Shown here: positions 1 to 64,000 of the stretch, one piece after another | Layout: every line of letters starts with the position of its first letter | Position numbering within the stretch: position 1 is the stretch's first letter | NCBI GenBank assembly: GCA_002753505.1 | Contig: PEAG01000003.1 | Location: forward strand, 1 to 64,000 | Direction of reading: 5' to 3' | DNA: 64,000 nucleotides | Source: Magnetococcales bacterium HCHbin5 | GTDB taxonomy: Bacteria; Pseudomonadota; Magnetococcia; Magnetococcales; Magnetaquicoccaceae | The notes under the pieces: model-generated | The model's database searches: none | What the model was told of the DNA's origin: nothing | What the model saw: only the letters and a program-made list of their open reading frames with translations | Translations under genes and position numbers: made by a program

Positions 1-145
1 TTTGCTGGATAGGATCGACTTGCCAGCAAGACCTGCGAAGCGGCGGTCTCAGCCAGTCTCACAGCTCCGGTTGCTCGCTGCGTGATGGGGGGTGGCAGTG
101 GACGAAACGATGATCAAGGCCTGTGTCTCCCAGAAAAAAACGGTT
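1..145. other. No gene recognised
   Basis: This is the 3' flank of the large repeat-protein gene. I see no convincing reading frame: the short frames here are shadows. No clear rho-independent terminator follows the stop codon. Confidence 0.4.
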
Positions 146-3100
146 TCATCCATGCGAAGGAACCATTTCTGTTTGTATGTTATGACTGTTTTCATCAGGA
201 GGTGGGGGTGGTGGTGCCTCCTGGAAATAGTGGCCATCTTCATGGCCAGTGCCCGCTCCAGCCATGTTGCCTCCATCATGCTCGTCGGTTTGAGACAACC
301 ATTCTCCCTGGCTGGCAACTGCCCCGTGATCGTTGTGACCTTCATCTACAAAACTGTCCCAGGGACTACTGCCATGGTCGCCAAATCCATGCTGTCCGCC
401 ATCCATCTCGAACATTGCGCTTTCGTCCACATAGGCTCCGTGTGATACCAGTGCCTCGTCGCTACTGGAAAAATCATCACCATGACTGGTTCCCGGGTCA
501 AAATGGCCTGTCTCTGAAGGGTCGGTATCACTGGTTGTTTCTTCAGGCGCATGTTTGTCACCTCGCCCGCTGTGATAATCGGGCGTTCCGGCATGGTCCT
601 GGTTTTCTTGCGCGTGATTTTCCTGCTCTGTTTCTTTGCCTGCGGAGTCGGTATCACTGGTTGTTTCTTCAGGCGCATGTTTGTCACCTCGCCCGCTGTG
701 ATAATCGGGCGTTCCGGCATGGTCCTGATTTTCTTGTGCGTGATTTTCCTGCTCTGTTTCTTTGCCTGCGGAGTCGGTATCACTGGTTGTTTCTTCAGGC
801 GCATGTTTGTCACCTCGCCCGCTGTGATAATCGGGCGTTCCGGCATGGTCCTGATTTTCTTGTGCGTGATTTTCCTGCTCTGTTTCTTTGCCTGCGGAGT
901 CGGTATCACTGGTTGTTTCTTCAGGCGCATGTTTGTCACCTCGCCCGCTGTGATAATCGGGCGTTCCGGCATGGTCCTGGTTTTCTTGCGCGTGTTCTCC
1001 CCGCCCTATCCCCTTATCATGGTCAGAATTGGCTTGGTCATGATTGTCATCGGCCTTGTCATGGATATCGTCAGTTTTGCTATGCGATGCATCAGCTTTG
1101 CCATGCGCTTCATACACCTTACCGTGCGCATCATCGGCCTTGCCGTGTGATTCATCGGCTTTGCCATGCGCAGCATTGGCTTTGCCGTGGGTATCGTCAG
1201 TTCTACCGTGTGAATCTTCAGCCTTACTGTGTGACTCATCGGCTTTGCCGCGCACACCGTCCGCCTTGCCGTGGTCGTCACTGCTTTTAGTGTGTGCGTC
1301 GTCTACCTTGCCATGATCGCCGCCGGTTTTGCCATGCATATCATCAGTCTTGCCATGTGCATCATCAGTCTTGCCATGCGCGGCATCTGCATCTGCGCGC
1401 GCTGATTTTGCATCTGAGTCTGCCTGATCTGCTTTGTTGTGGGCGGCGTTGGCATCTGCATGCGCTGATTTTGCATCTGAGTCTGCCTGATCTGCTTTGT
1501 TGTGGGCGGCGTTGGCATCTGCATGCGCTGATTTTGCATCTGAGTCTGCTTGGTCAGCCAACTTGTGGTCAGCATCCGCTTGTTTGTGCGCGGCATCGGC
1601 CCTGGACTTGGCTGCGTCAAGATTAGCTTTGGCTTTCTCTAACTCTTCACCATGATTTTTTTCCCATCCCTTGGCTACACCTTTCGGTGCTTGCTCATTG
1701 CTCACTTTGTCAAAATTTTTCTGAGCATCTGCCAGATCTTTATCTGCCAATGCAGCTTTACTATCGGACGCATTCGCTCGTTTATGTGCGGAATCCGCAG
1801 CGGCATCTGCCTGGTGGGCCTTCTGGTCTGCCACGTTTGCCTGTTTATGTGCGGAATCCGCAGCGGCATCTGCCTGGTGGGCTTTTTGATCTGCCATATC
1901 TGCTTGTTTATGTGCGGAATCCGCAGCGGCATCTGCCTGGTGGGCTTTTTGATCTGCCATATCTGCTTGTTTATGTGCGGAATCCGCAGCGGCATCTGCT
2001 TGGTGGGTTTTCTGGTCTGCCACATCCGCCTGTATGGGAGTGAGGGGATCCATATCGTGATGCATATCTGTCGTAGCAGCGGAAGTTTCTACCGTGACAT
2101 GCGCGCCAGATACCGGTGTGCTGTCGGAAGACCCAACGCTGACAGGTGTACCTGATGCGGAGGTATGGGTGGCACCCTGTTCGGCAGCAGACTCTCCAGC
2201 AGAACGTTCGCCAGAAACAGGTGTATCAGCGGCAGGTGTACCGGATGCAGACATGTCAACAGCACCGGCTGGCGTACCTGAAGCGGAGGTATCGGTGGCC
2301 TCCTGTTCGGAAGCAGACTGTTCAGCAGAACGTTCACCAGAGGCAGGTGTATCAACGTCCGAGGCATCTGCAGCAGGTGCATCGGATGCCGGCGTGTCAA
2401 CAGTGCCCTCTGGTACACCTGAAGCAGGGGCATTGGCGGCAGGTTTGGCAGCCGGATCAACAGCAGTCGGTTCAGCAGACAATTCTCCCGTGACAGGCGC
2501 ACCAGATGGCGGTGTGCTGTCGGAAGAGCCAACGCTGGCAGGTGCAGCTGAAGCGGAGGTATCGGTAGCCTCCCGTTCGGAAGCAGACTGTTCAGCAGAA
2601 CGTTCACCAGAGGCAGGAGTACCAGCGTCAGAGGTATCAGCAGCCGGTGCATCAGATGTTGGCGCGTCAACAGTACCGGTTGGTGTACCTGAGGTGGAGG
2701 TATCGGTGGCCGGTTTGTCTGCTGGACCAGCAGCAGTTGGTTCAGCAGACAATTCTCCCGTGACAGGCGCACCAGATGGCGGTGTGCTGTCGGAAGAGCC
2801 AACGCTGGCAGGTGCAGCTGAAGCGGAGGTATCGGTGGCCTCCCGTTCGGAAGCAGACTGTTCAGCAGAACGTTCACCAGAGGCAGGAGTACCAGCGTCA
2901 GAGGTATCAGCAGCAGGTGCCTCGGACATAGGCGTTTCAGCAGTGCCGGATGGCACACCTGAAACGTATGTATCAGTGGCAGGTTCGGCACCCGAATCAG
3001 CGGCAGTCGGTTTGGCAGAGGGGCTTTCTGCGGTAGACAGATCGGTGGCAAATGCATCGGATGCCGATGTGTCAGCAGAAAAATTACCGCCAACGGGTGC

Positions 3101-3823
3101 GTCAGAAGCCGATGTTTTGGCATCCGGTCCGGAACTCTGACCAGCAGCGGTCGGTTCGGCAGCATATTCACCAGCAGCGGGCGCATCGAATGCAGGTGTA
3201 TCAGCAGAATGTCTACCGCCAGAGGGTTCGTCAGAAGCAGGTGTGTCGGCGGCCGATTCGGATGAGGATTGGAATAAAGATGCGACAGTGACAGGCGCAT
3301 CAGATGTGGATGCGGCGGCAGAAGAGGGTTCAGCAGCAGACGGCATATCCGTCATGTGGTGCGTATTCGTGCCATCCGGTGTGTGAGGCATGTTGGTTGC
3401 TGCAGGCTTGCCCACCAAATGGGACGGAGCATCGGTGACAGCAGACGCGGCGACAGTACTGTCCGTGAGAGGTGCCTCTGCTTTATCAACCAGATCCAAC
3501 CCACCAGCATCATGTTCTACCTCGTCTCGTTGATCGCCCATACCAGGGGTAACATGGGTATCATCCGACAGCGCAACCGATGGCAATTTCAAAGAGTCGA
3601 CCCCATGACCACTCTCCCCACTAACCTGAAAGTCGCCCATGGTGGACTCCCGTTTCAGATGAACATCGGTAGGGACGGCGGCAGGATCAAAACCGGGCAT
3701 CAATTCTGCTTGTACTCCGGCGTATTCCTTGGCAGAGAGGTCTGTTACGTCGGCATGTTGCAAAACGGTCAGCTGGTCGAGTTCATTCTGAAAATCGGGT
3801 GTAAGAGGGGTGGAATCAGCCAC
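146..3823 (-). CDS. Large acidic repetitive protein, candidate type I secretion substrate
   Basis: Not a family I can name. I chose the GTG start at 3823 because AAGGAG lies six bases upstream; the open frame continues 66 codons further up. The product is 1225 aa without hydrophobic segments. After a short unique head (residues 1 to about 230) comes a Ser/Thr/Ala/Pro/Asp-rich region with 90-residue and shorter repeats. Next are about four 21-residue units around ADQKAHQADAAADSAHK, then NKADQADSDAKSAHADA units. A run of seven-residue units of the type AHGKADD or SHGKADE follows, then nearly four 42-residue units containing HAQENQDHAGTPDYHSG. The last 130 residues are Gly/His/Asp-rich, with a run of six prolines. 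There is no N-terminal signal peptide and no RTX nonapeptide. Its gene faces a complete type I secretion locus, so export by that system is my inference. His and Asp in the repeats could bind metal; this is also inference. Confidence 0.8.
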   Translation of the reverse strand: MADSTPLTPDFQNELDQLTVLQHADVTDLSAKEYAGVQAELMPGFDPAAVPTDVHLKRESTMGDFQVSGESGHGVDSLKLPSVALSDDTHVTPGMGDQRDEVEHDAGGLDLVDKAEAPLTDSTVAASAVTDAPSHLVGKPAATNMPHTPDGTNTHHMTDMPSAAEPSSAAASTSDAPVTVASLFQSSSESAADTPASDEPSGGRHSADTPAFDAPAAGEYAAEPTAAGQSSGPDAKTSASDAPVGGNFSADTSASDAFATDLSTAESPSAKPTAADSGAEPATDTYVSGVPSGTAETPMSEAPAADTSDAGTPASGERSAEQSASEREATDTSASAAPASVGSSDSTPPSGAPVTGELSAEPTAAGPADKPATDTSTSGTPTGTVDAPTSDAPAADTSDAGTPASGERSAEQSASEREATDTSASAAPASVGSSDSTPPSGAPVTGELSAEPTAVDPAAKPAANAPASGVPEGTVDTPASDAPAADASDVDTPASGERSAEQSASEQEATDTSASGTPAGAVDMSASGTPAADTPVSGERSAGESAAEQGATHTSASGTPVSVGSSDSTPVSGAHVTVETSAATTDMHHDMDPLTPIQADVADQKTHQADAAADSAHKQADMADQKAHQADAAADSAHKQADMADQKAHQADAAADSAHKQANVADQKAHQADAAADSAHKRANASDSKAALADKDLADAQKNFDKVSNEQAPKGVAKGWEKNHGEELEKAKANLDAAKSRADAAHKQADADHKLADQADSDAKSAHADANAAHNKADQADSDAKSAHADANAAHNKADQADSDAKSARADADAAHGKTDDAHGKTDDMHGKTGGDHGKVDDAHTKSSDDHGKADGVRGKADESHSKAEDSHGRTDDTHGKANAAHGKADESHGKADDAHGKVYEAHGKADASHSKTDDIHDKADDNHDQANSDHDKGIGRGEHAQENQDHAGTPDYHSGRGDKHAPEETTSDTDSAGKETEQENHAQENQDHAGTPDYHSGRGDKHAPEETTSDTDSAGKETEQENHAQENQDHAGTPDYHSGRGDKHAPEETTSDTDSAGKETEQENHAQENQDHAGTPDYHSGRGDKHAPEETTSDTDPSETGHFDPGTSHGDDFSSSDEALVSHGAYVDESAMFEMDGGQHGFGDHGSSPWDSFVDEGHNDHGAVASQGEWLSQTDEHDGGNMAGAGTGHEDGHYFQEAPPPPPPDENSHNIQTEMVPSHG
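521..994. repeat. 126-bp tandem repeat, about 3.8 copies
   Basis: Units begin at 521, 647, 773 and 899, exactly 126 bases apart and nearly identical, and encode 42-residue repeats of the minus-strand protein. The period is a multiple of three, so the frame is kept when copies are gained or lost. The last copy diverges at about 995. Near identity indicates recent amplification. Confidence 0.95.
1401..1556. repeat. 63-bp tandem repeat, about 2.5 copies
   Basis: Units starting at 1401, 1464 and 1527 encode the 21-residue unit ADSDAKSAHADANAAHNK plus linker in the minus-strand repeat protein. Confidence 0.9.
1781..2033. repeat. 63-bp tandem repeat, about 4 copies
   Basis: Units at 1781, 1844, 1907 and 1970 encode 21-residue Ala/Asp/His/Lys-rich units in the minus-strand protein. 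This 63-bp family is distinct in sequence from the one at 1401. The heptad-like Ala spacing suggests helix or coiled coil. Confidence 0.9.
2471..2925. repeat. 270-bp repeat, about 1.7 copies
   Basis: The sequence from 2471 recurs from 2741 with few changes and encodes a 90-residue Ser/Thr/Ala/Pro-rich unit. Further degenerate units of the same kind lie on both sides, about 2130-3300. Confidence 0.85.
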
Positions 3824-4082
3824 AAACGTCTCCTTGTTCCGAAACGGGTTCCTTGACGCAAGGGGGGATACTTGGAATGCAAAAAAGGCGGTTTTGTTCC
3901 CAACTCTTTGCCTTCGGTACAGAATAAGGTACAATGAAAGTGGTTTATAGTTTTTTATTAAAGTGACACGGAAATTTTGAGAGTGAATATTTTCTTGCCG
4001 AAAAGGTAGGCCAGGATACACAATCGATTACACAGGCTTCTCCCGAACGGTATTCTTTGCAAAATTTTTCTTCTGTTCACGG
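3824..4082. promoter_or_regulatory. Divergent intergenic region with a possible sigma70 promoter
   Basis: AT-rich 259-bp gap between the repeat-protein gene and the divergent secretion operon. On the plus strand TTGCCT (3908-3913), 16 bases, then TACAAT (3930-3935) resembles a sigma70 promoter facing the secretion genes, leaving a leader of about 147 nt. No convincing promoter for the minus strand was found. Confidence 0.3.
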
Positions 4083-5789
4083 ATGTCACCTATGTTGCTG
4101 TTGGATAAACTGGTCGCTCAAACCCGTTGGTACGAGAAGCTTGGCATCCTGCCGTTCAGTCGGCAAACCTTGCGGGATAGCCTGTTGGTGACCGCTACCA
4201 TCCATCTTCTCTCCCTGGCGGTGCCCATCACCCTCATGCAGGTCTATGATCGGATCCTGCCTAACGAGGCTGGCAGCACCCTGTTCTGGCTGGTGTTTGG
4301 AGCGGTCATAGCCCTGCTCATAGACGGTCTGCTGCGTTGGGCGCGCTTTGTGATCTCCGCCTGGAACACCGCCCGCTTTGAATATCTGATCGGCAGTGAC
4401 ACAGTCAGCAGGATTCTCTTCAGTCGCCTGGAGGATTTTGAAAAGAGCGGTATTGGTGTCCACCTGGACCGGTTGGGCAGCGTCTCCGGCCTGGGAAACT
4501 TTTATGCCGGACAGTTGCCCATGGTCCTTTTCGACATTCCGTTTGCAGCCATCTTTCTGGCTGCCATCTGGTATTTGGGGCACGGCATCGTCTTTTTCCC
4601 CCTGGCCATGGCAGGGCTCTATTTTTTGATTCTCCGCCATGCCCGGCAAAAATATGAAAAGGCCAAAATAGAGCAAATTGCCACCAATGACCGTCGTTTC
4701 AACTATATCATTGAGACCCTTTCCGGTCTGCATCTGGTCAAGGCGCAAACCCTGGAAGAACAGATGCTGAGACGCTACGAACGGTTGCAGGAGTCCACTG
4801 GAGAGGCCAACATGGAGATGAGTTATTGGAGTACCTTGCCCAACAATCTGTCGGGGGCTTTTTCCTACCTGACCATGTTCGGCCTCATCGCTGTGGGCAG
4901 CAGTTCCGTCATCTCCGGGGATCTCACTTTTGGTGGTATCACAGCCTGCACCATGCTGGCGGGTCGGGCCATGCAACCCATCCAGAATGCATTTGGCTTT
5001 TGGTTTCGCTTTGCGGATGTCAAGATTGCCTCCGACCGGCTCCGCTCCATTGCCGAATTGCGACAGGAAATTGCTGCTGACGTCCCTCCCTTTCCGGCAA
5101 ACATCGAAGGATCACTCTGCATGGAGGATCTCTCTTTCCGTTTTCAACCGGACCTGCCCTATATTTTTCATCATGCCCATCTGACAATTCCTCCCAAAAG
5201 CATGACGGTCATCCTGGGCAAAGGTTCGACAGGTACCACCACGCTCATGTACCTGTTGATGGGCACACTGAAACCGGAAAGCGGTCTGGTCCGCATTGAC
5301 GACTATAATCTGGCCGAATGGGATCATACGGATCCCCATGGCAGGCTGGCCTACCTGCCGGCCAATGGCACCCTTTTCAAGGGTTCCATCCTGGATAACA
5401 TCGCCATGTTCAATACCAACCATCATATGGCCGCTCTGGATGCAGCCGCCATGTTGGGACTGGATGAGCCCATAGCGGCCCTGCCCATGGGCTATGAGAC
5501 CCAGGTGGACAGCCAGGCTGCCAACTTTCTGCCCTCTGGGCTGATCCAGCGCATCTGTCTGGCCCGTGCCCTGGTGGTACGCCCCCGTATCCTGCTGCTG
5601 GACAAGACCAACGCAGCCATGGACCGGGAAAGTGAACAGATTTTTTTCTGGTTGATGAATCATTTGAAAGGCCGTTGTACCATTGTCATGGCCACGAATC
5701 ATCCCGAGCTGTTGGCCATGGCGGATCGGGTGTATGAAATACGGGACGGTGCCCTGGTGGCCGTAGAAGATCTTTTTGTTTTTCGCTAA
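4083..5789 (+). CDS. Type I secretion ABC transporter half with degenerate ATPase domain
   Basis: 568-aa inner-membrane ABC exporter half: transmembrane domain (about residues 30-320), then a nucleotide-binding domain. The ATPase motifs are eroded. Walker A reads GKGSTGTTT (379-387), so the Lys is Thr. The Q-loop Gln is Ala (YLPANG). The signature reads LPSGL (483-487) instead of LSGGQ. Walker B is LLLDK, with Lys508 in place of the catalytic Glu. The H-loop reads ATNH, with Asn at the His position. The membrane part is well preserved and the frame is intact, so it is probably a functional non-catalytic partner of the second ABC gene at 7195. It lacks the C39-like N-terminal domain found in that partner. 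An alternative start at 4092 has a slightly better ribosome site. Confidence 0.9.
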   Translation: MSPMLLLDKLVAQTRWYEKLGILPFSRQTLRDSLLVTATIHLLSLAVPITLMQVYDRILPNEAGSTLFWLVFGAVIALLIDGLLRWARFVISAWNTARFEYLIGSDTVSRILFSRLEDFEKSGIGVHLDRLGSVSGLGNFYAGQLPMVLFDIPFAAIFLAAIWYLGHGIVFFPLAMAGLYFLILRHARQKYEKAKIEQIATNDRRFNYIIETLSGLHLVKAQTLEEQMLRRYERLQESTGEANMEMSYWSTLPNNLSGAFSYLTMFGLIAVGSSSVISGDLTFGGITACTMLAGRAMQPIQNAFGFWFRFADVKIASDRLRSIAELRQEIAADVPPFPANIEGSLCMEDLSFRFQPDLPYIFHHAHLTIPPKSMTVILGKGSTGTTTLMYLLMGTLKPESGLVRIDDYNLAEWDHTDPHGRLAYLPANGTLFKGSILDNIAMFNTNHHMAALDAAAMLGLDEPIAALPMGYETQVDSQAANFLPSGLIQRICLARALVVRPRILLLDKTNAAMDRESEQIFFWLMNHLKGRCTIVMATNHPELLAMADRVYEIRDGALVAVEDLFVFR

Positions 5790-5813
5790 TCCTGGAAATA
5801 TGAACGAGCGGTT

Positions 5814-7178
5814 ATGAATCCCACCTCCAAAGCCCCCTCTGATCCTGCTCGTCAGGTCAGCCGTCCTTCCGCTGTTGCGACGCGAGACGACTTGTGGACC
5901 CGATGGGTCATGCAGACCGCCAAGGTATGGGAAGACATCGCCGGGATCATCAAAAAGACAGATGTGGAGCATATTGATACCGATCATAAAATTTTGACCG
6001 AGATTACCCTGGCCATCAACAATATTCTGGGACGGGAGGGCAGTTTTTCGCTGGAATGGGTAACAGAGCAAAACCGCGTGCTTGATCATTTGTATATCTT
6101 TGCCGAACATCATTTCCAGCGGGAAGAACGGATTATCGCCGACTATGACCTGCCCAATGCTGATTTACAAAAAGTACAGCACGAAAAATTTTTGGCCATG
6201 GTTCGCTCCAGCATCGATGATTTCCAGCATGGCCGCCTGACGGTAGGCATCAACCTGAAAAACCGTATTCTGGAGTGGTGGGTCAACCACATCAACCATC
6301 TGGATCACGACACCTTTTGCCGGGAAAACTGGGTCCAGGCACTGCTGAAAAAGGCTCTCACCTGGCAGGAATTGGCAGAGATCACCAAACCCAGCTACAT
6401 CGATGAGATTGATCAGGCACATCGATTCATGACGGAAATCACGCTTCAACTGCATGATTCCATCCTGGCCTCCGGGGGCCAGGAACGGATGATCGATCTG
6501 TTTCGGCAGATGGAGGCGTGTGCCGTTGCCCATTTCCAGGTTGAAGAGGAGATGATCCGTCGCCACTCCCTGCCCGGGTTGGAGTTTCAGCTGCAACAAC
6601 ACCAAAATTTTTTGCGGGAGTTGAAGGGGTATCTTGTCGAAATACAACAGGGTACGTTGCAGCCGAACCTGGTCCGCTACCAGTTGCTCAACTGGTGGAT
6701 TCACCACGTCAACAATGTGGATACCGGCTCCTTTGCCCTGGAACAATTGGCCGATCATATTTTACTGGTGGCCTCGACCTGGGAAGAGTTGTCCCCGTTT
6801 ATTCGCAGGATTGGCGTGGCCGTCATCGATGAGGAACACCGCACCATCACCGGATACATCATGGAGTTGAACCAGATGTTTGCCGCTCATGCCGGTGATA
6901 CCCGATTATATGCGTCTCTGCAGCAAAAATTTGACCAATTGATCTCCAGCACTCGACTCCATTTTGCCAGGGAGGAAAAAATCATGGCGGAACGCCAGTC
7001 GCAACTGGCCAAGCTCCACGTGGCGGAACATCACCATTTTCTCTCCATGGTACACTCCTACCAGGAGGGCTTTCTGGCTGGTCGACTCAATATGACCCGC
7101 AACCTGCAACGTCTGATGCTCATCTGGTGGGTCAATCATATCAGCCAGTATGATTATCCCACCTTTGGTACCCTCTGA
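5814..7178 (+). CDS. Triple-domain bacteriohemerythrin
   Basis: 454 aa with three consecutive hemerythrin four-helix domains, which normally bind O2 reversibly at a di-iron site. Domain 3 has the full ligand set: H342, H383, E387, H402, H406, H442, D447. Domain 1 has H58, H100, E104, H123, H159, D164 and domain 2 has H203, H240, E244, H263, H298, D303. In both, the first His of the HxxxH pair is Gln (Q119, Q259). Each domain closes with a conserved WW(V/I)xH motif. There is no signal peptide or membrane segment, so the protein is probably cytoplasmic. The gene sits between the two ABC halves of a type I secretion system, 24 bp after the first and 16 bp before the second. Co-expression, and possibly O2-linked control or O2 protection of secretion, is inferred. 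Confidence 0.93.
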   Translation: MNPTSKAPSDPARQVSRPSAVATRDDLWTRWVMQTAKVWEDIAGIIKKTDVEHIDTDHKILTEITLAINNILGREGSFSLEWVTEQNRVLDHLYIFAEHHFQREERIIADYDLPNADLQKVQHEKFLAMVRSSIDDFQHGRLTVGINLKNRILEWWVNHINHLDHDTFCRENWVQALLKKALTWQELAEITKPSYIDEIDQAHRFMTEITLQLHDSILASGGQERMIDLFRQMEACAVAHFQVEEEMIRRHSLPGLEFQLQQHQNFLRELKGYLVEIQQGTLQPNLVRYQLLNWWIHHVNNVDTGSFALEQLADHILLVASTWEELSPFIRRIGVAVIDEEHRTITGYIMELNQMFAAHAGDTRLYASLQQKFDQLISSTRLHFAREEKIMAERQSQLAKLHVAEHHHFLSMVHSYQEGFLAGRLNMTRNLQRLMLIWWVNHISQYDYPTFGTL

Positions 7179-7194
7179 TGGAAGGGGTGCCCGG

Positions 7195-9306
7195 ATGAAA
7201 CAGGCCCAACCACCGGCCCTGGCGGCCATCCGTTCAGGCAGTGATTTTGCGCGCTGCTTGGTTCCTTTGTTGGATGCGGTGGGATGGCGAGGTGATCAGA
7301 TCCATCTCCTGGAGGCTTTGCCTCATTTTCCGAATCAAATGGGATTGGTGGAGCTGCTCAACACCATGGCCAATCTCAAGTTTGAAGGAAAACCGCTCAC
7401 CGTTGACTTGCAGCATATGGACGCACGGTTGCTGCCCTGCCTCTTCGTTCCCAAGGGGGGGGGTGCTGCCCAGGTATTGGTGGCCCTGGGCGAAACCGCC
7501 TTTTTCAGCTTCGACGGTGCTACCGGGGAGTACACCCAGTTGTCCAAGGATCGGGCAACAGGAGTGGCCTATATTTTTCGGACGATGAAAAAAGGCTCGC
7601 AAACCTTGCAGCAACCCCAGCCCGATTGGTTCCAACGGGTTTTGACCCGCTTTACCCCCATTTTTATTCATGCCATTCTGGTCACGATCATCATCAGCCT
7701 GTTGACGATTGTTCCACCGCTCTTTGTCAAAGTCATTTTCGATACCATCCTGCTTTCCCGTTCCCAGGAAACATTAGCCTATCTGGCTGTAGGCATGTTT
7801 TTTTTCATCCTTGCCGATACCGGTTTCCGCTTTTTGCGGGTCAATCTGTTTCGCTATGTCAGTGTGCGATTGGGTCACATCATGGGCATTGAGGTGTTTC
7901 GTCGACTCCTTTTTTTGCCACCCTCGGCTACCGAGACCGCCAATCTGGGTTCCCAGGTGTCCCGGGTCAAGGATTTTGAATCCATACGGGAATTTTTCGC
8001 CGGACCGGCTGCCATTGCTCTGTTTGAATTGCCTTTTCTCTTTTTGTTGATCATTGCCCTGGCCATCATTGGCGGACCGGTTGCACTGGTTCCTCTGGGG
8101 ACCATGGTGCTTTTCGCCCTCTTTGGCATGGTCATGATGCCTGTCATCCACCGCACCAATGCCGTTGTAGCCCAGGCCGGGTCGGAACGACAGGCATTCA
8201 TCGTAGAGATGCTTGCCTCTTTGCGTGCCATCAAGCATACCGGTGCCATCCATCTCTGGAATAGCCGCTATCGCACCTTGGCTGCGGAGGCCGCCACTGC
8301 CACCTACGACTCGGCACGGTTGACCGGAGCGGTCAATGCCGTCTCCTATCTTCTGGTCATGTTGGGAGGGTTGGGTACGTTGGTCCTCTCCATTGAGCGC
8401 GTCATGGCGGGCAGCATGACCACCGGCGATCTGGTCGGGACCATGTTTATTGTTTGGCGCATCCTGGCACCCATCGGCAGCGGTTTCGGTGTGCTGACCC
8501 AGATTGGCCGTACCGAAAAAAGCATCGGGCAGATCAACCGCCTGATGTCCATTGCATTGGAGACCAAACAGGAGGCCAATGTGGCTGTCGACAAGGGACT
8601 GATGGGGCAGGTTGCCTTTTCCGGTGTCTCTTTGCGCTATGCCCCAGAGGCCCCCCCCGCCCTGTTGGGTGTGGAATTTGCCGTTGCACCCGGTGAAGTG
8701 ACGGTGGTGGTCGGTCATGACGGGGGAGGGAAGACGACCGTTCTCAAGCTTGTGCTGGGGTTGTACCACCCACAGGCTGGACGGGTGATCATCGACGATA
8801 CCAATGTGCGTCAGTTTGACCCCTTGGTGTTGCGCCGTTCGGTGGCCTACGCACCGAAACGCAACTATCTCTTCTACGGCACCATAGCCCAGAACATTGC
8901 ACTGGCCAATCCTGCGGCCTCGGAGGCCGCTGTGCTGCGAGCCGCCGAGCAGGCCATGGTGCTGGATGAAATTTTGGCCATGCCCAATGGATTGCAGACC
9001 CGCATCGGTGATCATAACGTCAACCAGTTGTCCGTCTCTTTCCAAAAACGCCTCTGTTTGGCCCGTGTCTTTCTGCGCAACTCCCAGATCGTTCTGCTGG
9101 ATGAACCGGAGTACGGCTTGTCGGAACCCCTGCAAGCCCAATTGTTGACCAGACTGGGGGGTATGAGAGGGGAGCATACCCTCTTTATTGCCACGCACCT
9201 GCCAAGTTTTTTCAGTATTGCGGACAAGGCGTTATGGCTGGAAAACGGTCGGGTGCGTGCCTGGGGCCCGGCGGATGCGGTCGCCCGGCTTTACAGCAAA
9301 AGATAA
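7195..9306 (+). CDS. Type I secretion ABC transporter, LapB-type with C39-like domain
   Basis: 703 aa. I chose ATG 7195 because GAAGGGG precedes it; an upstream in-frame start would overlap the hemerythrin gene. Residues 1 to about 130 resemble the inactive C39-peptidase-like domain of RTX and LapB exporters: no catalytic Cys/His/Asp set is visible. Residues about 155-440 form the membrane domain. In the ATPase domain Walker A is intact (GHDGGGKTT, from 507), Walker B is intact (VLLDEP, E637) and the H-loop His is present (ATHL). The signature is LSVSF (612-616) rather than LSGGQ, and the Q-loop Gln is Lys (YAPKRN). Probably heterodimerises with the degenerate half at 4083 and, with HlyD and TolC partners, exports a large protein. 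Confidence 0.92.
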   Translation: MKQAQPPALAAIRSGSDFARCLVPLLDAVGWRGDQIHLLEALPHFPNQMGLVELLNTMANLKFEGKPLTVDLQHMDARLLPCLFVPKGGGAAQVLVALGETAFFSFDGATGEYTQLSKDRATGVAYIFRTMKKGSQTLQQPQPDWFQRVLTRFTPIFIHAILVTIIISLLTIVPPLFVKVIFDTILLSRSQETLAYLAVGMFFFILADTGFRFLRVNLFRYVSVRLGHIMGIEVFRRLLFLPPSATETANLGSQVSRVKDFESIREFFAGPAAIALFELPFLFLLIIALAIIGGPVALVPLGTMVLFALFGMVMMPVIHRTNAVVAQAGSERQAFIVEMLASLRAIKHTGAIHLWNSRYRTLAAEAATATYDSARLTGAVNAVSYLLVMLGGLGTLVLSIERVMAGSMTTGDLVGTMFIVWRILAPIGSGFGVLTQIGRTEKSIGQINRLMSIALETKQEANVAVDKGLMGQVAFSGVSLRYAPEAPPALLGVEFAVAPGEVTVVVGHDGGGKTTVLKLVLGLYHPQAGRVIIDDTNVRQFDPLVLRRSVAYAPKRNYLFYGTIAQNIALANPAASEAAVLRAAEQAMVLDEILAMPNGLQTRIGDHNVNQLSVSFQKRLCLARVFLRNSQIVLLDEPEYGLSEPLQAQLLTRLGGMRGEHTLFIATHLPSFFSIADKALWLENGRVRAWGPADAVARLYSKR

Positions 9307-9321
9307 AGGAGCATCACGATC

Positions 9322-10647
9322 ATGTTTGATGCATTGCAGTCACGACATCTGTCCAAATCTGTGTTGCTTGAAGAGACGGGCAATCCGGTGCTGGTGCGTG
9401 CCGTTATCGGCTTTTCGGCAGTAATATTGCTTTGTTTTCTTTTATGGTCCGCTTTGACCTGGATAGACGAAGTCTCCACAGCCAGTGGGGAGATCATACC
9501 CACGGGGATGATCAAACAGGTACAACACCAGGAGGGGGGGACAGTTGCTGATATTCTGGTCAAGGAGGGAGAGCGCGTTACCGAAAACCAGCCTTTGATT
9601 CTGCTGGATTCCTACATGCCGCGTTCAGAACTGCGCGATGCCTATGCGCAGCGTGCCTTGTACACAGCCCAGCGGCGGCGGCTGCAGGCATTGCTGGAGG
9701 GCAGGGAGCCCACCTTTGACGCCACCCTTTTGAAACCGGCCTTTATTGCCGATGAGATGCGGCTGTTCCGGGAGATGGTTGCCAACCGGGAGCGGGAAGA
9801 GGCCATTGTTCAACAGCAACTGGAAAAACTGAAATCGGCACTGGCTGAACTCGAACAGCGGGAATCGACACTGAATGCTCAAAGCAAACTGATCGAAGAG
9901 GAGCTGCACATGCGCTCCACACTGCACAGCGGGGGAGACGGTTCCAAATTGGCTGTGCTGTTGGTGCAAAGACAGGCGAATGATAATCAAGGTGAACGGG
10001 CAACCATCCAGGAAAAAAAGGCACAGATCCGTCATGACATTGATGAGGCCGGATTCCGTTTGGCAAAGGTGGGTGGTGATGCGCGGGAAAAGGCCATGCT
10101 GGAGTTGGAGCGGGTGGAAAATGACGACAAGAAGACGATGGAGTTGATCAATCGCCTGGAGGAGCGCATTCGCCTGTTGGAAATTCGCGCCCCTATCACG
10201 GGGTTTGTCAACAACCTGAAAGCCCATACCATTGGCGGTGTCATTACCCGTAGCGATGTGTTGATGGAGATTGTCCCGGAGGGGTGGGAGCTGATTGCCG
10301 AGGTAAAAATCACTCCGAAAGATGTCGGCCATGTTCAACCCGGACAGTCGGTCAACATTAAATTTACCGCCTATGATTTTGCCCGGTACGGAGCCATTCC
10401 TGGCAAGTTGGAATCCGTTTCGGCATCCACGTTTTTGGACAAGGGTGGTGCCCCCTACTACAAGGGGTTTGTCCGCCTGGACCGCTCCCATGTCGGCGTC
10501 ACCCCCAACCGCAATGGGCTTGCCTTTGGTCCCATCATCATCGGCATGACCCTGCAGGCTGACATCATTACCGGCAGAAAAACGGTGTTGGAATATCTGC
10601 TCAAACCCATTTATGTATCGACCAGTCAGGCCATGCGGGAACGTTGA
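9322..10647 (+). CDS. HlyD-family type I secretion membrane fusion protein
   Basis: 441-aa periplasmic adaptor linking the ABC exporter to TolC. One transmembrane segment (about residues 25-46) follows a short cytoplasmic tail. A biotinyl-lipoyl-like half (about 60-95) comes next, then a long coiled coil (about 120-290) and a second lipoyl-like and beta-barrel part (about 295-420). AAGGAG lies about ten bases before the ATG. It starts 15 bp after the ABC gene, in the same operon. Confidence 0.93.
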   Translation: MFDALQSRHLSKSVLLEETGNPVLVRAVIGFSAVILLCFLLWSALTWIDEVSTASGEIIPTGMIKQVQHQEGGTVADILVKEGERVTENQPLILLDSYMPRSELRDAYAQRALYTAQRRRLQALLEGREPTFDATLLKPAFIADEMRLFREMVANREREEAIVQQQLEKLKSALAELEQRESTLNAQSKLIEEELHMRSTLHSGGDGSKLAVLLVQRQANDNQGERATIQEKKAQIRHDIDEAGFRLAKVGGDAREKAMLELERVENDDKKTMELINRLEERIRLLEIRAPITGFVNNLKAHTIGGVITRSDVLMEIVPEGWELIAEVKITPKDVGHVQPGQSVNIKFTAYDFARYGAIPGKLESVSASTFLDKGGAPYYKGFVRLDRSHVGVTPNRNGLAFGPIIIGMTLQADIITGRKTVLEYLLKPIYVSTSQAMRER

Positions 10648-10674
10648 GAGATGTCGGGCCAAATGTAGACCCGG

Positions 10675-11997
10675 TCATTGCGGGAGGAGCAACTCCTCCA
10701 GCGTCAACCGGCCGACGACCAACAGCATCTGGAATCGCGCCAACTCCAGGCTGTAGCGATTTTTGGCCAGGTTTGTCTGATTGGAAAACAGTTCGCGCTC
10801 GGAATCCAGCAGGTCCAGAGAGGTTCGGGTTCCCACCCGGAACTCTCGCTCCACCCCATCTCTGGCCATTTTGGCGGCCGCCACAATGCTGTTGAAGGAG
10901 GTGGTCAGTGCCTGACTGCTCTGAAGATCCAGGTAGGCCTTTTCTATCTCACGATAGGCTTGGCGACGCAACCGGTCCAACTCTGCCCATTGGGCATCCC
11001 GCCTGGCCTGGGCCTCTGCGGTTTTGGAAAGGGTCATGCCTCCGGAGTAGAGCGGCAGATCCATTCGCATCCCCAGGGTGTAGCTGTCTGCCTCTTCCTC
11101 AGTGGTTGAGACAACAGTGGTGCCCCCCTTCTGCCAGACGTGGCTGGCACCGGAGGAGAGCGACAGAGTCGGCCAGTGCCCGGCCTGTTCCTGTTTGATG
11201 GCTGATTCAGCCACAGACAATCGTTTGCTGGTCGCACGCATGTCGGGCCGTTGCTCCAGTTGTACCAGCCAGCTTTCCAGGGATCCCTCCCCGGGTGAAT
11301 GGCGGAATCTTGGCAGTGAAAGGCTCTCCCCAGCCGGTTTGCCCACGACCTCAAAAAATTGTGCCCTGGCGACAGCCAGGTCGTTATTCGCGCGGGTATG
11401 GTCCGCGTGTGCGGTGGCCAGCCGGGCCTCGGCCTGGCTGATATTGGTGCGGGTCAGTTCACCCACCCTGTGACGGGTTTGGGTAGAGGTCAGGTGCTGC
11501 TGCATCACCCGCTGGTTGTTTTCGGCCAGACGGACAATTTCCTTTGCCTGTAGGAGATCCACGGTCGCCTTCGCCACTTTAAAAAAAACCGTTTGCATCA
11601 CACCGTCCAGATCGTCTGCGGCGGCACCAATCCAGGGTACTGTCTGATCCAAGGCGATCAAGACTGGTCGATTGTACAACATTTGCGACAGTGTTGCCCC
11701 CACCACGACAGACTGCCCCGAAGTGCCTCCGCCCCGCCAGCTGCTGTGGCTGCTGTTGGGCGTAACATTCACAGCCAGATTGGGCATGAGCTCGGCTCGA
11801 CTTTGTGGCAGACGCTCCTGGGCGGCAACCAGCTTTGCCTGGGCTGCCTTGATCTCGGGATTGTGGTCCAGAGCATGGGTAAGTGCCTGGATGAAGGAAT
11901 CCGAGCCACCGGCTGCGGAACTGACAGGCAACAAGCAAACCGCCAATATGATGAAAGCATTTGATGTGATTGAGTTTTTCTTTAATATGCCTTCCAT
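10675..11997 (-). CDS. TolC-family outer-membrane efflux protein
   Basis: 440 aa with an N-terminal signal peptide (hydrophobic residues about 13-28). The duplicated helical pattern is typical of outer-membrane efflux proteins: ALDHNPEIKAAQAKL near the N-terminus and a matching RVGTRTSLDLLDSER near residue 390. It forms the outer-membrane channel of tripartite exporters. The gene converges on hlyD with a 27-bp gap, so it is transcribed separately. Its position makes it the probable outer-membrane partner of the type I system. Confidence 0.92.
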   Translation of the reverse strand: MEGILKKNSITSNAFIILAVCLLPVSSAAGGSDSFIQALTHALDHNPEIKAAQAKLVAAQERLPQSRAELMPNLAVNVTPNSSHSSWRGGGTSGQSVVVGATLSQMLYNRPVLIALDQTVPWIGAAADDLDGVMQTVFFKVAKATVDLLQAKEIVRLAENNQRVMQQHLTSTQTRHRVGELTRTNISQAEARLATAHADHTRANNDLAVARAQFFEVVGKPAGESLSLPRFRHSPGEGSLESWLVQLEQRPDMRATSKRLSVAESAIKQEQAGHWPTLSLSSGASHVWQKGGTTVVSTTEEEADSYTLGMRMDLPLYSGGMTLSKTAEAQARRDAQWAELDRLRRQAYREIEKAYLDLQSSQALTTSFNSIVAAAKMARDGVEREFRVGTRTSLDLLDSERELFSNQTNLAKNRYSLELARFQMLLVVGRLTLEELLLPQ

Positions 11998-12045
11998 GCC
12001 AACACCTTCATTGCCGATTGTTTTTTGGCGACAGCTGTTATCGGA

Positions 12046-12064
12046 TTGATCCTTGGTCGATCAA
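12046..12064. promoter_or_regulatory. Inverted repeat TTGATC-N7-GATCAA
   Basis: A perfect 6-bp inverted repeat with a 7-base spacer, about 50 bp upstream of the tolC start in the divergent region between tolC and the Hsp70-like gene. It could be an operator or a small hairpin; there is no further support. Confidence 0.25.
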
Positions 12065-12184
12065 GCATAAAACAAGCCAAATTATGCACTTCCTATCAAG
12101 CATGAAATCCTGCGCCAGCGTCTTTTTTGTCGGCAAGAGGGGGATCAGCTCTCAATTCGTTTTACTCTTCAATCCCATATGGAG

Positions 12185-12196
12185 TTGGTATATACT
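12185..12196 (+). promoter_or_regulatory. Possible extended -10 promoter of the Hsp70-like gene
   Basis: TTGGTATATACT contains TGG followed by TATATA, an extended -10 form, 93 bases before the ATG at 12290. No good -35 box is seen. The same 12 bases occur on the minus strand at 36362-36373, upstream of a REC-kinase gene. Confidence 0.3.
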
Positions 12197-12289
12197 CGGG
12201 CACTTCGCGTTGTGTTGTCCTTCCGCAACAGGTGGGGGAGGGGTCGGGAGGGGTGTTTTTTTAGGGATGTTCACGTCAGGGAGTGCGTC

Positions 12290-15235
12290 ATGAAGGTACA
12301 AAAGGTATGGGTGCGCCATGCCCACTTGTCGCCGGCGTTGCCAACGGAGGCTGATGGCAGTCTGGCAAAAGAGCAACGTTTGTTGCGGCAGGAAATTCTT
12401 GAGCTGTTGCTGCGCAAACGGTTTGTCCACTTTGTGCAACATCCCAACCTTGTTTTCGACAACAAATTGAATGCCATCTGGTGGTTGCAGGGCATTCCCG
12501 TGGCTTCAGGACAGATATACCAGCAGCTTTCCCGCCTTGCCGTTCATACCTTCAACCATTGGGAGTTGCCCACGACCGAGGAGCTGCTCTCCATCCGGCA
12601 GGAGCCGCTGGTTGCGCGCAATCCGCTGTTTCAGAACAGGCCACTCTATGCGACCTCCGTCGATCATACCCAACTCAACGAACAGATTGTTTCGGTGGGC
12701 GAACGGCCATTTCATGCCGGGATGGCTGCCGATGAGTCGCCGATAGAGGGGATGGTGATTCCCATTCACCGCATCTCCCAGCGCAGCATTTTTGAGTTTA
12801 TTGTCGCCCATGTGTTGTTTCCGGCTGGAATCGCCGGGGTGCAGAACAAGCTGAGCGCACTCTACAAACTGACCTTGGCCTTGCACAAGCAACGCCCGGG
12901 TGCGGCGGCTGCTCCGTCTCTCCCTTCGGTGCAACAATATCTCCTGGAGGGGGATTATGTGCGTGCCCGATTGCCCGTGTTGGAGGAGAGTTATCTGCAC
13001 GATACCCAGAAGGGGTTGTGGGAGCTGTACCAGCCCAAGCCCCCGTTGGGGAAAGACTGGCTGATGATTCCATTGCCGGAGGCGTGGGAGGCGCGCAACC
13101 CGGAGCGGGATGTGCGCAAGGGGGCGGTAGCCATTGATTTTGGTACCAGTTCCACCGTGGTGGCCTGCCGGGAGCAGGGCAAAACCACCCTGCTGCGGGT
13201 TGGCATCACCGATTTTTTCTGCAAGCCCAAGGCGGAGGATTATCAAAATCCCACCATCATGGAGTGGATCCATCTGCCCAATATTCTGGATGCCTGGAAT
13301 GCCGAGGCCTATCGGCCCATGGTGCGCTGGGATGATTTCCATTTTTCCCATGCGGCACTGGCCAGCTATCGGCAAAATGAGGCGGATCAGCGTATTGTTG
13401 CCAGTATCCTGACCGCCATCAAGCAGATACCGTTGCTGAACGATGGCCGGGACTATTCACTGCGCATCACCGACCAGAAGTCGGGTGCCGACATTGAATT
13501 GGGTACGGTCATGCCGCAGATGCCGGTCCATGGTCAGCGCATCTCCGTTTCTGTCAACGATCCCCTCGATCCCATTGAGTTGTACGCCTACTATCTGGGA
13601 TTGTTCATCAACAGCCGTTCCAACGGGCTGTTTTTGGAATATTACATGACCTTTCCGGTCACCTATCCGAAAAAGGTCAAGCGGCGCATTCTGGCCTCTT
13701 TTGCCCGAGGTCTCATGCGCAGTCTGCCGCAGGCGTTGATGGATTCGCCCCACATTCAGCGTTTTCTGGTCCGGGAAGAGGCCTCCGAGCCGACGGCCTA
13801 TGCGGCGTGTGCGTTGGGGGAGCTGAAGATCCAGCCAACGGAAGCGGGAACGGCCTTTGCTGTCTTCGATTTTGGGGGCGGCAGTACCGATTTTGACTTT
13901 GGCCTCTATCGATTGCCCACCGCCACCGAGGAGGAGCAGGGGTATGAGCATGTCATTGAGCATTTTGGTGCCAGCGGTGACATCTATCTGGGGGGAGAAA
14001 ATCTGGTACATCACATGGCCTTTCTGACCTTTGTCCATAATCTGGATATGTGCCGGGAGTTGCGGGTTTCCTTTACCGCCCCGCCCGAGGCGGAGCTGTT
14101 TGCCGGCCATGAAATGTTTATCGATCGCTCCCATACGGCCCAGGCCAATACCATCCTTCTGATGGCCAAGGTGCGTCATTTGTGGGAAAAATTTCAATGG
14201 TCATCCCCCAATGGGGCGGCTCACCCGCAACCTGCCTCGGGTCGGCGACAGACCGACATCATCGGCGATATTTTGCATCAGTCCATTCTGGACGCAGACT
14301 TTACCCTGGATCCCTCCCTGTCGGGATTTCCCGAGGCAGACAACAGGCTTGCCATCGAGATGGAGTTGTTGAATCGGCAACGGGAAAAGGTATCGGCCAC
14401 GCTGGTTGTGGATCGCAACGCCATCAACCGATTTTTGGTCAAACGGGTGGGCCGGGGCATTTATCAATTTTTTGTCGCCATGCACCAGGCCTTTACCCGT
14501 CGGGGGGCGTTGCCCCAGGAGGTTCACATCCTGCAGGCGGGCAACGCCAGTCAAGCTTCGCTGGTACAGGCCATTTTTGCCATGTTGCTGCAGCAAAACA
14601 TGTATCGCTGGCGGGCTCCAGAGGGGGAAGGGAACGACAATCCGGTCATGATTGCCATTCGCAAGACGCTGCCCATTCTGGACCCGTTGGCCGGTGTTCG
14701 CTTTATGGTGCATCGTCCGCCGGTGGGTGATCCCAACGATTTGTATCGTCCTACTGCCAAAACCGGGGTTGCCATTGGCCTGCTTAAACTGATTCCCGGT
14801 GAGAGTCTGCTCGCCTTGCATACGGCCAGCAAGCGTCGCCAAACACCCGACAAAGCGATCAGGGGGGTGGTGGCGGAGACCATTCAGGATGCGCCGTTCC
14901 ACTACTATGTCGGTCGTTTGAAGAGGGGTCGTTTTCAGCCGGTGCTGATGCAAAACGATCCTTATGGGGAGTGGCGGGAGTTGGGGTCGCCTACCCGGAG
15001 GGCCTTCACCCTGGTCTATTCCAGCTCGCCCCGGTCGGTTTTTGGCGAGTTGGAGCGGGGGGTATCGGAGTTGAGAGAGAAAACGGTGACCTTCAAGAGT
15101 GGGACAGAAAAAAAGCGGTTGTTTGTGCAGGCAGTGGCACCCGCAACGGTTGTAATCTGCCTGGCGGATTCTGTCGAGCAGGTGACGAAGCACTCTGTGG
15201 AGAGCTTGGTTCACATGGTGTTGGAGTTGACCTGA
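12290..15235 (+). CDS. Large Hsp70/actin-fold ATPase-domain protein
   Basis: 981 aa. The start was chosen at ATG 12290, preceded by GGGAG; the frame is open 37 codons further up. The first 280 residues match nothing I recognise. The rest has the actin/Hsp70 ATPase signature: phosphate-1 motif AIDFGTSSTVVA (D283) and phosphate-2 motif VFDFGGGSTDF (D527). Classical DnaK is about 640 aa with the ATPase at its N-terminus, so this is a different family. Its size recalls SrfB-type proteins, but I cannot confirm that. No signal peptide or membrane segment is seen. It appears monocistronic, convergent with topB (4 bp apart). Substrate and role are unknown. Confidence 0.8.
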   Translation: MKVQKVWVRHAHLSPALPTEADGSLAKEQRLLRQEILELLLRKRFVHFVQHPNLVFDNKLNAIWWLQGIPVASGQIYQQLSRLAVHTFNHWELPTTEELLSIRQEPLVARNPLFQNRPLYATSVDHTQLNEQIVSVGERPFHAGMAADESPIEGMVIPIHRISQRSIFEFIVAHVLFPAGIAGVQNKLSALYKLTLALHKQRPGAAAAPSLPSVQQYLLEGDYVRARLPVLEESYLHDTQKGLWELYQPKPPLGKDWLMIPLPEAWEARNPERDVRKGAVAIDFGTSSTVVACREQGKTTLLRVGITDFFCKPKAEDYQNPTIMEWIHLPNILDAWNAEAYRPMVRWDDFHFSHAALASYRQNEADQRIVASILTAIKQIPLLNDGRDYSLRITDQKSGADIELGTVMPQMPVHGQRISVSVNDPLDPIELYAYYLGLFINSRSNGLFLEYYMTFPVTYPKKVKRRILASFARGLMRSLPQALMDSPHIQRFLVREEASEPTAYAACALGELKIQPTEAGTAFAVFDFGGGSTDFDFGLYRLPTATEEEQGYEHVIEHFGASGDIYLGGENLVHHMAFLTFVHNLDMCRELRVSFTAPPEAELFAGHEMFIDRSHTAQANTILLMAKVRHLWEKFQWSSPNGAAHPQPASGRRQTDIIGDILHQSILDADFTLDPSLSGFPEADNRLAIEMELLNRQREKVSATLVVDRNAINRFLVKRVGRGIYQFFVAMHQAFTRRGALPQEVHILQAGNASQASLVQAIFAMLLQQNMYRWRAPEGEGNDNPVMIAIRKTLPILDPLAGVRFMVHRPPVGDPNDLYRPTAKTGVAIGLLKLIPGESLLALHTASKRRQTPDKAIRGVVAETIQDAPFHYYVGRLKRGRFQPVLMQNDPYGEWRELGSPTRRAFTLVYSSSPRSVFGELERGVSELREKTVTFKSGTEKKRLFVQAVAPATVVICLADSVEQVTKHSVESLVHMVLELT

Positions 15236-15239
15236 GCTT

Positions 15240-17261
15240 TTAAATGCTTGCAGGGGCCTGGATATAACGGCACTCCGGGAAACGGTTGCAGGCGATGAAG
15301 CGGCTGCCTGCGTACCTGCCCTGACGGGCCGTACGTTCCACCAGCCTGCCACTCCTGCACTGTGGACAGATCTGACTGGAGCCGCTGCCCCCCTGCAGCT
15401 CAACCCCACGGTTGACCTGCGCCACGCCCGCATGATCCCTGGCCTTGACATTGCTGATCAACTTGGAGACCCAGGTCACCGATTTTTGCTGAAACTCCGC
15501 CAACGATCCGCCCCCCTGGGCAATGTCTTCCAGAGCCTGTTCCCAAACCGCCGTCGTGGCCGGATCGGTGACACTGTGCGGCAGCATATCCACCAACATG
15601 CGGCCAGCCGGAGAGCTGACCAGATTTTTTTTTCCCTCCATGCCCAACAATTTTCGCTTCAGTAAATTTTCGATAATCGCCGCACGGGTGGCCTCGGTGC
15701 CGATGCCGGAGGTCTCGCGCAGGATCTGCTTGAGACGGGGGTTGTCCACCATTTTCCCCACCCCCTTCATGGCCTGAATCAGCGTGCCTTCCGTGTAGCG
15801 ATTGGGGGGCTTGCTCTTTTTTTCCTCCACCTTGGCCTGCTTGACCTGTGCAGGATCACCAGTACGGACAGCCGGCAAACGCTGCTCCGTCTCCTCCTCG
15901 TCACCCGCCTTGTGCCCCCCTGTCGTGTCACCCCGCAAAACCTGCTTCCAGCCGGGAAGCCGCTCAACCCGGCCAACAGCGCGAAACAGCTCCTGACAGA
16001 CCCGGGCTTCGATCACGGTCTTGTCATACTCGAATGGCGGAAAAAACTGCGCCAGATAGTGGCGTCGGATGGTGTCGCAGAGACGCGACTCGTCCGGTGA
16101 CAGGGAGGTCAATGGCACCGGGAGGCGGGTGGGCACGATGGCATGATGCGCGGTGATTTTCCGATCATCCCAAGCCCGGGAGCGCGTGGCGGGATCGGCA
16201 ACCGGAATCAATCGTGCCAGAGCGGGATCTGCACGGGCCAAAGCCTGCAAGATCTCCCCGGCCTCCCGCTGCTGACTGAGCGGCAAATAGCGGCAGTCGG
16301 TACGGGGATAGCTGATCGCCTTGTGGGTCTCGTACAACGCCTGGGCGGTGTCCAGAGTTTTTTTGGCACTCATGCCCCAGCGGCGGGAGGCCTCCTGCTG
16401 CAGCGTGGAGAGATCCAACGGCAGCGGGGGGGGCTCCTGAATGCGTCGGGTCTCCGCTTTGTCGATCAGGCCGTTCTGACCTTGGACCAGACGAAAAACC
16501 GCATCCACCTGCTCCCGGTTGCAACAGCGACCTTCCGCATCAGCCACCGCTTCGCCGGGAACCCATTTGGCGTCAAATTGCCCTTTTTCCACCTGGAGCA
16601 GGAGCAGGAGATCAAAATAGGTGACCGGACTAAAATTTTCGATGATACGATCACGCTCCACCACCAGTTTGAGGGTGGGGGTTTGAACCCGTCCCACACT
16701 CAGCACCCCCTCATAGCCACTTTTGCGCCCCAGGAGGGTATAGGCGCGCGAAAGGTTCATACCAACCAACCAATCCGCCCGGGCACGGCCCAACCCGGCC
16801 TGGTACAAAGGCTCGGTTTTTTCCCCTGGCAGCATGGCCTTCAACGCCTTGCGAATACTGGCATCGTCCAGCGCAGAGAGCCATAACCGGGCAATCGGAC
16901 CGCGATAACCGCATTGCACCAGCACCTCGCGACCGATGGTCTCTCCCTCCCGATCGGCATCCGTTGCCAACACGACCTGGCTGGTTTGTCGCAACAGGGT
17001 CTGGATCACCCTGAGCTGTTTACTCCCACCAGGACGGACTGCCAATTTCCATTGATCCGGGATCAGGGGAAGCGTCTCCAGACGCCACAGTTTCCACTCC
17101 GGTTTATAGTCGTCTGGTGCAACCATCTCCAACAGATGGCCAATGCACCAAGTGACGCGCACCCCCTGACCTTCGAGAAATCCCTCCCGCCTGGTCGTGG
17201 CCCCCAGAATCCGGCCAATATCCCGTGCCTGGGACGGCTTTTCACAAAGATATAAGATCAC
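15240..17261 (-). CDS. topB: DNA topoisomerase III
   Basis: 673 aa, type IA topoisomerase that relaxes or decatenates DNA through a 5'-phosphotyrosine intermediate. It begins with the Toprim domain (MILYLCEKPSQARDI, with the acidic ATDADREGE motif). It contains SVGRVQTPTL and the active-site region ISYPRTD, with Tyr318 as nucleophile. A C-terminal four-Cys zinc element (CPQC...C...C, about residues 635-665) ends the protein. Length is close to E. coli TopB (653 aa). A charged insertion at about 455-490 (GDEEETEQ, KVEEKKSKPP) is unusual but in frame. Confidence 0.95.
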   Translation of the reverse strand: MILYLCEKPSQARDIGRILGATTRREGFLEGQGVRVTWCIGHLLEMVAPDDYKPEWKLWRLETLPLIPDQWKLAVRPGGSKQLRVIQTLLRQTSQVVLATDADREGETIGREVLVQCGYRGPIARLWLSALDDASIRKALKAMLPGEKTEPLYQAGLGRARADWLVGMNLSRAYTLLGRKSGYEGVLSVGRVQTPTLKLVVERDRIIENFSPVTYFDLLLLLQVEKGQFDAKWVPGEAVADAEGRCCNREQVDAVFRLVQGQNGLIDKAETRRIQEPPPLPLDLSTLQQEASRRWGMSAKKTLDTAQALYETHKAISYPRTDCRYLPLSQQREAGEILQALARADPALARLIPVADPATRSRAWDDRKITAHHAIVPTRLPVPLTSLSPDESRLCDTIRRHYLAQFFPPFEYDKTVIEARVCQELFRAVGRVERLPGWKQVLRGDTTGGHKAGDEEETEQRLPAVRTGDPAQVKQAKVEEKKSKPPNRYTEGTLIQAMKGVGKMVDNPRLKQILRETSGIGTEATRAAIIENLLKRKLLGMEGKKNLVSSPAGRMLVDMLPHSVTDPATTAVWEQALEDIAQGGGSLAEFQQKSVTWVSKLISNVKARDHAGVAQVNRGVELQGGSGSSQICPQCRSGRLVERTARQGRYAGSRFIACNRFPECRYIQAPASI

Positions 17262-17472
17262 GGCGGATTAACCCATATTTTTCCGAATGGCAGCATGTCG
17301 AGCAACTCTCCCGTTGTGTATCGTAAACGCCGCAGATAAAATCTTTTGTTGCAGCGATTGCAAAAAATTAATATTGCAATGTAAGCAAAAATGGCAAATA
17401 ATCCCCACAGGAGATGGATGCCACCATTCCGGCATTATTGCTGAACCTCTGCGAGGCGTCACAGGATCTCTC
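17262..17472. promoter_or_regulatory. AT-rich divergent intergenic region
   Basis: 211-bp gap between topB and the binding-protein operon. The AT-rich centre (about 17340-17402) has repeated TTGCAA-like words and includes the candidate promoter annotated separately. No small gene is recognised. Confidence 0.5.
17374..17402 (+). promoter_or_regulatory. Shared promoter-like element, copy 1 (binding protein/kinase operon)
   Basis: TTGCAA (17374-17379), a 17-base spacer TGTAAGCAAAAATGGCA, then AATAAT (17397-17402): sigma70-like boxes at ideal spacing, 70 bases before the ATG at 17473. Over its 29 bases it matches the element at 31502-31530 (minus strand) in 26 positions. Two further copies (36353, 42467) share the boxes and the exact spacing. 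Confidence 0.65.
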
Positions 17473-18756
17473 ATGACCCACGATTTTTTCTACTCCTCCC
17501 CCTTGAGTCGGCGCGCCGTTCTGCGCCGAGGGGCTGCGCTGGCGGCGGGAGCGGCTGTTTGCCGTGCACCCTTTATCCATGCCGAAGGAAAACCGACCCT
17601 GCGGGTCCTGGGTACCCATGTTACCCTGCGCGAGGATATTCGCCGCCAGGCGGAGCAGGATTTGGGGTTGCACATCGTTTTTGAACCGGGGGGTGACGCC
17701 CGTGTGCTGCAAAAGGCCTCTTCCCGCCCGGCCAGTTTTGACATCTATGAACAATGGACCAACAGCATTCACATCCTTTGGCGCGCCAATGCCATCCAGC
17801 CGATCGATCTCTCCCGCATCACCCTCTGGAATGAGGTCAACGACCTGACCAAAACGGGTCGATTGGTGGCCGGTGCCAACCTGGGTCTGGGCGATGCACC
17901 CTACCGATTGCTCTATGTGCAGCCTGAAGGCAGCCTGGGCTCCGGCCCCAGCGGCCACATCAGCTTTTTACCCTATGTGCACAATGTCGACTCTTTCGGC
18001 TATGATACCCGTATTGTCCCCCGTGGTGAACCCTATGTCACGGAAAGCTGGAGTTGGTTGTTCGATGAACGCTGGCATGGTCGCGTGGCACTGATCAATG
18101 ATCCGACCATTGGCATTTTTGATGTGGCCCTGGCGGCCCAGGCCTCGGGACGGATGCATTTCCGGGATATGGGTAATATCACCAAGGCAGAGTTGGACCA
18201 GTTGTTTGCCATCCTGATAGAGATCAAACAAAAAGGACATTTCAGCGGTTTTTGGAGTTCGGTGCCGGAATCGGTGGACTTTGTGGCCAGTGGCCGTGCG
18301 GCCATAGCCAGCATGTTTTCACCGGGTGCGACCGCTCTGAATGAGCGTGGCATTCCGGTGGTCTATGCAGCTCCCAAAGAGGGCTACCGGGCCTGGCATG
18401 GAGTCATGTGCCTGTCGTCCCAGACGACGGGACGGGTGCGGGATGCGGCCTACGAGTTTATGAACTGGTGGTTGTCGGGTTGGCCAGGGGCTTACGTGGC
18501 GCGGCAGGGGTATTACATCTCCATCCCGGAACGTGCCCGCCCCCACCTGACCCCGGCGGAGTGGGACTATTGGTATGAGGGCAAGCCTGCCGCCATTGAT
18601 TTGCTGGGGCCGGAGGGAAAGGTGGCTGTCAAGGCCGGGGAGGTGCGCAATGGGGGATCCTACTGGGAACGTTTCAGTCGCGTGGCGGTTTGGAATACGG
18701 TGATGGATACCTACGAATACAGCCTGCCGCGCTGGAATGAACTATTGCTTTCGTGA
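17473..18756 (+). CDS. Tat-exported periplasmic solute-binding protein (PotD/Fbp-like)
   Basis: 427 aa. I chose ATG 17473 (AGGA upstream) because it places a twin-arginine signal at the N-terminus: SRRAVL (residues 12-17), then a hydrophobic stretch ending near FIHAEG. The mature part is a family-1 extracellular binding protein of the polyamine/iron type. ABC permease and ATPase genes are absent. Instead the stop codon is 6 bp before a membrane hybrid kinase with a large periplasmic domain. I infer that the loaded binding protein is sensed by that kinase, as in TorT/TorS-like pairs, rather than feeding a transporter. The ligand is unknown. Confidence 0.85.
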   Translation: MTHDFFYSSPLSRRAVLRRGAALAAGAAVCRAPFIHAEGKPTLRVLGTHVTLREDIRRQAEQDLGLHIVFEPGGDARVLQKASSRPASFDIYEQWTNSIHILWRANAIQPIDLSRITLWNEVNDLTKTGRLVAGANLGLGDAPYRLLYVQPEGSLGSGPSGHISFLPYVHNVDSFGYDTRIVPRGEPYVTESWSWLFDERWHGRVALINDPTIGIFDVALAAQASGRMHFRDMGNITKAELDQLFAILIEIKQKGHFSGFWSSVPESVDFVASGRAAIASMFSPGATALNERGIPVVYAAPKEGYRAWHGVMCLSSQTTGRVRDAAYEFMNWWLSGWPGAYVARQGYYISIPERARPHLTPAEWDYWYEGKPAAIDLLGPEGKVAVKAGEVRNGGSYWERFSRVAVWNTVMDTYEYSLPRWNELLLS

Positions 18757-18762
18757 GGCATC

Positions 18763-21582
18763 ATGATCTTATCCGAGTTTTTCAGTATCGGTGGTCGCGT
18801 TGCGATGGGGTTTGTCCTGGTGCTGCTCATCCTGGTGGTACAGGGGATGGCCTCCATGACGGCCATGAACGTCTCTGCGGACCATTTTGCCGCTTTCCAG
18901 CGCGCCAGTGCCACCACCAGCCTGATTCATGCCATGGAAAGCAATGTGGTTGAGCTGCAACGCAGTGTGCTGGCCTATACCTTTTCCGGCTATGAAGGGG
19001 TACTCTCCCGCATCCAGCGGGTACAGGAGAGATTGAATCGACAACTGGAGCAACTCCGACCTGAACTCCAGGATCAGCGGCGTCTGGATCTGTTGAAACG
19101 CATGGAGGGCCATGTTCGCTCCCACAGCGAAAATTTTTTGGCCGCGATTGAAGAGCATCGCCTGCGCGACCGTTTGGCCGAGCAGGAGGTGGACAGGCCG
19201 GCCCGGGAGGCCAGCGAGCTGTTGACCCGGTTATTGGGTCAGGCTGTGGGGCGTGAACAGTACCATTTATCCGCCCATTTGGGGATGGCCCAGCAATATC
19301 TGTTGCTCTCCCATCGGGATGCGCTGGCCTTTCAGAGCATGCCGGATTCGGTTCTGGAGCATCGCGTCGAACGCCAGATGCGCCAATTCAAAGAGTCCTG
19401 GCAGCAACTGTCCGACCAGTTCAGGAATGAGACGGGGGTGGAGTCGATAGATGCGGTACGTATACGGGCGACCCGCTTCGAGGAGGGGTTTGTCAGTCTG
19501 GTGCGGGCCACCCGTGCCTATCTGTATATGGTCTATGTGGTGATGGCCGGGGAGGAGGTGGAGATAGCCCGTTTGACGGCGGAACTCAAAGAGGCCACCC
19601 TGGAGGTTCAGGCCAGCCTGGACCGGCGCATGAATGAAACCATTGCTACCGCCCGGCGCGATGCCACGGTTTTTACCCTGACGGCCATTTTGTTGGGGGG
19701 GCTGTTGGCGTGGCGCATCTCATTGGGCATCTCTCGTCCGGTGGTGGCCATGACCCGTGCTTTGAGTGCCCTGGCCCAGGGAGAGATGAACACGGAGATT
19801 CCCGGTCGGGGCCGTTTGGATGAGATCGGCTCCATGGCAAAGGCGGCAGATGTTTTCAAGCAAAAGGCCGATGCGTTGGCCAATGCCAGCCGCTACAAAT
19901 CCGAATTTCTGGCCAACATGTCGCATGAACTGCGCACCCCACTGAACAGTTTATTGATTCTTTCCAATCTGTTGGCTGCAAACAATACGGGAAACCTGAC
20001 CGATGACCAGGTGGAGTCGGCGCATATCATTCACGAAAGCGGGTCGGATCTGCTCTCCATGATCAATGACATCCTGGATCTTTCCAAAGTGGAGGCCGGC
20101 CGCATGGATGTGCTGGCAGAATCGATGGATGTGGACCGTTTTCTGACCGGATTGCATCGCCAGTTCCAGCATATGGCGGCCGCACGGGGTTTGCAACTGC
20201 GGGTCAAAATGGAGCCCCAGGCACCATCCAGTCTGGTGACCGATTGGGCCAAAGTGGAACAGATCATGCGCAATCTGTTGTCCAATGCCTTCAAGTTTAC
20301 CGCAACAGGAGAGGTGATCGTCCAGGTCGGGCGGCCGCGACGCCATATGGTGTTTGGCAACCGTTCATTGCTGGAGCAGGCCGTGGTGGCCATAGGGGTG
20401 ACAGATACGGGCTGTGGTATTCCAGAGGACAAACAGGAATTGATCTTTGAGGCCTTTCAGCAGATGGATGGCACCACGAGTCGCCAATATGGGGGTACTG
20501 GGTTGGGACTCTCCATCTCCCGCAAATTTGCCCAACTGCTGGGTGGGGAGTTGCAGGTGGAGAGTGAGGTCGGTCGGGGCAGTACCTTTACCTTGTACCT
20601 GCCGGAACAGTTCCCGTGGAGTGACAAGGTGAGCGGCACTGCCGCTCTGGCGGCTGCGCAAACGGTCGGGGAGGGGGGTGGTATCGATTTCACTGCCCCT
20701 GCGGTCACTGTGCTGGCGGTGGATGATGACAAACGCAACGGTCAGGCCATCAGCAAGCTGCTGCAAGGACGGGTGCGCCAGGTATGGATCGCGGATAATG
20801 GTACCGAGGCCCTGCGCCTGCTGGAGGAGTGTCCGGAGATTGATCTGGTGCTGATGGACATCATGATGCCGGTCATGGATGGCTATCAGGCCATCCAGAT
20901 GATCCGGCAGCAAAAACGTTTTCTGCACCTGCCCATCATCGCCCTGACCGCCAAGGCGATGCCTGGTGACCGCAAGCACTGTCTGGATGTCGGGGCCAAC
21001 GCCTACCTCTCCAAACCCGTGCGCAGTGAGCAGCTGTTTGCCATAATGCAGGAGTTGCTTGTCGGCGCAGCGACCGCAGGGGACAGCCCGTTGTGCGAGG
21101 GTGCGCCTCCAACGCATGCCGCTGACGCGGCAGTGCCGACGGAGCCCCTGGAGGTATCGGTCCCGCTCACAGAGGGAGGCTCCTTGACCATTCTGGTGGT
21201 GGATGACGACATGCGCACGGTCTATTCTGTTGCCAAGGAGCTGCAATCGCGGGTGGCAACGGTCCTGCTGGCGGCCGATGGGGTGAAAGCTCTCAAGGAG
21301 TTGGAGTCGCATCCAGAGGTGGATGCCATTTTGATGGATATTCGGATGCCCAACCTGGATGGATATGAGACGATGCGCAGGATTCGGGCAGACGAACGGT
21401 TTCGTCATGTTGCCCTGGTGGCCATGACGGCCCTTGCCATGCCGGAAGATGTGGAAAAGTGTTTGGAGGCCGGGGCCGATGGCTACCTGGCCAAACCGGT
21501 GTCGATGGAGAGTATTTATGCCAAGTTGGAGGCGGTGTTGGCGAGTCGGGCCGACAGAAATCGCGAGGAACCCAGTGCATGA
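18763..21582 (+). CDS. Membrane hybrid histidine kinase with two receivers
   Basis: 939 aa. Transmembrane segment 1 (about 12-32), an all-helical periplasmic sensor (about 33-292) and transmembrane segment 2 (about 298-318) come first. HAMP, HisKA with MSHELRTPLN (phospho-acceptor His388) and HATPase with DTGCGIPED and GGTGLGLSIS follow. Two receivers close the protein, with phospho-acceptors Asp699 and Asp859. The helical periplasmic domain is the type that in TorS or chemoreceptors can read a periplasmic binding protein, and one is encoded just upstream. It overlaps the next kinase gene by ATGA, so translation is coupled. Confidence 0.93.
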   Translation: MILSEFFSIGGRVAMGFVLVLLILVVQGMASMTAMNVSADHFAAFQRASATTSLIHAMESNVVELQRSVLAYTFSGYEGVLSRIQRVQERLNRQLEQLRPELQDQRRLDLLKRMEGHVRSHSENFLAAIEEHRLRDRLAEQEVDRPAREASELLTRLLGQAVGREQYHLSAHLGMAQQYLLLSHRDALAFQSMPDSVLEHRVERQMRQFKESWQQLSDQFRNETGVESIDAVRIRATRFEEGFVSLVRATRAYLYMVYVVMAGEEVEIARLTAELKEATLEVQASLDRRMNETIATARRDATVFTLTAILLGGLLAWRISLGISRPVVAMTRALSALAQGEMNTEIPGRGRLDEIGSMAKAADVFKQKADALANASRYKSEFLANMSHELRTPLNSLLILSNLLAANNTGNLTDDQVESAHIIHESGSDLLSMINDILDLSKVEAGRMDVLAESMDVDRFLTGLHRQFQHMAAARGLQLRVKMEPQAPSSLVTDWAKVEQIMRNLLSNAFKFTATGEVIVQVGRPRRHMVFGNRSLLEQAVVAIGVTDTGCGIPEDKQELIFEAFQQMDGTTSRQYGGTGLGLSISRKFAQLLGGELQVESEVGRGSTFTLYLPEQFPWSDKVSGTAALAAAQTVGEGGGIDFTAPAVTVLAVDDDKRNGQAISKLLQGRVRQVWIADNGTEALRLLEECPEIDLVLMDIMMPVMDGYQAIQMIRQQKRFLHLPIIALTAKAMPGDRKHCLDVGANAYLSKPVRSEQLFAIMQELLVGAATAGDSPLCEGAPPTHAADAAVPTEPLEVSVPLTEGGSLTILVVDDDMRTVYSVAKELQSRVATVLLAADGVKALKELESHPEVDAILMDIRMPNLDGYETMRRIRADERFRHVALVAMTALAMPEDVEKCLEAGADGYLAKPVSMESIYAKLEAVLASRADRNREEPSA

Positions 21583-24500
21583 GTGACGCTTTGGCCAACA
21601 TTCTGGTGGTGGATGATCACGCGGCCAACCGGTTGGCTCTGCGAAAGCAGCTGCGTGTGATGCCGGTGCAGGTGATTGAGGCCGCTTCGGGTTCCCAGGC
21701 GTTGGAGCTGTTGCAGGATCATGATTTTGCCATGATCCTGCTGGATGTGGATATGCCGGAAATGGATGGTTTTGAAGTGGCAGCGGCGGTCTGTCAACTC
21801 AAGCAGACCGCCCATATTCCCATCATTCTGCTCACGGCGGCCTTCAAGGACCATCGCCACCGGCTGCGGGGCTACGCCTGTGGAGCGGTGGATTATCTGG
21901 AAAAACCGTTTGCTGAGGAGATACTGCTGTCCAAAGTGCGCATTTTTCTGGATCTCTACCAGCTACGGCAGGCACAGACGGCCACCCTCTCCTCCCTGCG
22001 GCAAAGCGAGGCCAAATACCGTGCCATGGTGGACCATGTGGGTGTGGGTATCGTGCGGGTGGATATGCAGGGTACGATATTGGAGGTCAATGCCGCTTTC
22101 GCCAGCCTGTTGGGTTATCGTGCCCAGGAGTTGACGGGTTGCACGGTTTCTCAGCTTACCCATCCCGACGATCTGCCGCGCAGTGCAGAGCTGTTGCAGG
22201 CGATGTTTGCCGGGCGAATGCCGGCTTTTCATCTGGAGAAGCGGTATCTTGCCAAAAATGGAACCAGCGTCTGGGGCAGTGTGACGGTCACGTTGATTGC
22301 GGGCACCGCCTCTGAGCCCCCATTTTGTCTGGCCTCGGTGGAAAATATTACCCAACGCAAGCAGCAGGAGTTGCAACTGCGTCAACTCTCCCAGGCGGTG
22401 GAACAGAGCCCGGTTTCCGTTGTGATCACCGATTTACAGGGGAACATTCAATATGTCAATCCCCGTTTTTGTCAGGTGACCGGTTATAGCCGGCAGGAGG
22501 CGATTGGTCAGAATCCCCGGATCCTCAAATCGGGTGCCACTTCACCGGAGGCCTACCAGCAGCTCTGGCAGCAGATCACCGCCGGCAAAGAGTGGCGCGG
22601 CGAGTTTGCCAACAAGCGAAAAAATGGTGAGTTGTACTGGGAAAATGCCGCCATCTCCCCCATCCTGGATGCGGCCGGCAATATCAGCCATTTTTTGGGG
22701 GTGAAAGAGGATGTTACCGATCGCAAGCTGGCCGAGAAGGCGTTGCACCAGAGCGAACTGCGTTTTCGCATGCTGGCCGAACAGGCGCAGGATCTGATCT
22801 ATCGCTATCGTTTTGAACCCCCTGGCTACGAGTATGTCAGCCCCTCGGCGACCACGCTGACCGGCTACACCCCGGCAGAACACTATGCCGATCCCCAACT
22901 GGGCATCAAGCTGGTTCATCCGGACGATCTTCCGCTGCTGGACCGGATTGAGGAGAGTTTTTTCCAGCCACTGGTGTTGCGTTGGCTGCGCAAAGATCAA
23001 ACCCTCCTTTGGACGGAACAGCGCAACACCCCAAGCTTTGACGACCAGGGACGTTTGATCGCCATTGACGGCATTGTTCGGGATATTACCCGACGCAAGC
23101 AGGTGGAAGAGGGGTTGGAGGTTGCCCATCGGGCGTTGCAAGCCAGTGAGGAGCGGTTGCGGTCGGTGCTGGACAACTCCCCGGCTGTGGTGTACGCCAA
23201 GGATTTGCAGGGGCGATATTTGTTTGTCAATCGGCGGTATGAAGAGCTGTTTCATGTTTCCAACAGCGATATGGCTGGCAAGAGCGATGATGATATTTTT
23301 TCCTCGACAGTGGCCGCTACGCTGCAGGCCAACGATCACCTGGCTTTGACCAGCCCGACCCCCATTCAGATCGATGAAATTGTCCCCCATCGGGACGGGC
23401 TGCATACCTATATTTCCGTCAAGTTTCCGCTGCGGGATGCCAACGGTCAGCCTTACGCCGTCTGCGGCATCTCCACAGACATTACCGAGCGCAAGCGCAA
23501 TGAAATCGAGTTGCTGGCGGCAAAGACGGCGGCGGAGTCGGCTTGTCAATACGCCAGAAGCCTGATTGAAGCGAGCCTGGACCCTTTGGTGACGATCAGC
23601 GCAGAGGGTAAAATTACCGACGTCAATACGGCCGCCGAGCGGATAACCGGTCTGAACCGGGATCATTTGATTGGCAGTGACTTTGCGGGTTGTTTTACCG
23701 AGCCGGATCAGGCTCGCGCGGGCTATCAACAGGTATTTGCCCAAGGCTTCGTGACGGATTATCCCTTGGCCGTGCGCCATCTCTCCGGCAAAGTGACCGA
23801 TGTGCTTGCCAATGCCACTATATACCGCGACAGTCAGGGTAACATATTGGGAGTTTTTGCCGCTGCACGGGATATTACGGAGCGCAAGCGGGCGGAGGCC
23901 GAGCGGGCCGAGATGGCGAAAGAGTTGCGACAGCTTGAATGGTTGCTCAGACCAAAGACATTTTCCCAGGGCAATTTCCAGCCTGCTTACGGTGACATCA
24001 CGCGGTTGAACACAAACCGTACCATCCTCTCTGCCCTGGGCCCGGAAACGCTGACCAATATTGTCAGTGAATTCATGGGTATGTTGGAGACCTCCTCCGC
24101 GGTTTACGAGATCAATGGCGACTATGCCGCCGGTATTTTTTCGGCGGCATGGTGCCAGTTGATGGATGGGGCCTCCTACAAGCTGTGTGCGAGCGGGGAT
24201 ACCCGTCAGGCATTGGCGGGTGGCCAGTGGCTCTGTCATGAGTCCTGCTGGACCGAGGCCACCAGGCCGGCGATTGAGAGCGGGTTGCCGAATGATATTG
24301 AGTGCAAAGGGGGCATTCGTCTCTATGCGGTGCCCATTCGCGTGGGTGACCGGGTGATCGGCGGCATCAATTTTGGCTATGGTTCCCCCCCGACCAACCC
24401 GGAAAAACTGACCGAGCTGGCGGAACGGTTTCAGGTGGATGTCGAGGAGCTGGACGGGTGTGCCCGTCTCTATCAGCCCAGGCCGCAATTTGTGATTGAC

Positions 24501-26495
24501 CTTGCCAAACATCGGTTGGCGGAGGCGGCGGAGTTGATTGGCCTGCTGGTGGCGCGCAAGCAGGAGGAAGAGGTACTGAAGGAGAGCGAAACCCGTCTGC
24601 GGGAAATTGCTGCCACCTTGGCCGAGGGTCTGTTTGTGATTGACAGGGAAGAGCGGGTTACCTTTGTCAACCCCACGGCTCAGACCCTGTTGGGGTGGAC
24701 AGAGTCGGAGATGATGGGCAGGGCTGTTCATTCACTGCTGCATTCCATGGATAACATCTGTCCGATCGCCCACTGTCCCATCCGGGAGGTGGTGGCGAAG
24801 GGGCAGGTGGTCAATCGGGAAGAGATGCGGTTTCAGCGTCGGGATGGCACTCTCCTGCCCGTCAGCGTTGTGGCTTCGCCCATCATTCGCTTCGGTGAAG
24901 TGCGGGGTGTGGTGGTGGCCTTTCGGGATATTACCGAACGCTTGCGGATCGAGGAGTATTTGCGGCAAGCCAAGGAGCAGGCCGAGCAGGCTGCCCAGGC
25001 CAAAGGCGAGTTTCTGGCTGCCATGAGCCACGAAATTCGTACCCCCATGAACGTGGTGCTGGGCATGTCGGAACTGTTGCTGGAAGGTGACCTCAGTGCC
25101 CAGCAACGCCGATTTGCCCAGATCATGCACCATTCGGGCAAGGCACTGCTGGGGGTGATCAACGATGTGCTGGATTTTTCCCGCATCGAAGCGGGACATG
25201 TCGCCCTGGTTGAGCTGCCCTTTTCTCCACGGCAGATGGTGGAAGAGACGGCCCGTCTGATGCAGATTGCTGCCGAGGAGAAGGGGTTGCTGCTGGAGAC
25301 AGCGTTGGCTGATGGCATACCGGAGGCTGTGTTGGGTGATGACGGTCGGATACGGCAGGTGTTGATCAACCTGCTGGGCAACGCCATCAAATTTACCCAT
25401 CAGGGACGGGTAACGGTCGGCTTGGCCCTCTCTTCCAGCGAGCCGGGATTTCTGCTGTTTCAGGTGGCGGACACCGGTATCGGGATTGCGCCGGAACAGA
25501 TAGGCCAGGTTTTTGAGCGGTTTATCCAGGCTGATGCGGGCATTACCCGGCAATACGGCGGTACGGGTTTGGGGTTGACCATCTCCCGGCGGTTGGTGGA
25601 GTTGATGGGGGGGCGCATATGGGTGGAGAGCCAGGAGGGGCAGGGGAGTCAATTTTATTTTACGCTGCCCCTGCGGGTTGTGACACTTCCAACCGCTCCT
25701 GTCCCTGAAATATCCGCTGTTTCCCACGGTTCAGAGGCCCTTCGTATCCTGTTGGCAGAGGATGTCGAGGAAAATCAGGTGCTGTTTGAAGCCTATCTCA
25801 TGCAGACCGGCCACCAACTGGTCATGGTGAGCAATGGGTTGGAGGCGGTCGAGCGGGTGCAAAGGGAGCGGTTTGATCTGGTGATCATGGATGTGCAGAT
25901 GCCTGTCATGGATGGTTATACCGCCACCCGTCAAATTCGCCAGTGGGAACAGCAGACAGCGCGTATTCCGGTGCCGGTGATTGCCCTGTCAGCCCATGGC
26001 CGGGAGGGTGAGACAGAGCGCAGCCGGGAGGCTGGCTGTGATCACTACCTGTCAAAACCGATCAAAAAACAGGATTTGATCCAGTTTATCAGCCTGTTTG
26101 CCCGCCAAGAGCCGAGTTTGCGCATCCTGTTGGCGGAGGATGTTGAGGAAAATCGGGTGCTGTTTGAGGCTTATATCAGCCAGACCCCGCATCAGTTGGT
26201 GATGGTGGAGGATGGCCTGGAGGCGGTTGAGCGGGTACAAAAGGAGCCGTTTGACGTGGTGGTCATGGACGTTCAGATGCCCAAAATGGATGGTTATACG
26301 GCCACCCGGCAAATTCGTCGCTGGGAACAGCAGACGGCACGGAGCCCGGTACCGATTGTTGCCCTTTCAGCCCATGCCATGGAGGGGGAGGGAGAGCGCA
26401 GTCGGGAGGCTGGTTGTTCCAGGTATCTGGCCAAGCCGATCAAGAAAAAGGCACTGCTGGAGGTCTTGCAGGAGATCGCCAGCCGTAAGCTGTAG
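21579..26495 (+). CDS. Soluble multi-PAS hybrid histidine kinase with PocR-like domain
   Basis: 1638 aa. The ATG at 21579 overlaps the previous stop, with GAGGAA upstream. In order: receiver (Asp56), five PAS domains (about residues 140-790), a PocR-like sensory domain (about 790-990), a sixth PAS, HisKA ([10 protein letters not shown], His1151), HATPase, and two C-terminal receivers (Asp1438, Asp1564). The PocR-like domain has a Cys-rich core (LCHESC, then IECKGG, near residues 885-912) before AVPIRVGDRVIGGI. No membrane segments, so it is cytoplasmic. The last two receivers are near copies of each other, offset by 126 residues. Sharing an operon with the binding protein and membrane kinase suggests it integrates cytoplasmic cues into the same pathway. 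Confidence 0.92.
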   Translation: MSDALANILVVDDHAANRLALRKQLRVMPVQVIEAASGSQALELLQDHDFAMILLDVDMPEMDGFEVAAAVCQLKQTAHIPIILLTAAFKDHRHRLRGYACGAVDYLEKPFAEEILLSKVRIFLDLYQLRQAQTATLSSLRQSEAKYRAMVDHVGVGIVRVDMQGTILEVNAAFASLLGYRAQELTGCTVSQLTHPDDLPRSAELLQAMFAGRMPAFHLEKRYLAKNGTSVWGSVTVTLIAGTASEPPFCLASVENITQRKQQELQLRQLSQAVEQSPVSVVITDLQGNIQYVNPRFCQVTGYSRQEAIGQNPRILKSGATSPEAYQQLWQQITAGKEWRGEFANKRKNGELYWENAAISPILDAAGNISHFLGVKEDVTDRKLAEKALHQSELRFRMLAEQAQDLIYRYRFEPPGYEYVSPSATTLTGYTPAEHYADPQLGIKLVHPDDLPLLDRIEESFFQPLVLRWLRKDQTLLWTEQRNTPSFDDQGRLIAIDGIVRDITRRKQVEEGLEVAHRALQASEERLRSVLDNSPAVVYAKDLQGRYLFVNRRYEELFHVSNSDMAGKSDDDIFSSTVAATLQANDHLALTSPTPIQIDEIVPHRDGLHTYISVKFPLRDANGQPYAVCGISTDITERKRNEIELLAAKTAAESACQYARSLIEASLDPLVTISAEGKITDVNTAAERITGLNRDHLIGSDFAGCFTEPDQARAGYQQVFAQGFVTDYPLAVRHLSGKVTDVLANATIYRDSQGNILGVFAAARDITERKRAEAERAEMAKELRQLEWLLRPKTFSQGNFQPAYGDITRLNTNRTILSALGPETLTNIVSEFMGMLETSSAVYEINGDYAAGIFSAAWCQLMDGASYKLCASGDTRQALAGGQWLCHESCWTEATRPAIESGLPNDIECKGGIRLYAVPIRVGDRVIGGINFGYGSPPTNPEKLTELAERFQVDVEELDGCARLYQPRPQFVIDLAKHRLAEAAELIGLLVARKQEEEVLKESETRLREIAATLAEGLFVIDREERVTFVNPTAQTLLGWTESEMMGRAVHSLLHSMDNICPIAHCPIREVVAKGQVVNREEMRFQRRDGTLLPVSVVASPIIRFGEVRGVVVAFRDITERLRIEEYLRQAKEQAEQAAQAKGEFLAAMSHEIRTPMNVVLGMSELLLEGDLSAQQRRFAQIMHHSGKALLGVINDVLDFSRIEAGHVALVELPFSPRQMVEETARLMQIAAEEKGLLLETALADGIPEAVLGDDGRIRQVLINLLGNAIKFTHQGRVTVGLALSSSEPGFLLFQVADTGIGIAPEQIGQVFERFIQADAGITRQYGGTGLGLTISRRLVELMGGRIWVESQEGQGSQFYFTLPLRVVTLPTAPVPEISAVSHGSEALRILLAEDVEENQVLFEAYLMQTGHQLVMVSNGLEAVERVQRERFDLVIMDVQMPVMDGYTATRQIRQWEQQTARIPVPVIALSAHGREGETERSREAGCDHYLSKPIKKQDLIQFISLFARQEPSLRILLAEDVEENRVLFEAYISQTPHQLVMVEDGLEAVERVQKEPFDVVVMDVQMPKMDGYTATRQIRRWEQQTARSPVPIVALSAHAMEGEGERSREAGCSRYLAKPIKKKALLEVLQEIASRKL

Positions 26496-26510
26496 CCGGG
26501 GCACAGAGGC

Positions 26511-28985
26511 TCATGCTTCATCATTGACGCGATTCCGATCTTCTGTTGCTCGCCCAGCCGTGTACCGGGCCAATGCGGCCAACAAGGTCTGTTTTTTGAT
26601 CGGTTTGCCCAGATAGTCGTCAAAACCGTTGGCACGGCACCGTTCCGCATCACCCGCCATGGTATGAGCAGAGAGGGCAATGATGGTGACCGGTTTGTGC
26701 TGGGTCTGCTGTTCCCACTGCCGAATCAAAGCCGTCGCCTGCATCCCATTCAACACAGGCATCTCAATATCCATCAACACCAGGTCAAACACTTCATTTT
26801 GCACCCGTTGCACCCCCTCGGACCCGTTACAGGCCATGGCCAACGAGTAGGGGGTGTTGGAGAGATAAATCTCTATCAAGGCACGATTTTCCTCCACATC
26901 TTCCACCAGCAATATTTTCAGCGGCGGAGTCTCCTGCTCGATAGTGTGCGCGGGGGGAGGAGACTCCATCGGTTGCTGTGTGCCATCCACTGCCGCACGC
27001 AAGGGAAGGGTGAAGTGAAATCGACTGCCCTGACCAAATTCACTTTCAACCCGAATCGTGCCCCCCATTCGGCTCAACAACTGTTTGGTGAGGGGCAGGC
27101 CAAGGCCGGTGCCTCCATAACGCCTGGAGATGCCCGCATCGGATTGGCTGAAAAGCTCAAAAATTTTTTCCAAATGTTCCGGTCGAATGCCGATTCCACT
27201 ATCTGATATTGTACATTGCAGATCCGGCGGCTGGTTGTCATTTTGGCCAATGTCAACCACCACCCAGCCATATTCAGTAAATTTTATCGCATTGCCGACC
27301 AGATTGAGCAGACATTGCCGGAATCGCAGGCTGTCTGAAAGGATACGCTCTGGCAGGCGAGGATCCATTCGAAGTTCGAGCGACACCCCCTTTTTGTGGG
27401 CCAATACCTGGAGCATATGCACAACCTCCCCGGCCTCCTTTTGCACGGAAACGGCCTCTTCGACGATTTGCAGCTTGTTTGCCTCAACCTTGCTGAGGTC
27501 CAATATATCGTTGATCAACTGCAACAAATTGTCCCCGGCATTTTTTAACATGGTCATGTAGTGCCGCTGTTCCTGACTCAGCTCGGTACCGAGTACGACA
27601 TCACTCATGCCAAGGATAACATTCATCGGGGTGCGTATTTCGTGGCTCATGGCGGAAAGAAAGTCGGTTTTGGCGCGACTGGCCGCTTCTGCCTGCTCCT
27701 TGGCACGCAGCAATTCGCTCTGGGCCTCTTTCTGGGAAGTGATGTCGGTGATAAAGCCATGCCACAGGGTGGAGCCATCCGGCTCCCGCTCCGGGATGGA
27801 GTCACCAAACAACCAGCGTTCCGTGCCATCGGGGTAGCGTACCCGGAAGGCCTGTTGCCAGGGGCTGAGCTCTCTGGCAGAGCGCAGAATGGAGTCCATG
27901 ACCGCTGCATAATCGTCCGGGTGGGTGCGTTGCAGGACGGCAGTGGCATCCGCATGCACGTCACTGGGTTCCATCCGGTATATGTGGCGAATGGCCTCGC
28001 TGACATAGGGCAGGCAGGAGCTGCCATCGGGATGCAGACGAAACTGGTAAACCAGGCCGGGTACCCGGGAGGCAATTTTGTTCAGCCGCAGATAGGCCTC
28101 CTGGGTGTCGATTTCGAGCCGTCTGCTCTCAGCCCGCAGGGCGGTGATCACCAGGCTGACGACCGTATGGGTCAATATGTAGATCCAGAGGATGAGCAGG
28201 TTGTTTTTTTCATTCATGCTGAATGGGCCGTGCCCGATGGCGGTACCCCAGGCAGAGAGCACCGCGTCTGCCAGTACCGTCACGGAGGCACCGATGATGC
28301 CAAATCGCAAGGCAGCCCACATGACGATCAATACGGGTATATATGCCAACGTAAGATGGTTGGGCGCGAGGAAGATAAACCAGTTCAGACTCAGCAGGAG
28401 GATGGAGACCAGCGCAATTTCCACGCGCTGTTCATGGGTAAACTGGCAGGTTCTCGGAGACAGGGCAATCAGCGGGGGGGCTGCCAGCAGAACGCCAATG
28501 CAGTCTCCCATCCACCAGGTAAACCAGGCCGATTTCAGATCGGATGCGGGCAGAATATCATTCAGCCAAAGCAGAAACGTCCCGCCACTGGCCGATATGG
28601 TCATGCCTGCCATGGCCGTCAAAACCAGCCAGATGACATCAAACTTGTAGTCAAACTCCCAGTGAAAATCGACCCGACGCAACCCGTTTGCTGTCAACAA
28701 CGGCCCCAGGGTATTGCCCACCGCAATACCGGCTGCCAACAGGAGGGAGGAACCAATGCTCAAATTGGTCAACAGCGCACCGAGATAGACCGCCGGCCAG
28801 AGCCCGTTTCCCCAGCGCAGCAGTGCCGCCACGGCAATACCCGTCGGCAACCAGATCAGTGTGATGTGCTGGCCAATGGAGGGGATGGCCAGACCCAGTC
28901 GGCCGGAGAGATAGTAGGCCGATGTCACCAGCAAACAGCGGATGATCCATCGAGATGCAGAAAAGGACGACGACATTATGGCCAT
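26511..28985 (-). CDS. MASE1-type membrane hybrid histidine kinase
   Basis: 824 aa. The N-terminal 300 residues form a multi-helix MASE1 sensor (motifs such as TLIWLPTGIAVAALLRWG and TWWMGDCIGVLLAAPPLIAL). One PAS (about 310-430), HisKA ([10 protein letters not shown], His448), HATPase (GGTGLGLPLT) and a receiver (Asp739, in LVLMDIEMP) follow. It is the last gene of a five-gene minus-strand operon and converges on the multi-PAS kinase with a 15-bp gap. A second in-frame ATG at 28976 is possible; neither start has a strong ribosome site. Confidence 0.92.
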   Translation of the reverse strand: MAIMSSSFSASRWIIRCLLVTSAYYLSGRLGLAIPSIGQHITLIWLPTGIAVAALLRWGNGLWPAVYLGALLTNLSIGSSLLLAAGIAVGNTLGPLLTANGLRRVDFHWEFDYKFDVIWLVLTAMAGMTISASGGTFLLWLNDILPASDLKSAWFTWWMGDCIGVLLAAPPLIALSPRTCQFTHEQRVEIALVSILLLSLNWFIFLAPNHLTLAYIPVLIVMWAALRFGIIGASVTVLADAVLSAWGTAIGHGPFSMNEKNNLLILWIYILTHTVVSLVITALRAESRRLEIDTQEAYLRLNKIASRVPGLVYQFRLHPDGSSCLPYVSEAIRHIYRMEPSDVHADATAVLQRTHPDDYAAVMDSILRSARELSPWQQAFRVRYPDGTERWLFGDSIPEREPDGSTLWHGFITDITSQKEAQSELLRAKEQAEAASRAKTDFLSAMSHEIRTPMNVILGMSDVVLGTELSQEQRHYMTMLKNAGDNLLQLINDILDLSKVEANKLQIVEEAVSVQKEAGEVVHMLQVLAHKKGVSLELRMDPRLPERILSDSLRFRQCLLNLVGNAIKFTEYGWVVVDIGQNDNQPPDLQCTISDSGIGIRPEHLEKIFELFSQSDAGISRRYGGTGLGLPLTKQLLSRMGGTIRVESEFGQGSRFHFTLPLRAAVDGTQQPMESPPPAHTIEQETPPLKILLVEDVEENRALIEIYLSNTPYSLAMACNGSEGVQRVQNEVFDLVLMDIEMPVLNGMQATALIRQWEQQTQHKPVTIIALSAHTMAGDAERCRANGFDDYLGKPIKKQTLLAALARYTAGRATEDRNRVNDEA

Positions 28986-29087
28986 TCCAGAATGCAGTGA
29001 TACCCAGAGAGCGATTCTTCTACACTATCGTGGAACCATTTGCCACCAGAATTCACGCTTGCCGCCGTTCTGCTGGCACAGCCCTGC

Positions 29088-30044
29088 TCAGGCTGTTCCT
29101 GCTGGGCGGCTATCGTCCAGAGGAAGGTTTGTGATTTGACTATAAAACCGGTAGCAGTTTTTTCCCTGCCTCTTTGCCATGTACATGGCATGATCCGCCT
29201 GTTTTAACAGGGGCTCCATTGCCTCACTGTCCTGTGGAAACAGGGCGATTCCTACACTGCCGGAGATGGTGGCCGTATGACCATGGAGATCGAAAGGTCT
29301 GGACAAGGCGGACAAAATTTTACGTGCCACCATCTCGGGGTCCATGGGCAGCGAGAGGCTGGATAAAATCATGGTAAACTCATCACCTCCCATGCGGGCC
29401 ACCGTGTCGGAGCGGCGTACACACTCCTTCAGGCGATCAGCGACCTGGCGCAGCAGGGCATCCCCCGCAGCATGTCCCAGGCTGTCATTGACCTCCTTGA
29501 AGCGGTCCAGGTCTATGAACAGCACAGCCAGATGCTCCTGGTTGCGTCGGGCCAGGGAGAGGGCTCGCTCCAGCCGGTCCATGAACAGGTTACGATTGGG
29601 CAGATCGGTCAGAGTGTCAAAGGTGGCCTGGTAACGTATGGTGGCCTCTGCCTTGCGTCGTTCCATGAAAAGCCGGATGCGTTGCCGCAGCACCGCCCAG
29701 TGAACCGGTTTGGTGACATAATCATCGGCACCGACCTCAAAAGCCCGATCCACTGATTCATCGTCAGACAAGCCAGTCATCATCAGGATCGGCACCCGGG
29801 CACCGCCAGCCAACTTGCGAATGGTGTCACAGGCCGAAAAACCGTCCATGAACGGCATGCTGACATCCAGCAGAATCAGGTCCGGGGATGCCTGGGCGAA
29901 CAGATCAATCGCTCCCTGCCCATCCTGGGCGACGATGATGTCATACCCCTCTTTTTTCAGAAACCTGGACAGTATTGCCAAGATACACTCATCATCATCG
30001 ACGACGAGGATGACGGGATTTTTTGGCATCTCAGCCCACTGCAT
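29088..30044 (-). CDS. Response regulator with diguanylate cyclase (GGDEF) output
   Basis: 318 aa. Receiver (Asp60 in LILLDVSMP) followed by a GGDEF domain that makes cyclic di-GMP from two GTP. The catalytic motif is intact (GGDEF 219-223). The inhibitory I-site is present as RRSD five residues upstream, so feedback inhibition by c-di-GMP is expected. No EAL domain. A G-rich ribosome site precedes ATG 30044; an alternative is ATG 30029. Fourth gene of the operon, so a phosphorelay here probably ends partly in c-di-GMP. Confidence 0.94.
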   Translation of the reverse strand: MQWAEMPKNPVILVVDDDECILAILSRFLKKEGYDIIVAQDGQGAIDLFAQASPDLILLDVSMPFMDGFSACDTIRKLAGGARVPILMMTGLSDDESVDRAFEVGADDYVTKPVHWAVLRQRIRLFMERRKAEATIRYQATFDTLTDLPNRNLFMDRLERALSLARRNQEHLAVLFIDLDRFKEVNDSLGHAAGDALLRQVADRLKECVRRSDTVARMGGDEFTMILSSLSLPMDPEMVARKILSALSRPFDLHGHTATISGSVGIALFPQDSEAMEPLLKQADHAMYMAKRQGKNCYRFYSQITNLPLDDSRPAGTA

Positions 30045-30081
30045 GGTAAACGCCCCCCTGGCTGCCTCTCATAAGCATCCC

Positions 30082-30588
30082 TTACCCACGCAGAGGCGCA
30101 CTGGCCGTTTTCTGAAAGAATGGAGGCGGAGGGCCGGATGCCGCACAATATTTTTTTAATTCCCGATGTGCCCAGGCGCCGGCTGCAATCAACTGCCCGA
30201 CCAAAGGTTCGGCCTCGGCGAGTCTGCCCGTCCGACCAATGGCCTCCAGGTTGGCAGCCACCTGCCCCATCTGGGTGAGGCCAAGCTGTTTGCAAACACT
30301 TTTGAAGGAGTGACTCTCCCTGGCCAGCAGTTCCGGGTCATTTGCCTGCAGTGCCAGACTGATTTTTTCCGGACGGGCCAGCATTCCAGCCTGGAAGTGT
30401 TGCATAACCGTGGAAAAACTGTCACCCAGCTCTTGCTTCATCTCGGTCAGCATGGCAAAGTCCAGGGTGTTGCCACTGTCTGAATTGCGAGTATCACACT
30501 CCTGGAGGGCCATCGGCCCGCTTGGAACCGGCCGCAACGGTCCCGCTCCGGTATCCGGGCTGTTTTGTGCGGGTTGAGTATTGTTCAT
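30082..30588 (-). CDS. Stand-alone histidine phosphotransfer (Hpt) protein
   Basis: 168 aa. Residues 40-150 form an Hpt four-helix bundle with motif HSFKSVCKQLG (phospho-acceptor His93). A Pro/Ser-rich head and a Pro-rich tail flank it. It starts 2 bp after the receiver gene's stop, with GAGG in the coding tail of that gene. The probable role is to shuttle phosphate between hybrid-kinase receivers and the separate receivers of this operon. Confidence 0.9.
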   Translation of the reverse strand: MNNTQPAQNSPDTGAGPLRPVPSGPMALQECDTRNSDSGNTLDFAMLTEMKQELGDSFSTVMQHFQAGMLARPEKISLALQANDPELLARESHSFKSVCKQLGLTQMGQVAANLEAIGRTGRLAEAEPLVGQLIAAGAWAHRELKKYCAASGPPPPFFQKTASAPLRG

Positions 30589-30590
30589 CT

Positions 30591-30989
30591 CTATGCCTCT
30601 TTTCTGATTGGGCTGTTTGTGGGTTGAAGAGCCCGTGCAACCTTTCTGATCACATCCGCCGTGCGAAAAGGTTTGGCAATGACATCAACCGCTCCGAACC
30701 CTCGCGCCATCCTGAGGCTTAATTGTGCATTCATCGCCTTGTACCCACCGGAAATGGCGATAATCTTGCTGTCCGGGTAACGACTCAGGATGGATGTCAG
30801 CAGATCCATACCGTCCATCTCCGGCATGAAGATGTCGGTGATGATCAGATCTACAGAATTTTTTTTCAAAATTTGCAATGCTGTCCGGCCATTATCCGCT
30901 TCTATGACCGTGTGATTGACACGTCTCAGAACGCCGGACAGTAACGCCCGCATCAGTTCGTCATCATCTACTAGCAGAATATGAGCCAT
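30591..30989 (-). CDS. Single-domain response regulator (CheY-like)
   Basis: 132-aa receiver without output domain: acidic pocket VDDDE, phospho-acceptor Asp52 (IITDIFMP), Ser/Thr in IAISGG and Lys in IAKPFRT. Paralogue of the next upstream receiver (31028-31405), with which it shares the TDIFMP and ISKPFK-type motifs. Probably a phosphate carrier or target in a relay with the adjacent Hpt protein. Confidence 0.93.
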   Translation of the reverse strand: MAHILLVDDDELMRALLSGVLRRVNHTVIEADNGRTALQILKKNSVDLIITDIFMPEMDGMDLLTSILSRYPDSKIIAISGGYKAMNAQLSLRMARGFGAVDVIAKPFRTADVIRKVARALQPTNSPIRKEA

Positions 30990-31027
30990 GTTCGTTTACC
31001 TCTTGGGAAAGTGAGGCAAAATTGCCC

Positions 31028-31405
31028 CTATGGTGCCTCCTGGAGAACACTGGCAACGGTATGAATCACCTCATTCATCTTGAAAGGTTTACTGATCAAG
31101 CCTATCGCCCCCAATTTTTCCGCCACACCCAACGCCAAACTTTGACTCATGCCTGATCCTCCACCAGACATCGCAATGATTTTGTGGTCCGGACGCTCTT
31201 TCAGGAGCAGAGAGAGCAGCTCCAGACCATCCATCATTGGCATGAATATATCGGTGATAAAGAGATCAATATGATGCCGCGCCACCTGTTCCAGGCACTC
31301 CAGCCCACTGCCAGCCTCCTGTACCGTGTAGCCAGCACGTTTCAGCAGTTCACTCAGATAGATGCGGGAAAGGTCATCGTCATCAACCACCATGATACAA
31401 GCCAT
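31028..31405 (-). CDS. Single-domain response regulator (CheY-like)
   Basis: 125 aa. The ATG at 31405 was chosen for the strong AGGAGGAG ribosome site seven bases upstream; the open frame runs 32 codons further. Receiver with VDDDD pocket, Asp52 (FITDIFMP), Ser in AMSGG and Lys in ISKPFK. First gene of a five-gene operon (REC, REC, Hpt, REC-GGDEF, MASE1 kinase), 96 bases downstream of a shared promoter-like element. Confidence 0.93.
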   Translation of the reverse strand: MACIMVVDDDDLSRIYLSELLKRAGYTVQEAGSGLECLEQVARHHIDLFITDIFMPMMDGLELLSLLLKERPDHKIIAMSGGGSGMSQSLALGVAEKLGAIGLISKPFKMNEVIHTVASVLQEAP

Positions 31406-31501
31406 TTTTTGCTCCTCCTGACCGACCACTCTGCGCATGCTAAAAGTTTTTTCAGGCAGCTCAAACGCAACCGGACACATCTTTGAGAGGCTGACGTCCA
31501 C

Positions 31502-31530
31502 ATTATTTTCAATTTATGCTTACATTGCAA
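31502..31530 (-). promoter_or_regulatory. Shared promoter-like element, copy 2 (five-gene relay operon)
   Basis: Read on the minus strand: TTGCAA (31530-31525), spacer TGTAAGCATAAATTGAA (17 bases), AATAAT (31507-31502), 96 bases before the ATG at 31405. It matches the element at 17374-17402 in 26 of 29 positions, including most of the spacer. That is more than promoter boxes alone require and suggests a common operator. Confidence 0.65.
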
Positions 31531-31691
31531 GAAAAATTCACTCAAGAGCTGTTTTTTTTCTGAAATTTCTTGCTTTGCATACATAGATCTCTTACTGTAT
31601 TTCCTGTGTTTGCTTTATTTGCAAGATTGTGCTGCCGGGACAGGGTGGCCGAAAAGTATGCAGAACACTTGGTTACACAGGTGAAACAATC

Positions 31692-32324
31692 ATGAACATG
31701 AAGGAACCAGCTGATTTATCTGACATCGTCATCACCACATCCAAGGCGGCTCAGTTGCTGGGCGTCTCCCAGCGAACCGTGCATTATTGGATGGATCGAG
31801 GTGCCATAAAATTCTGGAAAACAGCGGGGGGCCATTTCCGCATTCCCATGAGTTCCATCAATCAGATGCTGGCGAGGCGTCAGGAGGAGTTGTCGGAGTC
31901 GGATCAGCCTGCCATTACTGTTTTGCTGGTAGAGGATGATGTGGATTTGCAGGAGATCGCCAAAGAGGTCGTGACCAATTGGGGCTGGCCGGTGCGACTT
32001 GTGGTGGCAGGCAATGGTTTTGACGGTTTGATACAGATGGGCATGCACAGGCCTGAGGTGATCATCACGGATTTGTTGATGCCTGCCATGGATGGGTTTC
32101 AGATGATCAAAAGTCTCAGGGGGGTGCCGGACCTCAGTGCATCGCGCATCGTTGTGGTGACGGGGATGGATGACCAGCAGATCGCAGCCAGCGGCGGTCT
32201 GCCGGATGAGGTGGAGCTGCTGCACAAGCCGACCCCTTACGATCGGCTGAAAGAGATTGTACGGGATGTTTTGCGCAACCACAGCCGGGGCAAATATGCC
32301 GTGACCCGGGCCAAATCCGTTTAG
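31692..32324 (+). CDS. Response regulator with N-terminal excisionase/MerR-type HTH
   Basis: 210 aa. ATG 31692 (AGGTG upstream) was chosen over the open frame beginning at 31629. Residues 14-62 form a small winged HTH of the excisionase/MerR type (SKAAQLLGVSQRTVHYWMDR, then GGHFRIP). Residues 76-200 are a receiver with Asp127 (VIITDLLMP), Thr in VVVTGMD and Lys in LLHKPTP. The order DNA-binding then receiver is the reverse of OmpR or NarL regulators. It is the only DNA-binding regulator in the signalling island and is transcribed alone, divergently from the relay operon. It is a candidate regulator of the four shared promoter elements; this is inference. Confidence 0.9.
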   Translation: MNMKEPADLSDIVITTSKAAQLLGVSQRTVHYWMDRGAIKFWKTAGGHFRIPMSSINQMLARRQEELSESDQPAITVLLVEDDVDLQEIAKEVVTNWGWPVRLVVAGNGFDGLIQMGMHRPEVIITDLLMPAMDGFQMIKSLRGVPDLSASRIVVVTGMDDQQIAASGGLPDEVELLHKPTPYDRLKEIVRDVLRNHSRGKYAVTRAKSV

Positions 32325-32368
32325 GAGCATCAGGGTTGTGCTTTTGTTTGCAGCCGTGCTGAAGGGGG

Positions 32369-34735
32369 TCAAGCCATCGTGGAAGCGAGAAACTGTTCCA
32401 GTTCCCGTTGGACGCGCCGGCCCTCCGTCAGAATCTCCTCCAACATGGCCGGGATTTTTTCTGTGGCACCGCCCTGCGCCACATGCCGCTCCAGGTTGGC
32501 ACAACATCCGGCAAACCGTGCTGCTCCGTAGGTGGCCGAGGTTCCTTTCAGCTTGTGGGAAGCCTGCCGCAATGCCTCCCAGTCCTTTGCCTGCCAGGCA
32601 GCGGAGAGCGCGTCCAGTCGGGCCGGAAAATTTTTCAGGAACAACGATACAACCCGCTCAAATCCCGGCCCGGTCTCCTCTCGCAGTTGATCGAGGAGGG
32701 GGAGACGGATGGCGTCGGATTCCGTTGGTGTGCCGTCAGGGGTGGGGAGTGTCGTCGTCGGGTTTGCAGCCGAACCTTTGCGGGCAAAATGATCGATGGC
32801 CTCCAGCAAACTGGAGCGGCGCAGCGGTTTGCAAAGATGGCGGTCACAACCGGCGGCCAACGTCTCCTCCATCTCCTCCTTCATGGCATTGGCCGTCAGT
32901 GCAATGATCGGGGTGCGGCTCATGTTTCTGGCCGCCTCAATGGACCGAATGTGCCGGGTTGCTTCCAAACCGTCCATGCCAGGCATCATCATGTCCATGA
33001 ACACCAGGTCAAAGGCTTGGGCGTTGAACAGTGCAATGGCCTCTGTGCCGCTGGTCGCTCCCACGATCCGGTGGGGGCTGTTGGCCAGAAAAGCCTCAAC
33101 CACCAACCGGTTGTCTTCCACGTCATCCACCAATAAAATCCGCAGACTGGCTGCCGGGTCAGCCGACGGCAAAAGCTGATCTGTGCCGGTGACTCCGGCC
33201 GGGGCCTGTGCCGCAGGTGCTGCCTCAACCCATGGCAACCGTGCGGTAAAACGGAACACGCTGCCTTGACCCACCCGGCTCTCCACCCAAATCTTGCCCT
33301 TCATCATTTCAACCAGTTGGCAACAGATGCTCAACCCCAATCCCGTGCCGCCAAAGCGACGGGTGGTGGAGTTCTCCGCCTGAACAAAGGGTTGAAAAAT
33401 GGTGTCCAGTCTGTTGTCCGGGATGCCGATTCCCGTGTCTGAGACGGCAAAGCTTATTTGATCATCGGACCCGGTCTCAACCTGCAATGAAATACGTCCC
33501 TGCTCGGTAAACTTGACCGCATTGCTCAAAAGGTTGAGCAAAATCTGGCGCAGACGCTGGGGGTCGCCCTGCACCTGTGCCGGCAAATCTGTCGCCAACG
33601 AACAACTCAACGCAATGCCCTTGGCACGGGCGGTCTCGGCCACAATGGCCATCGCCTGCCGGGCCTCTTCCGCCGGAGAAAAGCGTATGCTTTCCAGATT
33701 CAGTTGGCCCGCTTCAATCTTGGAAAGGTCCAGAATATCGTTGATCAGTGCCATGAGGCTGTTGCCAGCCCTGTTGGCAATGGCCAGAAACCTTTTTTCC
33801 TGCTGGGAGAGACGTGGTGAGAGCAGCAACATCTCTCCCATGCCCAGAATGGTATTCATGGGGGTGCGGATTTCATGGCTCATGGTGGCGAGAAAACGGC
33901 TTTTGGCCTGATTGGCCGCTTCGGCCTCCTGTTTTGCCGCCCGCATGGCCTGTTCAAGCAGCGTGCGCTCGGTAATGTCGATCACAACGCCATTCCAAAC
34001 GCTGTCGCCACTCCTTTCCAGACGGGGAACCGATTCAATGTGAATCCAGCGAACCTGGCCGGCCACCAGAAAACGCCCGATCCACAAAAACGGTTGCCGT
34101 TTTTCGCCAGCCTCCTGGTTGAGACGGATAAAGTTTTCCAACTCCTCGGGATGAACCGCCTTGAACGCATGGGCAGCATCACGCAGCACAGCCTGACGGT
34201 CAAGGCCCAACAGACGACAAAAAGGCTCACTGACATACTCAAAAGTCATACTGCCGTTGGCACGGATGCGAAAGGTATAAATGCCAACCGGGATGCGTGC
34301 TGTCAGCTCCTCATAGGCTTTGCGCAACCTGTCGGATTCGGCCCGGCTGTTGTACAGTCGCAAAAACAGGCTGACCTTGGCACGCAACACCTCCTCATTG
34401 ATGGGCTTTTCGATATAGTCAATCGCACCGGATCGATACCCCTCAATGCGATGGGCGGCATCCCGGTAGGCTGCTGTAATGAACAGGATGGGTACCTCTT
34501 TGGTCCGCTCCAATGTTTGCGCAATGCGCGCCACCTCAAATCCATCCATCCCGGGCATGCTGACATCCAGCAACATCAGTGCAATGTCAAACTCCAACAT
34601 CAGTCCAAGGGCTGCATTGCCAGACAGTGCCTCAATAATATGGGCGTCCATCGGGGACAAAACAGCCCGCAACGCCTTCAGGTTGGCGGGCTTGTCATCC
34701 ACAATCAATATGTTGGGCTGTATTGCCTCATCCAT
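32369..34735 (-). CDS. Soluble hybrid kinase REC-PAS-HisKA-HATPase-REC-Hpt
   Basis: 788 aa. ATG 34735 has GAGGAG seven bases upstream. N-terminal receiver (Asp57), one PAS (about 145-265), HisKA ([10 protein letters not shown], His287), HATPase (GGTGLGLSIC), second receiver (LVFMDMMMPGMDG) and a C-terminal Hpt domain with HKLKGTSATYG. The full internal relay His-Asp-His is present, so the final target could be any free receiver nearby. No membrane segment. Third gene of a minus-strand operon, 41 bp after a CheY-like gene. Confidence 0.93.
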   Translation of the reverse strand: MDEAIQPNILIVDDKPANLKALRAVLSPMDAHIIEALSGNAALGLMLEFDIALMLLDVSMPGMDGFEVARIAQTLERTKEVPILFITAAYRDAAHRIEGYRSGAIDYIEKPINEEVLRAKVSLFLRLYNSRAESDRLRKAYEELTARIPVGIYTFRIRANGSMTFEYVSEPFCRLLGLDRQAVLRDAAHAFKAVHPEELENFIRLNQEAGEKRQPFLWIGRFLVAGQVRWIHIESVPRLERSGDSVWNGVVIDITERTLLEQAMRAAKQEAEAANQAKSRFLATMSHEIRTPMNTILGMGEMLLLSPRLSQQEKRFLAIANRAGNSLMALINDILDLSKIEAGQLNLESIRFSPAEEARQAMAIVAETARAKGIALSCSLATDLPAQVQGDPQRLRQILLNLLSNAVKFTEQGRISLQVETGSDDQISFAVSDTGIGIPDNRLDTIFQPFVQAENSTTRRFGGTGLGLSICCQLVEMMKGKIWVESRVGQGSVFRFTARLPWVEAAPAAQAPAGVTGTDQLLPSADPAASLRILLVDDVEDNRLVVEAFLANSPHRIVGATSGTEAIALFNAQAFDLVFMDMMMPGMDGLEATRHIRSIEAARNMSRTPIIALTANAMKEEMEETLAAGCDRHLCKPLRRSSLLEAIDHFARKGSAANPTTTLPTPDGTPTESDAIRLPLLDQLREETGPGFERVVSLFLKNFPARLDALSAAWQAKDWEALRQASHKLKGTSATYGAARFAGCCANLERHVAQGGATEKIPAMLEEILTEGRRVQRELEQFLASTMA

Positions 34736-34776
34736 GGCTCTGCTCCTCACAGGTAACCCAGACTCCGTTACCACAC

Positions 34777-35181
34777 CTAGATAAGGCCATGATTTTTCAT
34801 CTTTTCCAACAACTCATCCCGGGTAACGGGTTTCGTGAGATAGCCATTACAATGTCCTTTCTTGAAAGCGGTGATGAAGGTTATGGGATCATCCAGACTG
34901 GTTTGCATGATAATGCAAGCAAAATCCTTGGTATTCAAAGTGGGGCCGTACACCCGCCTTTCCATCAAACGCATCTGCACCAGGGCCTGTTGGCCGTCCA
35001 TGAAGGGCATTTCAATATCCAACAGCACCAGTCGAAAGGGATCCTTGCGCTCCAGTGCCTCGGCAAAGGCCTGAACAGCCTGCTCACCATCTTCAACCAC
35101 AACGCACTCACCAAACGGTTGCAGCATGGCATGCAGGGTTGCCCGGTAAATTTTCTGATCGTCGGCAATTAAAATTTTCAT
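34777..35181 (-). CDS. Single-domain response regulator (CheY-like)
   Basis: 134-aa receiver: IADDQ pocket, Asp55 (LVLLDIEMPFMDG) and Lys in YLTKPVT. AGGTGAAG precedes the start. It lies 11 bp after the REC-kinase gene and before the REC-PAS-kinase gene, so it is a likely phosphorylation target of one or both. Confidence 0.92.
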   Translation of the reverse strand: MKILIADDQKIYRATLHAMLQPFGECVVVEDGEQAVQAFAEALERKDPFRLVLLDIEMPFMDGQQALVQMRLMERRVYGPTLNTKDFACIIMQTSLDDPITFITAFKKGHCNGYLTKPVTRDELLEKMKNHGLI

Positions 35182-35192
35182 ATAAACTTCAC

Positions 35193-36311
35193 CTATTGCC
35201 GCAAGGTGACCGTGATGGTGGTCCCCTCGAGCTCCGAGCTGTGCAAGGCAATCTGCCCCTGCTGGGTCTCTGCCATCAGGCGGGAGGAGTAGGTTCCCAG
35301 ACCGGTTCCACCCCTCTTGCCATGGGTGACATATTTTTCAAAAAATTTTTCACGGATGGCCTCGGGAACGGCACCCTGGTTATGAATGGCGATGGTGGCC
35401 CTCTGGTCGCCGTTGCCTAAAGCGATCGTTATCGCCTCTCCCGTCCCAGAGGCCTCCATGGCATTTTTGCACAGATTGGCAAACATGGTATAACAGAGGG
35501 TTTTGTCCCCCAGAACGGTAAAGGTTTGCCCCTCTTGCAGCCGTTGGCCGTCCACGGTTATGACAGCCGTCAGCTGTTTTCTGTCAATCCATACCCGATG
35601 GTCCGCCAAAATACGTTGCAAGATCGGCACCAGTGAGATCTCTTGCAACTGGGCCTCATAGCGTCCCTGTTCCATATTGATCAGATTCATCGACATGTTG
35701 ACCATCTCCTGCAACCGGTTGGCCGAGTCACGGATCATCAGGAAAAACTCTCTTTGCTCCGATGGAGCGAGTTGATCATCCTCCAGCAACAGCTCTGAAC
35801 AACCCAGAATGCCGTTGATGGGGGTTTTGAGATCGTGGCGCGAAATGGCCTCCACATCCTTGCGCAACCTTTCCATCTCCTGCAGGGCAATATATTGCTG
35901 TTTGAGTTGGGCATGCGCCGCGTGCATGGCCAGGTGGGTTGCCACCCTGGCCATGACAACCGGAATGCTGAACGGCTTGGAGATATAATCCACTGCTCCC
36001 GCATCAAACCCCCGGGTCTCATCTTCTGCCTGATCCTTGGCGGTGATAAAAATGACCGGGATCTCCCGCGTGACCGGGTTTGCCTTCAACTGCTCACAGA
36101 CCTCAAAACCATCCATCTCAGGCATCATCACATCCAGCAGGATCAGGTTTGGCAACGGCGCAACCGTCGCTGCCTTCAGAGCCACCTTGCCATTGATGGC
36201 TGGCCGGACGGTATACAGCTCACCCAATACCCTTTTCAGAATGGCAATGTTTTCCGGGGAATCATCCACGACCAGGATGGTACTGCGTGGCGGGTTTGCC
36301 TCATTTTCCAT
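35193..36311 (-). CDS. Soluble REC-histidine kinase
   Basis: 372 aa: receiver (Asp60 in LILLDVMMPEMDG), HisKA-like helix pair with H-box SRHDLKTPING (His159) and HATPase with N-box NLCKNAMEAS and G-box GTGLGTYSS. The phospho-acceptor His is followed by Asp-Leu-Lys rather than Glu-Ile/Leu-Arg. The same family is found in the 515-aa protein at 36434, with shared stretches such as FFEKYVTHGK. Input is presumably phosphorylation of its own receiver, so the protein acts as a relay node. Confidence 0.9.
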   Translation of the reverse strand: MENEANPPRSTILVVDDSPENIAILKRVLGELYTVRPAINGKVALKAATVAPLPNLILLDVMMPEMDGFEVCEQLKANPVTREIPVIFITAKDQAEDETRGFDAGAVDYISKPFSIPVVMARVATHLAMHAAHAQLKQQYIALQEMERLRKDVEAISRHDLKTPINGILGCSELLLEDDQLAPSEQREFFLMIRDSANRLQEMVNMSMNLINMEQGRYEAQLQEISLVPILQRILADHRVWIDRKQLTAVITVDGQRLQEGQTFTVLGDKTLCYTMFANLCKNAMEASGTGEAITIALGNGDQRATIAIHNQGAVPEAIREKFFEKYVTHGKRGGTGLGTYSSRLMAETQQGQIALHSSELEGTTITVTLRQ

Positions 36312-36352
36312 TCACTCTCTCTCCCAAAGTTTGCCAAGCCAATGCGCTGCGC

Positions 36353-36381
36353 ATTGTTTTCAGTATATACCAATATTGCAA
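36353..36381 (-). promoter_or_regulatory. Shared promoter-like element, copy 3 (REC-kinase operon)
   Basis: Minus strand: TTGCAA (36381-36376), spacer TATTGGTATATACTGAA (17 bases), AACAAT (36358-36353), 41 bases before the ATG at 36311. The boxes and spacing equal the other copies; the spacer is less similar. An extended -10 form (TTGGTATATACT) inside the spacer is an alternative reading. Confidence 0.5.
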
Positions 36382-36433
36382 GCTCAATTTTCCGCACAAT
36401 CCACGCTTCCTGCCACCTCTCGCTGATACGGTT

Positions 36434-37981
36434 TTATGCGGTTCGCTGGGCAATCTGTTGAAGCGTATCCAGCAATTTTTGTTTTCGGATCGGTTTGGCA
36501 AGTAACTGGCAGTATCCGATCTCCAGGATGGCAGAGTTGTCTTCGGCCTCGGTTTGACCGGAAAGGATCACGATGGGCACGGGCGTGCGGCCCACCCTTT
36601 GTTCCCATTGGCGAATTCGACGAACAGCGGTAATGCCGTCCATGACCGGCATCTGAACATCCATGACCACGACATCAAAGGGGGGCTCTTCCTGCACGCG
36701 GGAGAGTGCTTCCATCCCGTTGCTGACGATGACCAGCTGGTGTGCGGTATGCGCCAGATAGGTGGCAAGCAGAAGCTGATTCTCCTCCGTATCTTCCGCC
36801 AGCAGAATGTGCAGGCCCTTGGTTGCGGTTTGCCCCGGATTGACAGCCGTCACAACAGGGGTTCTGGGGAGGCTGACAATAACGGAAGTTTGACCCGCCT
36901 GACTGCTGTCCAGCTTGACCCGGCCACCCTGGATGCGTGCCGCCAGTTGCGCCGAATAGGTTCCCAGTCCTGTGCCATAGGTTTTGCCGTGGGTGACATA
37001 TTTATTGAAAAATGTCTGCCGGATGGCCTCCGGCACCTCCCCAGAGTTGGTGATCCGAACAATCCCGACCTGATCAGCCGTTGTCAGGTGGATCGATATG
37101 GTTTCATGATTCGCAGAGGCTTCGATGGCATTCAGAATCAGATTATAGAACAGGGAATAACAGAGCATTTTTTCCCCCGTCACATAAAAAGAGGCGGGTG
37201 TGCTGGACAATGCCGGATCCTGGATCTCAACATGGATGCCTCTGGGATGGATCTGTTTGCCAAGATCCCCGACGATATGCTGCAAAACATCCAGCAGATC
37301 AAACCACTCAGGTTGGAGCTGATAACTGCCATTTTCCATCTTGAACAGATCCAACGACCTGTTGAGCATCTCCAGTATGAGATAGCCGCTTTTCTCAATC
37401 TGCCTCAGCAGGGCCTGTTGTCCTTCAGTAAAGACGCCGTCTGCCAGCAAAACCTCCGGCAGGCCCAGGACGGCGGAGAGTGGGCCTTTGATGTCGTGAT
37501 GGGAGATACGTTCCACATCCTCACGAATTTTTAATGCCTGCTGGAGGGCTTTGTTTTTTTGATGCAGCTCCTGTTTGGCGCGTTGGTAGGCAATGGTGTT
37601 TTGACTTCTGGCTACCAATACCGCCGGACTGCTGGGCTTGCGGATAAAATCCACCGCTCCCAGCTCCAGACCGAGCGATTCATCCTCCTGGGAATCCTTG
37701 CAGGTCAAGAAGATGACCGGGATTTTGCGTGTCGCCGGATGCGCCTTTAACTGTCGGCAAACCTCATAGCCATCCATTTCCGGCATCAGAATATCCAGCA
37801 GGATCAGATCAATCTCGTCGGCGGCGGCGATGGGAACCACCTGCTCCCCCCGAATGGCAACCTTGACCAGAAAAAAACGGTCCAGCGCGGCCTTGAAAAT
37901 TTTTATCTGATCCGGTTGATCGTCAACCAACAGGATGGTGCCTGCCCTGGCTTTTGATTTTGGAGACGGTGGCTGGATCAT
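36434..37981 (-). CDS. Soluble REC-kinase-REC hybrid
   Basis: 515 aa: N-terminal receiver (Asp63), H-box SHHDIKGPLSAVLG (His162), HATPase (NLILNAIEAS, GTGLGTYSA) and C-terminal receiver ([12 protein letters not shown]). The kinase core is paralogous to that of the neighbouring 372-aa protein. The C-terminal receiver belongs to the same subfamily as those of the multi-PAS and MASE1 kinases (RIRQWEQ motif). GAGGAG lies four bases before the ATG. It begins 22 bp after the 1454-aa kinase and probably shares its transcript. Confidence 0.92.
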   Translation of the reverse strand: MIQPPSPKSKARAGTILLVDDQPDQIKIFKAALDRFFLVKVAIRGEQVVPIAAADEIDLILLDILMPEMDGYEVCRQLKAHPATRKIPVIFLTCKDSQEDESLGLELGAVDFIRKPSSPAVLVARSQNTIAYQRAKQELHQKNKALQQALKIREDVERISHHDIKGPLSAVLGLPEVLLADGVFTEGQQALLRQIEKSGYLILEMLNRSLDLFKMENGSYQLQPEWFDLLDVLQHIVGDLGKQIHPRGIHVEIQDPALSSTPASFYVTGEKMLCYSLFYNLILNAIEASANHETISIHLTTADQVGIVRITNSGEVPEAIRQTFFNKYVTHGKTYGTGLGTYSAQLAARIQGGRVKLDSSQAGQTSVIVSLPRTPVVTAVNPGQTATKGLHILLAEDTEENQLLLATYLAHTAHQLVIVSNGMEALSRVQEEPPFDVVVMDVQMPVMDGITAVRRIRQWEQRVGRTPVPIVILSGQTEAEDNSAILEIGYCQLLAKPIRKQKLLDTLQQIAQRTA

Positions 37982-38003
37982 GGGGCTCCTCTCGACGCTG
38001 AAT

Positions 38004-41000
38004 TTATTCCATACCTGTTTCTGCCAACGGAACGCCAGAGGCCTCTGCCCATTGCCGCAACAGTTTCAAAGAGGCCTCGTAGTCAAAATCATCCAAAGAG
38101 TGCTTGATGGTGCGCAGATGCGCACGATCCTGGCTGCTTTTTACCACTTCTTCCATCGCTTCGACAACGGTTTCCACGTCGGAATTAAAATGGGACAGAT
38201 ATTCTGCCGCCTGTTTGAACAGTGGTGTCAGGGCCGCGATGTCTGTTGTGCCCTCTTCTGCGGGGGGAGTCTCTTCGGACGGTTTGGGCATTGCCTCATC
38301 CAGCATGACAAGTACGCTGTCCAACTCCCTGGAGGTCTGTTCTATCAGGGCCTGGAGTCGCTCTCTCCCCATGCCAGAGCCAGCTCCATGCTCAATCTTT
38401 TGGGCTGCATCCCGCAGGTCGGTGGCACCGATGGTGGCCGCCACCCCCTTCAGCGTGTGCCCCGTACGCTCCAGGGTCGACCACTCCCCGGCATTCAGCA
38501 GATCGGTCATGGTACGACAGGCATCCCGCTGGTTTTGGACAAACTTGGCCAGAATGTCCCAATACAAGGGGAGGCTGCCCCCCATGTTGCGCAGACCGGC
38601 CCGGGTGTCGAGACCCGGCAGATGGGGGAGCGAATCCACTCCTTCCGTCGGCATGTTGTCAGATACCGCTTCCGGCCCAGGGACGCTGACAGCGGGGAGC
38701 CATCTGGCCAATACGGCGTAAAGATTGCGGGGATCTATCGGCTTGGATACATAGTCGTTCATGCCCGCTGCCAGGCAGATCTCCCGGTCTCCCTTCATGG
38801 CATTGGCGGTCATGGCGATAATGGGCAGATCCCGGAATTGCTCCTGTCGCCGAATACGACGGGTCGCCTCATAGCCGTCCATGACAGGCATCTGAACATC
38901 CATCAGGACAATGTCAAATGGTAATTGCTGAATTTTTTCAATCGCTTCCATTCCATTACCAGCAATCTCTATCTGCAATCCTGCATGAGCCAGAATGCCC
39001 TGCGCCACCTCCTGATTGATCTCGTTGTCGTCCACCAGCAACACTTTACCGTTGATGGTGGTGGCGGGCAGATCGGTTTCAGTCACGGAGGTCTGATGTC
39101 CACCGATCGCATTGGGTATCATCTCCAGCAGGGCAGATGCGGTAATCGGTTTGACCAACAGGTGGGGAATGCCCTGTCGCAAGGAGGAAGACATCACCTC
39201 TTCCCGGCCATAAGCGGTAATCAAAATCACCGGCGGTGCCTGTTCCCCCAATGTTGTCCGCATCTGGCGTACCGCCTCCAGACCATCCATGACTGGCATG
39301 CGCCAGTCCATCAGGACCAGACCAAAGGGATCTGCACTGGCGGCAGCCTGGACGATCTGGTTGACGGCCTGCTTGCCATCCTCGGCCTCATCCACCCGAC
39401 AGTGGAAGGGTAACAGCATATCCCGGCAGACCCGGCGGGCGACCGGATGGTCATCTGCCACCAGAATGTGCAACCCGTCAAGCTGGGGAGCGTTTACCTG
39501 GGGATCGGTGAAATTTTTGCTGTCCGCCAGCGGAAATGCGAGTTGAAAACTGAAAACACTGCCCTGTTCCGGCTCACTGGTCACGCGCAGCCTGCCTCCC
39601 ATCATCTCCACCAGATGGCGACTGATGGCCAGGCCCAGGCCGGTACCACCAAAACGGCGCGTGGTGGAGGTATCAGCCTGGGTAAAGGCATTGAACAGGT
39701 TGGCCATCTGTTCGGGTGTCATGCCGATACCGGTGTCCCGGACCCGAAAATCTATGGTGGCCTGCTCCGCAGTCAAATCGGCCAGCAGGATTTCAAAACA
39801 GACCTCGCCCTGCTCGGTAAACTTGACGGCATTGCCCACAAGGTTGAGCAGAACCTGCCCCAGACGCAACGGATCCCCTATCAGCAGGGCAGGAATGCGG
39901 TGATCCACCGAGGCAATCAGCTCCAGGGATTTATCCTGAGTCTTGGGGGCTGCCATGGCAGCCACCTGGTCAGCCACCTTGTCCATGGAAAACGGGATCG
40001 ACTCCATGGTCAGTTTGCCGGCTTCTATCTTGGAAAAATCGAGAATATCGTTGATAATGTGCAACAAGGAACGGCTGGCTTGGTCTATGCGGCTCAAAAA
40101 ATGGCGTTGCTCCGTGGTCAGGTCGGTTTTTGCAGCCAGGTAGACCATGCCGGTGATGGCGTTGATGGGGGTGCGGATTTCATGGCTCATGTTGGCCAGA
40201 AAGCCGCTCTTGGCCTGGGTGGCCACTTCGGCCGCCTCCTTGGCCTGCTGCAAGGCAATTTCAGACTCTTTGCGTTCGGTAATATCCAACAGAGTGCCGA
40301 CCATGCGCTGGGACTGGCTCCCATCCTGGGACTGCACAATGGCCCCCTTGGAAACAACCCACCTGAGTTGTCCATCCGGGGTGCGGATGCGATACTCCAC
40401 CTCATAGCTGGCACGCTGTCCCTGTTTGTACGCATTGCCAATCTCTTTCACCCGCTCCCGATCCTCGGGGTAGATGCTTTCGTACCACCAATCGCGATCA
40501 ATGGGGAGTGATTTATCACTGGCAAAACCGAGAATCTCCTTGTAGCGGCTATTGACCACAGTCTGCCCCGTCGTCATGTCCGCATCCCAGAAGCCCAGAT
40601 TGCCCCCTTTCAGGGCCAATTCCTGGCGTTCCTGACTGATTCGCAGCAGCGTTGTGCGCTCTTCCAGTGCCACACTGTTGCGGTGCAAGACCAGGTAGTA
40701 GACCAGCATCAACAGGCTGACCAGCAGAGAGATGAGAATCCCAAACATTCGGTTGATCTGGTCCGTTTTTTCGTGTTTCAGCATCAGAACCGACCAGCCA
40801 TCCGGGTTGATCTCAACCCGTCCCACCCAATGCTGGTTTCGGTGTTTTCGGTCCGTCATGTGGAGTTTGCTGCCATGCGCGGGTTCTGTGTTGAACAGGG
40901 GATGGTTGTTGGAGAGCAGCCCGAATTGCTTGGATTCGTTCAATCGGGCCAGCGTTACCGGAGAGAGGGGCCACAAAGGCTGGGGGGTAAACCCCGCTTT

Positions 41001-42368
41001 CCCGGCCAGCAAGGCAACGCCGTCCCGATTCAACAAAAAAATTTCCCCGAAGCCTGTCAGTCCCAATTCATTGGCGTCCAGGACTTTTTTGATGACGGCC
41101 ACGCCGGTGATGCGTCGCTCCCCTTTGGCATCATATATCGGGGCACTGGCGTAATAACCCGGTTCCCGGCTCACAACCCCATAGGCAAAATAGCCGCCAT
41201 TTTTTCCTGTCATGGCTTGCTGAAAATAGGGGCGGAATCGAAAATCCTTGCCGACAAAACTGGTCGGGGTATTTCTGTTGGAGGCTGCAATGACGATACC
41301 CTCGGCATCAAGGATATAGGCTTCGCCACGGACGCTGGAGGCCAGTTGATCTACATCCAAATTGAGGGCGTTCATCTGTTCCGGTTGCAGGGGAACCTTG
41401 TCCAGTATGGGCTGGGTAATGCCGGCCAAGGCAATCACCCCCCCATCCGCCGCATAAATTTCCCGGTTCAGGCGGTTGACCACAGAGTCCAGGCTGACCC
41501 GCAACTCTTCCATCTGGTCAGTGTGTTGCATGGAGCCCAACAGATCTGTCAGCACCCAGCCGCCGCTCAACAGCAGCAGCAGCCCGCCAAGAAAAATGCG
41601 GGAATAGTCCCGTTGTTGCTGGGTGATGGGGAGCGTTGCAGCCTGTTCCGCTGTCGCTCTCCAGAGGGCGATGGTCAGAAGAGCTGCCAGCAGGCTCCTG
41701 ACCAGTTGCACCGGAACGCCAGCAACGCGCAAAAAACTTTCCGAATTTACGATTGTGGCGGGCCAAAGCTCAACCGGGGGGGCGATCAACCCGCTGGCAA
41801 CCCCATATCCGGCCATGGCAACGGCGCAAACACGGAACCATTTCCGTTGTCGTCCGCTGATAGCAGAAGACAGAGCGTGCCACAAAAGCCAGCCACTGAC
41901 GACGCAAGAGGGAAAGGCGATACCATACCGGATGATGGCCGGGAAACTCTCCAGCCCCTGGGTCCAGGAAAAGAGACCGAGTAGCAAGGCCAGCAATAAT
42001 GACAATCCGGGAATGTAAGAAAAATTTTGATAGCGGGCCAACCCGCGCAAGGCAAGTTCAGCCAGATAGAGAAAAGAGATGGCCTGCAACAGGATACCCG
42101 CACCACCCAGCAACGGGGAATCCCCCAGGAACATCTGGGCCAACTCCAACCATTCCGAGACGCCGTGGGTAAAGCCAAAGATCCCTAACAGACGAAAATC
42201 GACAAAGCTTTTATGCTCCTTGGGGAGTGAAAAACAGACGACGCCCAAAATCAGAAAACTGAGCCCATAGATAAAGTAGATGTAGTCCATCTGACTGGCA
42301 AAAAAACCGTGGGGCACCAGTACCGGGACGGGAACCGTATCCGTGATTTGGGATAAAGGATGGGACAT
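38004..42368 (-). CDS. Large membrane hybrid kinase: 7TM-like, Cache, PAS, HK, REC, REC, Hpt
   Basis: 1454 aa. ATG 42368 (GGTGGAG upstream) replaces an upstream open start. Residues about 20-240 hold several transmembrane helices ([20 protein letters not shown] and others). A further helix (about 260-280) leads into a periplasmic double-Cache-like sensor (about 290-515), closed by another helix (about 525-550). PAS (about 575-690), HisKA ([10 protein letters not shown], His729), HATPase, two receivers ([13 protein letters not shown] and [13 protein letters not shown]) and Hpt ([11 protein letters not shown]) follow. An extra helical tail of about 80 residues ends the protein. It contains every module of a complete phosphorelay except an output. 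Ligand unknown. Confidence 0.93.
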
Positions 42369-42466
42369 GATACTCCACCGATTACATCTGGGTTTTTTAT
42401 TGAACTGGGTTCTCTGTCCAACGGTTGCCAAGCGATTGTGAACTGCTTCCCCCATACCCGATATGG

Positions 42467-42495
42467 ATTGTTTTCTCTTTTTGCCAAAATTGCAA
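42467..42495 (-). promoter_or_regulatory. Shared promoter-like element, copy 4 (1454-aa kinase)
   Basis: Minus strand: TTGCAA (42495-42490), spacer TTTTGGCAAAAAGAGAA (17 bases), AACAAT (42472-42467), 98 bases before the ATG at 42368. It shares boxes and spacing with the other three copies, the GGCAAAAA core with copy 1 and the GAA spacer end with copies 2 and 3 (GGCAAAAA only in part). Confidence 0.5.
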
Positions 42496-42544
42496 CATTT
42501 TTTTTCTCAGCCCTGGCTGTTTTTGCCAATTTATCCTATTGACG

Positions 42545-42585
42545 ACCCAATCAAGGCTGCTGTCATCCCGTCTCCTTGATTGGGT
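42545..42585 (-). terminator. Strong stem-loop after the Old Yellow Enzyme gene
   Basis: ACCCAATCAAGG (42545-42556) pairs perfectly with CCTTGATTGGGT (42574-42585): a 12-bp stem with a 17-base loop, 18 bp beyond the stop of the minus-strand oxidoreductase gene. The T-rich tail (TGTTTGTTT) is on the plus-strand side, so as a minus-strand terminator it would be atypical. It separates the oxidoreductase gene from the kinase promoter. Confidence 0.55.
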
Positions 42586-42603
42586 TGTTTGTTTCCGGCT
42601 CTG

Positions 42604-43680
42604 TCATGGATTGGGCAGCAGTGGGTAATCGTTATAGCCAGCCGGGCCGAAAGAGTAAAAAGTGGCGGGATCCGGCTGATTCAGGGGGGCACCGCTCCGG
42701 AATCGGGCTGGCAGATCCGGGTTGGCCAGGAAGGGAACCCCGAAAGCCACCGCATCCAACCTTCCGTCCGTAACGGCCGCATTGGCTTCATCGGCGGTAT
42801 AGCCCAAATTGCCAACGAGTATCCCCTGGTAATGGGTACGGATCGGGGAGAGTATGTCGCCGGTTTGTTGCTGGAGCATATCCCCCCGAATGACATGCAG
42901 GTAGGCCAAATGGTACCGATTGAGCTCCTTGGCCAGCCAGGTGGCCAGACCGACAGGGTCACTGTCACGCATGCTGTTAAAACTGTTGAGCGGGGAGATG
43001 CGAACCCCCACACGATCATTGCCCCACACATGGCTGACCGCTTCGATCACCTCCAACAATAACCGGCCCCGATTGACCAGCGAGCCGCCATAGGGGCCGG
43101 AACTGCGCTGATTGGAGCCGTCGCGTAAAAATTGATCCAGCAGATAGCCATTGGCCCCATGTACCTCGATGCCGTCAAAACCGGCCAGCTTGGCATTTTC
43201 TGCGGCCTGCTTGAAACCGGCAACAATGTGCGGCAGTTCATAATCGGCCAACATGCGGGGGACAACGTACGCCTCCTTGCCCAGCGGGGTGTGAACGTGG
43301 GCGTCGGTAATGGCGATGGGGCTGGGTGCAACGGGTTGTTGATGGTTGTTCAGCGACGGATGACAGGCACGGCCGCCATGCCACAGTTGCAAAAATATGC
43401 GCCCGCCGGCTGCATGGACCGCCGTGGTGCTCTTTTGCCAGCCAACGATCTGCGCCCCCGAGTAGATGCCGGGCTCTTTCCAGAAGGCCGAGTTGCCCTC
43501 CATGACCATGGTCGCTTCGGCGATCAGCAAACCGGCACTGGCCCGCTGGGCATAATGCTCGGCAATCAGATCACCGGCGATATGGCCCTCTTCAGCCCGG
43601 CAGCGGGTCAGCGGGGCCATCCAGATACGGTTGGGTAACGTCAGGGTTCCCAACGACAACGGATCAAACAAAGTTGGCAT
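42604..43680 (-). CDS. Old Yellow Enzyme-family alkene reductase
   Basis: 358-aa FMN-dependent oxidoreductase of the OYE/NemA type, which reduces activated C=C bonds of enones, maleimides or nitro-compounds with NAD(P)H. The TIM-barrel hallmarks are visible: PLSLGTLTLPNRIWMAPLTR at the start, QLWHGGRA, the catalytic/FMN region DGIEVHGANGYLLDQFL, SSGPYGGSLVNRGR and GVPFLANPDLPAR near the end. ATG 43680 follows GGTGA by five bases and was preferred to ATG 43692. Cytoplasmic. Whether it belongs with the small upstream frame is unclear. Confidence 0.94.
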   Translation of the reverse strand: MPTLFDPLSLGTLTLPNRIWMAPLTRCRAEEGHIAGDLIAEHYAQRASAGLLIAEATMVMEGNSAFWKEPGIYSGAQIVGWQKSTTAVHAAGGRIFLQLWHGGRACHPSLNNHQQPVAPSPIAITDAHVHTPLGKEAYVVPRMLADYELPHIVAGFKQAAENAKLAGFDGIEVHGANGYLLDQFLRDGSNQRSSGPYGGSLVNRGRLLLEVIEAVSHVWGNDRVGVRISPLNSFNSMRDSDPVGLATWLAKELNRYHLAYLHVIRGDMLQQQTGDILSPIRTHYQGILVGNLGYTADEANAAVTDGRLDAVAFGVPFLANPDLPARFRSGAPLNQPDPATFYSFGPAGYNDYPLLPNP

Positions 43681-43685
43681 AATTT

Positions 43686-44006
43686 TCACCATTCATGGGC
43701 TGTGTTCACTCGTGGAAATCTTGAACATATCAACAACAAAACAGGGATGACACCGTTTGCCGGGTTGCGGTCAATTCCAGGGCAGGTACAGCGGCCTGGA
43801 TGTGTATCCATCACCCCAACACCTCCCGCCGACTTGATCACGAACCAGCAGAATGCTTCACTCGACAGGTCAATCAAATGACGACCAGAATACCAGCTTT
43901 CAAAGAGGCAATCCAGAAACTGCACTTCACGCTTGACCTCATTTCTGCGGCGTTCTATCATCTCTGACAGAGGGATTTCGCTGCCATGATGCGCTTTGGA
44001 CACCAT
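43686..44006 (-). CDS. Possible small hypothetical gene coupled to the reductase
   Basis: 106-aa frame starting MVSKAHHGSEIPLSEMIE, with a charged helical stretch (IERRRNEVKREVQFLDCLF) and no recognised domain. Its TGA is inside the GGTGA ribosome site of the reductase gene, the geometry of coupled genes. The start overlaps nothing but is only 4 bp from the divergent permease start. The C-terminal half looks less protein-like. It could be a chance frame in a 330-bp divergent gap. Confidence 0.35.
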   Translation of the reverse strand: MVSKAHHGSEIPLSEMIERRRNEVKREVQFLDCLFESWYSGRHLIDLSSEAFCWFVIKSAGGVGVMDTHPGRCTCPGIDRNPANGVIPVLLLICSRFPRVNTAHEW

Positions 44007-44010
44007 TCAG

Positions 44011-44802
44011 ATGCCCCAAAATCAGATAGCACACGCAAAAAGCCGCACTGCTGACAGCCATCGCCCCATGTACGGTGTTGCCTTTTTGGGTTACATGTTT
44101 GGCAATTTGGTACTGGGGTTGTTCCACCTCTCTGCCGGCCGCTATCACTATCTTTTTGTCCACTCCATCCGGCAGATCTATTTTACCGCTTTCCAGGCCT
44201 TCAAGCTGGTATTTTTTATCGGCGTCGCTTTGGGCATACTGGTGGTGCTGCCTTTTGTTTCGCTGGGTTTCACAGACATTGACATGCTCAGCTCATTGAT
44301 GGAAAAAGTTTTGTTTCATCAACTGGTTCCATTCATTGCAGCCATTGTCGCCATCGGACGCTCCGGCACGGCGATCACCTCGGAAATTGCCAGCATGCAA
44401 AACCAGCAGGTCATGGAGATGTTGCTGCTGGAGGGGATCGATCCGCACCATCTGCTGGTCCAACCGAGGGTGATCGGCATGACCATCTCCATGCTGCTGC
44501 TGACCGTCTGGATGTTTGCCGGGGCGATCCTGGGCTCCAGTACCATCGTGCTGTTTGTCGACGATGTCGGGTGGCTGCAGGTGATTCGCGCCAGTTCGGC
44601 CATGCTGACGCTGTTTGAATTGGGTATTTCGGCCCTGATGATGGTGTGGTTTGGCATTGCCATTGGCACCATACACTGCTACTACGGGTTGTTGTCCACC
44701 GATACGGTGCTGGCTGCCCGCAACCTGCCCAAGGCATTTGTGCGCTCTTTTGTGAGCTGTCTGGTGGTCATTACGCTTTTTTCCCTTGTCCGTTATGGCT
44801 GA
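44011..44802 (+). CDS. MlaE-family ABC lipid-transport permease
   Basis: 263-aa inner-membrane permease. MlaE proteins, with MlaF and an MCE protein, move phospholipids between inner and outer membrane. About five hydrophobic segments are seen, with the family hallmark AIGRSGTAITSEIASMQ and the helix LLVQPRVIGMTISM. ATG 44011 is preferred to TTG 43996; neither has a strong ribosome site. It overlaps the ATPase gene by 8 bp. In this locus MlaB and MlaC homologues are absent. Confidence 0.9.
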   Translation: MPQNQIAHAKSRTADSHRPMYGVAFLGYMFGNLVLGLFHLSAGRYHYLFVHSIRQIYFTAFQAFKLVFFIGVALGILVVLPFVSLGFTDIDMLSSLMEKVLFHQLVPFIAAIVAIGRSGTAITSEIASMQNQQVMEMLLLEGIDPHHLLVQPRVIGMTISMLLLTVWMFAGAILGSSTIVLFVDDVGWLQVIRASSAMLTLFELGISALMMVWFGIAIGTIHCYYGLLSTDTVLAARNLPKAFVRSFVSCLVVITLFSLVRYG

Positions 44803-45526
44803 CAGGGTGCTGGATCTCGCTGCCGTGGTGCTGCCGCTGGCATGGGAAGCTCTGCCGCTGGATTTGACCATCTCCAAGGGTGAAGTGTGGGTGATCGATG
44901 GTCCCAGCGGAGCGGGCAAGACAACCCTGTTCAAGGTCATGTCGGGTTTGATCCGACCCTATGATGGAGCGGTTTTTCTCTTCGGTTGCAACCTGGATCA
45001 GACGCATGCCGACCAGCTGATTCCATTGCGGCGTCGCATGGGCGTACTGCTGGAAGGAAACGGCTTGATCCCCTCCTGGACAGTGTTTGAAAACCTGGCC
45101 TTGCCGTGGCGTTATCATGGTTGGTTGTCCCAGGAGCGGTTGGAACCGCATATAGAGGCGCAAATGCTGCGCTACCAGGAAGATATGGGGCTCCTGTACC
45201 GGGTGGCGGCCAGCTTGACGCAGGAGCAGTGCCTGCGCATGGCACTGCTGCGGGCGGTACAAAAAGAGCCGGAGTTGCTGTTGTTGGACAACGACCGGGT
45301 GGCGTTCCACTTGACGCGCATCCTGAAGCTGGCATGGGCGGAAAAACTGGAGGCAGCATCGGTTGCAATGGTTGTCCGCGGTTCTCCCCATCTTGCCGCC
45401 TCTCTGCCGGCCGAATGTATTCGTTTGGCCGTCATGCGGCAGGGCAACCTGCTGGCCAGTGGCAAGCCTGCGGAGTTGCGCCACCATCCTGACCAGGACG
45501 TGGTCCTGTTTGCCAAGAGGTACTGA
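44795..45526 (+). CDS. MlaF-like ABC ATPase with degenerate catalytic motifs
   Basis: 243-aa ATP-binding subunit for the adjacent MlaE-like permease. Walker A is intact (GPSGAGKT, 36-43). The Q-loop Gln is Glu (LLEGNG, E88). The signature is LTQEQ (141-145) rather than LSGGQ. Walker B ends LLLLDN, with Asn166 at the catalytic Glu position. The D-loop is unrecognisable, and VVRGS (193-197) has no H-loop His. ATP could still bind, but hydrolysis by a homodimer seems doubtful from sequence. The frame is intact and the gene is overlapped by its partner, so it is not an obvious pseudogene. Confidence 0.87.
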   Translation: MADRVLDLAAVVLPLAWEALPLDLTISKGEVWVIDGPSGAGKTTLFKVMSGLIRPYDGAVFLFGCNLDQTHADQLIPLRRRMGVLLEGNGLIPSWTVFENLALPWRYHGWLSQERLEPHIEAQMLRYQEDMGLLYRVAASLTQEQCLRMALLRAVQKEPELLLLDNDRVAFHLTRILKLAWAEKLEAASVAMVVRGSPHLAASLPAECIRLAVMRQGNLLASGKPAELRHHPDQDVVLFAKRY

Positions 45527-45529
45527 GTC

Positions 45530-46558
45530 ATGTCTGAAGCTGCCACCGCCTGGAAAATTCGGGACCGCATGTTCAAACAGGCGACCACCCTGTTTGTTCT
45601 GATCAGCATGGTGCTGGTGCTGGGCATTATCTGGCTGGGGAATACCGACAACAATCCCTTTGATGCCAAATACTACCTGCAGATGGAACTCGATCACGCC
45701 GAAGGTCTGAAAAAGGAGACTCCCGTCACTTTGGCGGGTATCATGGTTGGCAAGGTGTACGATCTCAAATTTACCGAAACCAACAAAATTCTGGTCACCC
45801 TGCGCTTGCTCAAAAAATATATGGCTAAAATTCACCAGGATTCGGTTGTCACCCTGGTCAAACCCTTTGTCGGCAGTGTTTCGCTGGATATTCGTTTGGG
45901 CTCTGCCGATGCCCCGGTGTTGCAAAATGATCAAAGAATTGCCTTCAGCAGCGGCGGTGGGATCAGCGAACTGTTGGCCCAGGTGCCAGAGATCCTGACG
46001 GAGGTTGACAGCATCCTGACCAACGTGAAACAACTCACGGCCCAATTTGTCGATCCGGTGCGGCCATTCCAGCAGAGCATGGCCCATGTCAACACCATCC
46101 TGCTGGATCTGGCCCAGGTCTCCGATCAGCTGGCCCAGAAAGGAACGACGTTGCAACAGATCATCGATCATCTGGAGCAGCTCTCCAACGGGGCTGCCAC
46201 TCTGATGCAGAGTGTGCAATCGACCACACCGAAGCAGGTGGAACGGCTTGTTTGGGAGCTGCAAAAGAGCCTGCAGATGGTGCAACCTGTACTCGGACAG
46301 GTCCGGGAGGTGCTCCAGAATACCAACAGGATAGCGGCGGATGTGGCCAAGGTGACGGAGCAGTTGGGCAAAATAAGCCCGGAAGTGCCCGTACTGGTCC
46401 GGCAGGGCAAAGAGGTCATGCGGGAGACGGAGAGCCTGATGCGGCGGGTGAACAATTCGGTTTTGTTTGGAGGATCGGCCGGGAAAGCGGGCGCAGACAG
46501 CCGGTTGACCCATACGCCGCGGGATCTGCCCTCGTTCCCGCCACTCAATGCACCATAA
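45530..46558 (+). CDS. MCE-domain lipid-binding protein (MlaD-like)
   Basis: 342 aa: one N-terminal transmembrane anchor (about residues 20-38), an MCE domain (about 45-135, with DHAEGLKKETPVTLAGIMVGKV) and a long periplasmic helical tail (about 145-310) suited to coiled coil. MCE rings carry lipids across the periplasm. The tail is longer than in E. coli MlaD (183 aa), closer to needle-forming MCE proteins. It starts 3 bp after the ATPase gene. Confidence 0.93.
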   Translation: MSEAATAWKIRDRMFKQATTLFVLISMVLVLGIIWLGNTDNNPFDAKYYLQMELDHAEGLKKETPVTLAGIMVGKVYDLKFTETNKILVTLRLLKKYMAKIHQDSVVTLVKPFVGSVSLDIRLGSADAPVLQNDQRIAFSSGGGISELLAQVPEILTEVDSILTNVKQLTAQFVDPVRPFQQSMAHVNTILLDLAQVSDQLAQKGTTLQQIIDHLEQLSNGAATLMQSVQSTTPKQVERLVWELQKSLQMVQPVLGQVREVLQNTNRIAADVAKVTEQLGKISPEVPVLVRQGKEVMRETESLMRRVNNSVLFGGSAGKAGADSRLTHTPRDLPSFPPLNAP

Positions 46559-46577
46559 ATCTCTGGAAACCTGAACC

Positions 46578-47459
46578 ATGTCCATACCGCCCGTTTTATG
46601 GTCTCTCACCCTCAGCCTCTGGTTGGTGGCCTGTTCCGGCCCCCCTTCGACCACCCCTTTGGCAGACAGGTGGCAGGAAAACCGCAGCAAGGCGGCGCAG
46701 CTTTTTCGGGAGTGCCGTACCGACCTGGCCATGGCGGAATACCGCAAAGTGCTGTACCTGGCCGAGTTGCGGGATGATCAGACCGGCATCGCCGATGCCC
46801 TGCTGAATCTGGGAACGGTCCACCTGGTTCGGGGGGAGCCACAGGAGGCGGCGGTCCAATATCGCCATGCCCGCGAACGGTTTCAGGCATTGGGGGATCC
46901 GACTGCCACACTCCAGACCGAGATCGGCCTGGCCTCGGTACAGGTTGGATTGGGGCAACCCCGGGCCGGGGTGGCGGCCTACCAACAGCTCTGGCAGCAG
47001 ATGGAACAGGACAAGCGGTCTCTCCCGCTCTTTCGGATCATGGTTTTGAACGGTCTGGCGGCAGCCTATCGGGAGCTTGGAGCCTTTTCCCAGGCCCATG
47101 CCAGCCTGGATCAGGCCGAACAAGAGGTCAAGGCCGTGGACTCCCCCAGGGATCTGGCCTCCACATGGATGAACCGTGCCAGACTCTATCTGCAACAGGG
47201 TGAGGAGCAAAAGGCAGCCGAGGAGGTTGGCCGGGCGTTGGCGATGGATCGGGCGATGGAAAATGTGTTGGGCATTGGTGCCGACCTGATGCTGCTGGGC
47301 ACCCTGGCGGAAAAACAGCACAAAATTGAGCAGGCACAGGACTATTTTCGGCAAGCCGGCTCGCTTTTTGAGTATTGTGGGGTGGATCGCCAGCGCATTT
47401 TTTCCCCGGCGCAACGGAAATATCTGCAACCGGATGCCCGGAATGGACCAGAAAAATAG
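46578..47459 (+). CDS. TPR-repeat lipoprotein
   Basis: 293 aa. The signal ends in a lipobox, LVAC (Cys about 19), so it is a lipoprotein. The rest consists of about six tetratricopeptide repeats (for example ADALLNLGTVHLVRGEPQEA, GADLMLLGTLAEKQHKIEQA), a protein-interaction scaffold. It starts 19 bp after the MCE gene and is probably part of the same operon, possibly as an outer-membrane anchor or assembly factor for the lipid transporter. Confidence 0.85.
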   Translation: MSIPPVLWSLTLSLWLVACSGPPSTTPLADRWQENRSKAAQLFRECRTDLAMAEYRKVLYLAELRDDQTGIADALLNLGTVHLVRGEPQEAAVQYRHARERFQALGDPTATLQTEIGLASVQVGLGQPRAGVAAYQQLWQQMEQDKRSLPLFRIMVLNGLAAAYRELGAFSQAHASLDQAEQEVKAVDSPRDLASTWMNRARLYLQQGEEQKAAEEVGRALAMDRAMENVLGIGADLMLLGTLAEKQHKIEQAQDYFRQAGSLFEYCGVDRQRIFSPAQRKYLQPDARNGPEK

Positions 47460-47473
47460 CGGAAACGGCTAAA

Positions 47474-47647
47474 ATGGCTCTTTCCCTCGTTGCGTCTGTG
47501 CTTGTGGGGGGGGCGGCGTTTGCCGCCCCCCTCGAGTGGCGGTCCAATCGAAGCGGATTTGATTCCGTCGAACAGACCCGGACGGTTGAACCGGCAGGGC
47601 TTGGCATGGGCTGTTGCAGTGGAGCATCTCCCTGGCCCATGGCGTGA
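47474..47647 (+). CDS. Possible small exported peptide
   Basis: 57-aa frame whose N-terminus looks like a signal peptide (MALSLVASVLVGGAAFAAP, cleavage after AFA). A short tail with a Cys pair follows. It sits 14 bp after the lipoprotein gene. A GC-rich stem-loop lies inside it, and that stem itself encodes the small residues of the putative signal, so the resemblance may be accidental. Confidence 0.3.
   Translation: MALSLVASVLVGGAAFAAPLEWRSNRSGFDSVEQTRTVEPAGLGMGCCSGASPWPMA
47508..47531. terminator. GC-rich stem-loop after the lipid-transport operon
   Basis: GGGGGGCGGC (47508-47517), loop GTTT, GCCGCCCCCC (47522-47531): a perfect 10-bp stem without a T-tract, 48 bp after the TPR lipoprotein stop. 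It is possibly a terminator or 3' stabilising hairpin. Confidence 0.45.
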
Positions 47648-47665
47648 CGTCGGCAACCGACGAAA

Positions 47666-48022
47666 CTATTTTTTGACCTCTTTCTCTTTCATGGCCACCG
47701 GTGCGGGGCTGCCGGTCTTGGCATCGGCCGGGGCAGCGACGGTTGCGGTTTTGGCCTTGCCAGCCTCCTGGACCGCTTTCTGTTCAGGAGCCTTGACGGC
47801 AGTGGTCTGCGCCGCTTTTTCCTCCTTGTCTTTCACCTCCGCAACCACCGTCGTGTTGCCCTTGAGTTCGGGGACAACCGCCTGCGCCTTGTGGCTGCTG
47901 TCCGTGGCCACCGGCTGATGCGCCGGGTTTGTCACCGGGGCCGCATTGCTCGCCGCCATGGCGGCAGCCGACAGGGTCAAAGAGGAGAGCATCACCGCAG
48001 CAGCCATTGCAAACTTGTTCAT
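47666..48022 (-). CDS. Small exported Ala/Lys-rich protein
   Basis: 118 aa. ATG 48022 has AAGGAAAC eight bases upstream. The signal peptide (MNKFAMAAAVMLSSLTLSAA, cleavage after AMA) is followed by a low-complexity tail rich in Ala, Lys, Val, Thr and Pro with charged stretches. No Cys and no known domain. Probably a periplasmic, disordered protein. It converges on the possible small frame upstream. Function unknown. Confidence 0.75.
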   Translation of the reverse strand: MNKFAMAAAVMLSSLTLSAAAMAASNAAPVTNPAHQPVATDSSHKAQAVVPELKGNTTVVAEVKDKEEKAAQTTAVKAPEQKAVQEAGKAKTATVAAPADAKTGSPAPVAMKEKEVKK

Positions 48023-48299
48023 TGTATGTTTCCTTTTATTCGAGCTATTCAAGTTGATATTTTCCATGTTGTCCAACCGACTCGTCTGTTTTTTCAACCG
48101 GTCTGTCGTCGGTCTTGCCCATATCGACGGAGCCTCCTGCTGATATTGTCGGTCCCCGTAAAATTTTTTTCCGAGGGTATCGACTCCCCGCTCTGGGGAG
48201 GTCTGATGGAGATGCCTTTCATTTTTGATCCCCCATGGTTAGAATGGGAAAGTCATCGCTTCGCATCTCTCGTTGGCCTTTTTCCGAAGAGCAGACATT
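48023..48299. other. Divergent intergenic region without a recognised gene
   Basis: 277-bp gap between the small exported protein and the sigma-factor gene. I see no open frame worth annotating and no convincing promoter pair. Confidence 0.4.
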
Positions 48300-49175
48300 G
48301 TGACAAACGCCGTGCAGGATTTTCGGGAGCTTTTTTTGCAGCAGTGGCAACGGTTGGAACAACTCGCCTTGCGACGTTTTGCCGATGCCAATTTGGCAGA
48401 TGAAGCGATGCTCTTTACGCAAACCGCCATGGCCAAGAATGATTGGGGTCCGCTGCGGGCCTATGCTGCGCGCGCAGACGCCTCTTTTCCGACCTTTTTC
48501 AGCCAAATTGCCCGGCGCATGCTGGAAGATTTTGCCCGCTCCCGTTTTGGACGCCCCCATATCCCCCAATGGGTAACAGAACAGGGCCCTTTTATGGAGG
48601 AGGTCTATCGTTTACTCTGCCTGGAGCGCATGTCCGTTTCGCAGGTCGTTGAGTTTTTGCATACTTCGGCACCGGGTGGACAGGCTGAGGTGGTCATCTG
48701 GGCGGCGATCAATACCGTATTGAAACAGGCGACCGAGTGTGGAAAGTCTGCCTTTGCCGAACTCTCCACCGACAACGAACAACTGGATGCCTTGGCCGAA
48801 CCCGGAACGACCCTGCACCGCCTCTCCCCGGAGGATCTGAAAATACTCCAGCAGCGGGAGGAGATCCTGGCTACGCTGCACCGTTTTTTGACCAATGATG
48901 GCAGTGGGGCCGCGTCTGACGGCAAGGCCGGCCGGATGGTGCTGGAAAAGATACGGGCGGTGTTGACCTTGAGTGCAGAGGAGCGGCTGCTGCTCAAGCT
49001 GTTGTATCAGGATGGCCTGGAGGTGGAGGCGGCCGCCCGTCTGCTTGGTTTGAACAATAATCAGCTCTATGGGCGGCAAAGGCGTCTTTTGGCCCGTATC
49101 CGCAAGGCGATGGAACAGGCCGGTTTGGCCGAAACCGTGCAGGCGATGCTCAGCCTGGAAGCCGATTCTGAGTAG
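48300..49175 (+). CDS. ECF-like RNA polymerase sigma factor
   Basis: 291 aa. GTG 48300 was chosen (GAAGAG upstream); a TTG at 48273 is possible. The N-terminal half resembles sigma region 2 (FRELFLQQWQRLEQLALRRF, later FPTFFSQIARRMLEDFARSR). The C-terminus is a region-4 helix-turn-helix (LSAEERLLLKLLYQDGLEVE, then AARLLGLNNNQLYGRQRRLL). It is longer than typical ECF factors (about 200 aa) because of a 100-residue linker. It is followed 99 bp later by a membrane anti-sigma-like gene, which supports the assignment. Confidence 0.82.
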   Translation: MTNAVQDFRELFLQQWQRLEQLALRRFADANLADEAMLFTQTAMAKNDWGPLRAYAARADASFPTFFSQIARRMLEDFARSRFGRPHIPQWVTEQGPFMEEVYRLLCLERMSVSQVVEFLHTSAPGGQAEVVIWAAINTVLKQATECGKSAFAELSTDNEQLDALAEPGTTLHRLSPEDLKILQQREEILATLHRFLTNDGSGAASDGKAGRMVLEKIRAVLTLSAEERLLLKLLYQDGLEVEAAARLLGLNNNQLYGRQRRLLARIRKAMEQAGLAETVQAMLSLEADSE

Positions 49176-49274
49176 CACGAGCGACAATTTTGCTCCCCGT
49201 TGCCGTCCATATTCAGGTAGGGGGGGTGTTGCAGTTTTTTTGATCCAGGGCAGTCAATCAGGTGAGATGATGCA

Positions 49275-50162
49275 ATGAACGTTTTGTCAACCGGGCACCC
49301 TGTTCGGAGTGAGGCACCGGAACAACTGGCCGTTTTGCTGGCTTTGGCGGCCGGGCAGAGCCCGGCGACCGGCCCCTGTCCGGCACCGGAGGTGTTGATC
49401 GACCTGCTGGAGGGGCGTGTTTCCCATGATCAGCGACAGACACTGCTGGAACATCTGGACCACTGTGCGGATTGCTATCGGGCCTGGTTGGGGGCGGCCG
49501 CCCTGCAGGTGCCGCAGCCAATGGGTCGCCTATACCGGTTCCGTCGTTCGCCTTACCTTTCTGCCTTTGGTGCCCTGGCCCTGGCGGCCAGTCTGGTGCT
49601 GATGCTGGTTCACTGGGATCCCCTCGCACCAAATCTTTCCGGGTTGCTCGCCTCCGCCTACCAGACCGCCCTGTTGCGTGGGGCCAAACAGTCGGCCGAT
49701 CAGCCCATGTCCCTGCCAACCTCGGAGCAGAGCGGGACGGTGGCATTCAGCTTTTCCTCCCCGGATGCCCCCATGCCGGTCCAGCAGGCTTTTGCCGCCG
49801 GTGCCCGTGCGGGTTGGGCGGAGCTGGTGGGTCAGCCCCCCCAGGCCTCCCCTGCCACGGACAAGGATTGGGTGGTCTATTATGATCTGGGTCGTTGGAC
49901 CGTGTTGCTGCAGACCTTGTGCCAGAGCAACCCGCTGCCCTCCGTGGAACTGTTGCACCAACACACAGCGATAGGTCAGGCTGTCGGGGAACGGTTGAGC
50001 AAACGGCTGGCAGCAGGGGAGGTGGAGGCGCGCATCTCCTTGCAGGAGGTAACGGCGATCACCCAACTGTTGCAGCTTGCCAACGACGAGGAGTCGGTGC
50101 CCCGTCTGTGTCGCCGCATCCAGAAATCCTGTGCCACCATCGCCGAGGGTTTGCTGTTATGA
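49275..50162 (+). CDS. Membrane anti-sigma-like protein with zinc motif
   Basis: 295 aa. The N-terminal cytoplasmic part has a ZAS-type motif HLDHCADC (H60, C64, C67). One transmembrane helix (about 95-113) leads to a periplasmic domain of about 180 residues with no recognised fold. GGTGAG precedes the ATG. It probably holds the upstream sigma factor until a periplasmic signal releases it. It overlaps the protease gene by ATGA, so the three genes form one unit. Confidence 0.78.
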   Translation: MNVLSTGHPVRSEAPEQLAVLLALAAGQSPATGPCPAPEVLIDLLEGRVSHDQRQTLLEHLDHCADCYRAWLGAAALQVPQPMGRLYRFRRSPYLSAFGALALAASLVLMLVHWDPLAPNLSGLLASAYQTALLRGAKQSADQPMSLPTSEQSGTVAFSFSSPDAPMPVQQAFAAGARAGWAELVGQPPQASPATDKDWVVYYDLGRWTVLLQTLCQSNPLPSVELLHQHTAIGQAVGERLSKRLAAGEVEARISLQEVTAITQLLQLANDEESVPRLCRRIQKSCATIAEGLLL

Positions 50163-52003
50163 CCTGCCGGAAGGTTGTGGCATGGTGTGGATCCGTCTGC
50201 TGGTGGATGGTTTTATTGATGGTACCGGCCGGGGCCGAAGTGGGCAGCGTCAACGATGTTTCCACCCTGCTGGAAAACAAGTATGGCCTTGTTGACCCCG
50301 CCAACAATGCCCAGATAGCCCGCGTTCACCAAATTTTTGATCGGGTGCAGGATGTGGCTGACAAGCGGGGCAACCGGATGCCGCAATTGAGCGTTGTCAA
50401 CAAGTCGGATACCCCTTGGGCCATTGCCCTGGCGGATGGCAACATTTTGCTCTCTCTGGGCGCGGTCAACCTCTGCTACAAAGCGGTGCCGCAAACGGAG
50501 GGGGATGCCCGTATCGCCTTTGTATTGGGCCATGAGTTGGCCCATTTGGCGAAGAACGATTTCTGGAACCGGGATTTTTATCTGGCCATTGCCGGCGACG
50601 GGCAAGGGGATCCCTCTCGGCAACGTCCTGTCACCGACAAAACTGCCCAGGCCGATCTGCGGCAGCGGCAGGCGACCGCCTGGAACAAAGAGACAGAGGC
50701 GGATGATCTGGGCTTTTTGTATGCGGGCATAGCGGGCTATCCGGTGCAAAGTCTGTTCAGCCATCTGGATGAACCCGACAAAAATTTTTTCCACCTCTGG
50801 ACGGAGCTTTCCCAAACCAATTCCCCTGGCTATACCCTGCATCCCCCTCCCAAAGAACGGGAGGCCTTTTTGCGTGCGCGTTTGGAATCGTTGGCCGAGG
50901 AGATTTCATTTTTTAATTTTGGTTTCCGATTGGCCCATTTCGGGGATTGCGAGCAGGGAATCTCTTTTTTGCGCAAATTTTTGCAGCTTTTTCCGGCCCG
51001 GGAGGTGTACAACAACCTGGGGGCTTGTCACCTGCAGCGGGCTCAGCAGGAAATTCGCTCGACAGCGGTTGCCACCATCTACTGGATGCCACTTCTGTTT
51101 GATACCGCCACGCGGGCAGAGCCGTTGCTGTTGCCATACAAGAGCGACCGGCCACGGGAAAGCTCTGTGTTGACGCCGCCCATCGTGCCGGACAAGTCGG
51201 GCCATGACCTGGATCTGGCGGTGGAATATTTTGAGCAGGCGGCAGCAGCCGATCCGGCCTATCTGGCAGCGCGGTTAAATTTGGCGACTGCCCGTTTTTA
51301 TCAGGGGGAGATATTGAAGGCGCGGAGTGCCTTGGAAGAGGCCATCCGCATCGCCCCGACCGACAAGGAGGTGGCGGGTTGGCATGCCTTGCTGCTCTAC
51401 CTGGACAGTCGGGAAAATGGTTTGGGAGTGGCGGCGTTGCCCCATTTTACCCAGTTGGCGAACCAGAAGGATGCGCCTCTTTCGCTGCTGTTCAATCATA
51501 CCCTGTTGATGCAAAAAATGGGCAGGAAGAGTCGGGAGGGTTGGGCTCGCCTGGCAGGTCGTTCGGCCCAGTTGCCGGCCCACTATGCTCGGATTGTGTG
51601 CAGTGCCAGCAAAGTGCCGTGTGAAAAAAGGGATACAGTCAAAGGAAAACCGTTGCCCTGGCCTCTGCCAGTCCAGCCGGGCATCGACCTGGATGCGGTG
51701 GATCGGGAAAAACTGTTTGCGGGCTGGCGGGCAAACCGGCTGGGTTGGCTGCAAGATAAACGGCAGGGTACGGTCTATCGTCGGGGAGAAGGGGAGCTGG
51801 TCCTGGATCTGGATGGTTATGTGGCCATGGTTGTATTGCGGGGGCAGGATCTGGGAACCAGCAAGGCACTGAAAAGAAAGCTGGGACGCCCGACGGATAT
51901 CCAGCAGGTGACTGATGGCATGGTGTGGAGTTATGGTACCGATCGGGCGGTATTGGTCCGCAACGGACAGGTGCGGGAGGTGTGGGTTGCCCAGAAGGAG
52001 TAG
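50159..52003 (+). CDS. Periplasmic M48-family metalloprotease with TPR-like region
   Basis: 614 aa. A signal peptide (residues about 8-26) is followed by an M48 peptidase domain: zinc motif HELAH (125-129) and the third ligand E178 in ETEAD. Residues about 270-480 look TPR-like (EVYNNLGACHLQRAQ, AYLAARLNLATARFYQGEIL). About 120 residues of unknown fold end the protein. Its BepA-like architecture suggests envelope quality control. Translational coupling to the anti-sigma gene suggests the protease is part of, or a target of, the envelope response; that is inference. Confidence 0.88.
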   Translation: MTCRKVVAWCGSVCWWMVLLMVPAGAEVGSVNDVSTLLENKYGLVDPANNAQIARVHQIFDRVQDVADKRGNRMPQLSVVNKSDTPWAIALADGNILLSLGAVNLCYKAVPQTEGDARIAFVLGHELAHLAKNDFWNRDFYLAIAGDGQGDPSRQRPVTDKTAQADLRQRQATAWNKETEADDLGFLYAGIAGYPVQSLFSHLDEPDKNFFHLWTELSQTNSPGYTLHPPPKEREAFLRARLESLAEEISFFNFGFRLAHFGDCEQGISFLRKFLQLFPAREVYNNLGACHLQRAQQEIRSTAVATIYWMPLLFDTATRAEPLLLPYKSDRPRESSVLTPPIVPDKSGHDLDLAVEYFEQAAAADPAYLAARLNLATARFYQGEILKARSALEEAIRIAPTDKEVAGWHALLLYLDSRENGLGVAALPHFTQLANQKDAPLSLLFNHTLLMQKMGRKSREGWARLAGRSAQLPAHYARIVCSASKVPCEKRDTVKGKPLPWPLPVQPGIDLDAVDREKLFAGWRANRLGWLQDKRQGTVYRRGEGELVLDLDGYVAMVVLRGQDLGTSKALKRKLGRPTDIQQVTDGMVWSYGTDRAVLVRNGQVREVWVAQKE

Positions 52004-52059
52004 AGGTGATGCCTATGCAACGGGATGCCGACCTTGCGACTTGAACGGACACGTGGTAG

Positions 52060-52089
52060 CCTGCAGACTGGGTTGGTTCGGTCTGCGGG
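52060..52089. terminator. Stem-loop downstream of the protease gene
   Basis: CCTGCAGAC (52060-52068) pairs with GTCTGCGGG (52081-52089): a 9-bp stem with one G-T pair and a 12-base loop, 56 bp after the stop. No T-tract follows. Confidence 0.3.
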
Positions 52090-52121
52090 CTAATGAATGA
52101 TCCATTTTTAATGTGCATGCC

Positions 52122-52688
52122 ATGATTCTTGACGATGAGCTGTTTGAATACATAACCGATGAAAAAGGCCGGGTATATCCCGCCCTGAAGAGTACTGTGC
52201 CTCAACGGGTATTGCGTGCCATGGGTCTGCTTACCGGTGAGACGGGTGGTAGTGAGGAGGACCAGAGAATCACGCAAATCCCTGTCAAGGTGATGCGGGG
52301 GGTCAGGGAGTACTGTGTCTTTACGGCAGATTTCGGCCGGGTGGAGGAGCGTGAACATTTTCCACCCCCGGTGCAACTGGTTGTTTTGCCGTGTCGTTCA
52401 TCCACAGCAGACGGCAACTGCACCAAAAGAGATTCGGAGAGACCCTGTGCCCTGTTTGGTGCATCCAGTTCCGTGGAGACCTCCCGGAAAGAGCGGGTGG
52501 AGTTGATTGTTGTCCCGCTGTTTCCCGGAACCTCTGTACCTCCAAGTCAGCGTGAATGGCTTGGCAACAAACGCGACAGCCATTTGCAATCCTTGCGGCA
52601 ATGGGAAGATGCGCTGGCACCGGTCCACTTTCTGATGGATGCGACCGTGCGCGGCATGCAATTCTGGATCAGATCCTGGTTCCGCTAA
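52122..52688 (+). CDS. Hypothetical protein
   Basis: 188 aa, not recognised. ATG 52122 begins MILDDELFEYITDEKGRVYP. There is no signal peptide; it contains three Cys and a hydrophobic end (MQFWIRSWFR). Codon use looks like a real gene. A middle stretch (VQLVVLPCRSSTADGNCTKR, RVELIVVPLFPGTSVPPS) suggests a beta-rich domain. It stands alone between the protease gene and the small Cys-repeat protein. Confidence 0.6.
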   Translation: MILDDELFEYITDEKGRVYPALKSTVPQRVLRAMGLLTGETGGSEEDQRITQIPVKVMRGVREYCVFTADFGRVEEREHFPPPVQLVVLPCRSSTADGNCTKRDSERPCALFGASSSVETSRKERVELIVVPLFPGTSVPPSQREWLGNKRDSHLQSLRQWEDALAPVHFLMDATVRGMQFWIRSWFR

Positions 52689-52883
52689 GACGATACCGGA
52701 TCAACCGGCTTGACTTGTTGTAACACCTGCGCCCGAGGGGGCGCGAAACGACGCATGGCATTGACGGATCAACACAATCCATCTTGACTTCTACCACAGG
52801 CACTGGGAAGATGCCGCCCCAGATTAAGCGGGGGACGGATCGTCCTCCTTGTCACATCACAAACTGGGTCGGGAGAGTCAAAA
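52689..52883. promoter_or_regulatory. Intergenic region with hairpin and repeated GGATCAAC/TTGACTT words
   Basis: GCGCCC-GAGG-GGGCGC (52729-52744) is a compact hairpin. GGATCAAC followed by CTTGACTT occurs twice (near 52698 and near 52766), the second about 95 bp upstream of the next start. Possible promoter (TTGACT) with operator repeats; no good -10 box is seen. Confidence 0.25.
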
Positions 52884-53150
52884 ATGAAGAAAGTTGTTTC
52901 CGGTATTGCTGCTCTGTTGGTTGGGGTTGCTGTCAGTGGCGCGGTCATGGCTGCTGAGACTCTGGCAGAGACTTGCAAAAAGAGTGCTGCGGAGATGAAA
53001 TTGACCGGTGCGACGGCTGACGAATTTATCAGACAGTGCGTCAATCCCGTTGAGGCGTGCAAGGAGATGGCCAAGCAGATGAATTTGGCCGGTGCGACTG
53101 CTGACGAATTTGTGAAACAGTGCACGGCCGCTGAGACGGCTGGCCAATAG
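52884..53150 (+). CDS. Small periplasmic protein with duplicated Cys motif (PsiF-like)
   Basis: 88 aa. The signal peptide ends at AMAAE (about residue 24). The mature part is two copies of one unit, C-x20-C: C31 to C52 and C59 to C80, each ending LTGATADEFIRQC or LAGATADEFVKQC. The layout resembles PsiF repeats (Cys, Ala/Lys-rich helix, LxG, F, then Cys). The two units may form disulfide-linked helical hairpins. Function unknown. Confidence 0.75.
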   Translation: MKKVVSGIAALLVGVAVSGAVMAAETLAETCKKSAAEMKLTGATADEFIRQCVNPVEACKEMAKQMNLAGATADEFVKQCTAAETAGQ

Positions 53151-53195
53151 AGTTTGCTGTCAAGCGTGCTGACCACGGGCCGAATATGTGGCGAG

Positions 53196-53247
53196 TCGTT
53201 GGAAAGACGACATCTGTCTAAAATCGTTGGAAAGACGATATCTGTCT
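53196..53247. repeat. 28-bp tandem direct repeat, two copies
   Basis: TCGTTGGAAAGACGA followed by (C/T)ATCTGTCT occurs at 53196-53219 and 53224-53247, a 28-base period with one difference. Each copy contains TCGT...ACGA, able to form a small hairpin with loop TGGAAAG. It lies 45 bp after the small Cys-repeat gene; a 3' element or binding-site pair is possible. Confidence 0.7.
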
Positions 53248-53344
53248 CTTGATAAAGCCGCCGCTCCTGATGTTCAGAACGGCAACGCCTTCAGGCAGCG
53301 GTTGGATTGGGGGAGTTGGGCGTCATGCGTAACACGGAACAGTT

Positions 53345-53896
53345 ATGAAACAACCCCTGCATCAAATACAGGTGCTGTTTTCTCAGGAGGAGGATCGCCT
53401 GCAGCTTTGCATCAGCACAAGTACCCATGAGGTGCGTTGCTGGTTGACTAGGCGATTTGTCAAGCTGCTCTGGCCTGTGTTGCGCCGCGCCATGGAAACC
53501 ACGGTCGGGTCGGTGGTTGATACACCTGTCACCACCTCACGCATACCGGCCCGGGACACCCCATCAAAACAGGGCCATGCGCCGCACGACACCGCCAACC
53601 CGTTTTTGGGAGATGCCAAAGAGATGCCCTTGGGGCCGCTTCCCATTTTGCTGACCAGAGCGCACCTGGAGCCATTGCCGGATGGGAAATTTCAGGTGGG
53701 TTTGCATCCCCAGGAGAGTAACGGCATTGAGATGGCCATAGAGCCCAAACACCTGTACGCTCTGGGTAAGTTGCTGGTGGATGCCGTTGCCAAGGCTGAT
53801 TGGGATCTGGCCCTTTCAATACCGGTCGACACCGAAGAGTCCGGCCCCAAAAGTGGGCTGTTTTGCCAAGTCGAGAGCAACTATAAATTTAATTAG
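53345..53896 (+). CDS. Conserved-looking hypothetical protein
   Basis: 183 aa, no named domain. It begins MKQPLHQIQVLFSQEEDRLQ and continues CWLTRRFVKLLWPVL. I believe this N-terminal pattern (HQIQ, EEDRL, WLTRRFV) recurs in hypothetical proteins of other proteobacteria, but cannot confirm it here. The middle is Pro/Thr-rich and probably disordered; the C-terminal 80 residues look folded. No signal peptide. The next small gene starts 4 bp after the stop. Confidence 0.65.
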   Translation: MKQPLHQIQVLFSQEEDRLQLCISTSTHEVRCWLTRRFVKLLWPVLRRAMETTVGSVVDTPVTTSRIPARDTPSKQGHAPHDTANPFLGDAKEMPLGPLPILLTRAHLEPLPDGKFQVGLHPQESNGIEMAIEPKHLYALGKLLVDAVAKADWDLALSIPVDTEESGPKSGLFCQVESNYKFN

Positions 53897-53900
53897 GGTC

Positions 53901-54128
53901 ATGTCAGGGAAAACCCCATTGAATGCTGAGATCGTTGATCTGGATAAGCGGCGTGCCAACATGATACGGCTGGCTGAACTGATAGCAGAGAAACAGGCAT
54001 TTGTTGATCAATTACAAGGTGTGTGTAACGAAATGCCGGGTCTGCAAGGAAAAGCCTCCCCCTCTGTGCTGGACACCCGTGCGCCAAACCCGGCAAAACC
54101 GGGTGATCACAACGATCAAGGCGATTGA
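53901..54128 (+). CDS. Small hypothetical protein
   Basis: 75 aa from ATG 53901: a helical, charged N-terminal half (EIVDLDKRRANMIRLAELIA, EKQAFVDQLQGV) and a Pro-rich tail. It follows the previous stop by 4 bp, so it is probably co-transcribed and perhaps a partner of that protein. Not recognised. Confidence 0.5.
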   Translation: MSGKTPLNAEIVDLDKRRANMIRLAELIAEKQAFVDQLQGVCNEMPGLQGKASPSVLDTRAPNPAKPGDHNDQGD

Positions 54129-54240
54129 TCTGCACGGCACACCGGGAGGCGTTACCGGTCGGTTGCCCGGACCGTGTTCCAACCATCCTGATTTGAACCG
54201 ATACCATTAGGGGAGAGCTTGACAGTTCTTGTGTGATGCC

Positions 54241-54870
54241 ATGGCCATATCAATACCCGATTGCTGGTTAACCAATCCACCGGAAGAGTATCACGTGATA
54301 GGAGGTGGGGAGCAGGTGGCGTTCGTACATAACACCTGCGTTGTGGAATGCAGGTTGTCGATCGGTCGTTTCAGTTATATCAGCAGGGGTTCAACGTTGG
54401 GGGGGCACTACCCGATTCAGATCGGTTCCTTTGTTTCCATTGCGGAAAATTTTTACTGTTTCACCAGTGCAAACCATCAAACCAGCTTTGCCTCCACGTC
54501 GCCGTTGCGCAGTGTGGTGGGGATACCCATCACCTATCCTGAGAACGCTGCACCCAGGCAAAAATATGTACACATTGGACATGATGTCTGGATCGGCTCC
54601 GACGTTCATGTCATGTCCGGGGCGGCTATTGGTAACGGTTGCGTTGTCGCTGCCAGGGCTGTGGTTGCCAAGGAGTTGGAGCCTTATGGCATCTATGGCG
54701 GTGTACCGGCCCGTCTCATCCGGTTGCGTTTTCCCGAAAAGCAGGTTGAACAGCTGATGGCTCTGAACTGGTGGAATTGGCCATTGTCCAAACTGCGGGC
54801 CAATGCAGCCTTTTTTTCCACCGATCTCAACCGTTTTGACGGCTCTCTCGCGGATCTGATCGTGGAATAG
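54241..54870 (+). CDS. Hexapeptide-repeat acyltransferase (xenobiotic acetyltransferase-like)
   Basis: 209 aa with left-handed beta-helix repeats (IGSFVSIAENF, VHIGHDVWIGSDVHVMSGAA, IGNGCVVAARAVVAK) and the family end GIYGGVPARLIRLRFP. His in SANHQTSF corresponds to the general base of CatB/Vat-type acetyltransferases, which use acetyl-CoA as donor. The acceptor cannot be told: antibiotic, sugar or serine are all used in this fold. The start is uncertain (a TTG at 54229 is also possible), and a GGGGAGAG lies rather far upstream. Confidence 0.88.
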   Translation: MAISIPDCWLTNPPEEYHVIGGGEQVAFVHNTCVVECRLSIGRFSYISRGSTLGGHYPIQIGSFVSIAENFYCFTSANHQTSFASTSPLRSVVGIPITYPENAAPRQKYVHIGHDVWIGSDVHVMSGAAIGNGCVVAARAVVAKELEPYGIYGGVPARLIRLRFPEKQVEQLMALNWWNWPLSKLRANAAFFSTDLNRFDGSLADLIVE

Positions 54871-54929
54871 CGCGTCTCCCTGTGACGACTCCCGGACTCC
54901 TGCAACCATTTTGACAAAACCGGCACTGT

Positions 54930-55682
54930 TCAGGGCTTGTCCGCAGCCTCCACAAACGGGTTTCCATTACCCTGAATGGCCTTGATCCGCCTGTTTCGCT
55001 CCCGTTCCCACTCATCGACCGGATCCTCCTTGGCCCAGCTCTCGAACAGGGCGCGTTGGCTCTCCTGGATGGGCAGCTGATAGGTTTTTTCAAAATAAAA
55101 ATAGGTGCGGGCAATATCTCCCCGAATCTCCGGCCTGGGTTCGACAACATCCCGCTGGAAATCCACCTCAAAATCGCAGGCCCCGTACGCCCGTTCCTCC
55201 CCGGCGACCATGCCATAAATGCGGTCACTGCGGTCCGCATTCAACTCTCCGACGGCGGGAGCCAGGTTGTGCAAGTCGCCTTCCATGGAGCGAAAGAGGG
55301 GATCTTTCTCCTCACAGCATTTTCTGCCCTTGTAGGATTTGCCATCCCGCTGACAGATGGCCTCCCGCCAGCAGCGCAGCGAAGCCCCAAAGGCATGGGC
55401 GGGCACAATGTGTTCCCACTCAATACGCTCGCCGCGCTGCACATTTTTGCGGGGGGTATAGCCACACTCCGTCGGGTCAACACGGTGTTTTTTGTCATAC
55501 GAACAGCCACAATAAAAAGTGAGCCGATGATCCTTGAACAATTTATCGGCCAGTTTTTTCGCCTCCCCAAAATCCTGGATGCTGGAGACCGGCTGCACCG
55601 GGGGGCGGGCAGTGGGCAGGGCACAATATGAGAGTGTCAGGATGAGGGCGGCAATGACGAGGGCAATACCAATCATTTTCAT
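54930..55682 (-). CDS. Endonuclease I family nuclease
   Basis: 250-aa secreted or lipid-anchored DNase of the EndA type, which cuts double-stranded DNA in the periplasm or outside the cell. A signal sequence (about 1-20) ends in SYCA, a possible lipobox. The His-Me motif IEWEHIVPAHAFG, the metal-site Asn in DLHNLAPAVGELNADRSD and several Cys for disulfides are visible. It starts 5 bp after the DUF4381 stop and so follows the MoxR operon. Confidence 0.92.
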   Translation of the reverse strand: MKMIGIALVIAALILTLSYCALPTARPPVQPVSSIQDFGEAKKLADKLFKDHRLTFYCGCSYDKKHRVDPTECGYTPRKNVQRGERIEWEHIVPAHAFGASLRCWREAICQRDGKSYKGRKCCEEKDPLFRSMEGDLHNLAPAVGELNADRSDRIYGMVAGEERAYGACDFEVDFQRDVVEPRPEIRGDIARTYFYFEKTYQLPIQESQRALFESWAKEDPVDEWERERNRRIKAIQGNGNPFVEAADKP

Positions 55683-55687
55683 GGGGA

Positions 55688-56221
55688 TTAACCGACAGAC
55701 CTTCTGGAAATGGCGTTAATGTGCAACCAGGAGCGGCACAGGGCGATCAAGGCGGCCAACTCTTCCCTCTGGGGAGGACAGACCGGGTCAGGTGGTTGAA
55801 ACGGCAGGGTGACAAGCCATTTGCCCACACCGGTGCTGAACGGTTGTTCCGGCAGAAAACGGTCCAAAAAGTGAAGCCACTCCTCGCCGGTCAGGCCCGC
55901 AACCGGCGGGGGTGGCGGGTCTGACGGCCTGGGGTTCCAAAGGGGGGAGAGACAAACACGCCGCAAGAGGGCGGAAAGATCCGCGGCCAACCGTTGGGGT
56001 TTTTGGTGGCTGGTATAGGCTGCCACCAGACGATCCAATTCGGCCAAGGCAGCCTTGCGCAGACGATTTCGCTGCACATGACGCCAGATCAACCAACCAG
56101 TGGCCAAAACAGTGGCAATCGCTGCGGCCAATAACCACCATCCCAACGCCGGCGGCCACCAGGAGAGGGGGTCTGGCAGATGAATATCCCGCAATACCAG
56201 GGCAGGGGTGGTCTCATTCAT
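55688..56221 (-). CDS. DUF4381 membrane protein of the MoxR operon
   Basis: 177 aa. One transmembrane helix (about 25-47) after DPLSWWPPALGWWLLAA, then a soluble helical domain with GLTGEEWLHFLDRFL. Small membrane proteins of this family accompany MoxR and DUF58 genes. Its start overlaps the DUF58 stop (ATGA). Confidence 0.88.
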   Translation of the reverse strand: MNETTPALVLRDIHLPDPLSWWPPALGWWLLAAAIATVLATGWLIWRHVQRNRLRKAALAELDRLVAAYTSHQKPQRLAADLSALLRRVCLSPLWNPRPSDPPPPPVAGLTGEEWLHFLDRFLPEQPFSTGVGKWLVTLPFQPPDPVCPPQREELAALIALCRSWLHINAISRRSVG

Positions 56222-57222
56222 GGCTTACTGCGCTTCGGTTTAATGGTCAGACCCAAAGTCCGCTGCAACAGGGCGACCGAATCCTCCTCGGTGGAACAGG
56301 AGAGAAAGCCAATGCCATGCAGCTGGCAAAAGGTTTTCAACCCCTCTTGGCGGTTTAAAAACTGCTCCTGGTAGTGACGACGTTTATGGGGCGAACGGCT
56401 GTCCAGCAAAAAACGCCTCACCCCGTCACTGACCGGATACCAACCCGGCGGGGGCAATGTGCGTTCCAGGGAATCATGAAAAAAGATCAACAGCAGATCG
56501 TTGCGGCGTGCCAACTGGGCCAAATGGACCTTTTCCCGTTCACCGAGCTGGGCAAAATCACTGAACAGAAACAGCCGACTGCCTGGTCGGGTGACCCGGC
56601 GCAGGCGGATCAGGGACTCTTCCAACGTTTGCGTTGCCTCGGGCATGGCCTCCTCTTCCAGGCTGGTTGGATTGGCCAGCAGGCCCAGCAGGTGCAACAC
56701 CGCATGGTCCCCACGCCTGGGACGACTCTCCCGATGGTGCTGATCGGTCAACACCAACCCTCCCAGACGCTGGCCCTGCAAAGCGGCTCCCCAGGCCACC
56801 AGTGCGGCCCCGCGTGCGGCCGACACCGCCTTGAAAAGGCCTCGGGTCGCAAAATACATGGCGGAACGGAGATCCACCCAGACCAACACCGCCTGTTCCC
56901 GATCTTCGTGAAAAATTTTGGTGTGGGGTTTGCCCGTGCGGGCTGTGATGCGCCAGTCCATGTGACGCACCTCATCACCGGCCTGATAGAGGCGACTTTC
57001 GGCAAACTCAACCCCGCGACCTTTAAAAATGGAAAGATGGGGGCCGTTGTATGTGGCACGGCTGCGGCTGGGGTTTATCGGCAGACCCAACGCCGCATGG
57101 CGGAGAGCGAGGAGAGAGGGGAGGACAATTTGAGTGGCCCAGCCACCGGGGACGGGATCGGGCCCGGTGGCTCCCGGGGGGTGGGGCGATGCAGGAGCGG
57201 TTGTGGTTGCTGGGCCATTCAT
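56218..57222 (-). CDS. DUF58 protein (vWA-like, MoxR partner)
   Basis: 334 aa. Hallmark GRGVEFAESRLYQAGDEVRH followed by MDWRITARTGKPHTKIFHED, then a degenerate vWA-like fold (AVLVWVDLRSAM; SRLFLFSDFAQLG). No transmembrane helices, although many DUF58 proteins have them. Overlaps moxR by ATGA. Confidence 0.9.
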   Translation of the reverse strand: MNGPATTTAPASPHPPGATGPDPVPGGWATQIVLPSLLALRHAALGLPINPSRSRATYNGPHLSIFKGRGVEFAESRLYQAGDEVRHMDWRITARTGKPHTKIFHEDREQAVLVWVDLRSAMYFATRGLFKAVSAARGAALVAWGAALQGQRLGGLVLTDQHHRESRPRRGDHAVLHLLGLLANPTSLEEEAMPEATQTLEESLIRLRRVTRPGSRLFLFSDFAQLGEREKVHLAQLARRNDLLLIFFHDSLERTLPPPGWYPVSDGVRRFLLDSRSPHKRRHYQEQFLNRQEGLKTFCQLHGIGFLSCSTEEDSVALLQRTLGLTIKPKRSKP

Positions 57223-58187
57223 GGTGCAGGCACACGCTCCAGCAGGAGATCCACAAACCGATCGGGGGTCAAACCACCAGCCTCTGCCTCGTAGGTGAGC
57301 ATGATTCGATGCCGCAACACGTCGTGGAGCAACTCCTTGACATCATCCGGGGTGACAAAATCCCGGCCCAGCAGCCAGGCATTGGCGCGGGCACAGCGGT
57401 CCAGGGCAATGGTGGCGCGGGGGCTGGCCCCGTACTGTAAGACAGCGGCCAGATCCTGCCCGTAGCGACCAGGGTTGCGGGTGGCCAAGACCAACTGCAA
57501 CAGATACTCTTCCACATTTTCAGCCAGGTAGACGCTTAGTACCTCTTGTCGGGCTGTAAAGAGGTCCACCTGCTGCATGCGTTGCAGAATGGGGCTGGGG
57601 CCACGCTGTTTTTGCTGTGCTTCCCCCCGTACCAGTCGCAAAATGGCCTTTTCCTCGGCGGCATTGGGATAACCGATGCGAACCAGCAACAAAAAGCGAT
57701 CCAGTTGCGCTTCCGGCAATGGGTGGGTGCCCTCCTGCTCGATCGGATTCTGGGTCGCCATGACCAGAAAAAGCTCCGGCAACGCATAGGTCTTGGAGCC
57801 AACGGAAATTTGCCGCTCCCCCATCGCTTCCAACAGGGCGGATTGTACCTTGGCGGGGGCACGATTGATCTCATCGGCCAAAACCAGGTTATGAAACAGC
57901 GGTCCCTGGTGGAAGGTAAAAGAGCCATCCTGGGGATGAAACACCTCTGTTCCGGTCAGGTCGGCTGGCAGCAGGTCGGGGGTGAACTGGATGCGACAAA
58001 AGCTGCCTGCAATGCCTGAACTCAACACCTGAATGGCCCGCGTCTTGGCCAAACCGGGTACCCCTTCCACCAGCAGGTGGCCATCCGCCAGCAAGGCGGT
58101 AAAAAGCCGCTGAATCAACCTTTCCTGGCCGACAATCCGTTGCCGGACGGCCTTAAAGAGGCCCTGTATACTGTTTTGTGTTGACAT
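57219..58187 (-). CDS. MoxR-family AAA+ ATPase
   Basis: 322 aa. ATG 58187 was chosen; the open frame continues 47 codons upstream. Walker A GVPGLAKT, Walker B VLADEINRAPAKVQSALLEA, sensor ATQNPIEQEGTHPLPEAQLD and the lid domain are all intact. MoxR ATPases act as chaperones that mature partner proteins with vWA-like domains. First gene of moxR-DUF58-DUF4381-endA. The vWA (BatA/BatB) and BatD genes usual in such operons are missing here. Confidence 0.94.
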   Translation of the reverse strand: MSTQNSIQGLFKAVRQRIVGQERLIQRLFTALLADGHLLVEGVPGLAKTRAIQVLSSGIAGSFCRIQFTPDLLPADLTGTEVFHPQDGSFTFHQGPLFHNLVLADEINRAPAKVQSALLEAMGERQISVGSKTYALPELFLVMATQNPIEQEGTHPLPEAQLDRFLLLVRIGYPNAAEEKAILRLVRGEAQQKQRGPSPILQRMQQVDLFTARQEVLSVYLAENVEEYLLQLVLATRNPGRYGQDLAAVLQYGASPRATIALDRCARANAWLLGRDFVTPDDVKELLHDVLRHRIMLTYEAEAGGLTPDRFVDLLLERVPAP

Positions 58188-58416
58188 AATTTCCACGTCT
58201 GAAAAACCAAGCTCTGCCCACAACGCCCGATCGGATGATGCACAATAACTGCGCCGGTACGCAAGGGGTTGCAAACAGGGTGGGGCCGGCCGGCGTTTAA
58301 TTGCTGGACACGGGTGGCCAATGGACATAGAATGCGACTGAGGGTGGGTGTGGGGTGGTTATCTCTTGGTTTTGAATTGTATTCTGTCGATTTGCTATCA
58401 GTGGAGCATTGTGTTC
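58188..58416. other. Divergent intergenic region
   Basis: 229-bp gap between moxR and the FeoB-like gene. TTGAAT (about 58371) with CTATCA 17 bases later is a weak promoter candidate for the plus strand. No Fur-box-like sequence is seen. Confidence 0.3.
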
Positions 58417-60393
58417 ATGACCCCTTCTTGCCATAGCGTTACCATCAGTACGCACCGGACATTGTCTGCGGATGCGACAAACGATCGAAAAATTGCGATT
58501 ATTGGCTTGGGGAATGCGGGAAAGAGCCTGTTCTTCAATATGCTGACGGGTTGTTACAGTTTTGTGGCCAACTATCCCCACACGACGGTGGCCCCCAATC
58601 GGCAACGCACGACACTGGAGCAGTGGCCTGTTGAGATTATAGACACCCCTGGTATCTCCTCTCTGAACAGTTATTCCGACGACGAGCGTTCCACCCTGGA
58701 CGTATTGTTGCAGGAACCGATTCAACATATTTTATTTTGCGGCGATGCGTTGCGGCTGCAGCAGAGTCTTGTATTGCTGTCGCAGGTATTGGAGTTGGGC
58801 ATTCCCACTCTGTTTTGTCTCAACAAATCGGATGAGGCAGCCCGCCACGGTATCGTGGTCGACACGGAAAGGCTTTCCCGACTGTTGGGTGTGAAGGTTG
58901 TCCCGACGGCAGCCCCTTATGGCCGCGGGATGGATCGGTTGGGGGAGCAACTCTTGTTGTCGCAGGCCAATGGCAGTCCGGTCCATTATTTGCGCGTCAT
59001 CGAAGAGACTCTCTCCCGTTTGGGTGCCCTGTTTTCGGTGGAGAATCGACCCTCCAGAGGGATGTTATTGCAATTTCTGCAGAAAGATGGCGGGGTGTCG
59101 GCATCGATGGCGTCGCAATTGGGCCAGGATGTCTTTGCCACCGCTACCGATATTGTCCGCAGCTTTTATGCCAAGGTTCCTCCGGCGCGGTTGGGCCAAT
59201 CCCTTTTTACGGCACGGGATATCTGGGCCCGTGGGGTGGATCGGGAAGTTACCAAGCGGGCAGAGGTTACGGTGCCTGGTTTTTCCTATTGGGCCGGTTG
59301 GAGTGCCCGCCATCCTGTTCTGGGCTGGCCTATTCTGCTGGCTGTGCTTTGGTTGACCTTTTATGCGGTCGGTGGGCTCGCTGCGGAGATTGCGACGTTG
59401 CTGGGGGTTTGGATCTTTGACCCGCTGACCAACCTGGTGGGTGGCTGGATAGAGGATCCGTTCCTGAATGAGATGATTGTGGGCAATTTTGGCATTTTGA
59501 CCATGGGGGTGATCAACGCCATTGTCACGGTGATTCCCATTCTGGTGGTCTTTTTCCTGATCATTAATTTTCTGGAGGATGTGGGTTATCTGCCCAACCT
59601 GAGTGTGTTGGCCACCCGGGCCTTTGCGCCCTTTGGTCTTACCGGCAAGGCGGTGCTGCCCATCATTCTGGGAACCGGCTGCAATACCATGGCCACCTTG
59701 ACCAGTCGGATGATGGAGAGCCGTGCGGAGCGGATTGTTGTCTCTTTTCTGATCGCTCTGGGGGTACCCTGTGCGGTCCAACTGGGGGTCATGCTGGCCA
59801 TTCTCTCTGTCGCGCCATTTTCCGCCTTGCTGATCGTGGTTGGCTCGGTGGTTTTTACCGCCATCGTTTGTGGCATTGCGCTCAATCGGCTGATGCCGGC
59901 GCGGACAGCCTCCGCATTTTTACTGGAGCTGCCGGCGTTGCGGTGGCCCAATTGGCGCAACATTTTGCAAAAGACCTATTTCCGAATCAAGGACTTTGTG
60001 TTGGAGGCGATGCCGCTTTTCGTCTTCGCGGCAGCTCTCATGTTTGCTCTGGAAAAAACCGGTCTGCTGGTACTGATCAAAAAATGGCTGCATCCCATCA
60101 TTACCGGTTTTCTTTCCATGCCGGACAAAGTGACCGAGGTCTTTATTCTGGTTCTCTCCCGGCGGGAGGTGGGGGCGGTTTACTTCAAGGATATGGTGGA
60201 CAATGGGGAGCTGGACTATTACCAAATTATCACCGGTCTGGTGGTCATGACCCTCTTTATTCCCTGTATCTCCAATACCATGGTCATGATCAAAGAGTTG
60301 GGGGCCCGTTGGGCCATCTCCATCAATCTGGGAATCGTGGCGATTGCCATTCTGGTGGGGGGGTTGGTGGATTTTTTGATTCGCCTGGTTTGA
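58417..60393 (+). CDS. FeoB-like GTPase membrane transporter
   Basis: 658 aa. The N-terminal G domain has G1 GLGNAGKS (30-37), G3 DTPG and G4 NKSD. The C-terminal membrane half has two Gate/nucleoside-recognition repeats: GTGCNTMATLTSRMMESRAE, later GVPCAVQLGVML, and a final EVGAVYFKDMV region. FeoB imports Fe(II). Differences from textbook FeoB: Gly replaces Pro in the G1 motif (GLGN rather than GNPN), the second gate sequence is altered, and no feoA is adjacent. Ferrous iron is likely but another ion is possible. GGAG lies before a GTG at 58411 as well, so the start may be six bases earlier. Confidence 0.85.
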   Translation: MTPSCHSVTISTHRTLSADATNDRKIAIIGLGNAGKSLFFNMLTGCYSFVANYPHTTVAPNRQRTTLEQWPVEIIDTPGISSLNSYSDDERSTLDVLLQEPIQHILFCGDALRLQQSLVLLSQVLELGIPTLFCLNKSDEAARHGIVVDTERLSRLLGVKVVPTAAPYGRGMDRLGEQLLLSQANGSPVHYLRVIEETLSRLGALFSVENRPSRGMLLQFLQKDGGVSASMASQLGQDVFATATDIVRSFYAKVPPARLGQSLFTARDIWARGVDREVTKRAEVTVPGFSYWAGWSARHPVLGWPILLAVLWLTFYAVGGLAAEIATLLGVWIFDPLTNLVGGWIEDPFLNEMIVGNFGILTMGVINAIVTVIPILVVFFLIINFLEDVGYLPNLSVLATRAFAPFGLTGKAVLPIILGTGCNTMATLTSRMMESRAERIVVSFLIALGVPCAVQLGVMLAILSVAPFSALLIVVGSVVFTAIVCGIALNRLMPARTASAFLLELPALRWPNWRNILQKTYFRIKDFVLEAMPLFVFAAALMFALEKTGLLVLIKKWLHPIITGFLSMPDKVTEVFILVLSRREVGAVYFKDMVDNGELDYYQIITGLVVMTLFIPCISNTMVMIKELGARWAISINLGIVAIAILVGGLVDFLIRLV

Positions 60394-60414
60394 TGACTTT
60401 AGCGGTGATAACCG

Positions 60415-61188
60415 TTGACGACTGAGCTGACTTTTTCACAGATGGAACGCTATGCGCGCCAGCTTCTTCTGAAAGAGGTGGGTGGAGCCGGGCAGGCGCG
60501 TCTGCTGCGTGCCCGCGTTGTTTTGATCGGGGCCGGGGGGTTGGGTTCTCCTGCCGCCTACTATCTGGCAGCGGCCGGGGTGGGCGGTCTGGTGATCGCT
60601 GACGATGATCGGGTGGAAATTTCCAACCTGCAACGGCAGATCCTGCATACCACCGACCGGATCGGTCAAACCAAGACAGCCTCCGCTCTTCAGGCTTTGC
60701 GCGCCCTGAATCCTGATATCGACCTTGTGCCATTTACGGAGCGGGTGACCGATGACACGGTGGATGATCTGGTGCGGCAGGGGGATTTGGTCATCGATGG
60801 CAGTGATACCTTTGTCACCCGTTATCTGCTCAATCGGGCCTGTTTTGTGGCGCAAAAACCGTTGGTTTCCGGGGCTGTGTTGGGATTTGAAGGGCAGTTG
60901 TCGCTGTTTCTCCACGGGGTGGATCCGGCGGCTCCCTGTTATCAGTGTCTCTACCCCGATCCCCCGGCTGTGGGGACAACAGCGACCTGTCGCAGTGGGG
61001 GTGTGTTGGGGGCGGTGACCGGTATTGTGGGGGCTTGGCAGGCAGCGGAGGCGATCAAGGCGTTGTTGGGTGTGGGGGAGTCCCTGGCCGGTTATCTGCT
61101 GTTGATCAATATATTGCACGGCCAGATACAGCGCATTCGGATACCCAAAAATCCCAACTGTCCCCTTTGTGGTCCTGCTACAGCTTGA
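60415..61188 (+). CDS. MoeB/ThiF/HesA-type adenylyltransferase
   Basis: 257 aa from a TTG start that gives the usual spacing to RYARQLLLKEVG. It activates the C-terminal Gly of MoaD- or ThiS-like proteins as acyl-adenylates for sulfur transfer. Nucleotide loop GAGGLGSPAAYYLA, Asp/Arg motif DDDRVEISNLQRQIL, Cys in TTATCRSGGVLG and two zinc CxxC motifs (CYQC, CPLC) are present. It has no rhodanese domain. It lies 21 bp after the FeoB-like gene and next to a molybdate transporter, so MoeB in molybdopterin synthesis is the more likely role. Confidence 0.88.
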   Translation: MTTELTFSQMERYARQLLLKEVGGAGQARLLRARVVLIGAGGLGSPAAYYLAAAGVGGLVIADDDRVEISNLQRQILHTTDRIGQTKTASALQALRALNPDIDLVPFTERVTDDTVDDLVRQGDLVIDGSDTFVTRYLLNRACFVAQKPLVSGAVLGFEGQLSLFLHGVDPAAPCYQCLYPDPPAVGTTATCRSGGVLGAVTGIVGAWQAAEAIKALLGVGESLAGYLLLINILHGQIQRIRIPKNPNCPLCGPATA

Positions 61189-61205
61189 TCATGTCGTTTT
61201 TTTAA

Positions 61206-61371
61206 ACAATTGCAGGGGTCCGGGGACCGTCACGGTCCCCGGCGGGGTGCAGGGGCAGAGCCCCTGCTGAACGGCGCGTTTTCCCAAAGCCCATTTTCGC
61301 AGAAAATGGGCGCAACGCGCCCAAAACCGCCCCGAAGGGGCGACCTTGGGAGGGCGGCAGCCCGACTCGCA
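61206..61371. repeat. GC-rich palindromic intergenic repeat, copy 1
   Basis: A mosaic of hairpins: CCGGGGACCG-TCA-CGGTCCCCGG (61220-61242), GCAGGGGC-AGA-GCCCCTGC (about 61249-61267), CCCATTTTC-GCA-GAAAATGGG and GCCCC-GAAG-GGGC. It is repeated in inverted orientation at 61490-61622, around a unique AT-rich centre of about 120 bp. Non-coding. Confidence 0.85.
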
Positions 61372-61489
61372 CGGTTATGTCGTGGAAAATATTTGGATAA
61401 AAAACCAGAACCTTTGGATATTCAGTTTTTTTTCTGATACAAGGCCAGGAACGGTTTTTTTTCCGAGCCATACCCGATTTTGCCAACTC

Positions 61490-61622
61490 TCAGTCGGGCT
61501 GCCGCCCTCCAGCAGTGCCCCTGCGGGGCGTTTTGGGCGCAGCGCGCCCGTTACATGCAGGGGCTTTGCCCCTGCACCCCACCGGGGAGCGTGACGCTCC
61601 CCGGACCCCTGCAATCGTTTTA
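61490..61622. repeat. GC-rich palindromic intergenic repeat, copy 2 (inverted)
   Basis: Reverse-complement version of copy 1, lacking the CCCATTTTC hairpin. Its main stem reads CCGGGGAGCG-TGA-CGCTCCCCGG: one inner base pair is exchanged relative to copy 1 with pairing kept. Confidence 0.85.
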
Positions 61623-61667
61623 AAAGATTAAGAAAAGCATGGGCGTGGTCATCATGTTGGCGCATAT

Positions 61668-61730
61668 GGGGCTTTGCCCCTGCACCCCACTGGGGACCGT
61701 GACGGTCCCCAGACCCCTGCAATCATTTAA
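61668..61730. repeat. GC-rich palindromic intergenic repeat, copy 3 (partial)
   Basis: Partial copy in the orientation of copy 2, ending just before the modC stop codon. Main stem CTGGGGACCG-TGA-CGGTCCCCAG: an outer C-G pair is T-A here, again with pairing kept. It may serve as the modC transcription end. Confidence 0.8.
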
Positions 61731-61733
61731 CCC

Positions 61734-62843
61734 CTAATGCTGTAACGCCACGCTCTTTACCTGGGCAAACAGGGCAAGACCCGGTTGTATGCCCAGACGG
61801 ATGCAGGATTTATGGGTGATGCGCGCCAATAGCGATGTTCCTGCCAGATCCAACTTGACCATGGCCTGGGCAGGACTCTCTGACTGGACAGCCACCACCC
61901 GGGCTGGAAAAATATTCAAGATACTGGTGCGCTGCGGAGTGTCCAACGCCAAACTGACATCCCGGGCCAATACCCATACCCGTACCGAACTGCCCGCAGC
62001 CAACGGCGCAGTGGTGGGCAAAGAGATCTCCAGCCCGGCCCCAAACGCCAGACGGGTCAGATGAAAGCGGGCATCCTGCTCAATAACCGTTGCCTCAATC
62101 AACGCACCAGCCTCCGGGCCATGGGCCAAAGGACGGTCCAAACGGGTTGCCAACAGATGCAGCGGTCCCTGCTCCACAATGCGCCCCGCTTCCAGAAAAA
62201 TCAACTGATCAGCCAGTTGCATGATCTCCCCCACATCGTGACTGACATAAAGCATGGGCCGTTGCCAGTATCGATGCAGCTGTTTGATATAGGCCAAAAT
62301 ATGCTGTTTGCCGATCCCGTCCACCGAGGCCAGGGGTTCATCCATCAACAACAGGGTCGGCGCAGTCAACAGAGCGCGACCAATGGCCACCCGCTGCCGC
62401 TCCCCACCGGATAATTGGTGGGGATAGCGCGACAAGAGCCCCCCCAAAGCCAAAATATCAATCAATGCATCCTGATCGCGCTGGGTCAATAGCTGGCCCG
62501 GCAGCGAAGAGGGGGGAGGACGGTGGATGGCCCGCTGGCGCGCAAAAGCCAAATTGCCGGCCACCGTCAAATGGCTGAACAACCGGCCATCCTGGAAGAC
62601 AAAGCCGATCGAACGTTGATGCAAAGGGACAAAACATCGTGGGCTGGCAGCCTGCCATATCTGGTCGTCCAACTGCAAAAAGCCGCTCTTGTCCCGCTCC
62701 AAACCAGCCAGAGCCCGCAAAAAGGTGGTCTTGCCACTGCCGGAAGGCCCAAAGATGGCGGTGATGCCCTGCAGCTGAGTCTCCATCTCAATGGCCAGGG
62801 AAAAGTTGCCCCGCTGCACATGGAAACGACACCGGAGTCTCAT
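61734..62843 (-). CDS. modC: Molybdate ABC transporter ATP-binding protein
   Basis: 369 aa. Walker A GPSGSGKTTFLRAL, Q-loop VFQDGRLF, signature LSGGERQRVAIGRAL, Walker B LLLMDEPLASVD and H-loop VSHDV are all canonical, unlike the other ABC ATPases of this window. The C-terminal 130 residues carry the TOBE/Mop molybdate-binding fold (ILNIFPARVVAVQSESPAQA). It overlaps modB by 4 bp. It powers high-affinity molybdate uptake. Confidence 0.95.
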   Translation of the reverse strand: MRLRCRFHVQRGNFSLAIEMETQLQGITAIFGPSGSGKTTFLRALAGLERDKSGFLQLDDQIWQAASPRCFVPLHQRSIGFVFQDGRLFSHLTVAGNLAFARQRAIHRPPPSSLPGQLLTQRDQDALIDILALGGLLSRYPHQLSGGERQRVAIGRALLTAPTLLLMDEPLASVDGIGKQHILAYIKQLHRYWQRPMLYVSHDVGEIMQLADQLIFLEAGRIVEQGPLHLLATRLDRPLAHGPEAGALIEATVIEQDARFHLTRLAFGAGLEISLPTTAPLAAGSSVRVWVLARDVSLALDTPQRTSILNIFPARVVAVQSESPAQAMVKLDLAGTSLLARITHKSCIRLGIQPGLALFAQVKSVALQH

Positions 62844-63529
62844 CGGGATTCCAACAGGGTGCGGCGATTGAGATAATAAATACCCAGTAGGGCCAAGAAA
62901 GAGAAACCCAACAACAAACTGGAGAGAAGATGGGCCTGAGCATAGTGGAGACTCTCTACATGGTCATAGAGCAGGATGGCAATCACCTGGGTCTGGCCTG
63001 GAATATTGCCGCCCACCATCAACACCACCCCGAACTCTCCCAACGTATGGGCAAATCCCAACACCCCGGCGGTCAAATAACCCCGGCGCGCCAAGGGCAA
63101 GACCACATGCCAAAAGGTATCCCACGGCCCAGCCCCCAGACTCCAGGCGGCCTCCAGTGTTGATTTGCCGATGGCTTCAAAGCTCCGCTGCAACGGCTGA
63201 ATGACAAAGGGCAACGAATAGAGCAGCGAGGCCACCACCAACCCGGAAAAGGTAAACGACAGGGTGTGACCGCTCAACGATTGCCACCATTGGCCAAGCC
63301 AGCCGTTTGGCCCCAACAAGATCAACAGATAAAAGCCCAGGACAGTGGGGGGCAACACCAGCGGCAGGGCAACCAATGCCTCAACCCAGACCCGGGCCGG
63401 GTGACGACTGGTTGCCAACCACCAGGCCAGAGGAGTACCACCGACCAACAACAGGGCAGAGGTGACAGCCGCCAACTGCAGGCTCAATTGGATGGCCTGC
63501 CAATCCTGCGGCGAGACCCAATGCTCCAT
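62840..63529 (-). CDS. modB: Molybdate ABC transporter permease
   Basis: 229 aa from ATG 63529, which shares its A with the modA stop (TGATG). About five transmembrane helices. The binding-protein-dependent transport signature is seen as EAAWSLGAGPWDTFWHVVLP, with LPPTVLGFYLLILLG typical of ModB. Confidence 0.94.
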   Translation of the reverse strand: MEHWVSPQDWQAIQLSLQLAAVTSALLLVGGTPLAWWLATSRHPARVWVEALVALPLVLPPTVLGFYLLILLGPNGWLGQWWQSLSGHTLSFTFSGLVVASLLYSLPFVIQPLQRSFEAIGKSTLEAAWSLGAGPWDTFWHVVLPLARRGYLTAGVLGFAHTLGEFGVVLMVGGNIPGQTQVIAILLYDHVESLHYAQAHLLSSLLLGFSFLALLGIYYLNRRTLLESR

Positions 63530-64000
63530 CAGGGTTGCTCCCCCTGGGGGGTGGGGGGCAGCAGATAGCCCCGTTTTTGCAAAAGAGCCTGGACGGGGGG
63601 AGTGCGCAAATACCGCACCAGCGCAAGGGTGGCCTCTGTTGCTCCAGCCGACTTGATGCGTACCCCAGCCTGCTGTATCGGTTGATGGAGATGGGCGGGT
63701 ACCTCCCAATAACTGCCGGGTCGGGGCTGGCCCTGGGGGTCCAATATCTGGGCAAGGGAGAGAAAACCGGCATCCACATTGCCACTGAGTGCAAAGGCCA
63801 TCACCTGGCCGACATCCTCCCCAACAATCAACCGCTCTGCATAGGAGCGGGACAACCCCAAATTATGCAACGTCTCCTCGGCCGCCTTGCCATAGGGGAC
63901 CGTGCGGGGATTGCCCAGGGCAATCTTGAGCAGCTCTCCCGCCATCAACGCCTCTGTACCCCGGGCAAACCGCTTGGGGTCGGGACTCCAGAGGACCAGA
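63529..64000 (-). CDS. modA: Molybdate-binding periplasmic protein, C-terminal part
   Basis: Partial: the gene runs past the right edge of the window. The visible 156 residues are the C-terminal part of ModA (FARGTEALMAGELLKIALGN, TVPYGKAAEETLHNLGL, ALSGNVDAGFLSLAQIL). The order modA-modB-modC with 1-4 bp overlaps is the standard operon. Confidence 0.92.
   Translation of the reverse strand, partial: LVLWSPDPKRFARGTEALMAGELLKIALGNPRTVPYGKAAEETLHNLGLSRSYAERLIVGEDVGQVMAFALSGNVDAGFLSLAQILDPQGQPRPGSYWEVPAHLHQPIQQAGVRIKSAGATEATLALVRYLRTPPVQALLQKRGYLLPPTPQGEQP

Follow-up and report, generated by a model that had tools for sequence, protein, structure and literature searches.

A multi-domain hemerythrin (Hr) is encoded between the two ABC transporter genes of a type I secretion system (T1SS) in the 64,000-nucleotide stretch of Magnetococcales bacterium HCHbin5 DNA analysed here (the window), and the same ABC1-Hr-ABC2 cassette recurs in 13 genomes besides this one, from at least three phyla. 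Judged by its catalytic motifs, the first transporter subunit (ABC1) is a pseudo-ATPase only in the Hr-containing systems, a feature missed by the original prediction that drew attention to the locus. We posit, at what we consider an even chance, that the multi-domain Hr serves a heteromeric T1SS exporter as its dedicated regulatory subunit, a cytosolic di-iron protein through which O2 or redox state would gate export. The genes concerned are as follows:

146..3823, minus strand: candidate secreted substrate, a divergently oriented repeat protein (1225 aa; repetitive, acidic and disordered-looking)
4083..5789, plus strand: ABC1, a half-size ABC exporter (TMD+NBD) with an apparently dead NBD (568 aa; Pfam PF00664 and PF00005)
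5814..7178, plus strand: triple hemerythrin, Hr (454 aa, soluble; Pfam, NCBIfam, AlphaFold and ligand alignment)
7195..9306, plus strand: ABC2, an ABC exporter (703 aa; Pfam PF00664 and PF00005)
9322..10647, plus strand: HlyD-family membrane fusion protein (TIGR01843, 341 bits against a cut-off of 209)
10675..11997, minus strand: TolC-family outer membrane channel, convergent (TIGR01844, 277 bits against a cut-off of 225)

The window thus holds the parts of a T1SS, an ABC exporter with TMD and NBD, HlyD and TolC, each above its profile cut-offs. Both ABC proteins exceed the cut-offs of PF00664 and PF00005 and have T1SS permease/ATPases as their nearest kin; against the LssB profile TIGR03375 they score 330 (ABC1) and 428 bits (ABC2), both under its cut-off of 693. 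ABC1 is without an N-terminal C39-like domain, and ABC2, whose gene is preceded by GGAAGGGG, carries ~140 extra N-terminal residues. The intergenic gaps are 24 bp (ABC1-Hr), 16 bp (Hr-ABC2) and 15 bp (ABC2-HlyD), and in G007, G037 and G043 the ABC1-Hr junction is an ATGA-type start/stop overlap, G774 being an exception with a gap of more than 150 bp. A promoter and terminator scan of the window operon, junctions included, returned matches at the level of shuffled sequence and gave no sign of separate Hr transcription. The gaps, the overlaps and the lack of above-chance junction promoters are in keeping with the original proposal that Hr is made with the exporter. Beside TolC lies a gene (12179-15235, plus strand) for a protein of 1018 aa to which neither Pfam nor NCBIfam gives a significant match.

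The encoded Hr contains three hemerythrin domains (residues ~46-174, 192-312 and 330-452) and scores well above the profile cut-offs of TIGR02481 (172 against 51.8 bits), NF033749 (163 against 84) and PF01814 (61 against 25.3); the reading frame, domains and gaps on which the original prediction of a triple hemerythrin between two T1SS ABC halves was built were all verified. Structurally, the AlphaFold model (mean pLDDT 84.6, pTM 0.81) predicts three consecutive four-helix bundles, with helices at 52-167, 197-306 and 336-451, in keeping with assignment to the bacteriohemerythrin domain family (NF033749/TIGR02481). The best Foldseek matches in the PDB were a bacteriohemerythrin and sipunculid hemerythrins, each spanning one domain at a TMt of ~0.79 (0.79 for entry 4xpw), and a PDB sequence search returned single-domain hemerythrins only, with no multi-domain entry. 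Pfam and AlphaFold revealed no output domain fused to Hr within its 454 aa, the proposed partner being a separate protein, and none of the Hr proteins has a hydrophobic or transmembrane-like stretch; they should therefore be cytosolic. Elsewhere, the window genome is rich in Hr domains, with 14 PF01814 matches, and the abundance of hemerythrins in magnetotactic bacteria was remarked on in early surveys (PMC2556348).

The survey for Hr genes between paired T1SS ABC genes that had been suggested with the original prediction delimited a family of 14 members with three or four domains, all 14 encoded between ABC1 and ABC2, in eight Magnetococcales, one Magnetospirillum, three SAR324 and two Spirochaetota; the lack of conservation in relatives that would have counted against the original prediction was thus not seen. 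A protein search of 61 related genomes yielded seven further full-length relatives, every one between ABC1 and ABC2, and a scan of GTDB contigs added Magnetospirillum sp. SS-4 (L112), a SAR324 MAG (L113) and a Spirochaetales MAG (L120, genome G063), each with the ABC1-Hr-ABC2 order and HlyD. G645, G774 and G795 came from profile searches covering 398 Pseudomonadota, 345 Spirochaetota and 52 SAR324 genomes and 55 from the Magnetospirillum family, with gene order unchanged; Pseudomonadota and Spirochaetota were sampled, most of the genomes are MAGs, and several loci stop at contig edges. The family is discrete, its lowest member scoring 572 bits and the next match 122 bits in the search of the 398 Pseudomonadota. 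Around these loci, a second canonical single-domain hemerythrin in G037 (L041:8159-8749; 196 aa, PF01814 at 49 bits) stops 2 bp before ABC1, giving that operon five Hr domains over two proteins, and two hybrid histidine kinases that are homologous to each other (34% across ~800 aa, a span that takes in the sensor part), possibly a common regulator, lie upstream of the cassette in SAR324 (L113:1947-4766) and Magnetococcales (L045:309-2738). Two Spirochaetota contigs (L166 and L167) bear tandem arrays of at least four single-domain hemerythrin genes away from any ABC pair. A link to magnetotaxis was considered and set aside: most hosts come from lineages that include magnetotactic bacteria, but the two Spirochaetota break the pattern.

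In the window protein the di-iron ligands are H58/H100/E104/Q119/H123/H159/D164 in domain 1, H203/H240/E244/Q259/H263/H298/D303 in domain 2 and H342/H383/E387/H402/H406/H442/D447 in domain 3; only domain 3 has the full seven-ligand set H-HxxxE-HxxxH-HxxxxD, the first His of HxxxH being Gln in domains 1 and 2. Across the 48 domains of the 14 proteins, six ligand positions out of seven never vary except in G795, where two His are gone from domain 1 and one from domain 3. The seventh, the first His of HxxxH, has been replaced by Gln in 32 domains and is retained in 16. Domain 1 has Gln there in 14/14 proteins, while no protein lacks His at this position in all its domains; the domain that keeps it is usually the last (13/14, the exception being G062, with His in domain 2). 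A stricter rule that only the last domain keeps His was rejected, given G062 and the His residues in both domains 2 and 3 of G063 and G795, as was the idea that the Gln variant is unique to the family, since it occurs in 8 of 55 other Hr domains of the sampled genomes, although it is clearly enriched here. We infer from these ligand patterns that most of the Hr domains bind iron, with at least one canonical-type domain per protein and others of altered reactivity.

The same data bear on the main rival to a regulatory subunit, a structural or assembly subunit in which a string of four-helix bundles stabilises the ABC1/ABC2 heterodimer or handles cytosolic disordered cargo, with the iron structural and O2 playing no part. 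The linkage evidence fits it equally, gene adjacency being compatible with other dedicated roles such as assembly or chaperoning; the number of Hr domains varies from three to four, as in scaffold repeats; and the prevalent Gln variant may alter O2 chemistry. We nonetheless regard a purely structural role as unlikely, if the most serious alternative, because the iron ligands are invariant far beyond the neighbouring residues, in an alignment whose mean column identity is 48%, and a His at the variable position is retained somewhere in every protein.

Less probable still is a general role in O2 buffering, delivery or protection, with Hr merely co-transcribed with the operon. Bacteriohemerythrins act in this way elsewhere, and the genome has its many other Hr domains, but such a hitchhiker would occur elsewhere in some genome, and no family member without the exporter was found among the genomes searched. 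The reciprocal search agrees: with the ABC1 profile alone, strong matches in SAR324 and Spirochaetota came only from the same five genomes that carry the Hr cassette. The 14/14 linkage and this reciprocal co-occurrence make chance adjacency unlikely and, with the start/stop overlaps and junctions lacking promoters above chance, strongly support a functional link between Hr and exporter.

What the exporter carries is suggested by the divergent repeat-protein gene, whose start we reset to GTG at 3823, after AAGGAG. Its product has repeats rich in Ala, Asp and Ser and no folded Pfam domain, and opens with the N-terminal motif ELDQLTVLQHADVTDLSAKE; at positions 521-994 the gene contains a near-identical 126-bp tandem repeat (3.8 copies, 98%), which suggests recent copy-number change. 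An N-terminus of this type is found in a gene beside the exporter at eight other Hr loci (G030, Magnetospirillum, G062, G007, G001, G037, G041 and G795), and weaker forms occur in G645 and G063, so that a motif-bearing gene for a disordered repeat protein adjoins 9/14 loci, or 11/14 with the weak forms. None is present on the contigs of G043 and G026, both short and ending near the locus, and none was seen near the G774 locus. The motif also opens the neighbouring protein of four ABC pairs that have no Hr (L078, L088, L089 and L090), in a form, LDxxTVLxxVxxxDLxAxE, that has no Pfam or NCBIfam match and might serve as a secretion, retention or recognition signal; in L088 it is followed by a bacterial cadherin-like domain. 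The motif therefore seems to mark cargo of paired-ABC T1SSs generally, and from adjacency and the common N-terminus the motif-bearing repeat protein is the likely cargo of the Hr-linked system. The readable part of the cargo at Hr loci, read to the end only in the window, is of low complexity. Iron-loading of the cargo was rejected: the window protein is His-rich (74 of 1225 residues), but most others are not (2 of 397 in L113), and the suggestion made originally that Hr supplies O2 or iron chemistry to the substrate finds no support, the likely substrates sharing no metal-binding character. Could Hr itself be the cargo? Genes for T1SS cargo commonly adjoin the transporter genes, which would suit the position of Hr, but its gene sits inside the transporter pair with start/stop overlaps, and its products do not begin with the motif seen in the neighbouring repeat proteins and stop shortly after the last helix with no common tail, which makes this reading very improbable.

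The second line of evidence is the state of the ABC subunits. In the window, the ABC1 NBD has a Walker A reading GKGSTGTTT, a catalytic Glu replaced by Lys (LLLDKTNAAMD), an LPSGL signature and an Asn in the H-loop; ABC2 has an intact Walker A (GHDGGGKTT) and Walker B (LLDEPE) with a degenerate signature (LSVSF). None of the 14 Hr-linked ABC1s has the catalytic Glu behind Walker B, which has become Lys or Arg in 13 of them and Asn in G063. Thirteen lack the Walker A Lys, and G063 keeps Lys-Ser without the Walker A glycines. No H-loop His remains, and the signature resembles LPSG at best. ABC1 homologues from loci that have no Hr keep the Walker A Lys and the DE in 28/28, so that NBD decay stands at 14/14 against 0/28 (Fisher test, p = 7e-11, using 25 of the 28), a contrast that corresponds to one clade and hence to one event. 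Of the Hr-linked ABC2s assessed, only that of G063 has lost the Walker A Lys, and most still have the catalytic Glu (exceptions G063 and G645); the D-loop usually has another residue in place of Asp, and an H-loop His survives only in the window, G062, G774 and G795, whereas ABC2s from Hr-less loci keep it. As for a scheme with one degenerate site, ABC2 contributes mostly intact Walker A and B motifs, the partner signature in ABC1 is LPSG-like, and most ABC2s have lost the H-loop. From the dead ABC1 NBD and the weakened ABC2 motifs, at most one ATP site should work in the pair. In the Spirochaetales locus, catalytic residues are lost from both ABC1 (L120:6338-8005) and ABC2 (L120:9253-11364; Walker A GHEGSGTSS, Walker B DK). 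With weak D-loops and H-loops in ABC2 generally, and neither Walker A Lys nor catalytic Glu in that of G063, the pump's own ATPase activity is uncertain. That the pair is a sensor or channel and no pump, with ABC1 (in some lineages ABC2) signalling the state of Hr, would accommodate the catalytic loss in 14/14 ABC1s and in both G063 subunits as well as the missing H-loops in most Hr-linked ABC2s, but it is the least probable reading of all, as most loci retain HlyD and a cargo-like gene alongside and most ABC2s have Walker A and B intact.

Evolutionarily, a 45-row tree unites the 14 Hr-linked ABC1s in a single clade (support 100/100), within which the window ABC1 groups with G030, of another family, and Magnetospirillum, and not with its genus mate G001; this points to a single origin of the cassette and later transfer as one unit. 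The place of the two Spirochaetota rows inside the clade is uncertain, as their branches are very long. Pairwise identities across loci correlate closely (r = 0.88 for Hr-ABC1, 0.90 for Hr-ABC2 and 0.97 for ABC1-ABC2; Mantel p<=2e-4 for the correlation of ABC1 and Hr divergence). Paired ABC1/ABC2 exporters that have no Hr, or have both ABCs fused, are common in Magnetococcales. Such Hr-less pairs (e.g. L081 and L088-L090) have homologous ABC1, ABC2 and HlyD in unchanged order, and those of L078 and L088-L090 share the cargo N-terminal motif with the Hr loci; they differ in having no hemerythrin and an ABC1 whose Walker A and B are intact and whose C-terminus is often extended by a disordered Pro/Ala tail. 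Long, disordered Pro/Ala/Lys-rich tails occur in the Hr-less ABC1s of L086, L091-L093, L095 and others. A sensor domain fused to ABC1 in these relatives was considered, but the tails (~330 aa in L093, ~530 aa in L091) are of low complexity and contain no fused equivalent of Hr.

Among known systems, the LapB/LssB-type T1SSs of giant adhesins are the closest, TIGR03375 being the best NCBIfam match of both ABCs, and they share HlyD, TolC and a long repeat-protein cargo; the Hr system differs in its two different ABCs with the Hr gene between them, its apparently dead ABC1 NBD and profile scores below the cut-off. The cargo motif, as far as is known, is distinct from the LapA retention module as well. 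Heterodimeric ABC exporters such as TAP, MRP1 and CFTR are likewise asymmetric pairs with one non-canonical nucleotide site (PMC7756269), but Hr-linked ABC1s usually lack both the Walker A Lys and the catalytic Glu, and both signatures are altered. In the bacterial sensors DcrH, Bhr-DGC and Bhr-HD-GYP, an Hr domain of similar fold and ligands is also tied to a functional partner, though by fusion to the output, where here a separate protein of three or four domains is tied to an exporter (PMC9388753). P1B-5-ATPases likewise carry a hemerythrin-like domain on a membrane transport ATPase, but they are P-type metal transporters with a single fused domain and the ligand motif H-HxxxE-HxE-HxxxxD (PMC9388753). 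A search of the open-licence literature for Hr with type I secretion, HlyB/HlyD or a heteromeric T1SS found no such description, in agreement with the original remark that no role in type I secretion was known.

Mechanistically, we envisage that ABC1, as a pseudo-ATPase, and ABC2, with the only plausible ATP site, would form an inner-membrane pump that, with HlyD and TolC, would export the long disordered repeat protein bearing the N-terminal ELDxxTVL...DLxAxE motif. Hr, made in step with the two ABC subunits, would bind the pump from the cytosol, the dead ABC1 NBD being the most likely site. O2 or redox would then switch the di-iron sites of Hr from deoxy to met, and export would be permitted or blocked in consequence. 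The coincidence of Hr with catalytic loss in ABC1 suggests that the ABC1 NBD may have become a regulatory platform, and gating by O2, as originally suggested, would fit the invariance of the di-iron ligands and, by analogy, the behaviour of known Hr sensors, in which the redox state of the di-iron site alters partner activity; a second precedent is the Hr-like domain that P1B-5-ATPases carry (PMC9388753). Counting against this regulatory reading are the weakening of the ABC2 motifs too, an NBD contrast that amounts to one event, and the ligand losses in G795. The fullest version, in which an obligate multi-domain di-iron subunit docked on the pseudo-ATPase half gates disordered-protein export by O2 or redox, making this the first O2/redox-regulated T1SS, is accordingly a more tentative proposition, conceivable at somewhat less than even chances.

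To our knowledge, type I exporters are usually seen as substrate-triggered pumps without a dedicated soluble subunit, and the roles of bacterial hemerythrins are often unclear. If the regulatory reading is true, a strictly linked mobile cassette that joins a di-iron protein to an exporter half of the pseudo-ATPase kind would bring protein secretion under post-translational O2/redox control, and hemerythrins would gain a concrete, testable partner. Where the regulator acts is predicted by the co-occurrence of Hr with an ABC1 that has lost its active site. The recurrence of the cassette in unrelated bacteria, always with one pump half lacking its ATP site, suggests a secretion machine with a built-in O2/redox regulator.

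Follow-up and report, generated by a model that had tools for sequence, protein, structure and literature searches.

A single gene for a predicted DNA-binding response regulator lies amid a dense group of phosphorelay genes in the stretch of 64,000 nucleotides (the window) analyzed here from contig PEAG01000003.1 of Magnetococcales bacterium HCHbin5, which raises the question of which DNA sites this regulator reads and which genes it controls. A preliminary description of the locus had named it as the best candidate to act on four DNA elements shared within the group.

Domain architecture and fold of HTH-REC

The HTH-REC gene (31692 to 32324, + strand, ATG start), delineated by domain search and modeling, encodes a protein of 210 aa. 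A winged HTH (wHTH) of the HTH_17/excisionase/BldC type (31731 to 31880, + strand, residues 14 to 63, assigned with Pfam and an alignment to BldC) precedes a receiver (31920 to 32261, + strand, residues 77 to 190). Pfam matched these residues to HTH_17 (E = 6.8e-12) and Response_reg (E = 2.1e-14), confirming the order HTH first, receiver second that had been noted before, and residues 14 to 58 matched TIGR01764 "excise" (E = 1.6e-10). The complete set of phosphorylation residues claimed in the preliminary description was likewise found, namely, acidic E81/D82/D83, phospho-acceptor D127, T157, and K179. D82, D127, and K179 were invariant across 36 HTH-REC homologues, and T157 was read in the window protein. 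With an Asp acceptor, an acidic pair, Thr/Ser, and Lys, HTH-REC is, as judged from its residues, a two-component response regulator. AlphaFold2 predicted two confident domains (mean pLDDT 89.2, pTM 0.66). Membership in the classical MerR family was rejected because the Pfam MerR score remained below its cut-off (27.1 versus 28.2 bits), a receiver stands in place of an effector domain, and the promoter spacer is 17 bp; MerR_1 passed its cut-off (24.5 versus 21.6).

The seven best PDB matches of the HTH model (pLDDT 84.9) in Foldseek were all BldC, followed by RacA and later by Xis. The matches to BldC had E values of 1.1e-3 to 3.9e-3, and the fold support is therefore modest (TM 0.66 to 0.68 by query length, rmsd 1.0 to 1.2). 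BldC of Streptomyces (PDB 6AMA and 6AMK), the nearest PDB fold, binds head to tail along direct repeats of 9 bp according to excerpts of PMC5859096, whose authors also point out the likeness to Xis. Like BldC, HTH-REC has an autonomous wHTH for which head-to-tail stacking is possible; in the alignment with 6AMA and 6AMK, its recognition helix is TVHYW and its wing GGHFR. Among 84 HTH-RECs, the BldC residues Trp31 (77/84), Thr42 (77/84), Gly44 (80/84), His46 (79/84), and Arg48 (82/84) were kept. The BldC interface, as given in the same excerpts, consists of Phe21, Val23, Trp31, Leu43, and an Arg22-Glu16 salt bridge, with position 43 uncharged (PMC5859096). Hydrophobic residues at positions 21 and 23 together with Trp31 were mostly kept among the 84 proteins, and position 43 is Ala in the window protein, Pro or Ala in 63/84, and Gln or Glu in 13/84. 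The salt bridge is absent from HTH-REC, position 22 being Gly in 78/84, and BldC Arg30 corresponds to Tyr in the window protein. BldC reads AATTXXXX(C) in the excerpted text (PMC5859096), whereas the repeat of the window HTH-REC is TTTGCnnnn. BldC, of about 70 aa, is a wHTH alone. The receiver fused behind the wHTH is the reason why HTH-REC was not filed as a BldC member.

We know of no DNA site for the merR-type HTH-receiver protein of Colwellia. The receiver of that protein alone was solved (PDB 3CNB) and matches the receiver of HTH-REC, and the protein was likened to HTH-REC by the depositors' title for the entry, a merR-type DNA-binding response regulator. LtrR-like regulators, which are archaeal, were likened to the window protein by domain order alone, as they share the HTH-before-receiver order, and no repeat operator is described for them in the excerpted part of PMC5847659. 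By the 3CNB title and these archaeal proteins, the order itself is not new. The DNA-binding fold is also shared with the excisionases Xis and RdfS (PDB 4J2N and 8DGL), which, unlike HTH-REC, are DNA mobility proteins without receivers. In a literature search largely limited to papers outside subscription, no description of a receiver-fused BldC-type regulator acting on 9-bp repeats was found.

Signaling cluster and its predicted promoter elements

Over the roughly 25 kb around the gene (17473 to 42455), Pfam counted 18 receiver domains (2+3+1+1+1+1, 2+1+1+2+2, and 1), exactly the number given in the preliminary description. HTH-REC was also borne out as their sole DNA-binding protein, no second DNA-binding domain being found in the cluster proteins scanned with Pfam. 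The + strand encodes the periplasmic solute-binding protein SBP (SBP_bac_8 by Pfam, 17473 to 18756) and the hybrid histidine kinases HK939 (HAMP-HisKA-HATPase-2 REC, 18763 to 21582) and HK1678 (PAS array, HisKA, HATPase, 3 REC; 21459 to 26495, with the true start possibly further inside the called ORF). The − strand encodes a MASE1-PAS hybrid kinase (26511 to 28985), a REC-GGDEF diguanylate cyclase (29088 to 30044), an Hpt protein (30082 to 30588), and the single-domain receivers REC132 (30591 to 30989) and REC131 (31028 to 31423, with an ATG preceded by AGGAG at 31405). Beyond HTH-REC, the − strand continues with the hybrid kinase HK801 (PAS-HisKA-HATPase-2 REC-Hpt, 32369 to 34774), a single-domain receiver (34777 to 35181), RECHK372 (REC-HisKA-HATPase, 35193 to 36311), RECHK515 (HisKA, HATPase, 2 REC; 36434 to 37981), and HK1483 (dCache-PAS-HisKA-HATPase-2 REC-Hpt, 38004 to 42455). 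Two further window ORFs, at 12179 to 15235 (+ strand, 1018 aa) and 44771 to 46747 (− strand, 658 aa), had no Pfam match; a homologue of the former with 53 to 55% identity lies beside HTH-REC in loci L069 and L070.

The four shared elements, given without coordinates in the preliminary description, were equated here with the sites at 17372, 31502, 36353, and 42467. They are candidate 31-bp promoter/operators in which three 9-bp units overlie a TTGCAA-N17-AAYAAT promoter. Element 1 (ATTATTTGC CATTTTTGC TTACATTGC AA, 17372 to 17402, − strand) coincides with the predicted promoter of SBP-HK939-HK1678 on the + strand and has an extra TTGC-N5-TTGCAA pair beside it (17349 to 17363, + strand). Element 2 (ATTATTTTC AATTTATGC TTACATTGC AAGA, 31502 to 31532, + strand, E = 4.8e-8) has on its opposite strand the predicted promoter TTGCAA-N17-AATAAT leading to REC131-REC132-Hpt-RECGGDEF. 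Elements 3 (ATTGTTTTC AGTATATAC CAATATTGC AAG, 36353 to 36383, + strand) and 4 (ATTGTTTTC TCTTTTTGC CAAAATTGC AAC, 42467 to 42497, + strand) coincide with the predicted − strand promoters of RECHK372 and HK1483. On the opposite strand of all four, TTGCAA-N17-AATAAT or AACAAT was present, 12 to 79 nt before the ORF starts used.

A matrix built from three window sites recovered the four shared elements and a fifth copy. This candidate own operator, with the 9-bp repeats TTACTGTAT TTCCTGTGT TTGCTTTAT TTGCAAGA (31596 to 31626, + strand), was detected by lag-9 scoring, the matrix, and a sequence model. It is positioned at and just 3' of the −10 of the predicted HTH-REC promoter (31570 to 31598, + strand), which was read as TTGCTT (31570 to 31575), N17, and TACTGT (31593 to 31598). 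Its lag-9 score of 11.0 was reached in 0/200 shuffles, and its matrix score was 20.8 versus a best score of 16.3 in five shuffled windows; under sequence model R1, it was a weaker fifth copy of the element (E = 0.038). Given this related repeat, the earlier claim that the HTH-REC promoter lacks the element on its own strand is wrong. A palindromic motif, TTGC-N7-GCAA (7 in the window versus 2.5 expected), was dropped because 9-bp direct repeats explain more and TTGCAA is itself palindromic. Two-unit sites were also discarded, three units in 9-bp phase having revealed the third window element and the own-promoter copy.

Repeats and recognition helix across the family

HTH-REC was matched at E ≤ 1e-20 in 41/61 genomes (own included), nearly always at full length, which makes the observation more than chance, and at E ≤ 1e-30 in 69/398 genomes of the phylum. 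The gene lies within a conserved signaling cluster in many Magnetococcales genomes. In close relatives it is divergent from REC131-REC132-Hpt-RECGGDEF and near homologues of HK801, SBP-HK939, HK1483, or RECHK372/515. Plasmid-borne HTH-REC genes (L213 to L216) were seen in Methylomagnum, Phaeobacter, Limnohabitans, and Ideonella, with a 9-bp array in Ideonella alone. Two HTH-less proteins of one genome (G002:C333:21257-21646 and G002:C26:1361-1786) have receivers 61 to 71% identical to that of HTH-REC, and one of them has a weak element upstream (L189).

A 29-bp pattern drawn from the four sites, and thus recovering them by design, matched the 4.19-Mb genome four times with ≤2 mismatches, each time within this cluster, against 0 in the control. 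Within this genome, model R1 gave two further weak hits, C65 (E = 0.08) and C112 (E = 0.5), neither of which drives a recognized target. Across 17 genomes, R1 gave 24 hits at E ≤ 0.005, 13 of them, at 12 places, outside the HTH-REC clusters. Each of these 12 places borders a gene for a solute-binding protein, kinase, or receiver and is oriented as its promoter would be; in L200, the element falls within the called start of a kinase. Second-tier hits retrieved from relatives (E = 0.01 to 0.14) were mixed, with a kinase (L205), a cytidylate kinase-like protein with a receiver (L207 and L212) or alone (L203 and L206), an ankyrin (L202), glucose isomerase (L209), no clear target (L204), positions inside ORFs (L208 and L210), and a wrong orientation (L211). 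The Cytidylate_kin2 proteins next to weak elements (L207, 157 to 1359, − strand; L212, 1670 to 2875, + strand; L203; L206) include two fused to a receiver (L207 and L212); as the output domain of a two-component system, this kinase-like domain is unusual. Of six genomes outside the family, five had no R1 hit and the sixth a single weak one, and the 31-bp element is therefore a close-family feature.

Genome G004 had 12 element hits, some before kinases (C47, C191, C445, and others), and HTH-REC was not found in its assembly, through an assembly gap or loss. No clean relation was found between the presence of HTH-REC and the genome-wide TTGC-N5-TTGCAA count (78 in G004, where HTH-REC was not found, and 66 in G003). 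The sole exact genome-wide hit of the QL-type repeat in G045 and G035 was the HTH-REC gene itself, and the TTTACG-type repeat of G020 had one further copy, differing by one mismatch, between two kinase genes in the HTH-REC cluster; variant-repeat patterns in G041 gave 33 and 14 background hits. The refuting observation named in the preliminary description, orthologues found without the motif, applied to the letter only: the 31-bp element was absent outside the closest relatives, whereas many orthologues had a differently spelled 9-bp array.

Upstream of the HTH-REC gene in the window and of the 17 orthologues closest to it (L039 to L055), TTGC pairs at exactly 9 bp numbered 30 versus 0.73 in dinucleotide shuffles, and in 23 more distant loci (L056 to L078) 24 versus 0.76, many of the latter coming from the L059 array. 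In that locus (G030:C129), 7 to 8 near-perfect tandem copies of TTGCAAGAT occur in the interval separating the HTH-REC gene from a homologue of HK1483. The density of TTGC-N5-TTGC was 4.25/kb in the 300 nt upstream versus 0.125/kb elsewhere in the same loci. Where TTGC was mostly lost (L061 to L078), lag 9 was still the commonest for repeated 5-mers (58 versus a mean of 5.5), with units including TGCGAGAAA, ATTTACGAT, TTTGATAAN, TACTTCCAC, and AATTATCCA. Tested per locus (P ≤ 0.01, 200 nt upstream), a significant repeat had lag 9 in 21/41 loci of the first set and lag 18 in 12/41 (remaining lags, 0 to 3); in a later set of unseen loci, lag 9 was found in 16/40 and lag 18 in 4/40 (remaining lags, 0 to 2). 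Lag 9 was also significant in 2/3 gammaproteobacterial and 1/4 plasmid loci, giving a phylum-wide total of 40/88 with the remaining lags near zero, counts that are partly inflated by relatedness. No significant 9-bp array was found upstream in 48/88 loci, including 3/4 plasmid loci; two QLW loci of family f55 (L147 and L148) had no 9-bp array. Control upstream regions of the same loci had lag 9 in 10/153 cases; by position, 7 of these 10 were HTH-REC's own intergenic region and 1 was an HK801 promoter containing TTGC repeats. The repeat conserved upstream of the HTH-REC gene is the strongest evidence that the protein may bind the elements.

The spelling of the repeat varied with HTH-REC residues 31 and 32, which correspond to BldC residues 29 and 30 by alignment and the numbering in excerpts of PMC5859096. 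In 84 loci, these residues were set against the phased word upstream, the words having been picked after inspection of L016 to L078 and some after the later set. Phased TTGC occurred in 16/23 HY loci versus 3/61 others, phased TGAT in 7/11 QL loci versus 3/73 others, TCCA in 4/10 loci with R at position 32 versus 1/74 others, and TGTC in 3/3 KG loci. Counted by family-class units, HY/TTGC (7/7 versus 3/33, P = 6e-6) and QL/TGAT (5/8 versus 3/32, P = 0.004) were retained; the R class (TCCA), significant by loci, and the KN/KS classes reached no significance by these units. Helix and word switched together within the single families f13 and f8, as in f13 with HY/TTGC in L050 and QL/TGAT in L069 and L070. 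In the later set, QLW fitted in just 2/4 loci (L145 and L150), and Ideonella L216 was an exception, with a QL helix and TTTGC repeats. The repeat thus appears to track residues 31 and 32, HY with TTGC and QL with TGAT, in an imperfect code.

Proposed role and alternative explanations

With the domain architecture, the repeats and their 9-bp spacing, the helix covariation, the promoter overlap, and the closeness to signaling genes all visible in the sequence, HTH-REC is probably a BldC-type response regulator that controls its own gene and its own sensors. Copies of the protein would stack head to tail along the 9-bp direct repeats, the window type reading TTGC. They would occupy the repeat at the −10/start region of their own promoter, leading to negative autoregulation, and the three-unit operator spanning −35 to −10 of four phosphorelay promoters (SBP-HK939-HK1678, REC131-REC132-Hpt-REC-GGDEF, RECHK372, and HK1483). 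Repression is favored because the operator covers −35 to −10 and the own copy lies at and below −10; the sign of regulation is a guess, as is the effect of phosphorylation. The local kinases, suggested by gene neighborhood, may phosphorylate D127 and alter the cooperativity of HTH-REC on the arrays and thereby the level of each sensor. The relay's only DNA-binding protein would then tune the relay's own sensors in a closed loop, with c-di-GMP from REC-GGDEF maybe serving as the outward signal.

The most plausible variant, compatible with the binding part of this explanation and tentatively possible, is that HTH-REC is an activator whose filament of head-to-tail copies deforms the DNA lying between −35 and −10 in the manner of MerR-type activators. 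The MerR-like fold, the location of the element in the core promoter, and the imperfect −10 AAYAAT are consistent with it. Against it, the spacer is 17 bp versus the 19 to 20 bp given for MerR-type control in excerpts of PMC1526738, the own-promoter array overlaps the transcription start, which suits repression, and the promoter reported in the excerpts on BldC, whiI, is repressed (PMC5859096). An unlikely alternative is a general relay output with many genome-wide targets reached through degenerate or two-unit sites. TTGC-N5-TTGCAA indeed occurs 27 times in the genome versus 2 for the reversed control, but the full element is found in the cluster only, and the weak hits C65 and C112 have no recognized target. 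With the full element so confined, the role looks more like control of sensor and relay genes than genome-wide output. The preliminary proposal was upheld in part, with good comparative support for HTH-REC as the best candidate to act on the elements.

It is improbable that the 31-bp elements serve solely as TTGCAA-N17-AAYAAT promoters for a single, perhaps alternative, sigma factor, with incidental phasing and HTH-REC binding elsewhere. The same promoter with a 17-bp spacer does lie on the opposite strand of 4/4 elements, 12 to 79 nt before ORFs; against this stand the differently spelled 9-bp arrays upstream of HTH-REC genes that follow the recognition helix, the own-promoter array at and downstream of −10 and outside any TTGCAA-AAYAAT frame, and the dominance of exact lag 9 over all lags. 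A role in DNA mobility, as a receiver-bearing excisionase or recombination directionality factor, would account for the TIGR01764 "excise" match and for the Xis folds among the PDB matches. This function was rejected as very improbable, as no integrase was found among the window proteins scanned (part of the window ORFs), the gene lies in a conserved signaling context in many Magnetococcales, and the repeats lie in promoters of signaling genes. The 9-bp arrays upstream of HTH-REC genes elsewhere, the covariation with the helix, and the BldC fold uphold HTH-REC as the best candidate for the four elements.

Beyond the autoregulating, sensor-controlling HTH-REC of this window, the HTH_17-REC proteins of the Pseudomonadota may form an undescribed class, a reading that we regard as evenly balanced as a whole. 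Its members would form BldC-type filaments set by phosphorylation, use a two-residue code (HY-TTGC, QL-TGAT, xR-TCCA, and KG-TGTC), and ancestrally control their own gene and sensor kinases. If true, this would join response-regulator phosphorylation with BldC/Xis-type head-to-tail stacking along 9-bp repeats of variable number, so far described separately. A large uncharacterized group of regulators would gain a predicted DNA site readable from the recognition helix, and the cluster would offer a testable case of a phosphorelay setting the dose of its own sensors.
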